This document shows positions 1 to 23,238 of a stretch of 23,238 bases of DNA, one piece after another. Position numbers and translations under genes: made by a program. Under the pieces are notes generated by a model. It was not told where the DNA came from, did no database searches, and saw nothing but the letters and a program-made list of their open reading frames with translations. Origin of the DNA: a virus; the IMG/VR virus record IMGVR_UViG_3300013006_000879, positions 1 to 23,238 of that record, one strand, 5' to 3'. Numbering within the stretch: position 1 is the stretch's first letter; each line of letters starts with the position of its first letter.

Positions 1-288
1 AATGAGCAACTGGATGAATGTCATGGACACACTCATCCAGTGATGTGGGATGGTAAAATCAAAAATATCTATCACTATCACTTGAACAATGAATTTCCAT
101 ACGCTGTTGGTTGCTTTAGAGGTAAAGTTGATTATTCTAAAGCATTAGGGTCAGCTGACATGAAAGCACACAACAAACCTCATGGCACTCCGGGACATAA
201 TCATAACCATAATCATAACCATGAACATGGACCTCACGGACGCCCAACAGATCCTCCTATCATTATCCCAAGGGTACCATTTCAATAA
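1..288 (+). CDS. YHYH-domain protein, 3' part only
   Basis: The reading frame is open to the left edge, so the start lies outside the window; a GTG at 40 is internal. The visible 95 residues hold the pattern LDECHGHTH, then IYHYH, then FPYAVGCFRGK, which matches the YHYH domain family (named for that tetrapeptide), found in secreted bacterial proteins and in some phage virion-associated proteins. The two Cys (in ECHGH and VGCF) and many His suggest a disulfide or metal site; this is inference. The tail has an HNHNHNHNHEH tract (about 197-229) and ends Pro-rich. The next gene follows after 21 bases. The biochemical role of the family is not established. Confidence 0.7.
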   Translation, partial: NEQLDECHGHTHPVMWDGKIKNIYHYHLNNEFPYAVGCFRGKVDYSKALGSADMKAHNKPHGTPGHNHNHNHNHEHGPHGRPTDPPIIIPRVPFQ

Positions 289-309
289 TTAACAATCAAG
301 GAAAATAAA

Positions 310-528
310 ATGAAAAATGTTATATTTGTAGCAGGTCTATGTTTGGTACTGGCACAACCAGTGTTGGCCGAAGAGCCCAAAAAAGAAACTGTAAAAGTTT
401 GTGTAGACGTCAAGGACAAAGAAGGCAAAGATGTTGTAGACCCAAAAACCAAAAAAGTCAAACAAAACTGCAAAGAAGTCAAGCAACATAAGAAATTAGA
501 TGGAACCAAAGTACCCGATAAGAAGTAA
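310..528 (+). CDS. small secreted Lys-rich protein with signal peptide
   Basis: 72 residues, preceded by AAGGAAA as ribosome site. Residues 1-20 form a typical Sec signal peptide: Lys at position 3, a hydrophobic core, and PVLA|EE as a likely signal peptidase I site. The mature part is about 52 residues, rich in Lys and Asp/Glu, with one pair of Cys (C31 and C53) that could form a disulfide in the periplasm. It contains repeated KDKEGKDVVD and KTKKVKQ stretches. No catalytic motif is visible. It lies just upstream of a terminator/promoter, so it probably ends the preceding transcription unit together with the YHYH gene. Function unknown; export to the host periplasm is inferred from the signal peptide. 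Confidence 0.7.
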   Translation: MKNVIFVAGLCLVLAQPVLAEEPKKETVKVCVDVKDKEGKDVVDPKTKKVKQNCKEVKQHKKLDGTKVPDKK

Positions 529-557
529 TTGATTTACCATCGACAATCCTGTATAAT
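529..557 (+). promoter_or_regulatory. sigma70-type promoter for dnaJ-like gene
   Basis: TTGATT at 529-534 and TATAAT at 552-557 are separated by exactly 17 bases. The predicted transcript starts near 564, giving a very short leader before the ATG at 579. The -10 box lies inside the left arm and loop of the terminator hairpin at 545-573. Confidence 0.65.
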
Positions 558-578
558 TAAGTTATACAGGATTTTTTT
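545..578 (+). terminator. Rho-independent terminator overlapping a promoter and SD
   Basis: A perfect 12-bp stem (AATCCTGTATAA at 545-556 with TTATACAGGATT at 562-573) and 5-base loop TTAAG are followed by a T run to 578. It would end transcription of the secreted-protein unit. The right arm also carries AGGA (568-571), usable as the ribosome site for the ATG at 579. Confidence 0.75.
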
Positions 579-1367
579 ATGACCGATCTCTACGCTACAT
601 TAGGTGTGCCCAGAACTGCTGCCGCTGACGAAATTAAAAAAGCTTATCGTAAGTTGGCCAGCCAACACCATCCGGATAAAGGTGGCGATACTGCCAAGTT
701 CCAACAGATACAAACTGCCTACGACACATTGTCTGATCCGGCCAAGCGTCAACAGTACGATAGCCCACAACCACAGTGGGGAAATTTTGCACAAAACACA
801 GGAGGTCAACAATTTGATTTTAATACAATTTTCAATGTGTTTGGAGCACAGTTTAATCAGCAACGTCGACAACAGACGCCCATTAGCAAAATAAATGTAT
901 CAATCAATTTGGTTGATGTAATCACAGGGGGCAAACGTACCATTGGGCTAGGGCACGGACAAGGCAACACCATTGAAATAGAAATACCACAAGGCATCAA
1001 CAACGGTGATGGTATTCAATACAGAGGATTGGCGCCAGGTGGCGGAGATTTAATTGTTACATTCAGAGTTGCACAACATCCAGACTGGCAGCGTGACGGA
1101 TCAAATCTATTTACAGATCATAACATCGAAGTTTGGGATCTTATCATAGGCGGCGAGTCCACAGTCAAAGACATCTTAGGGAATAACATAACCATTATGA
1201 TACCGCCCGGCACACAACCAGGTGCTCGAATGAGATTACGAGGTCACGGAATACCCGGCAAAAATGGCCCTGGTGACATAATTGTAACAATACAAGCAGT
1301 CATACCCAAACACATACCCGAAGATTTGTTAAATATGATAAAACAAGAAAGAGCAAATCACAGTTGA
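579..1367 (+). CDS. DnaJ/CbpA-like co-chaperone
   Basis: 262 residues. Residues 1-65 are a J domain with the HPD tripeptide at 31-33, which stimulates the ATPase of an Hsp70 partner. A Gly/Phe/Gln-rich linker (about 65-95) and a C-terminal substrate-binding region (from about 103, with ITGGKRTIGL, IEIPQGINNGDGIQYRG and IPPGTQPGARMRLRGHG) follow. The zinc-finger CxxCxGxG repeats of type I DnaJ are absent, so this is a type II (CbpA/DnaJB) protein. No hsp70 gene is in the window, so it presumably recruits host DnaK. It has its own sigma70-like promoter and directly precedes a ClpA-like unfoldase, suggesting joint work in protein folding or remodelling during virion assembly or host takeover (inference). 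Confidence 0.9.
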   Translation: MTDLYATLGVPRTAAADEIKKAYRKLASQHHPDKGGDTAKFQQIQTAYDTLSDPAKRQQYDSPQPQWGNFAQNTGGQQFDFNTIFNVFGAQFNQQRRQQTPISKINVSINLVDVITGGKRTIGLGHGQGNTIEIEIPQGINNGDGIQYRGLAPGGGDLIVTFRVAQHPDWQRDGSNLFTDHNIEVWDLIIGGESTVKDILGNNITIMIPPGTQPGARMRLRGHGIPGKNGPGDIIVTIQAVIPKHIPEDLLNMIKQERANHS

Positions 1368-1392
1368 TTTAATCAACTATTCACAGTATAAT
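1364..1392 (+). promoter_or_regulatory. sigma70-type promoter for clpA-like gene
   Basis: TTGATT (1364-1369, overlapping the dnaJ stop) and TATAAT (1387-1392) are 17 bases apart. Imperfect palindromes cover both boxes: GTTGAT/ATCAAC at 1363-1377 and ACAGT/ACTGT at 1383-1399. These could be operator sites, but that is only suggested by symmetry. Confidence 0.65.
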
Positions 1393-1424
1393 ACACTGTA
1401 CGCAACAAATCTATAAAGAATACA

Positions 1425-3704
1425 ATGCAAAATAATCCCGAAATTGATGAAATTGTTAACAACGCAATTGTTATTGCAACCGAGTATAACCATTCATACG
1501 TGATAACCGAACATGTATTGTTATCAATGATTCAGTATCCGCCATTTCGAACTCTGTTAGAAAAGTACGGTACTCCAGTTGAGCAACTTGAAGCAGAGGT
1601 ATCCGCATACATTTTATCTCAAATCAGTTTGCTTGCTGAACACAAAAATATAACACCACGCAAAACCAACGCATTAGAGAGAATGTTCAATCGAGCATTG
1701 ACACAGGTGCTGTTTACAGGTCGCAGGGCCATAACAATGTTGGATTTGTATCTGGCCATGATGAGCGAAACTAATAGTCATGCGCATTATTATTTGTTAA
1801 AATACAATGTTACCAAAACTGAGTTTTCTGAGTTTTTCCATAAGAACTACAATGCTCATGACAGAAAAATTACAAATTCCAAAGCAGACGAAATCTTAGG
1901 CGAGCACTGTATTAACTTTGCTAGACTTGCACAAGAAGGGCGCTTGGAACCCTTGATTGGTCGTGTTGCCGAGCTTGATGAAATGATCACTGTGCTGGCT
2001 CGCAAATTCAAAGCCAACGTGCTCATGGTGGGTGATCCTGGTGTAGGCAAAACTGCTGTGGTTGAAGGACTTGCACAAGAAATTCAAGCCGGGCGTGTGC
2101 CTGAATTCCTTAAAGGCAACGAAGTCTGGGGACTAGAAATTGGCTCGTTGCTGGCAGGATCTAAGTATCGCGGCGAGTTTGAAGAAAAGTTCAAGGATAT
2201 TATTTCAGCATTACAGGCCAAAAAGAACTGTGTGTTGTTTATTGACGAAGCTCATACCATGATGGGTGCAGGTACAAATGGCAATTCAAGTCTAGACTTT
2301 GCCAACATGATCAAGCCTGCAATCACACACGGACATTTAAAAGTCATTGCATCCACCACCTGGGAAGAATACTACGAATCGTTTGAAAAAGATCGTGCAC
2401 TAATGCGTCGATTCCACAGAGTCAGCATTGGCGAACCAGATGATGCAACCACAGAACAAATTCTCATTGGACTCAGTCCAAGACTAGAACAGTTCCACAA
2501 TGTGATGATTGACACAGATGCAATTACCACAGCAGTTGAATTATCAGGACGTTATATTCATGATCGCAAAAATCCCGACAAGTCAATTGATTTAATTGAT
2601 GGTGCATGTGCTGCCGAGCGTGTTAAAGATGCAGGCAATGTCACTGTGAACAAAGACATGATCATGGCTCAGGTCAGCCGTGTGACTAGTGTGCCATTGG
2701 ATCGCTTGCAAAATGAACGCAGTGTTAAAATTGTTGAACTTGAAAGCAATGTCAAACAGTTCTTGTACGGACAAGATCAAGCAATCGACACTGTGTTAGA
2801 ACGCATTTACATCAACTTCTCTGGTATTGGCAATGCTAAAAAGCCTATTGCTAGCTTTTTGTTCTTGGGTCCAACAGGCACAGGTAAAACAGAGCTTGCC
2901 AAGTTGTTGAGCGAACATCTCGACATGCAGTTGTTAAAATATGACATGAGTGAGTTCCAGGAAAAACACAGTGTGGCAAGCCTTATTGGTGCACCTCCCG
3001 GGTATGTTGGATTTGATGATGGTAATGTTGGTGGCGGCAAGTTAATCAGCGATATTTCTAAAAATCCTTTTAGCATTTTGTTGTTTGACGAAATTGAAAA
3101 GGCACACCCTGATGTGGTCAACATCATGTTGCAGATGTTAGATGAAGGCAAGATCACTGGCAGTAGTGGCAAAGCAGTTGATGTTAAAAACTGTATCATT
3201 ATTATGACTTCTAACCTGGGTGCTAGGGACAACGAAAACAACAATATTGGCTTCGGCAAAGCACTGGAAAAAACAGGCGAAGAAGATCGTGCAATGAAAG
3301 AGTTTTTCAAACCTGAACTGCGCAATCGCATTGATGCTATTTGTAAGTTCAACAAACTAGACACCTTGGCTATTAAAAAGATTGTGGTCAAGTTCACTGC
3401 AGAGTTACAGCAAAGCTTAATGGCCAAGAACATTCGTTTGCTGTTTGACGAAGCAGTAATTGATATGCTTGCAGAAAAAGGATACGATCCCAAAATGGGT
3501 GCACGTCCGCTATCACGCAAAATTGACGAACTTATTCGTGTGCCGTTGAGCAAGCGAATCTTGTTTGATCGATTGTCTGACTGCTCAATTCGCACATACA
3601 TTGACAATGATCAAATTCAATTTGAAACCACTGTTGCTAAACACACAGCCGTTGTTGACGACCAAGGATATATTTTAATTGACCAAGTTGCCCCACAAGC
3701 CTAA
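1425..3704 (+). CDS. ClpA-like double AAA+ unfoldase
   Basis: 759 residues, the usual ClpA length. It has an N-terminal Clp_N-like helical domain (1-145), then D1 with Walker A GDPGVGKT (203-210), Walker B LFIDEA (271-276) and pore loop KYRGEFE, then D2 with Walker A GPTGTGKT (482-489), Walker B LLFDE (552-556) and pore loop GYVGF (526-530). The coiled-coil middle domain of ClpB is missing, so this is a ClpA-type unfoldase, not a disaggregase. An IGF tripeptide at 608-610 sits where ClpA has IGL, the ClpP-binding loop, so it may dock on host ClpP. No ClpP gene is in the window. It follows the DnaJ-like gene and has its own promoter. Confidence 0.92.
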   Translation: MQNNPEIDEIVNNAIVIATEYNHSYVITEHVLLSMIQYPPFRTLLEKYGTPVEQLEAEVSAYILSQISLLAEHKNITPRKTNALERMFNRALTQVLFTGRRAITMLDLYLAMMSETNSHAHYYLLKYNVTKTEFSEFFHKNYNAHDRKITNSKADEILGEHCINFARLAQEGRLEPLIGRVAELDEMITVLARKFKANVLMVGDPGVGKTAVVEGLAQEIQAGRVPEFLKGNEVWGLEIGSLLAGSKYRGEFEEKFKDIISALQAKKNCVLFIDEAHTMMGAGTNGNSSLDFANMIKPAITHGHLKVIASTTWEEYYESFEKDRALMRRFHRVSIGEPDDATTEQILIGLSPRLEQFHNVMIDTDAITTAVELSGRYIHDRKNPDKSIDLIDGACAAERVKDAGNVTVNKDMIMAQVSRVTSVPLDRLQNERSVKIVELESNVKQFLYGQDQAIDTVLERIYINFSGIGNAKKPIASFLFLGPTGTGKTELAKLLSEHLDMQLLKYDMSEFQEKHSVASLIGAPPGYVGFDDGNVGGGKLISDISKNPFSILLFDEIEKAHPDVVNIMLQMLDEGKITGSSGKAVDVKNCIIIMTSNLGARDNENNNIGFGKALEKTGEEDRAMKEFFKPELRNRIDAICKFNKLDTLAIKKIVVKFTAELQQSLMAKNIRLLFDEAVIDMLAEKGYDPKMGARPLSRKIDELIRVPLSKRILFDRLSDCSIRTYIDNDQIQFETTVAKHTAVVDDQGYILIDQVAPQA

Positions 3705-4353
3705 TATTGTACTCAGGGATCGGTTGTTCTACGATCAATACCCCTACTGTATGTCTGCGGTTTTAAAAGAAGCATGTGCAATGAGAGAATTATCTCATGA
3801 GTTTATTGACAACGTTATTAGCGTTAGAAGACATTATTTGTTCAATAGCAAAAACTTTTATCGTCATAGATTAGCTCACATAAGTGATGATATAGTTACC
3901 AATCTGCACAAACTATGTCAGTTGCTGTTGGATACCTCACATCAATTTAAATTGGTAATTGAGTTCAACAGCATACGACTATATTCAATGGATGATGCGT
4001 TGCCCAGAGAAATACTGGACAGTAATATAGATCTAGGTTTTTTGAGTTTTAAACAGGCTGTTGTTGATCGACCACGTGACACAATTCAATTAAAAAATCC
4101 CCAGCATACACATCGTAGTTATTTCAATAGAGCTAAAATAACAGAAGCACAAAAAGAATCAATTGTTCATTTATTAAATAATAATACAGATACACTTAGA
4201 TTAAGTCCTGGATTAAAAACTTGGACTGTACAACCTTTTAAATGGACTGACACTTATTATTTTGTAGATCACAGTGATGAGAGCTGGATTTTAATGATGA
4301 GTTTGATACGTCCGCGTCTGATAAAAAAGACAATTCAGCTTATAAAATCATAA
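3679..4353 (+). CDS. conserved phage protein of unknown function, TTG start
   Basis: 224 residues. The start is TTG at 3679, inside the end of clpA, because no ATG occurs in frame until about 25 codons later and the early residues LPHKPNIVLRDRLFYDQYPYC look like real protein. An AGGA at 3665-3668 lies 10 bases upstream. The protein is basic, rich in Tyr, Arg and Leu, mostly alpha/beta in appearance, and has no signal peptide or membrane segment. I recognise no catalytic motif. The 26-base overlap with clpA suggests translational coupling. It could be a structural or host-directed protein; no function is claimed. Confidence 0.7.
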   Translation: MTKLPHKPNIVLRDRLFYDQYPYCMSAVLKEACAMRELSHEFIDNVISVRRHYLFNSKNFYRHRLAHISDDIVTNLHKLCQLLLDTSHQFKLVIEFNSIRLYSMDDALPREILDSNIDLGFLSFKQAVVDRPRDTIQLKNPQHTHRSYFNRAKITEAQKESIVHLLNNNTDTLRLSPGLKTWTVQPFKWTDTYYFVDHSDESWILMMSLIRPRLIKKTIQLIKS

Positions 4354-4363
4354 GTAATATACT

Positions 4364-4528
4364 ATGGCAAAAATACACGAAGAAATAGTTGTGATCAAAC
4401 TATCAAAATTGGTCAAAGATAGCGATGCAGGTGGCGAGATTGCCACAGCTGATATTGTTTCTGCATTGCAGTCTGTAGCAGAAGAACTTGCAGGTGTAGG
4501 TGTTGTTGTTGAAGCCGAAAAGGCCTGA
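4364..4528 (+). CDS. small conserved phage protein (54 aa)
   Basis: The ORF starts ATG GCA AAA ATA CAC and ends TGA at 4526-4528, giving 54 residues: MAKIHEEIVVIKLSKLVKDS, then an acidic, Ala/Val-rich half ending VVVEAEKA. It lies between two genes with gaps of 10 and 2 bases, which supports it as real. A helical segment SALQSVAEELAG is evident. There is no clear Shine-Dalgarno sequence. Similar very short acidic proteins occur near structural genes in T4-like phages, but I assign no function. Confidence 0.6.
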   Translation: MAKIHEEIVVIKLSKLVKDSDAGGEIATADIVSALQSVAEELAGVGVVVEAEKA

Positions 4529-4530
4529 GC

Positions 4531-4890
4531 ATGTCCACAACAATTACCTTGTTTAGCAATGTAGTAGTTGGCACACCCAATGGCAATTATGACGGCAGTA
4601 GCACGTATTTCGAAAGCGATGCTGCCAGAGCTGCAGGCTACTATCAAGGCCAAGGAAGTTTACAAACAGTATTCATTACTGTGACAGACTTTGTTGGGCA
4701 GATAACATTACAGGCAACTTTAGATTTTGATCCTACCACTGCCAAATGGTTTGATGTGTATGATTACGCCAACGATTCCACAGAATTCAGATTTCCCATA
4801 AACTTAACCGGTAACTTTGCCTGGATCAAAGCAGTTGTCACTGGTTTTGAAGATGTGTCAGTCATAGACTCTGTAACTTTAACATATTAA
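4531..4890 (+). CDS. beta-rich protein, possible virion component
   Basis: 119 residues, starting 2 bases after the preceding stop. Composition is rich in Thr, Val, Phe, Tyr, Asp and Gly, with alternating hydrophobic strands (TITLFSNVVV, QTVFITVTDFVGQITLQATL, FAWIKAVVTGF, VSVIDSVTLTY). No Cys, signal peptide or membrane helix is present. The pattern fits an all-beta sandwich such as a small head, neck or tail accessory protein. Neighbours on both sides are similar small beta-rich proteins. The structural role is an inference from composition and context, not from a recognised motif. Confidence 0.55.
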   Translation: MSTTITLFSNVVVGTPNGNYDGSSTYFESDAARAAGYYQGQGSLQTVFITVTDFVGQITLQATLDFDPTTAKWFDVYDYANDSTEFRFPINLTGNFAWIKAVVTGFEDVSVIDSVTLTY

Positions 4891-4900
4891 TAATATCACC

Positions 4901-5335
4901 ATGAGCAAAATGTCAATTACATTTGACTTAGATTCATCTGACTATACTGCTGAGTTAGCATTTGATGCAATGTTAAATGATGTTGTGGTATTTTCATCAG
5001 ATCATGTTGCCGCACCTGAATCTGTAATCATTGGCTTGCCCGACAATGACGGAGAATACGAACTTAAATTTGTGCTGAAAAACAAGTTAGAAAAACACAC
5101 AGCAATTGACCTAAACAAAAATATTGTCAAGGATGCTGTGTTAACTGTGTCCAATGTGACATTTGATGAAATTAAACTTGGGCACATGTTCACTAAATTA
5201 GCTGTGTATAATCATGATCACAACGGCACAACTACCGTGGGTGAACATAAATTCTATGGTGACATGGGTTGCAATGGATACGTAAGTTTAAAATTTACTG
5301 CGCCAATTTACCTGTGGTTGTTGGAAAATATGTAA
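4901..5335 (+). CDS. beta-sandwich-like protein, unknown function
   Basis: 144 residues. ATG at 4901 is chosen; a second ATG at 4910 is possible and neither has a good ribosome site. Predicted strands include MSITFDLDSSDYTAELAF, YELKFVLKN and KDAVLTVSNVTFDEI, followed by a His/Gly-rich loop (YNHDHNGTTTVGEHKF) and a C-terminal strand YVSLKFTAPIYLWLLENM. The alternating pattern looks like an Ig-like or carbohydrate-binding fold; this is an impression only. It follows the preceding beta-rich gene by 10 bases and ends just before a TAAATA-type late promoter. Possible virion accessory or host-surface binding protein. Confidence 0.5.
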   Translation: MSKMSITFDLDSSDYTAELAFDAMLNDVVVFSSDHVAAPESVIIGLPDNDGEYELKFVLKNKLEKHTAIDLNKNIVKDAVLTVSNVTFDEIKLGHMFTKLAVYNHDHNGTTTVGEHKFYGDMGCNGYVSLKFTAPIYLWLLENM

Positions 5336-5336
5336 G

Positions 5337-5344
5337 CATAAATA
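5337..5344 (+). promoter_or_regulatory. T4-late-like promoter box
   Basis: CATAAATA matches 7 of 8 bases of the T4 late consensus TATAAATA. It lies 7 bases before the ATG at 5352, inside a small palindrome (GCATA-AA-TATGC, 5336-5347). No Shine-Dalgarno sequence follows, so the message may be leaderless. Confidence 0.45.
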
Positions 5345-5351
5345 TGCTATA

Positions 5352-6122
5352 ATGAATTATCTTGTAATTTACCCCGGACGTTTTCACCCATTTCACAAAG
5401 GTCACATGGCCAGTTATGATTGGCTGACCAAACAGTTTGGTGACAACAATGTGTTTGTTGCTACCAGCAATGTGCAAGCACCTATTACTAGTCCTTTTAG
5501 CTACAGTGACAAAGTTGCAATGATGACCAAGCTGGGCATTCCTGCCAGTCAAATTGCCAATGTAAAAAATCCCTATCAAGCCATTGAAATTACCAGTAGT
5601 ATTCCAGATGAAAACCAGCGTGACACAGTGCTAGTGTTTGCCGTGAGTGCCAAGGATGCTGAACGTTTTAATTTTGCCCCTAAAAAAGATGGGTCTTTGA
5701 GTTATTTGCAACCCCTGCCCAAAAATGCAAAAAAACTAAAGCCCATGACCCAGCACGGATATGTTGTTATCACTCCAACTATCAACTTTAAAATCAATGG
5801 AGTAGATGCCAATAGTGCCAGTGAAATTCGCAAACTGTATATCAAGGGCAATGGCCACGACAAAAATCAAATCATAGCGGATTTATACGGACAACCCGAT
5901 CCTGCACTTCGTGACATATTTGACAAGAAATTAGGCATTACTGAACAAACACAAAACTACATACGAGAATCTCGAGCTGTGGACAAAGCTCGAGCTGTGG
6001 ATTGGATGCAACGTGTGCTGGTTTTAGAACAACAGGCTCAAAGTTACACCCAACCCACACAACTAATTTTAACACAATTGACTGTGGATTACATAGACGA
6101 AAAAAATTACGGTCGAAACTAA
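5352..6122 (+). CDS. HxGH nucleotidyltransferase, NMN-adenylyltransferase-like
   Basis: 256 residues. The N-terminus has the cytidylyl/adenylyltransferase signature: YPGRFHPFHKGH with HxGH at 15-18 (H15, G17, H18), and SASEIRKLY at 155-163, the equivalent of the ISxTxxR motif that binds the ATP triphosphate. Family enzymes transfer AMP or CMP to a phosphate substrate; the PGRFxPxHxGH form is common in NMN adenylyltransferases (NadM/NadR type), which make NAD from NMN and ATP. The C-terminal 60 residues are an extra helical region with an 18-base tandem duplication. Substrate cannot be fixed from sequence; pantetheine-phosphate or sugar-phosphate substrates are alternatives. A role in NAD repair during infection is possible (inference). 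Confidence 0.75.
   Translation: MNYLVIYPGRFHPFHKGHMASYDWLTKQFGDNNVFVATSNVQAPITSPFSYSDKVAMMTKLGIPASQIANVKNPYQAIEITSSIPDENQRDTVLVFAVSAKDAERFNFAPKKDGSLSYLQPLPKNAKKLKPMTQHGYVVITPTINFKINGVDANSASEIRKLYIKGNGHDKNQIIADLYGQPDPALRDIFDKKLGITEQTQNYIRESRAVDKARAVDWMQRVLVLEQQAQSYTQPTQLILTQLTVDYIDEKNYGRN
5971..6006 (+). repeat. two-copy 18-base tandem duplication inside the HxGH enzyme gene
   Basis: CTCGAGCTGTGGA occurs at 5971-5983 and again 18 bases later at 5989-6001. The copies are in frame and encode SRAVDK and ARAVDW. It looks like a small in-frame duplication in the C-terminal extension. Confidence 0.6.
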
Positions 6123-6149
6123 AGTTAGTAAATATTACACTAACTTTTT
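6121..6149 (+). terminator. weak hairpin with T run, with TAAATA box in the loop region
   Basis: AAAGTTAGT (6121-6129) pairs with ACTAACTTT (6139-6147), a 9-bp AT-rich stem followed by TT. The stem-loop also holds AGTAAATA (6127-6134), like a T4 late -10 box. Downstream AAGGAAA is the ribosome site for the ATG at 6159. It may act as terminator, late promoter or both. Confidence 0.45.
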
Positions 6150-6158
6150 AAGGAAATC

Positions 6159-7031
6159 ATGGCTGACGCAATACCAACAACACAACTTCCGTCCCAACCA
6201 CTGGGCGGTCAAAATCAAATTCAAGTCAACATTGACTTGATAAAAACAACTCGTGTGCATATTTGTATGCCTTGCTATGGAGGCCAATTAACTGAGTCTA
6301 CATTTATGAGTTTCATCAAATGGTCAAATACTGCTCGTCAGCTGGGTATTGACTGGACCATGGAAACCATGACCAACGAAAGTTTAATCAGCCGTGCACG
6401 TAACACATTAACTGCTAAGTTTTTAAACAACAAAGACAGCACACACTTGTTCTTTGTGGATGCTGATATTGGCTGGGAGCCATGGCATTTGCTAGTTTTA
6501 TTAAACAGAGATGTTGACGTTATTGGTGGATTGTACCCAATGAAATCATTGCCTATCAAATGGTGTGTCAACGGCTTTGATGGTGCAGAAGAAGGTCCCG
6601 ACGGCTTACAAGAAGTATCAAAAACAGGCACAGGATTCTTGTTGATCAAGCGTCATGTGTTTGATCAACTCAATGCACATCCTGCTACAAAACCGTTCTT
6701 GAACGATATTGGATTGCCGCCAGAACTTAATCCTTACATGAAAACTTATTTTGACACTGCTGTGCGTGAAAACCGCTACTACTCAGAAGACTGGACATTC
6801 TGTGAAAACTGGCGTGACCTAGGCGGTAAAGTCTGGGTTGACAAACGTGTGCTGTTGCGCCACACAGGCACATACACATTTGCCCACGAAGCCCAAGAAC
6901 AGCTTATTCAAAGTTTTGGTCCCATGTACGAAGCTAAAAAAGCCGAAGTTGCCGCAGCCGCTCTGCCTGCCGCTGTTGCTCCCCCTCCTGTAGAAAGCAA
7001 AGTAATAGCATCAAAAAAGAAAAAGAAATAA
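6159..7031 (+). CDS. GT-A type glycosyltransferase
   Basis: 290 residues with AAGGAAA as ribosome site. After a 30-residue leader, strand VHICMPCYGG begins a GT-A fold. NESLISRARN (73-82) and the metal-binding DxD in FFVDADIGW (D101, D103) follow, then VIGGLYPMKS and an acidic pair in YYSEDWTFCENW, typical of family 2-like enzymes acting on nucleotide-sugars. The last 35 residues are Ala/Pro-rich and end in a run of Lys, a feature not needed for catalysis. It probably transfers a sugar to phage DNA bases, virion protein or host envelope polysaccharide; the acceptor is unknown. A strong terminator follows at 7052-7079. Confidence 0.8.
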   Translation: MADAIPTTQLPSQPLGGQNQIQVNIDLIKTTRVHICMPCYGGQLTESTFMSFIKWSNTARQLGIDWTMETMTNESLISRARNTLTAKFLNNKDSTHLFFVDADIGWEPWHLLVLLNRDVDVIGGLYPMKSLPIKWCVNGFDGAEEGPDGLQEVSKTGTGFLLIKRHVFDQLNAHPATKPFLNDIGLPPELNPYMKTYFDTAVRENRYYSEDWTFCENWRDLGGKVWVDKRVLLRHTGTYTFAHEAQEQLIQSFGPMYEAKKAEVAAAALPAAVAPPPVESKVIASKKKKK

Positions 7032-7051
7032 CATAATTTAACTTTAAATCC

Positions 7052-7079
7052 AAAAAGCCACTTTACCCAGTGGCTTTTT
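7052..7079 (+). terminator. Rho-independent terminator
   Basis: AAAAAGCCACT (7052-7062), loop TTACCC, AGTGGCTTTTT (7069-7079): an 11-bp perfect stem with A and T tracts on each side, so it could work in both directions. It closes the unit ending with the glycosyltransferase gene. Confidence 0.88.
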
Positions 7080-7086
7080 CATTTAC

Positions 7087-7094
7087 ACTAAATA
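7087..7094 (+). promoter_or_regulatory. T4-late-like promoter box
   Basis: ACTAAATA lies 7 bases before the ATG at 7102, the same spacing as the box before 5352. A TATAAT (7096-7101) directly abuts the ATG, but no -35 element fits 17 bases upstream. No Shine-Dalgarno sequence is present. Confidence 0.45.
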
Positions 7095-7101
7095 TTATAA
7101 T

Positions 7102-10100
7102 ATGAACATACTAGAGTTAGATTCCTACAACCTTGCTGACGCTGTCAAGTTTAATGACCGGTTAAATCCTCGTTTGTGGGACAAAAACGAACACCTACTG
7201 CCAGTGGTGCATGAGAAACTGCTGGCAATAGCAGATGATTTTCGTGAGTTCTTGGGTGTAACAGGATTCGAGCTCAAGGACATCACACTCAGCGGATCCA
7301 ATGCCGCTTACACATACACACCCAACTCTGACATTGATCTACACTTGGTGGTGGACTTGCCGCAGGCTGATGCCAGCAAAGTATATCGCGAATTATTTGA
7401 CGCTAAAAAATATCAATACAACGATCAACACAACATCAGCATTGGCGGATATCCTGTGGAGTTGTATGTACAAGATGCCAACAAGGCACACCATAGTCAA
7501 GGTATCTACAGTGTGTTGAACAATCAGTGGATTGACGTGCCAAAACGTCGAGATGTCGGAGTTGATGACATATCTACTCGTAGCAAGTATGAAGATCTTG
7601 CCAAAAGAATTGATACTGCTGTTGAATCCAATGACCACGAAACTATGGCTAACTTGATGAAGAAAATCAAAGCCATTCGTCAAACAGGACTAGACAAGCA
7701 CGGTGAGTTTGGTCCTGAAAATCTAGCATTTAAAATGCTTCGCAGCCAGGGTGCTATTAAACGCTTGGTTGATGCAAGAGATGCTGCCAAAGATCATGAG
7801 TTGAGTTTGCGAGAACGTGCTCGTGTTAAAAAACCATTTGTGTATGGATTCAAAACTGAAGATGTAGGATCATCCTGGGACGGAGTAAATCCCACTACCC
7901 AGATGTTCTTGAATGAAAAACCATCGTTGTCAACACAAGAAATAGTTTCAGACTTTGTTAATTACTGTGTAGAACAATTGAGCATTGAGCATGATCCAAT
8001 AGTAAAGTTCAAACGTGATCCGGCTTGGAGTGCTCGTAATAAAACATTTGGTCGTTATACCAAAGAAAACAATGTGTTGGAAGTAAGTTTAGCTGGACGA
8101 CATGTCATGGACGTACTACGCACTGTGGCACACGAACTCACACATCAAAGACAAAACGAAGTAGCAGATGTTCCAGATCATGCAGGTGAAACCGGCAGTG
8201 ACTGGGAAAACGAAGCAAACGCAAAAGCTGGTGTGCTCATGCGTGAGTATGCTCAACGACATCCTGAATATTTTGCAGATGGACAAATTGAAGAAAGCTC
8301 TGGTTATATTCCTACAAAAGCCCAGGCCAAGGACCCAAGATTCAAAATGGCATTGACAAAAGATGTACGTCCGGGTGCCACTGGCAAAGAAGCTAACAAA
8401 TTAAACCTGCACACAGATTCACAAGGTCATCCTGGATTGTTAATGACCGGACTGGCCAATTCTTTAAAAGAGTTCAAAGAAACTGGTAAATTGCCACCTA
8501 TATACGAAGACGAACTGTTTGAAATCAACATGGGTCCTGCTAGTCTACGCAAAGAGGCTGCCAAGACAGGTGCCATTGCGGGCATGGAATTTGAAATGAT
8601 TGTGCCCAATGTTGAAGGCGATGATGAAGATGCAGAGCCGGAACCAGACTGGGATTATGATCAAAGTGTTGGCGGCATCAGTGATGCGGTTGATTTCTTT
8701 GATGATGCCGGACAAAACAGCAGAAGAGACCTGGAAAGACTTCGTGAACGCATGCAAGAGAACTATGAACAATGGTTATCCGAATCTTTTGATTCTCGGT
8801 GGGACGGCGATGAGTTAGAGTTTATTTTTAACTACATTAAAGAAAATGCCAGTGCAGAAGAAATTGCAGAAATAATGGGCACAGAACCCAACGAAGATGG
8901 TGAGTATCCTGACCCAGATAAACGAGATTATCTTGATGCCGCAAACAAAATTAGCGAACAAGGCTACGGCAACTATTGGTACGATTCGGCCAGAGAGAAT
9001 GCACAAGAAGAATTCTACACAAATGCTGACCAAGAAAGCGAATGGTTAGAAGATCAAGAAATCAATACCATGCAAGATGTCATGAATACCTTTGGCACAG
9101 TTGATTGGCCACATTGGAATACACCCGGCACTGGTGGCGATAGAAGCATTGAAGATGTGGCCAATGATTTTCAAGATGCCATAGGTCGTGATGTTCAAGC
9201 CAGCGGCAGATATCATTCTGGCGAGGTAGAGCGTCCTAGCACAAAATCAGATCACTATGTGGTTGAACCTGATGGCAGTTTAGAAGGCGACGACTACGGA
9301 GACAAAGGGCTGGAGTTTGTGAGCCCTCCCTTGCCCATTGACGTAATGATCAACGACTTGAACAAAGTCAAACGCTGGGCCAAGGCCAATGGTTGCTACA
9401 CCAATGACAGCACTGGACTGCACATTAATATTTCAGTACCTGACTTTGATCGATCAAAACTTGATTTTGTTAAGTTAGCCATACTCATGGGCGACGAGTA
9501 TATACTGGATCAATTTGGCAGAAAAGGTAATTTTTATGCCAAGTCAGCAATGAAAATTGTCAAAGATAGAATTGCACAAAATCCTGACGATGCACAGGCA
9601 TTGTTGGACAAAATGAAAGGTCAGGTTGAAGAGCTTGCTTCAAGAGCAATTCATTCTGGACACACAGAAAAGTACACAAGTATCAATGTCAAGAGCGGTC
9701 ACATTGAATTCCGTTCACCCGGCGGCGACTGGCTAGATGAAAACTTTGACAAGATTGAAAACACCCTGTTGCGTTTCACAGTGGCACTGAGCGCGGCAAT
9801 GAATCCTGAAATGTATCGCCAGGAATATCTAAAGAAATTGTACAAAATATTGGCTCCCGAAGGCTCAGATGACAGCATCAAATACTTTGCCAAGTATGCC
9901 GCTGGTGAGCTGCCACAGGCTGCATTGAAGAGTTTTGTTCGTCAAGCACAACTAGACCGCAAGTTAAAGAAAGATCCAACTGGTGGTAAACGATACTGGT
10001 GGAAAGTTACTAATCCTGGAAATAGCAATGCTGGTATAGAAGTTGTTGCCACAACCAAACAAGAAGCAATCGAAAAAGCCATTGGTGCAGATGGTTACCC

Positions 10101-10791
10101 AAGCTGGGCTAACAATAAGAGGTCGCTAGTTGTTAAACCATTGAGTCCTTATCAAGAAAAATCTGATCGCGAAGACTCTGCTGAACAGACTCCCAAGTAT
10201 GAAATCTACAACAAGCAAACTGGCAACTCAGTAGAGCCTGCGGATGGAATTACCAACGATGCGGACGCATTGGTTCGCCTGAATGATTATATTGAACACG
10301 GTCCACATGCGTTGCAACGAGGGCAGGCCACTGCTATGTTTGGCATTAGGCCTGTGAATCAAGCTAGTACTACTGCGCCCAGAGGCAGGGAATATCAAAT
10401 CTTCGATCAAAACAGTCAACAAACTGCGGCAGCATTCCTAGCGCCAAGTGATGAGGCAGCACTGGCTAGACTACTTCAGTATCAGCGCAGGAACCCCGAT
10501 GATCCATATGGTGTGCGCACTGCCAATGGAGTTGAAGTAGTTGACATAGACATACCAATGGCTCCGGGTCGTGCGGCACAACCTGGTAGCACAACAGATT
10601 TACAACAACAACGCACAGCACCCGGCACATTTACTGGTGCTTGGAAGGTAGTTGTTTCTAGTACTGGTGAAGAAGTGTATCGCTTTTCGGGCATAGGTAA
10701 CAACCAAGGCGATGCCAACAGAGTTGCCGCAGACTGGGCGCGACGATCTAGATTAGACGATCCAATTGAAGTTTTACCAATCATGAGTTAA
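7102..10791 (+). CDS. multidomain nucleotidyltransferase / zincin / amidoligase protein
   Basis: 1229 residues. Residues 1-130 resemble a polymerase-beta-type nucleotidyltransferase: GSNAAYTYTPNSDIDLHL has the GS motif and DxD (D77, D79), with a possible third acid near 119-125. Residues about 275-395 carry a zinc metallopeptidase motif, HELTH at 344-348, with ENEANAKAG (369-377) as a likely third ligand. A linker module (SGYIPTKAQAKDPRF to FEINMGPASLRKEAA) leads to an amidoligase-like domain: GMEFEM (494-499), GLEFVSPP (736-743), GLHINIS (772-778), HIEFRSPGGDW (867-877). The C-terminus holds four degenerate repeats (966-1227). Amidoligases form amide bonds between amines and carboxylates using ATP. 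The combination suggests a protein or metabolite modifying polyprotein; whether it is cleaved is unknown. Confidence 0.85.
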   Translation: MNILELDSYNLADAVKFNDRLNPRLWDKNEHLLPVVHEKLLAIADDFREFLGVTGFELKDITLSGSNAAYTYTPNSDIDLHLVVDLPQADASKVYRELFDAKKYQYNDQHNISIGGYPVELYVQDANKAHHSQGIYSVLNNQWIDVPKRRDVGVDDISTRSKYEDLAKRIDTAVESNDHETMANLMKKIKAIRQTGLDKHGEFGPENLAFKMLRSQGAIKRLVDARDAAKDHELSLRERARVKKPFVYGFKTEDVGSSWDGVNPTTQMFLNEKPSLSTQEIVSDFVNYCVEQLSIEHDPIVKFKRDPAWSARNKTFGRYTKENNVLEVSLAGRHVMDVLRTVAHELTHQRQNEVADVPDHAGETGSDWENEANAKAGVLMREYAQRHPEYFADGQIEESSGYIPTKAQAKDPRFKMALTKDVRPGATGKEANKLNLHTDSQGHPGLLMTGLANSLKEFKETGKLPPIYEDELFEINMGPASLRKEAAKTGAIAGMEFEMIVPNVEGDDEDAEPEPDWDYDQSVGGISDAVDFFDDAGQNSRRDLERLRERMQENYEQWLSESFDSRWDGDELEFIFNYIKENASAEEIAEIMGTEPNEDGEYPDPDKRDYLDAANKISEQGYGNYWYDSARENAQEEFYTNADQESEWLEDQEINTMQDVMNTFGTVDWPHWNTPGTGGDRSIEDVANDFQDAIGRDVQASGRYHSGEVERPSTKSDHYVVEPDGSLEGDDYGDKGLEFVSPPLPIDVMINDLNKVKRWAKANGCYTNDSTGLHINISVPDFDRSKLDFVKLAILMGDEYILDQFGRKGNFYAKSAMKIVKDRIAQNPDDAQALLDKMKGQVEELASRAIHSGHTEKYTSINVKSGHIEFRSPGGDWLDENFDKIENTLLRFTVALSAAMNPEMYRQEYLKKLYKILAPEGSDDSIKYFAKYAAGELPQAALKSFVRQAQLDRKLKKDPTGGKRYWWKVTNPGNSNAGIEVVATTKQEAIEKAIGADGYPSWANNKRSLVVKPLSPYQEKSDREDSAEQTPKYEIYNKQTGNSVEPADGITNDADALVRLNDYIEHGPHALQRGQATAMFGIRPVNQASTTAPRGREYQIFDQNSQQTAAAFLAPSDEAALARLLQYQRRNPDDPYGVRTANGVEVVDIDIPMAPGRAAQPGSTTDLQQQRTAPGTFTGAWKVVVSSTGEEVYRFSGIGNNQGDANRVAADWARRSRLDDPIEVLPIMS
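9997..10779 (+). repeat. four degenerate ~50-residue coding repeats
   Basis: The C-terminal part of the 1229-residue protein has four related segments: WWKVTNPG (966-1013), YEIYNKQTGNSV (1033-1085), YQIFDQNSQQTA (1097-1148) and WKVVVSSTGEEVYRF (1180-1227). Each has an aromatic-x-[IV] strand, a TG or similar turn, a second strand, and an Ala/Glu helix, as in small alpha/beta modules. Divergence is high, so they are old duplications. Confidence 0.5.
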
Positions 10792-10792
10792 T

Positions 10793-11434
10793 ATGCGAGC
10801 ACAAGAATTTATTGTAGAAGTTTTTAATCAACCCTATAAAATACTTCGATGGGAAAAAGGTGACTTTGGTGATGTAGACGCAATAGCACGATTGGATGAC
10901 AACACCTTTCTAAGTATTATGTTCAACAAGGGATTTGGTAAAGATACAAAAGAGGAAACATGGAGTGTTGAGTTTTATAGAAACAACAGCCAACAAGTCA
11001 CAGGAGAAGGTGATCAACAACGTGTGTTTGCCACAGTGTTAAGTGCTATACAACAGTTTATCGACACTGAACATCCTGTTCACATTCGCTTCTCTGCTAA
11101 CAAAGATGTTGACCCAGGACAAAAATCACAAACTCGATCAAATCTATACAACAAGTTAGTTCAGCGTTATGCCAACAGTTGGGGATATAGTGTTGATATT
11201 GACGATTTTGCTGATACTACTGTATATAATTTATATACTCTACACGAAAGTGTAACGGAAAACTTTGCCGACGGCAAAGTAAAAGGCAAGAGTCGCCCAG
11301 GGCGTGTTAAACGGTCGGGTGCCAGTTGCAACGGATCAGTTACTGATCTACGTGCTCGTGCCAAGAATGCATCAGGCGAAAAGGCCAAGATGTATCACTG
11401 GTGTGCCAACATGAAATCAGGGAAAAACAAATGA
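10793..11434 (+). CDS. probable internal head protein with capsid-targeting-like N-terminus
   Basis: 213 residues. The N-terminus MRAQEFIVE|V matches the T4 internal-protein targeting peptide (MKTYQEFIAE|A), which the prohead protease removes after Glu. Residues 10-150 form an alpha/beta domain (YKILRWEKGDFGDVDAIARL, WSVEFYRNN, HIRFSANKD). The C-terminal 55 residues, from ENFADGKVKGKSRPGRVKRS to RAKNASGEKAKMYHWCANMK, are a basic module I recognise as recurring at the ends of many T4-like phage proteins, with two Cys here. It starts 1 base after the preceding stop and its TGA overlaps the next ATG (ATGA). Packaging in the head and a DNA-binding tail are inferences. Confidence 0.65.
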   Translation: MRAQEFIVEVFNQPYKILRWEKGDFGDVDAIARLDDNTFLSIMFNKGFGKDTKEETWSVEFYRNNSQQVTGEGDQQRVFATVLSAIQQFIDTEHPVHIRFSANKDVDPGQKSQTRSNLYNKLVQRYANSWGYSVDIDDFADTTVYNLYTLHESVTENFADGKVKGKSRPGRVKRSGASCNGSVTDLRARAKNASGEKAKMYHWCANMKSGKNK

Positions 11435-12159
11435 GAGCCATAGAATTTATAGTAGAGAATGCCAGTGAGATCGTGTCTGCCAGTGATGATGGCAAAACTA
11501 TCACAATTAAGGTGCGGGCACCGGATGGTACGGTACGGTCAATTGCTAATTCAAATCCAGCAATTATACAAAAATGGTTAAATCTCAAATATGGTCTAAG
11601 ACTTCCGCACAGTATTGCTAGAAAGTTTGTGGGTATACCGACTGCAATGGCAGAAGATCAAGCAGATGATCCTGACAGTTGGCAATCACAAGCGGCAGAT
11701 GCTGAACGCAATACTGAAACTGCTCGGATGTCTGCACAAGATGCTGCCGCCGGCGGACTAGCAGAACAAGAACTAGATGAAAAATCTGCAAGCAAAGCCC
11801 AGTTCCGTACAATGGCAGCGGCTGCACACAATCCAGAGTTTGCCAAGAAAGTTGGTATCAAACAGTCTGTTGCTCAAGAATTTCACAGTGCAGACAAAAA
11901 ATCAAACTACAAGACATTGCCCAAGAAAACCGCAGAAGGCGAAGTTGATGAAATGCTTGGATTTACTATTGCTCGAGCAGCCCAGCCCAAAAAGCCTGTG
12001 CCCAGTTTGGCAACAATGCGCAAAGAATTTGAAAAAGATAAATCTGCACAAATTGAAAAACCTGCACAAGGCCGCAGTGGCTCCGGCAATGTAAAATATA
12101 TTCGAAAAACAACAGATGAAGACGGCACTTGGGGCATGCTTGAACAGAAAAAGTCATGA
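11431..12159 (+). CDS. modular protein with capsid-targeting-like N-terminus
   Basis: 242 residues from the ATG at 11431, chosen over an upstream GTG because of the ATGA overlap, an AGGGAAAA ribosome site and the N-terminus MRAIEFIVE|N, nearly identical to that of the preceding protein. Residues 12-68 are a small alpha/beta domain (ITIKVRAPDGTVRSI). The middle is low complexity and acidic, with possible prohead-protease junctions MAE|D (75), LAE|Q (112), LDE|K (117). Residues 118-166 (SASKAQFRTMAAAAHNPEFA onward) resemble the DUF3008-type phage module SKxQQRFM..VAKEF. The C-terminus is basic. It is probably carried in the virion and processed; the function of each module is unknown. Confidence 0.65.
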   Translation: MRAIEFIVENASEIVSASDDGKTITIKVRAPDGTVRSIANSNPAIIQKWLNLKYGLRLPHSIARKFVGIPTAMAEDQADDPDSWQSQAADAERNTETARMSAQDAAAGGLAEQELDEKSASKAQFRTMAAAAHNPEFAKKVGIKQSVAQEFHSADKKSNYKTLPKKTAEGEVDEMLGFTIARAAQPKKPVPSLATMRKEFEKDKSAQIEKPAQGRSGSGNVKYIRKTTDEDGTWGMLEQKKS

Positions 12160-12344
12160 AAGCCAAGGAAATCATCAACGGTGCCAAACAATGGACAGCT
12201 AAGGTTCGAGTGCAAAATCCTCAGTATGTAGGATGGGTAGACGCTGTGGCATGGGCTCCTAACGCACACGTTGCAAGACAAATTTTTAAGACACAATACA
12301 ATATCCAAGACTGGCACATAGGCTCAATCAAACAAGTTCATTAA
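12156..12344 (+). CDS. small single-module phage protein
   Basis: 62 residues starting in an ATGA overlap with the upstream stop. MKAKEIINGAKQ is followed by WTAKVRVQNPQYVGWVD, AVAWAPNAHVARQIFKTQY and DWHIGSIKQV. This reads as one compact alpha/beta module: two strands, a helix with ARQIF, and a final strand. I recall similar stand-alone and fused versions in T4-like environmental phages. The first residues resemble, but lack the EFI core of, the capsid-targeting N-termini nearby. No enzyme motif is visible. Confidence 0.6.
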   Translation: MKAKEIINGAKQWTAKVRVQNPQYVGWVDAVAWAPNAHVARQIFKTQYNIQDWHIGSIKQVH

Positions 12345-12350
12345 ACTACG

Positions 12351-12358
12351 ACTAAATA
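12351..12358 (+). promoter_or_regulatory. T4-late-like promoter box
   Basis: ACTAAATA lies in the 18-base gap before the ATG at 12363, with only CACA between box and start codon. There is no Shine-Dalgarno sequence. The sequence is the same as the box at 7087. Confidence 0.4.
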
Positions 12359-12362
12359 CACA

Positions 12363-12644
12363 ATGAAACAATTTGTTCGTGTATTATGTGACGTTGAGTG
12401 TAAGTGGACTGGTAAGCCTCCTGTTTACCGTGCCTACATTGACGACGAATTGTTTGCTGAACGCACATGGATTTGGCACAACGAATATCTCGAAGAAATG
12501 TTTCAAATTGAAGCTGTGCCCGGAGATTATGCCATACGTTACGAGCTTGTGTCATCGCCTGACGCTTTTTTAAAAGTTTCAAACATACGAGTTGAGCACG
12601 GCCCTGGTAGAATAATAGATAACACTTTAAGGATTGGACGATGA
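12363..12644 (+). CDS. small beta-rich phage protein
   Basis: 93 residues: strand-rich segments KQFVRVLCDVECKW, PVYRAYIDDELFAERTWIW, YLEEMFQIEAVPGDYAIRYEL and FLKVSNIRVEHGP. The ERTWIW...EYLEEM...PGDY pattern looks like a compact beta domain found in other T4-like phages, possibly carbohydrate- or virion-binding. Two Cys (9 and 13) are close together. Its stop overlaps the next ATG by four bases. It has no ribosome site and follows a TAAATA box, so it may be expressed late from a leaderless message. Function unknown. Confidence 0.6.
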   Translation: MKQFVRVLCDVECKWTGKPPVYRAYIDDELFAERTWIWHNEYLEEMFQIEAVPGDYAIRYELVSSPDAFLKVSNIRVEHGPGRIIDNTLRIGR

Positions 12645-12841
12645 AAGCCAGTGAATTTATCAAGGAAAATGCATCTGTGGGTGGCACCTCTTCTGGTTCT
12701 GTTGCCACTGTGGCATCTCCTTTGGGCGGCGTAATATCAAGAAATGGTGATAGTTTCTTTGCTGGTAAATATACCACGGATCCTTTTCCCAATACCCCAA
12801 AAAGAATGAGAAAGAAACAAGGAAAAACAAATGTTAAGTGA
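12641..12841 (+). CDS. short protein with capsid-targeting-like N-terminus
   Basis: 66 residues starting in an ATGA overlap. MKASEFIKE|N is the clearest match here to the T4 internal-protein N-terminus. The mature part would be about 57 residues: a Gly/Ser/Thr-rich stretch (ASVGGTSSGSVATVASPLGG), ISRNGDSFFAGKY, and a basic tail (PKRMRKKQGKTNVK). Low-complexity Ser/Gly followed by a basic tail would suit a DNA-associated internal head peptide (inference). It overlaps the start of the Dps gene by 11 bases, so the two are likely translationally coupled. Confidence 0.65.
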   Translation: MKASEFIKENASVGGTSSGSVATVASPLGGVISRNGDSFFAGKYTTDPFPNTPKRMRKKQGKTNVK

Positions 12842-13271
12842 TTTGCTAAAGACCTATTTGGCCAGTACATTTTCGTACTACTTAAAAGCACACTATTTTC
12901 ACTGGAATGTGGAAGGACCTGACTTTGGCGAACTACACGATTTTTTCTCAGACATCTACGAAGATTCCTATTCGGCTGTGGATCCCATTGCTGAATACAT
13001 ACGCACCCAGGATGAATATGCACCAGGCAGTCTCTCCCGCTTCCTAGAATTGACACAAATCCCTGATCAAACCAAAGTACCACGTGCTCGTTTGATGCTA
13101 GAAGAATTACTTGCAGACACACAAACCATGATTGACCTAAGCCTGTCTGTGTTCAACGAAGCCACCGGGGCTAATCGTCAAGACATTGCCAACTTTGCCG
13201 CTGAACGCCAAAGTCAACACGGCAAATATATGTGGCAACTAAAAAGTTATTTAAAGGAAGCAAGGGCATAA
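12831..13271 (+). CDS. dps: Dps-type ferritin-like protein
   Basis: 146 residues, close to typical Dps length. FHWNVEGPDFGELHDFF is the Dps/ferritin-like signature. Assuming an ungapped alignment to Listeria Dps (offset 7), the ferroxidase ligands fall on H24, H36, D51 and E55, all present. The C-terminal helix ERQSQHGKYMWQLKSYL also fits. Dps proteins form 12-subunit cages that oxidise Fe(II) with peroxide and protect DNA. The N-terminus is short and lacks the Lys-rich DNA-binding tail. AAGGA lies upstream of the ATG, which is inside the preceding gene. In a phage it may protect DNA from peroxide damage or act inside the virion (inference). Confidence 0.88.
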   Translation: MLSDLLKTYLASTFSYYLKAHYFHWNVEGPDFGELHDFFSDIYEDSYSAVDPIAEYIRTQDEYAPGSLSRFLELTQIPDQTKVPRARLMLEELLADTQTMIDLSLSVFNEATGANRQDIANFAAERQSQHGKYMWQLKSYLKEARA

Positions 13272-13272
13272 C

Positions 13273-14046
13273 ATGGACGAAATGCACAGCATAATGCAAC
13301 GACTTGCATTGATTGAAAGTCAAATTACGCCAGACTCAGTGACCAAAGGATTAAACGCACAGCAACGGTCTGTGCCGCAGATGCCTGCACTGTTTAAGAT
13401 GCCTGCACAAGGTCCTGTGCTTGGCGGTGATCCGGATAAAAAAGCACCCAGTGCCGGCTACATGGTAGGTGCCAGTGAAGACGAAGAAGTTGAAGAAAAA
13501 GTCAGCGACTTCTTGCCTAAGAAACCAGACCATGCTAGTACTCACAAGCTGGTCAAAGGCTGGAGAACTGTACACGGACTTGACGAAGAAGTGGCCAGCG
13601 AAGATAAATTAGACAAGGTTAAAAAATCTTTTGCAGATTATCTTGACAGCATCAGCAACGAAAAACAAGACACTGATTTAAAAGACCGAGTCAAGGCCGA
13701 TACGGACCTTAAGAAAAAAGACAAAAAAGATCACAGTATTGTAGCCAAGCAGATCACTGCCGTGGCCGAAGATCCTACAGAAGAAGATCCCATCATTCAA
13801 ATGCCCACAACTCCCATGCAGAATCCTGTGTACGGCGAGTCAGCACCTGTTAAGACTGTGGCATTAGAAGACGGCCGTGCATGCGAAATACATGGTGACG
13901 AAGGAAGAGGATTTGAAATTCGTCACGGGGGACGTTCACTAAAAAGCCGTTTTAAAAATTTAGACCAAGCACAAATGGCTGTGGAAATGTACCAAGCTAG
14001 ACAACGCAAACAAAATGAGTCTGCTGATTATATTGAGGAAGCATAA
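13273..14046 (+). CDS. modular acidic phage protein
   Basis: 257 residues, starting 1 base after dps with AAGG upstream. The N-terminus MDEMHSIMQRLALIE|S could carry a cleavage site after LIE (15). The middle (65-170) is highly charged, with Lys/Asp/Glu repeats and a VAE|D junction (166). A C-terminal domain (about 192-257, VKTVALEDGRACEIHGDEGR then FEIRHGGRSLKSRF and ADYIEEA) is a compact module I recognise as recurring in phage mosaic proteins. The helix ADYLDSISNEKQ lies near 121-132. No enzyme motif is seen. The stop overlaps the next start by one base (TAATG). Possible virion-packaged or scaffold-like protein. Confidence 0.6.
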   Translation: MDEMHSIMQRLALIESQITPDSVTKGLNAQQRSVPQMPALFKMPAQGPVLGGDPDKKAPSAGYMVGASEDEEVEEKVSDFLPKKPDHASTHKLVKGWRTVHGLDEEVASEDKLDKVKKSFADYLDSISNEKQDTDLKDRVKADTDLKKKDKKDHSIVAKQITAVAEDPTEEDPIIQMPTTPMQNPVYGESAPVKTVALEDGRACEIHGDEGRGFEIRHGGRSLKSRFKNLDQAQMAVEMYQARQRKQNESADYIEEA

Positions 14047-15578
14047 TGAATTTAAATGACCTATACGAAATAAGAGACCCACGCGATGCATATGAACGTG
14101 ACGTTGACAATAGCACCAGTGGGTTTGGCAAAGACTCCTATGCATATCAGCAAGATGGTGGAGCCAATGATGAGAATCATGCATTTGACCAGCAACCCAC
14201 TTGGTATATTCGCCTTAATGGCAAACTCATTAAAGACAAGCAAGGTAACCCTTATGCATTCCAAGACAAAGCTGCCGCAAACAAAGCCGCTTTAAACATG
14301 CAGGCCAAACTGTTCAATAAAGACAAAGAGTTCATGTTGACTACCAACCCCAATGATAAACCCCAAGGCATGGCAGAAGGTCTAGTAGGTGCCGCATTAG
14401 GTGGCTTAGCAGGTGCCGCGTTAACCAAGTCTCCCGGTGGGGCAATGACTGGTGCATCAATTGGCAGTAACATACAAGATACTTTGAGTGATGATACCGA
14501 AGTAGCAGAAGGGTTCGGTGCAAACTACGCAGAACAACTAGCACAAAAGGTATTTGATGTTAAACCCAACTTGGCCAGTGACGACGATGTGTTAAACACA
14601 GGATACAAAGTTGCTGTGCAAGATCTAATGAGCCAGGTACGTGCAAATCATTTGTTTGCAAGAGATCAAGATTTCCCTAGCGATTTTGCAAGTGCTTATT
14701 ACTACTTGCAAAAACGAGGCGTAGCAGAAGGCCACACAGAAGTAAAAGACAAAGAAGGCAAAGTTGTCAGTTGGAAAGACGACTCAGAATGGCACCCAGC
14801 TGAAAAGAACAAGCAAGGCCAACCTAAAGATCCACGTGGCGTAGTCACACACATGAGCGATGTTGCTCGGCGTAAAACTGCTAGCCAACAAGGTGTAGCA
14901 GAAGCCGAAGTAGACAGCGATGGCCACTCAATGGATCACGCTGACTCTGGCGAGTACGATTACGAAGGCGACCAAGCAAAAGACCAATTAAACACCATTG
15001 TACGGGCGGCTCGCAGACTCAATGGCATGTTGGATGACAACGAAAACATGCCAGAGTGGGTACAGATGAAAATTACCAATGCTGCCGATTATATTGACAC
15101 AGCCGCTGACTACATTGAATCCAATCAAGAGCCCGAGTTGGATGAAGGCTGGAAAGAAAAGCTAGGCGGTGCGGCATTAGCAGGTGCAATGGCACTAGGC
15201 GCAGGCAGTGCCCAAGCTAGAGTTACCCCTGATGGTCAAGGTGGCTTTACCGGTGGATTAAAACCTGCAACAACGCAACAAGCAACTGACGTTGCTCCTG
15301 CAAAAGCAGAAGCTCCAAAAGGATACAGCAAAGAATACCTACAAAAAGCAGCCAACCCTGATAGATTTGGTAGGTACATGATCAGCGTCGAAAAGGCACA
15401 AGAGTTACTAAAGCAAATGAACGAAGGTGACAAAATTGGCAACATGGATGCCGACAAGTTTGATGCGGTCATGGCACGTCTTAAACAGTTGGCCGGTGCA
15501 GGTCCAATGAAAACTGTGTATGACCCTACTAAACGTGTGTACAGAAATGTTCCAACAGCGGTGCAACCTAAAAAATGA
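14046..15578 (+). CDS. mosaic polyprotein of phage modules joined by xAEG linkers
   Basis: 510 residues. Modules are separated by hydrophobic-x-Glu sites: MAE|G (111), VAE|G (155), VAE|G (228), VAE|A (286), LDE|G (367). Module 1 has TWYIRLNGKLIKDKQG and a helix; module 2 is a glycine-zipper stretch (GLVGAALGGLAGAAL); module 3 is helical (NYAEQLAQKVFDVKP to SAYYYLQKR); module 4 has VKDKEGKVVSWKDD; module 5 is a helix pair ending EWVQMKITNAADYIDTAADY, seen in many T4-like phage proteins; module 6 starts with a hydrophobic Ala/Gly segment (372-392). Linker DNA is also similar (GTAGCAGAA at 14502, 14721, 14894). This looks like a protein built by module shuffling, perhaps cut in the prohead. Confidence 0.65.
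   Translation: MNLNDLYEIRDPRDAYERDVDNSTSGFGKDSYAYQQDGGANDENHAFDQQPTWYIRLNGKLIKDKQGNPYAFQDKAAANKAALNMQAKLFNKDKEFMLTTNPNDKPQGMAEGLVGAALGGLAGAALTKSPGGAMTGASIGSNIQDTLSDDTEVAEGFGANYAEQLAQKVFDVKPNLASDDDVLNTGYKVAVQDLMSQVRANHLFARDQDFPSDFASAYYYLQKRGVAEGHTEVKDKEGKVVSWKDDSEWHPAEKNKQGQPKDPRGVVTHMSDVARRKTASQQGVAEAEVDSDGHSMDHADSGEYDYEGDQAKDQLNTIVRAARRLNGMLDDNENMPEWVQMKITNAADYIDTAADYIESNQEPELDEGWKEKLGGAALAGAMALGAGSAQARVTPDGQGGFTGGLKPATTQQATDVAPAKAEAPKGYSKEYLQKAANPDRFGRYMISVEKAQELLKQMNEGDKIGNMDADKFDAVMARLKQLAGAGPMKTVYDPTKRVYRNVPTAVQPKK
14502..14902 (+). repeat. dispersed linker repeat GTAGCAGAA
   Basis: Copies at 14502-14510, 14721-14729 and 14894-14902 are all in frame and encode VAE at module borders. A variant with ATGGCAGAA is at 14370-14378. 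The last two exact copies and the variant share a [CG]AAGG- or GAGGC-like upstream context. They could be recombination points for module exchange or simply encode a conserved cleavage site. Confidence 0.5.
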
Positions 15579-15685
15579 ACCCAGAAGATCGTTTAGAAGA
15601 GCCTGCAAAAAATCCCAACGACTATCCTGTTTATCCAGATGACGATGGATACGATCGTTTTCGCAATCCCTACTCACCAGTATAA
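15575..15685 (+). CDS. 36-residue acidic phage protein
   Basis: ATG at 15575 overlaps the upstream TGA (ATGA) and the stop TAA overlaps the next ATG by one base (TAATG). The product is MNPEDRLEEPAKNPNDYPVY followed by PDDDGYDRFRNPYSPV. It is rich in Pro, Asp and Tyr and is probably unstructured. The tight coupling on both sides is the main evidence that it is translated. Function unknown. Confidence 0.5.
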   Translation: MNPEDRLEEPAKNPNDYPVYPDDDGYDRFRNPYSPV

Positions 15686-16320
15686 TGCGGTTAAGTGACT
15701 TTAGAATTCAAAACCATGACAAACTAGATCGCATTCTGGTGGATCTGTGTGATCTACTGATGCAAGCCAAACAACAAGACAGTGAGTACTTTGGCATGGT
15801 GGCCGCCGCTGTGTTAGATCCTGACAATCGCTGTGTGGCTGCTGTAAACTATCCAGCAGCCGACGGTCGACGTGTACACGCAGAACGTGCCGCACTTGAT
15901 GCTTATTCCAAACAGTACGGCAATGTACCACAAGGTAGCATTATTATCACAACCTTGAGTCCTTGCACTGAAGACATGGACGAACGTCACGGGGAAAGTT
16001 GTACAGATCTAATCAACCAGTCTGGGGTACACAAAGTGTATGCTGGCTATGCTGATCCATCACAAGATGAAACACGTAAACAGTTTCATTTGAAGATCAC
16101 CACAAACTCACGTATCAAACAACTATGCAAGGCGTTTGCTGATACATTCTTAAAAGATCATTTGAACGAACTATCATTCTTAGGATCACAGTGTACCAAA
16201 GACTGTTCCGGACATCGTGCTGGGTACGAGTGGTCAAAGCGTAAAGGACTACGTCAAGGCAATTCACCTTGGTCACCAAGTTTTAACAAAGGTGCCGCGC
16301 TGGCTGTAGCGGGCAAATAA
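15685..16320 (+). CDS. cytidine/deoxycytidylate deaminase-like protein with C-terminal module
   Basis: 211 residues. Zinc-site motifs of the deaminase fold are visible: HAE at 65-67 (zinc His and proton-shuttling Glu) and SPCTEDMDERHGESC (C94 and C106). The gap between the Cys residues is 11 rather than the usual 2 of PCxxC, so it belongs to a divergent subgroup. Deaminases of this clade act on cytosine bases, nucleotides or modified substrates. A C-terminal module from about 167 (GSQCTKDCSGHRAGYEWSKR to SPSFNKGAALAVAGK) has two further Cys and a His and recurs in phage proteins. Target could be dCMP for nucleotide supply or nucleic acid; sequence alone does not decide. Confidence 0.75.
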   Translation: MRLSDFRIQNHDKLDRILVDLCDLLMQAKQQDSEYFGMVAAAVLDPDNRCVAAVNYPAADGRRVHAERAALDAYSKQYGNVPQGSIIITTLSPCTEDMDERHGESCTDLINQSGVHKVYAGYADPSQDETRKQFHLKITTNSRIKQLCKAFADTFLKDHLNELSFLGSQCTKDCSGHRAGYEWSKRKGLRQGNSPWSPSFNKGAALAVAGK

Positions 16321-16491
16321 AGAACACACTACCTTAGGACGTTATGCGTTACTAGTGTGGCCCGGCTGCTGGGCAGAATGTTATGGGAGTCGTGCCCCGG
16401 AATGGCGTTCTAAAGTGAGCAATATTTTCACCAAAGCTGTTGCTAAACTTAAATACTTCCTGTATAATAAATTTTTAAACTGGAGTATTTT
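16321..16491 (+). other. 171-base gap, the longest in the window
   Basis: It contains a promoter (16440-16468) and a GC-rich hairpin (GCCCGG/CTGGGC, 16360-16374) without a T run. One frame is open from 16310 to 16627, but it runs through the promoter and into the next gene. No RNA gene could be recognised. Confidence 0.5.
16440..16468 (+). promoter_or_regulatory. sigma70-type promoter for dsbA-like gene
   Basis: TTGCTA (16440-16445) and TATAAT (16463-16468) are 17 bases apart. The leader before the ATG at 16492 would be about 17 bases and contains TGGAG as ribosome site. The -10 context TCCTGTATAAT is identical to that at 547-557. Confidence 0.6.
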
Positions 16492-16749
16492 ATGGAAAAA
16501 TCATTCAACGGCGATCAAAAGATCAAACTCACACAAATCATCAACGAAGGCATGCAGGTCATGCACGAGATTGATACCTTACAAGGTGGTCTCAATGACA
16601 CCATCAAAGCTGTTGCAGAAGAACTAGAAATCAAACCTGGTGTGTTGAAAAAAGCAATCCGCTTGGCACACAAAGCAGAGTTTGGTAAAGAAAAGCAAGA
16701 TCACGAGTTACTCGAAACCATTCTTGAAACAGTTGGGAAAACTATGTAA
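16492..16749 (+). CDS. dsbA: DsbA-like double-strand DNA-binding late-transcription protein
   Basis: 85 residues, all helical, close to the 89 of T4 DsbA. Alignable segments include INEGMQVMHEIDTLQGGLND, IKAVAEELEIKPGVLKKAIR and LAHKAEFG, corresponding to T4 KISGYNELIKDIRIRAKDELGVDG...LLALYHK. T4 DsbA (not the disulfide oxidoreductase of the same name) binds double-stranded DNA and enhances late promoter transcription. The IKPGVLKKAIR part has a helix-turn-helix look. It has its own sigma70-like promoter and a TGGAG ribosome site, consistent with expression before late genes. Assignment rests on pattern and length, not a measured alignment. Confidence 0.68.
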   Translation: MEKSFNGDQKIKLTQIINEGMQVMHEIDTLQGGLNDTIKAVAEELEIKPGVLKKAIRLAHKAEFGKEKQDHELLETILETVGKTM

Positions 16750-17742
16750 ATGACATATCTTACCGGTACAGCTCTGTTTGCTAACATTATTCAATTTTCA
16801 GATTATGTGATACCTCGCACGGTTAAAAAAATTCAAGATGAAATACAGGAAATAGATCCTAAAAAAAGATTACTAGGACAATTTATAATAGATCCGGTTG
16901 ACCTCGATGGATTTTTTAATAATGAATATGGCGACTATCGCAACCTACTGGTAATAACAGCCAATATTATCAAGTGCACACCAGAACAGTCTAGACATAT
17001 CTATAGCTTTGATACCAACTGGTTTGGCGCTTATTACTACGATTATCCCGACCTTGACGTTCCTGTTGAAAAAGATTTTTGTTGTTTTATCAATAGAATT
17101 GAGCCCAATCGACAAAGTTGGCTGTACCAGTTAATACGTCGAAACTTGTTTGACCGAGGATTTATTTCTTTCAACGGTGTTACAAAACAATACAAAAATA
17201 ATGAATTTTATGGTATGGATCCAAAAGAAGCGTTTGAGCATTCATTCCAAAAATATAATAGTATTTTTGCTCCAGAGCATAAAAAAATAAAGAATAGTAT
17301 TCCTTATAAAAATTTTGCTGACACAGGTGACTTGTTGCCTGTAATGTTGGGTTCAAAGTTTTCGTTGATCTTAGAAACACACTTCAACGACAATCGACTA
17401 ATAAGTATCTCTGAAAAAACATTTCCTTGTTTGCAAGTACCAAGACCCTGGTTGTTGTTTGGTGCACAGCATTCTGTTGAGCAACTCAGAAAGACAGGGT
17501 TTGATGTGCTTGACGATGTAGTTGATCACAGCTACGATAAAATTGCCGACCACATACAACGACAGGTTGCAATACTAGATCAATGTGAGAAACTAGTAGA
17601 CATTGATCTTAACAAAATTTTGTCTCGGTGCAAACAGGCAGCCAAACATAATAAAAAATTGTTGTTGCCAATGAAAGAAACCTGGCATGAAAAAGTAATG
17701 CAGGATTATGAACAAGCCAAACAACAGTGCTTGAATCTTTAA
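16750..17742 (+). CDS. probable glycosyltransferase
   Basis: 330 residues, directly abutting the dsbA-like stop. The N-terminal half is alpha/beta with Tyr/Asp-rich loops and CFINRIEPNRQSWLYQLIRR. The C-terminal part, LILETHFNDNRLISISEKTF then CLQVPRPWLLFGAQHSVEQL and RKTGFDVLDD (about 206-256), has the ISEKTxxxL...RPWLLFG...LRxxGF pattern seen at the donor-binding side of GT-B-like LPS and fucosyl-type glycosyltransferases and of phage homologues. Donor and acceptor are unknown. It is followed by an acyltransferase gene four bases later, so the pair may build or decorate a sugar on the virion or host surface. No membrane segment is visible. Confidence 0.5.
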   Translation: MTYLTGTALFANIIQFSDYVIPRTVKKIQDEIQEIDPKKRLLGQFIIDPVDLDGFFNNEYGDYRNLLVITANIIKCTPEQSRHIYSFDTNWFGAYYYDYPDLDVPVEKDFCCFINRIEPNRQSWLYQLIRRNLFDRGFISFNGVTKQYKNNEFYGMDPKEAFEHSFQKYNSIFAPEHKKIKNSIPYKNFADTGDLLPVMLGSKFSLILETHFNDNRLISISEKTFPCLQVPRPWLLFGAQHSVEQLRKTGFDVLDDVVDHSYDKIADHIQRQVAILDQCEKLVDIDLNKILSRCKQAAKHNKKLLLPMKETWHEKVMQDYEQAKQQCLNL

Positions 17743-17746
17743 TGAA

Positions 17747-18382
17747 ATGAGAAAATATATGCAGAATCCAGGATTACATTATTACAATCCAGAATACAAA
17801 CTGGTACAAATTGGCAGCAGATCAAGTTTGTCTTCAAATGATTTGGCTAGCCTCGTGAAGGAATTTCTAGTAGATCCTACTAGCCACACACAAATAACTG
17901 TTGAAGAATTCCTAGCATGGGAAGATCCAAACACTAACTTTTTATTAACAATAGAAGATATAGAACTAAGAAAAAAAGCCATTGATAGATTGACCGAAAA
18001 GAACTGGACAGCAACCACTTTCATTGGGCAATATTCTCTAGTGTTTCCTGAAGCCCACATTGGACAAGGTGTAATAGTTTGGCCATTTTCCGGAATTACC
18101 AATGGTGCTCGTATTGGTAACTTTGCCACCATTGGCACCTGGGGCGGTGTTGCACACAACGCAACAGTGGGATTCAATGCAAAACTTGAAACAGGCGCAG
18201 TGGTTGCAGGTGGTGCCAATGTTGGAGACAACTCAATTGTGTGTCAGCGTTCTTATATTTCTGATGGTGTAGCGTTACCGGCTGACAGTAAATTAGTTGC
18301 CTACAGTGCACTAACAAAAACCCCCGACAAACCTGGAGTTTTTGCAGGAACACCAGCAAGAAGAATTTCCGACAATGTATAA
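17747..18382 (+). CDS. hexapeptide-repeat (PglD/NeuD-type) sugar O/N-acyltransferase
   Basis: 211 residues. ATG at 17747 is used; an ATG at 17759 (residue 5) is possible, and neither has a strong ribosome site. Residues 1-90 form an unusual alpha-helical N-terminal part. Residues 92-180 show left-handed beta-helix repeats (FIGQYSLVFPEAHIGQGVIV, ARIGNFATIGTWGGVAHNAT, VGFNAKLETGAVVAGGANVG), with H137 in GVAHNATVG at the position of the PglD catalytic His. The end GVFAGTPARRI is typical. Such trimers use acetyl-CoA or similar to acylate amino- or hydroxyl-sugars. The adjacent glycosyltransferase supports a glycan role; the N-terminal region could replace the usual PglD nucleotide-sugar binding domain. 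Confidence 0.8.
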   Translation: MRKYMQNPGLHYYNPEYKLVQIGSRSSLSSNDLASLVKEFLVDPTSHTQITVEEFLAWEDPNTNFLLTIEDIELRKKAIDRLTEKNWTATTFIGQYSLVFPEAHIGQGVIVWPFSGITNGARIGNFATIGTWGGVAHNATVGFNAKLETGAVVAGGANVGDNSIVCQRSYISDGVALPADSKLVAYSALTKTPDKPGVFAGTPARRISDNV

Positions 18383-18390
18383 ATTAACAC

Positions 18391-18419
18391 TTGACAACAC
18401 TGACATTAAATAGTATACT
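18391..18419 (+). promoter_or_regulatory. strong sigma70-type promoter for DNA polymerase
   Basis: TTGACA (18391-18396, consensus) and TATACT (18414-18419) are 17 bases apart. The transcript would start near 18426 and have a leader of about 50 bases before the ATG at 18478, with GGAG as ribosome site. The leader is the longest in the window and might hold a translational operator such as that used by T4 RegA or gp43; no specific site was recognised. Confidence 0.75.
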
Positions 18420-18477
18420 ACACGAGTCGCTCACGTTAAGAGCATGAATCACGGCTTACCGGCCACAAACGGAGACT

Positions 18478-21135
18478 ATGAGTTATATTGACGCACTTTT
18501 TGATCGTGAACACGATCGCATTCACGTTGTAGAACGCCAAGACGGCGTGAGGAAATACCATGAGTATCCTGCCAACTACATCTTTTACTACGACGATGCC
18601 CGAGGCAAGTTCCAAAGTATCTACGGCACCCCTGTCAGTCGTTTCAGCACACGCAACAACAAAGAGTTCCGCAAGGAAGTTCGCATGCACTCGGGCAAGC
18701 AATTGTATGAAAGTGATATCAATCCAATCTTTCGTTGCTTGGAAGAAAACTACAAAGACCAAGACGCACCAGAACTCAATGTTGCATTTTTCGACATTGA
18801 GGTAGACTTTGACAAAGAGCGAGGCTTTTCGCCTGTAGAGGATCCATTCAATCCTATCACTGCAATTTCAGTCTATCTAAATTGGCTGGATCAACTGGTC
18901 ACACTGGCAGTTCCGCCACGAGGCTTAACATGGGACACTGCACAAGAGCTTGTGAAGGACTTTGAAAACACCATTTTGTTTGAACGAGAAGAGGACATGA
19001 TCAAAACATTCCTGGACTTGATTGAGGATGCAGATGTACTGAGTGGTTGGAATTCAGAGGGCTACGATATTCCATACATTGTGAATCGTTGCACTCGTGT
19101 GTTAAGCAAAGACGACACACGCAAGTTCTGCTTATGGGGACAATTGCCTAAGATGCGTATGTTCGAACGCTTTGGTAGTGAAAGCCAAACATATGACTTG
19201 GTCGGTCGTGTGCATATGGATTATATGCAACTGTATCGCAAGTACACATATGAAGAACGTCACAGTTACAGTTTGGATGCCATTGGTGAATACGAACTCA
19301 ACGAACGTAAAACACAGTTTGAAGGCACCTTAGATTCGTTATACAACCAACACTTCAAAAAGTTCATTGAATACAACAGACAAGACACATTGTTGTTGCA
19401 CAAACTGGATCGCAAACTACAGTTCTTGGCGCTAGCAAGCGAACTGGCACATGCCAATACTGTGTTGTTACAAACCACAATGGGTGCTGTGGCAGTGACT
19501 GAACAGGCTATTATCAACGAAGCCCACGAACGTGGCATGGTTGTGCCCAATCGCAAGCAACGACTGACAGATGATGACACCCAGGCTGCAGGTGCGTATG
19601 TTGCGTATCCCAAGAAGGGACTGCACGACTGGATTGGATCAGTTGACATTAACAGTTTGTATCCTTCAGCTATTCGTGCCATGAACATGGCACCGGAAAC
19701 TGTGGTGGGACAACTGCGTCCTATCATGACTGACCACTACATCAAAGAAAAGATAACCAAGGGTGCAAGTTTTGCGGCTGCTTGGGAGGGCTTGTTTGGC
19801 AGTTTGGAATACACTGCTGTGATGGAACAACAACGTGGCACAGAGATCACTATTGACTGGCAAGACGGCACAGAAAGCACACACTCGGCAGCAGAGATCT
19901 GGACCATCATGTTTGACAGCAACCAGCCCTGGATCATGAGCGCCAATGGAACTATTCTCACATACGAGAAGAAGGGCATTATCCCAGGCTTGCTGGAACG
20001 CTGGTATTCAGAACGCAAAGAATTACAAGCCAAGAAAAAAGAAGCCAAGGATAAAAAGGAAGAAGCATTCTGGGACAAGCGGCAACTGGTCAAGAAGATT
20101 AACTTGAATTCGTTGTATGGCGCTATTTTGAATTCAGGTTGTAGATTCTTTGATCACAGGATCGGACAGAGTACCACGCTAACTGGTCGTGCCATTGCCC
20201 GGCACATGGATGCACACATTAACGAATGTATTACAGGCGTGTATGATCACACAGGCGACGCTATCATTTATGGTGACACAGACTCATGCTACTTTACTGC
20301 TTGGCCGGTGCTGAAGAAGGAAGTGGCAGAAGGTCGTATGGAGTGGTCAAAGGAAACTGCCATTGCACTATACGATTCAATTGCTGAACAAGTTAATGAT
20401 AGTTTTCCAGGATTTATGGAACAAGCATTCCATTGCCCAAGAGAGATGGGTGGTTTGATTGCGGCGGGCAGGGAATTGGTAGCGGATCGTGGATTGTTTA
20501 TCACAAAGAAACGCTATGCTGTAAACATCATTGACTTGGAAGGCAAGCGATTGGATGTAGACGGCAAGAAAGGCAAGACCAAGGCCATGGGCTTGGACTT
20601 GAAACGCAGTGATACACCCAAGGTTATTCAAGACTTCTTGTTGGAAATTCTAAATAGTACTTTGCATGGTGCCACACGTGAAGCAATCATTGAACGTATA
20701 CGTGAGTTCAAATATGAGTTTATGGAACGTCCTGGTTGGGAGAAGGGTTCACCTAAGCGTGTTAACAACTTGACCAAGTATGCGGCAGAAGAAGCAAGAC
20801 TGGGCAAAGCCAACATGCCAGGGCACGTTAGGGCCGCAATGAACTGGAATAACTTGCGCAGAATGAATTCAGACAACTACTCGATGCAGATTGTTGATGG
20901 TATGAAAACTATTGTGTGTAAACTCAAGTCAAATGCACTTGGGTGGACCAGCATTGGTTATCCCACAGATGAGCAACGATTGCCCACATGGTTTACTGAA
21001 CTACCTTTTGATGACGGGTTGATGGAAGCTACAGTTGTTGATCAGAAAATTGATAACTTGTTAGGCGTATTGGAATGGGACTTGGCAAGCGCCACCAACA
21101 CTGAGAATACGTTTCAAAATTTATTTGAATGGTGA
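18478..21135 (+). CDS. 43: family B DNA polymerase, gp43-like
   Basis: 885 residues (T4 gp43 is 898). The 3'-5' exonuclease has Exo I FFDIE (D106, E108), Exo II NSEGYDIPY (D197) and Exo III EYNRQDT (D303). Polymerase motifs are DINSLYPS (390-397, D390), KKINLNSLYGA (539-549) and YGDTDS (598-603), all catalytic residues intact. It replicates phage DNA with proofreading. The C-terminus TFQNLFEW is a PIP-box-like clamp-binding tail, matching the clamp gene nearby. It is expressed from the TTGACA promoter at 18391. The clamp gene follows after one intervening gene; clamp loader and helicase genes are not in the window. No intein or split was seen. Confidence 0.97.
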   Translation: MSYIDALFDREHDRIHVVERQDGVRKYHEYPANYIFYYDDARGKFQSIYGTPVSRFSTRNNKEFRKEVRMHSGKQLYESDINPIFRCLEENYKDQDAPELNVAFFDIEVDFDKERGFSPVEDPFNPITAISVYLNWLDQLVTLAVPPRGLTWDTAQELVKDFENTILFEREEDMIKTFLDLIEDADVLSGWNSEGYDIPYIVNRCTRVLSKDDTRKFCLWGQLPKMRMFERFGSESQTYDLVGRVHMDYMQLYRKYTYEERHSYSLDAIGEYELNERKTQFEGTLDSLYNQHFKKFIEYNRQDTLLLHKLDRKLQFLALASELAHANTVLLQTTMGAVAVTEQAIINEAHERGMVVPNRKQRLTDDDTQAAGAYVAYPKKGLHDWIGSVDINSLYPSAIRAMNMAPETVVGQLRPIMTDHYIKEKITKGASFAAAWEGLFGSLEYTAVMEQQRGTEITIDWQDGTESTHSAAEIWTIMFDSNQPWIMSANGTILTYEKKGIIPGLLERWYSERKELQAKKKEAKDKKEEAFWDKRQLVKKINLNSLYGAILNSGCRFFDHRIGQSTTLTGRAIARHMDAHINECITGVYDHTGDAIIYGDTDSCYFTAWPVLKKEVAEGRMEWSKETAIALYDSIAEQVNDSFPGFMEQAFHCPREMGGLIAAGRELVADRGLFITKKRYAVNIIDLEGKRLDVDGKKGKTKAMGLDLKRSDTPKVIQDFLLEILNSTLHGATREAIIERIREFKYEFMERPGWEKGSPKRVNNLTKYAAEEARLGKANMPGHVRAAMNWNNLRRMNSDNYSMQIVDGMKTIVCKLKSNALGWTSIGYPTDEQRLPTWFTELPFDDGLMEATVVDQKIDNLLGVLEWDLASATNTENTFQNLFEW

Positions 21136-21138
21136 TAT

Positions 21139-22122
21139 ATGATACTAAGTGAAATTGTTGCTTATCGCAATTTATTATTAGAATACAATGTCAAAGACGT
21201 TGAATTTAAAGCACGTCAGACATTAACGGATGTAATGCACACTGTCAAGAACAATGTGATACAACCTCGTACATTTACGCAAACACTTGAAGAAGATATG
21301 GAAAATATTTTTAAAGTGTTTGGTCAATTTGATTCTACACTAAACGAGTTGATAAATGAACTAAATGCCATGATCGAAGTTTGGGAAAAGTCTCTTTATG
21401 CCGAAAGTTCAAGAAGATTTAAAATTGAATCATCAGAGTATAATACCCATGACAAAGAAACAAAACTTGATGTAGATCAACATCTGTTGGCTCTGGAATT
21501 AGTAATGAGCCCAGACACAAAGAAAATGTTAACCGACAGGTTAAAAAGTTTTATTGACTGGAAATACCCGGGACTAATTATCCGTCCTGGTAAAGAAACA
21601 TTCATCAATGATTTTGTTGGGTTAGATCCGTTATATCTAGTTGATTACAGTAGTGCATTGTTAGAACCTTGTACTGAAAATTTTACAGACGAGTACAAAA
21701 AAAGACTACGAATGTATGTGGAGCCGCCTGCATCAACTGATGTACTTTGGTCTTTGCCTGACGATCAATTTGGAGTTTGTTTGGTGTATAACTTTTTTGA
21801 ATTTACTCCACTTGAGGTTATTGAACAGTACCTTAAGAAAATCTTTTACAAATTACGCCCAGGTGGTATTTTAAGTATGACATTCAATGATTGCGATCGA
21901 GCACATTGCGTGATACTAGCCGAAAAACGTTTTAGTTTTTACACACCAGGACATCAAGTTCGAGCCGCTGCCAGGCGCATAGGCTTTAAACAAGAGTTTA
22001 CATGGCACGATAATGGTAACCTTACATGGTTAGAATTACGCAAGCCCGGTGAACTTGTTAGCAACAGGGGCGGCCAAACTTTGGCAAAAATAATGTCCAA
22101 CAAGGTTGCTAATTCTAAATAA
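21139..22122 (+). CDS. SAM-methyltransferase-like protein of unknown target
   Basis: 327 residues, starting 3 bases after the polymerase stop. Residues 20-135 are mostly helical with a coiled-coil tendency. From about 145 the pattern resembles a class I methyltransferase fold: LIIRPGKETFINDFVGLDPLYLVD could be an altered motif I/II (the usual GxGxG is absent), FGVCLVYNFFEFTP (211-224) motif IV, and KLRPGGILSMTFND (238-251) the motif VI hairpin. It may be an active enzyme with a changed cofactor loop or a degenerate fold with a binding role. Lying between polymerase and clamp, it may act on DNA or replication proteins. The assignment is from pattern only. Confidence 0.5.
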   Translation: MILSEIVAYRNLLLEYNVKDVEFKARQTLTDVMHTVKNNVIQPRTFTQTLEEDMENIFKVFGQFDSTLNELINELNAMIEVWEKSLYAESSRRFKIESSEYNTHDKETKLDVDQHLLALELVMSPDTKKMLTDRLKSFIDWKYPGLIIRPGKETFINDFVGLDPLYLVDYSSALLEPCTENFTDEYKKRLRMYVEPPASTDVLWSLPDDQFGVCLVYNFFEFTPLEVIEQYLKKIFYKLRPGGILSMTFNDCDRAHCVILAEKRFSFYTPGHQVRAAARRIGFKQEFTWHDNGNLTWLELRKPGELVSNRGGQTLAKIMSNKVANSK

Positions 22123-22134
22123 AACATGTACAAT
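22106..22134 (+). promoter_or_regulatory. sigma70-type promoter for sliding clamp
   Basis: TTGCTA (22106-22111) and TACAAT (22129-22134) are 17 bases apart. The transcript would begin near 22141 and has TAGGAG as a good ribosome site before the ATG at 22155. Confidence 0.55.
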
Positions 22135-22154
22135 ACACAATAGGAGAATTAAAC

Positions 22155-22877
22155 ATGAAAGATCATTTATTAGATTTGGTAGAACACACACTTGACTTGG
22201 GTGTAATCGACTTGGTAAAAATCACAGGCGATGAAAATGAGACTGTGATCTCAGGCTTGGCCGAGGACAGGTCAGTTGTTGTAGAAGGCAAGTTTGCCAA
22301 TCCAGTGCCGGACTTTGTTGGCAACTTTGGTATGCCAAATTTAAGCAAGTTAAAAATCTTGCTTAACTTGCAAGAGTATCGTGAGAATGCCAAACTCAGC
22401 ATTACACGACGCAGTACAGGTGAGCCCGACGGCATTAACTTTGAAAACGCCAGTAGTGATTTTAAAAACAGCTATCGCTTTATGGCCAGTGAAATTGTCA
22501 ATGAGAAACTTAAAACTGTCAAGTTTAAAGGTGTAAACTGGCACATTGAGTTTGAACCAACTAATGCCAGCATCATGCGTTTAAAAATGCAAGCACAGGC
22601 CAATGCTGAGGAAATTAATTTCCAAGCTAAAACAGACGGCACCAATCTGATGTTCTTCTTTGGTGATCACAGCACACACGCAGGCAACTTTGTGTTCCAA
22701 CCAGACATTACTGGTCAACTCAAAAGAGCATGGTCATGGCCTATCAAGACATTTATTTCAATCATGGATCTTACAGGCGACAAGGTTATTAAGATCAGCG
22801 ACGATGGCGCGGCAATGATCACTGTAAATTCAGGTCTTGCTGTTTACAACTATATTCTTCCAGCACAAAGCAAGTGA
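22155..22877 (+). CDS. 45: DNA polymerase sliding clamp, gp45-like
   Basis: 240 residues (T4 gp45 is 228). The sequence has the repeated beta-alpha-beta style of clamp domains: LGVIDLVKITGDENETVISG early, PDFVGNFGMPNLSKLKILLN, the second-domain FKGVNWHIEFEPTNASIMRL, and the C-terminal SWPIKTFISIMDLTGDKVIK with LAVYNYILPA, all like T4 gp45. It forms a trimeric ring that tethers the polymerase and, in T4, activates late transcription together with gp33 and gp55. The nearby DsbA-like gene and TAAATA boxes agree with a T4-type late system. The stop overlaps the GTG start of the next gene by four bases. Confidence 0.88.
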   Translation: MKDHLLDLVEHTLDLGVIDLVKITGDENETVISGLAEDRSVVVEGKFANPVPDFVGNFGMPNLSKLKILLNLQEYRENAKLSITRRSTGEPDGINFENASSDFKNSYRFMASEIVNEKLKTVKFKGVNWHIEFEPTNASIMRLKMQAQANAEEINFQAKTDGTNLMFFFGDHSTHAGNFVFQPDITGQLKRAWSWPIKTFISIMDLTGDKVIKISDDGAAMITVNSGLAVYNYILPAQSK

Positions 22878-23238
22878 TACAAGATAACCTAACCGCTAAA
22901 CAGAATGACTACGCTGTGTTCTTGCCAGCAATTAGTGGATTCTATGCCACATTTGTGGGCAAGCAACGAGACCTTGCAAATGGGCCGTATGTAGAGCCTG
23001 CACGTATGCCACAAGGCATGCCAGATATGGAACAGATGAATTGGCTTAATAGTCAAAAAAGTCTGTTCCCATACAAGTGGTCATTGTATTCCGGTGGGCA
23101 TGCTAACTTGGACTTGAACAAACAAGACTGGTCTGAGGACATGGTTCGCAATCGTGAACCTGGTACACTGATGTTGGGAGACTCTGGTGGATTCCAGATT
23201 GCCAAGGGCTTGTGGGAAGGCGACTGGAAAGCCAACTC
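22874..23238 (+). CDS. tRNA-guanine transglycosylase/DpdA-like protein, 5' part
   Basis: GTG at 22874 is used because it overlaps the clamp stop as GTGA; 121 residues are visible before the window ends. The N-terminus NDYAVFLPAISGFYATFVGK, KWSLYSGGHANLDLN and especially LGDSGGFQIAKG (101-112) match the transglycosylase fold: DSGGFQ holds the base-binding and acid/base Asp (D103 here, D89 in E. coli Tgt). In phages such proteins are often DpdA, which swaps guanine for 7-deazaguanine bases in DNA and protects it from restriction. The second catalytic Asp and any zinc site lie beyond the edge. Placement after polymerase and clamp favours a DNA rather than a tRNA target (inference). Confidence 0.75.
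   Translation, partial: MIQDNLTAKQNDYAVFLPAISGFYATFVGKQRDLANGPYVEPARMPQGMPDMEQMNWLNSQKSLFPYKWSLYSGGHANLDLNKQDWSEDMVRNREPGTLMLGDSGGFQIAKGLWEGDWKAN

Follow-up and report, generated by a model that had tools for sequence, protein, structure and literature searches.

Polyvalent proteins that carry both zincin and Pol-beta nucleotidyltransferase (NTase) domains were described in 2017 (Iyer et al. 2017, PMC5512222), and processing of such chains by their own zincins has been proposed. A second relevant system is the head cargo of phage T4, in which ten residues of the internal protein IPIII suffice for packaging and the prohead protease gp21 cuts after L/I-x-E (PMC9026906). The T4 record shows that ipII and ipIII both begin MKTYQEFIAE|A, where the bar marks the cleavage position. 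The gene examined here appears to bring the two systems together.

The window, meaning the whole stretch of DNA that was analysed, is a 23.2-kb IMG/VR virus record; all of its features given below lie on the plus strand. A first-pass annotation had placed a single 1229-residue protein at 7102-10791, with the catalytic signatures of an NTase, a zincin and an amidoligase in that order. The open reading frame is indeed uninterrupted from the ATG at 7102 to the stop codon ending at 10791 (1229 residues, 138 kDa). All three signatures are present in the claimed order and are conserved well above chance, and the three assignments are correct by motifs, by family scores for the NTase and amidoligase, and by folds for the zincin and amidoligase. 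The chain thus has at least two unrelated enzymatic domains on one protein of a mobile element, a defining property of polyvalent proteins. Neither the complete chain nor profiles of its NTase, zincin and amidoligase found a significant match among PDB sequences. In our view the product is, with reasonable probability, a polyvalent protein of a T4-like variety: a polyprotein of virion cargo that a prohead protease cuts, for which we infer cleavage, injection and host targets.

The NTase module occupies residues 1-236 (7102-7809), and its identity was judged from motif and family only. Across 16 homologues G65, D77 and D79 are invariant and S66 is nearly so. Scanned by itself, the domain reaches 23.3 bits with the Pfam model NTP_transf_2 (PF01909), whose cut-off is 21; in the full chain the match, at 58-109, scores 19.1 bits. 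The stand-alone phage family PHROG 36119 (about 247 residues, no named function) matches over residues 8-235 with an E-value of 1e-44. NTases of this Pol-beta kind use proteins or RNA as acceptors for NMP.

The second module is a gluzincin-type metallopeptidase, residues 276-392 (7927-8277), with its HELTH motif at residues 344-348 (8131-8145). H344, E345 and H348 are invariant among 39 aligned sequences, and E369 (8206-8208), predicted from conservation to be the third zinc ligand, is at least 90% conserved, giving the HExxH motif plus downstream Glu expected of the class. No family matched the zincin segment of the 1229-residue protein. Of its 39 homologues, 26 weakly match DUF6782, "putative metallopeptidase," and 17 match Peptidase_M78; both models match better than PF18818 (MPTase-PolyVal), which finds 4 of the 39 with a best E-value of 0.013. 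An AlphaFold2 model built from the 39-domain alignment is confident (pLDDT 86, core above 90). Its first 18 Foldseek matches, judged from their titles, are all zincins, among them the minigluzincins jannalysin and abylysin, selecase, Wss1, IrrE/PprI, CapP and an M. tuberculosis regulator. The best of these have E-values from 7e-3 to 2e-1 and probabilities of 0.7-1.0, and VIA-align gives Z up to 8.9 with an rmsd of 2.8 over 99 residues. Because the Foldseek E-values are modest, the fold assignment rests on the matches together with the invariant HExxH. Relatives of IrrE and CapP among the zincins act by cleaving regulators.

The amidoligase, residues 475-921 (8524-9864), has a glutamine-synthetase-like fold with a helical insertion. 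Amidoligase_2 (PF12224) matches residues 682-877 with 38.7 bits against a cut-off of 22. An AlphaFold2 model from an alignment of 21 domains (pLDDT 81, pTM 0.53) has glutamine synthetases and related ligases as its leading Foldseek matches, with a best E-value of 5e-3, and named amidoligases as its best viral structural matches; the VIA-align agreement is moderate (Z up to 9.1, rmsd 4.1, 146 residues). The annotation had named two structural outcomes beforehand on which its reading depended, a zincin fold around the HELTH helix and a glutamine-synthetase-like fold in the amidoligase region, and the structural matches refute neither. A search of bacterial genomes for the amidoligase returned a single partial match, in a MAG. 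Amidoligases form peptide-like bonds. Between the zincin and the amidoligase lies a short conserved region, the GYIP module (residues 397-447, 8290-8442), which has no match among cultured phages. The C-terminal region (9913-10788) had been described as four repeats, a description that finds no support: searched with a profile of its final unit, this protein yields only residues 1173-1228 (10618-10785), the next candidate scoring -2.9 bits. Some relatives have two significant copies of this repeat-type unit.

A scan of viral contigs yielded 64 viral loci with relatives, and architectures were counted in the 44 distinct complete proteins of a redundancy-reduced set. NTase, zincin, GYIP and amidoligase occur together, the three enzymes in the same order, in 24 of the 44. 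This recurrence would suit a multienzyme of the cytoplasm that takes one substrate through nucleotidylation, cleavage and amide ligation in turn, a coordinated activity that the first-pass annotation had suggested. The remaining architectures speak against it. NTase, zincin and GYIP are found in five proteins, NTase and zincin in four, NTase and amidoligase without zincin in two, NTase only in five, and zincin only in four. In four loci (L059, L062, L063 and L064) NTase and zincin are different genes. Two large relatives, G002 (342 kb) and G007 (355 kb), have NTase and zincin and no detectable amidoligase. Some relatives reach 2082 residues with added modules (NUDIX, ParB-like, GP88), and L065 adds a zeta-toxin/AAA_33-type kinase domain. 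Modules are thus lost, split into genes or swapped among relatives. Since the combinations vary and no amidoligase is detectable in G002 and G007, the three enzymes do not form one obligate pathway. The single three-step enzyme was rejected on the ground that its domains are separable; a homologue of the NTase found in virions (see below) further weighs against a cytoplasmic enzyme, an explanation we regard as very improbable.

Many genes around the polyprotein gene start with a leader of the form M[RK]xxEF[ILV]xE|. The gene directly downstream (10793-11434) begins with the leader MRAQEFIVE (10793-10819) followed by a module named QPY, giving MRAQEFIVE|VFNQPYK. Further leader-led genes are found at 11431-12159 (MRAIEFIVE|N) and 12641-12841 (MKASEFIKE|N), and a 510-residue protein at 14046-15578, with internal separators GMAE|G, GVAE|G and GVAE|A, is probably a second cargo chain. 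When the leader was defined as M[RKNDTS]..[ED][FILVMY][ILVFM].E with a spacing of 1-3, 115 open reading frames in the loci started with it, against 1.4 expected by shuffling. The consensus of 93 distinct nine-residue leaders is M-R-A-x-E-F-[ILV]-x-E. One short leader-led module, NFADG, has no match among cultured phages. The polyprotein's own N-terminus, MNILEL, looks like the part of such a leader that directs proteins to the capsid, with Glu at position 5 and a hydrophobic residue at position 6. Its neighbours have the complete leader, whereas MNILELDSY has no [LIV]xE at the right place and so is not a cleavable leader of the T4 type; how the 1229-residue chain is targeted is consequently a matter that we infer.

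The QPY module also occurs inside longer chains. It is internal to the polyprotein in L019, L023, L030 and L004, where it is preceded by VNE|A, VNE|S, VTE|S and ITE|A, respectively. In the cultured Vibrio phage R10Z (Straboviridae) it lies within a 306-residue protein, directly after VNLTE|. Nearly all full-length copies of the GYIP module have a Glu one to three residues ahead of their (A/S)xGYIP start.

Module boundaries often carry this motif. At the breakpoints of insertions of at least 60 residues, [LIVM]xE with a permitted next residue is found in 77 of 112 cases, compared with 15% of all sequence windows. A separate test that obliged alignments to start after the Glu disfavoured exact matches, and its place was taken by a cleaner one whose queries were mature modules stripped of their leaders, which gave 78 distinct internal starts. 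Glu occupies P1 in 74% of these and a hydrophobic residue P3 in 72%; 54 of 78 combine the two, where the background rate is 1.8%. Positions P4-P13 stay at background level, and fused modules therefore keep the cleavage half of the leader and lose its targeting half. Binomial p-values overstate this evidence because the junctions share ancestry. Over whole proteins the [LIV]xE-type motif is barely denser than in shuffled sequences (215 against 188, s.d. 13), with no overall enrichment, and for so short a motif the case rests on position. At the level of sequence, then, the L/I-x-E site of a gp21 substrate is found at the boundaries of mature modules.

The same counts bear on two other ways of reading the chain. 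It could be a polyvalent protein that is packaged and stays uncut, its modules working joined and its junction [LIV]xE motifs being relics of fusion or parts of folds. There is precedent in the virion RNA polymerase of N4, which also bears a zincin and is packaged uncut (PMC5512222), and an L-x-E before the amidoligase and an S-L-x-E at the end of the NTase occur in stand-alone homologues as well. Relics, however, should decay evenly, and fused modules retain P3 and P1 while P4-P13 are lost; moreover, module families that are unrelated to one another share a single boundary motif. We judge the uncut form unlikely. Alternatively, the zincin could cut its own chain, as proposed for DdrB of phage P1 and for other polyvalent proteins. 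This hypothesis is published for the zincins of polyvalent proteins (PMC5512222), and the catalytic residues are retained here. The motif at the junctions, however, is the known specificity of gp21 and not that of a zincin, and it also occurs where no zincin is present: 59 of the 78 junctions are in zincin-free proteins, where 44 of 59 are exact, while 10 of 19 are exact in zincin-bearing proteins. With the motif so frequent in zincin-free proteins, the zincin is disfavoured as the main cutter, and self-processing seems to us a rather remote prospect.

For cleavage by a prohead protease, three candidate sites stand out in the 1229-residue chain. L-N-E272|K (FLNE|KPS, 7909-7917) precedes the zincin, at a place where the model has low confidence. 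I-E-E398|S (IEE|SSGYIP, 8287-8295) coincides with the commonest insertion point in relatives. L-F-E474|I (LFE|INMG, 8515-8523), which precedes the amidoligase, has [LIVMF]xE at the same position in all 26 aligned relatives. The P1' residue of L-F-E|I is unusual, and this site may belong to the fold. All three Glu residues are in low-confidence ends of the structure models, and cuts at all three are predicted to release pieces of 31.0, 14.4, 8.3 and 84.5 kDa. The suggestion that the chain might be a polyprotein whose parts separate gains comparative support, with likely candidate sites at the module junctions.

An enzyme of the kind that would make these cuts is encoded by large relatives. A gp21-type protease (Peptidase_S77) and a gp23-type capsid protein are both present in 9 of 12 large relatives. 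The 23-kb window has neither a protease nor a capsid gene that could confirm its own virion type. Capsid proteins of the relatives have YLKE|NASAGST or YLAE|SATAG near the N-terminus; T4 gp23 loses a 65-residue propeptide, residue 65 being the Glu of SFLTE|AEIG. The T4 site and those of the relatives do not fall in the same alignment column, and the likeness is therefore consistent with shared processing rather than proof of it.

Evidence for packaging comes from Synechococcus phage S-CREM2. Its gp156 (126012-126725) is a homologue of the NTase (36% identity across some 227 residues, E-value 3e-39) and was detected by mass spectrometry in CsCl-purified virions with six unique peptides and 15.2% coverage (PMC10665884). 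Also detected in these virions were gp137 (four peptides) and gp160 (seven peptides) (PMC10665884), which share modules with leader-led proteins of the loci (73% and 78% identity over 96 and 41 residues), and the cytidylyltransferase gp154 (PMC10665884), whose N-terminus reads MKNFSSFLTE|A. The authors of that study treat gp156 as hypothetical and allow that non-structural proteins may be carry-over (PMC10665884). What the virion data support, through homologues of single modules, is that the NTase and two further modules of the system are packaged.

These observations suggest how the favoured reading, a cargo polyprotein of T4-like and often jumbo-sized phages, would operate. The chain would probably be a late product that is incorporated in the prohead core. 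A gp21-type protease would then cut after [LIV]-x-E in the disordered linkers that join the modules, the best candidates being E398, E272 and E474. Once released, the three enzymes would accompany the DNA inside the head and work independently of one another in the newly infected host: the NTase would transfer NMP to a target, the zincin would cleave a host or immunity protein, and the amidoligase would carry out amide ligation to a protein or peptide. That the modules act on host defence is a guess. More broadly, and with slightly less assurance, we lean toward the view that T4-like and jumbo phages have a combinatorial cargo, in which dozens of effector modules alternate freely between single leader-led genes and polyproteins whose separators are prohead-protease sites. 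Several enzymes would thereby be delivered on one chain and cut apart only in the maturing head. If this is true, polyproteins serve a tailed phage as a means of carrying cargo, and, for this group, the notion that zincins process such chains would be replaced. A simple sequence rule, namely the leader M[RK]xxEF[ILV]xE| or a junction [LIV]xE within a chain, would then reveal the head cargo of many uncultured T4-like phages from the genome alone, possibly including counter-defence enzymes of the first minutes of infection.

We found no report of phage cargo polyproteins cut by a prohead protease, within partial coverage of the literature. The first-pass annotation knew of no described system with this arrangement, which holds for the exact trio in the literature searched; the general kind had been described in 2017 as polyvalent proteins (PMC5512222). 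Those proteins, from phages and conjugative elements, are likewise large chains of several unrelated enzymes, with the zincin the commonest and Pol-beta NTases among them, and packaging, injection and processing have all been proposed for them (PMC5512222). Their NTases, unlike the one here, come mainly from firmicute mobile elements and are usually fused to ArdC-N (PMC5512222), and the word amidoligase, a domain present in the 1229-residue chain, is absent from the text of that paper. Their processing is ascribed to the zincin, whereas the junctions here carry prohead-protease sites and the modules interchange with leader-led genes.

The capsid targeting sequence of T4 IPII and IPIII, processed by gp21 (PMC9026906), has the same leader layout and L/I-x-E cut motif as the genes described here. 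T4, however, uses one leader per single-domain gene, while cargo here is also chained, with only the cut motif between modules. The virion proteins of S-CREM2 (PMC10665884) include a stand-alone homologue of the NTase, gp156, and share cargo modules in gp137 and gp160, but these are separate genes, the NTase is fused to neither zincin nor amidoligase, and no function is proposed by the authors. Agrobacterium phage Atu_ph07 encodes a homologous amidoligase (AUZ94978.1, 30% identity) with the same L-x-E-(hydrophobic)-x-M start, in this case as a stand-alone protein of 500 residues. What is new relative to the polyvalent proteins is their pairing with T4-type leaders and prohead-protease junctions.

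Conservation of the 51-residue GYIP module of the putative cargo polyprotein (window positions 8290-8442) ranks among the highest across the polyprotein family. Searches for the module returned no matches in Pfam and none among cultured phages. Two related viral loci, L032 and L050, carry it on a separate gene.

In several relatives a lipoprotein-like module (KDKLAAAAAAACIAGTPGCATT) stands behind [LIV]xE, the candidate prohead-protease site; it lies at about residues 407-480 of the protein encoded at 8001-10589 in L019, and L023, L030 and L050 are similar. The zincin of L065 has partners quite unlike those elsewhere: the 901-residue chain that carries it (2304-5009) opens with a nucleotidyltransferase-like segment and also includes a kinase domain of the zeta-toxin/AAA_33 type. 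The capsid gene match from a 345-kb record (L078, G008:193317-194306) contains an in-frame TAA, which is perhaps a sequence error or the mark of an interrupted gene.

Within the window, a 510-residue protein (14046-15578) looks like a second cargo chain; it shows separators GMAEG, GVAEG, and GVAEA within the chain, and also a glycine-zipper-like stretch. The ferritin-like gene of Dps type (12831-13271) has no leader, though it lies within a run of genes that begin with the capsid-targeting-like leader. DnaJ-like and ClpA/ClpB-like genes (579-3704) occur upstream of the cargo run, both here and in many related loci. Also upstream is a cytidylyltransferase-like gene (5352-6122), to which gp154 of Synechococcus phage S-CREM2 is a weak homologue; gp154 has the leader FLTE|A (bar, proposed cut) and was found among the virion proteins of that phage.

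Follow-up and report, generated by a model that had tools for sequence, protein, structure and literature searches.

The stretch of DNA analysed here (the window) is the whole of a viral contig record, IMGVR_UViG_3300013006_000879, of 23,238 bases. As read from its sequence, it is a fragment of a T4-superfamily jumbo phage of ~350 kb. By its family B DNA polymerase the contig belongs among the T4-superfamily jumbo phages; Sinorhizobium phage Phosso (50%) and Agrobacterium phage Atu_ph07 (47%) are its closest isolates, and the closest uncultured contigs share 96% identity. Among its large relatives are G001 (the 347-kb record behind L001) and G002 (the 364-kb record behind L021); window positions 579–15578 are syntenic with 53.6–66.8 kb of G002, with modules shuffled between genes. 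The genes discussed below contain the following features, in which a slash marks a predicted cut.

7102–10791, + strand: 1229-aa multidomain protein (nucleotidyltransferase-like, HExxH metallopeptidase-like, amidoligase); amidoligase module from 8524, after the predicted cut site ELFE/
10793–10819, + strand: leader MRAQEFIVE of protein 1, predicted cut after E9
10820–11242, + strand: domain A of protein 1 (VFNQPYKILRW..), compact alpha/beta with an acetyltransferase-like arrangement
11249–11260, + strand: predicted internal cut site SVTE/ of protein 1
11261–11431, + strand: basic tail module of protein 1, NFADGK..RPGRVK..MYHWCANMKSGKNK; elsewhere directly behind MRAQEFVTE
11431–11457, + strand: leader MRAIEFIVE of protein 2, predicted cut after E9
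11458–11655, + strand: first module of protein 2, NASEIVSASDDGKTITIKV.., with C-terminal predicted cut site TAMAE/
11656–11781, + strand: DQADDPDSW.. module of protein 2, closing with ELDE/; directly behind MRAREFIIE in L152/L340
11782–12156, + strand: KSASKAQFRTM module and C-terminal tail of protein 2; PBECO4 gp454 and the 121Q "structural protein" contain a homologous module
12156–12344, + strand: MKAKEIIN-GAKQW protein, leader-like start without P1 Glu
12641–12667, + strand: leader MKASEFIKE of protein 3; orthologues alternate leader forms, with P1 Glu constant
12668–12838, + strand: mature protein 3, N-terminus NASVGGTSSGSVATV, matching the predicted processed N-arm of a gp23-type capsid protein
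13273–14046, + strand: modular protein, predicted cut site VAE/DPTEEDP at 13771
14046–15578, + strand: modular polyprotein, start MNLNDLYE; predicted sites GMAE/ 14379, VAE/ 14511, GVAE/ 14730, GVAE/ 14904 and LDE/ 15147

A Dps/ferritin-like protein (12831–13271; PF00210, E 1.1e-18) lies within this cluster, flanked by a leader gene on one side and a modular gene on the other. Elsewhere in the window, adjoining DnaJ-like and Clp-type AAA+ genes (579–3704) are syntenic at G002 66.8–63.7 kb, and positions 1–288 encode a protein fragment with a C-terminal His/Asn-rich stretch, HNHNHNHNHEHGPHG. In G001 and G002, SATGN[IV]TGGN pentapeptide repeats are very common, probably in fibre-like proteins.

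A nine-residue leader on unrelated proteins

The original prediction had reported three related N-termini in the window, and their positions and sequences are exact on re-reading: ATG starts at 10793 (MRAQEFIVE, 213 aa), 11431 (MRAIEFIVE, 242 aa) and 12641 (MKASEFIKE, 66 aa). They are far beyond chance. The pattern M[KR]xxEF[ILV]xE was counted twice in the window, against 0.0 expected when the residues after the start were shuffled (200 shuffles); the count is two rather than three because the gene caller lost the third leader gene to an overlapping reverse ORF. In two related genomes the pattern was found five times against 0.005 expected and twice against 0.02 expected. A direct scan with the codon pattern gave six leader starts in G001 and one in G002; the reversed pattern gave none. 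The MRAxEFIxE codon pattern has 133 exact matches across the IMG/VR loci, and all but one (132) begin an ORF of 50 or more codons, as do 24% of random ATGs. Among eight isolates (PBECO4, Atu_ph07, Phosso, CBB, 2.275.O, PA5oct, KVP40 and T4), five of them relatives by polymerase, no nine-residue M[KR]xxEFxxE start was found.

What stands behind the leader? In a census of the IMG/VR loci, 197 proteins start with M[KR]x(1-3)EF[ILV]x[ED], and the bodies behind them form 31 single-linkage families, so that a conserved N-terminus fronts about 31 kinds of body. The mature parts of the three window proteins had been described as mutually unrelated, and they do fall into three separate single-linkage families at E<=1e-3. 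Twenty leader-bearing proteins were scanned for known domains. Over the cut-off, in relatives, were an ADP-ribosyltransferase (ART; PF03496, ADPrib_exo_Tox; 48.4 bits versus 23.4), GNAT acetyltransferases and a GH19 glycosidase; below it were ART-PolyVal (27.9 bits, cut-off 31.2) and Kinase-PolyVal (21.1, cut-off 27). In one relative (L206), an ART domain lies directly behind MRAKEFIPE.

Short leader proteins also occur in groups. A conserved adjoining pair of 123–129-aa leader proteins is found at 247028–247782 of G001 (L096) and at 218097–218854 of G002 (L112); both members of the G001 pair end in SPVKGF[RK]GYPR, and L207 has several short, pair-type leader genes in a row. The 129-aa pair protein of G002 had no match when tested against isolate phages.

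The leader had been likened to the start of T4 IPI and IPIII, and this holds in part. As read from the T4 record, MKTYQEFIAE is the start of IPII and IPIII; IPI begins MKTFKEFTSTTTPVSTITE and is similar in its first part only. The other T4 control starts are MLKEQLIAE (gp22), MAKINELLRE (gp24) and MNEPQLLIE (gp21). In IPIII, targeting depends mainly on residues 4 and 7 and processing on residues 8 and 10, and a protein with Asp at position 10 is targeted but uncut (PMC9026906). The window leaders keep F, I and E at the positions equivalent to IPIII residues 7, 8 and 10. Like IPI, IPII and IPIII, the window proteins thus combine a short N-terminal leader (..EF-I-x-E/) with variable, unrelated bodies, and a gp21-type protease and a gp23-type capsid protein are found in related genomes. 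Unlike the T4 proteins, they have a leader of nine residues (MRAxEFIxE), with eight-residue variants (M[KR]xxEIME), and their bodies are often made up of multiple modules with further internal cut-site motifs.

A junction signature between modules

Such internal motifs, which the original prediction did not include, are present besides the leader in both protein 1 and protein 2. The genes at 7102–10791, 13273–14046 and 14046–15578, likewise absent from that prediction, appear from their sequences to belong to the same set as the leader genes. In the first of these, Pfam recognises Amidoligase_2 (38.7 bits, cut-off 22), NTP_transf_2 scores below its cut-off (19.1 bits, cut-off 21), and no Pfam family matches the HExxH segment.

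Modules that stand behind the leader in one gene reappear deep within other genes, directly after [LVIM]xE. Of 43 distinct internal contexts, leader starts excluded, 36 have Glu at P1 and 33 have L, V, M or I at P3, and P2 and P4 to P12 are mixed; the background of [LVIM]xE is 1.4% of positions. The signature recurs from module to module. Glu occupies P1 in all 67 contexts, leader contexts included, of the basic tail module NFADGK (searches for which gave no match in isolate phages), in 12/12 of the amidoligase module, where P3 is L or I, and, for other neighbouring modules, in 9/9 of GWKEKLGG, 4/4 of GHTEVKDK and 11/13 of DPTEEDP. The metallopeptidase module of the 7102 protein agrees with the rule in three of eight contexts, for which the alignments are imprecise. 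Several unrelated module families thus carry one junction signature, which argues against a Glu intrinsic to the domains. Some contexts are related by descent, so nominal binomial values overstate the significance, and the argument is independent of them. Counts of [LVIM]xE-type words per protein, set against shuffles, rank some modular proteins high, but this result is noisy.

The SKAQ module of protein 2 is free-standing, with an initiator Met, in 26 contexts and stands behind E ([LVI]xE) in 21; since it occurs both with and without a preceding Glu, that residue is a property of the junction rather than of this module. In PBECO4 and 121Q, proteins with the SKAQ module carry the annotation of virion structural proteins.

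Domain A of protein 1 behaves in the same way as the other modules, with Glu at P1 in 25/25 contexts (leader contexts included), V, I, L or F at P3 in 24/25, and positions as deep as residue 962 of a protein. In the Vibrio T4-like phages R10Z and D491s, its homologues read SVNLTE/AFDRPSKIHW and MKFEQFME/SLNRTVPIRW, respectively, and a weak match in KVP40 (E 0.3) reads MKFSEYQNELTE/AFDRPAQ. A free-standing protein of Pseudomonas phage PA5oct, recorded as a structural/virion protein by ESI-MS/MS, gives a weak match to domain A (E 3e-3). The AlphaFold2 model of the domain is confident, with a pLDDT of 86 and a pTM of 0.84. Many of its viral fold matches are long multidomain phage proteins, and it matches Alt of Aeromonas phage phiAS5 moderately (TM 0.60, E 2.8e-3). 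At the sequence level there is no match to T4 Alt (hhalign probability 0.2%), so that only the moderate fold match points to Alt. The PDB fold matches (an RNase E subdomain, antizyme and GNATs) have Z of about 7 to 9.5; no enzymatic function is claimed from them, since matches of this strength are mostly attainable by a common arrangement.

Are the internal junctions cut at all? The leader might be a targeting and processing signal, with the internal [LVIM]xE junctions being uncut remnants of recombination, at which the leader Glu was carried along with an inserted module. Modules are indeed exchanged between genes with a leader and sites within other proteins, and a junction Glu could have been inherited from a leader. 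However, the residues upstream of P3 (M, R, A and EF) are lost at the internal junctions, where the aliphatic P3 and the Glu at P1 are kept and P2 is free. That P3 and P1 persist when the other leader residues are lost points to a protease signature rather than a leftover, and we consider it unlikely that the junctions are mere remnants.

Protease and capsid protein in related genomes

If the leader and the junctions are protease sites, which protease would cut them? Neither an S77/gp21 protease nor a capsid gene is found within the 23-kb window; the absence of the protease is to be expected of a fragment. A gp21-like protease is present in close relatives, where the S77/gp21 profile matches G001 (E 1.5e-25), G002 and G003. 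It is also found in 9 of 13 long records that carry modules or leaders (G002 counted again), and a gp23-type capsid protein is found in G001–G003 and eight more records. G001 has a set in T4 order: a portal-like gene, an acidic core-like protein, the S77 protease, a scaffold-like protein and the gp23-type capsid protein. The protease and the capsid protein are profile matches, and the portal-like, core-like and scaffold-like members are judged by position and sequence only. G007 (343 kb, the record behind L277) has domain A, but neither an S77 protease nor a gp23-type capsid protein was detected in it.

Protein 3 links the leader to the capsid protein. Its 24 distinct orthologues have either MRAxEFIxE or M[KR]xxEIME as leader, and in both forms the Glu stays in place ahead of NAS, TAS or TTT; the module as a whole has Glu at P1 in 16/16 contexts, leader contexts included. 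Just N-terminal to their folded part, the gp23-type capsid proteins of these phages read RKYLKE/NASAGSTAAGNIATL, KYLAE/SATAGATAASNVATL and similar, to be compared with the protein 3 junction SEFIKE/NASVGGTSSGSVATV (FIKE/NASVG, versus YLKE/NASAG in the capsid protein). When all ORFs of G001 were searched for the best ungapped match to the 12641-type N-terminus, the capsid protein site YLKE/NASAG came first with a score of 61, the next scoring 32. Searches for the 66-aa protein in isolate phages gave no match. Protein 3 and the capsid protein therefore share a predicted processing site, and it is simplest that the same protease would cut both.

The junctions could instead be cut by another protease, such as the metallopeptidase module of the 7102 protein. 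Polyvalent proteins have been proposed to be processed by zincin-like peptidases (Iyer et al. 2017, PMC5512222), and 7102–10791 does have an HExxH segment. However, the site of the 12641 family is common to the gp23-type capsid protein, whose T4 counterpart is cut by gp21, and the [LI]xE cleavage consensus of T4 gp21 substrates is, compared as sequence, that of the window leaders and of the capsid-protein site in the relatives. A separate junction protease thus seems very improbable next to a prohead protease of the gp21 type.

Even less probable, in our estimation, is that the leader serves some other purpose (recruitment to a replication compartment, for example, or a shared translation start context) and that its likeness to T4 is convergent. 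A leader-like start without the Glu does exist, in the 12156 protein, whose homologues commonly begin M[KR]AKE[IV][IV] with N, R, K, S or E at P1. Against this, the switch between MRAxEFIxE and M[KR]xxEIME keeps both P3 and P1, and the same bodies stand behind internal [LVIM]xE, sites that a start context or a localisation tag leaves unexplained. The 12156 protein itself is probably uncut; it may be targeted without cutting, as IPIII with Asp-10 is, or it may not be cargo.

Capsid targeting and cutting after the Glu, as originally predicted, is thus well supported by sequence comparison: the protease and the gp23-type capsid protein are present in close relatives, the site is common to the capsid protein, the P1 Glu and aliphatic P3 are kept in orthologues and in unrelated contexts, and homologues of two of the bodies are virion-annotated in other phages.

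Predicted head cargo and its release

We therefore regard it as likely that the three leader proteins and the surrounding modular proteins are internal head cargo, cut by the prohead protease at the leader and at the junctions. The leader would act like the T4 capsid targeting sequence, pulling the protein into the prohead core, where a gp21-type prohead protease would then cut after the leader Glu ([LVIM]xE/). The same protease would cut the [LVIM]xE sites between modules, converting polyproteins into separate cargo pieces within the head, and some of these pieces may be ejected with the DNA. Several observations speak against this reading: the window without protease or capsid gene, G007, the 12156 start without the Glu, the eight isolates without a nine-residue start, and the poor fit of the metallopeptidase module to the junction rule. 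Ejection into the host is suggested by analogy with T4. An anti-restriction role would be an analogy only, and none of the bodies is meaningfully similar to an anti-restriction protein (the 13273 protein gives a weak DdrA-like match, E 0.011, which is not meaningful).

T4 leader biology, polyvalent proteins and the head proteolysis of SPN3US and phiKZ are already known. For modular cargo separated by prohead-protease sites, no earlier description was found in the open literature, to which the search was confined. Polyvalent proteins of phages and conjugative elements may be akin to this set; they are multidomain, with ART, GNAT, kinase-like and peptidase-like domains, and are thought to be delivered with the DNA; the published idea for their processing invokes internal metallopeptidases (Iyer et al. 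2017, PMC5512222), whereas here a prohead-protease signature is found at the leader and the module junctions. T4 Alt, a packaged ADP-ribosyltransferase, has a leader-like start (MELITELFDE), but the window proteins are without a recognised ART domain. In the giant phages SPN3US and phiKZ, head proteins are cut after Glu by the prohead protease and cargo is ejected into the host, as is predicted here; SPN3US differs in its AxE sites and mostly long propeptides (PMC5694885), in place of [LVIM]xE and a nine-residue leader.

How would such genes evolve? It is reasonably probable, though less so than head packaging itself, that these phages rely on a single prohead protease and a common [LVIM]xE linker rule as a general cargo-release system. 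Behind one leader, cargo genes would then evolve as modules are inserted between the cut sites, and the resulting polyproteins would be cut into many pieces in the head. Host-acting modules (ART, GNAT and kinase-like), the basic tail module and the look-alike of the capsid N-arm would be freely exchanged among genes.

If this is true, the T4 internal-protein system, with its few small proteins, would widen into a strategy of modular polyproteins, and multidomain "polyvalent" cargo would be tied to one specific processing enzyme, a connection that is directly testable. Virion proteomics is hard in uncultured jumbo phages, and many such proteins are without any other clue to function. The leader and the junction rule would then list, from the genome sequence, the head-packaged and probably injected proteins of these phages.
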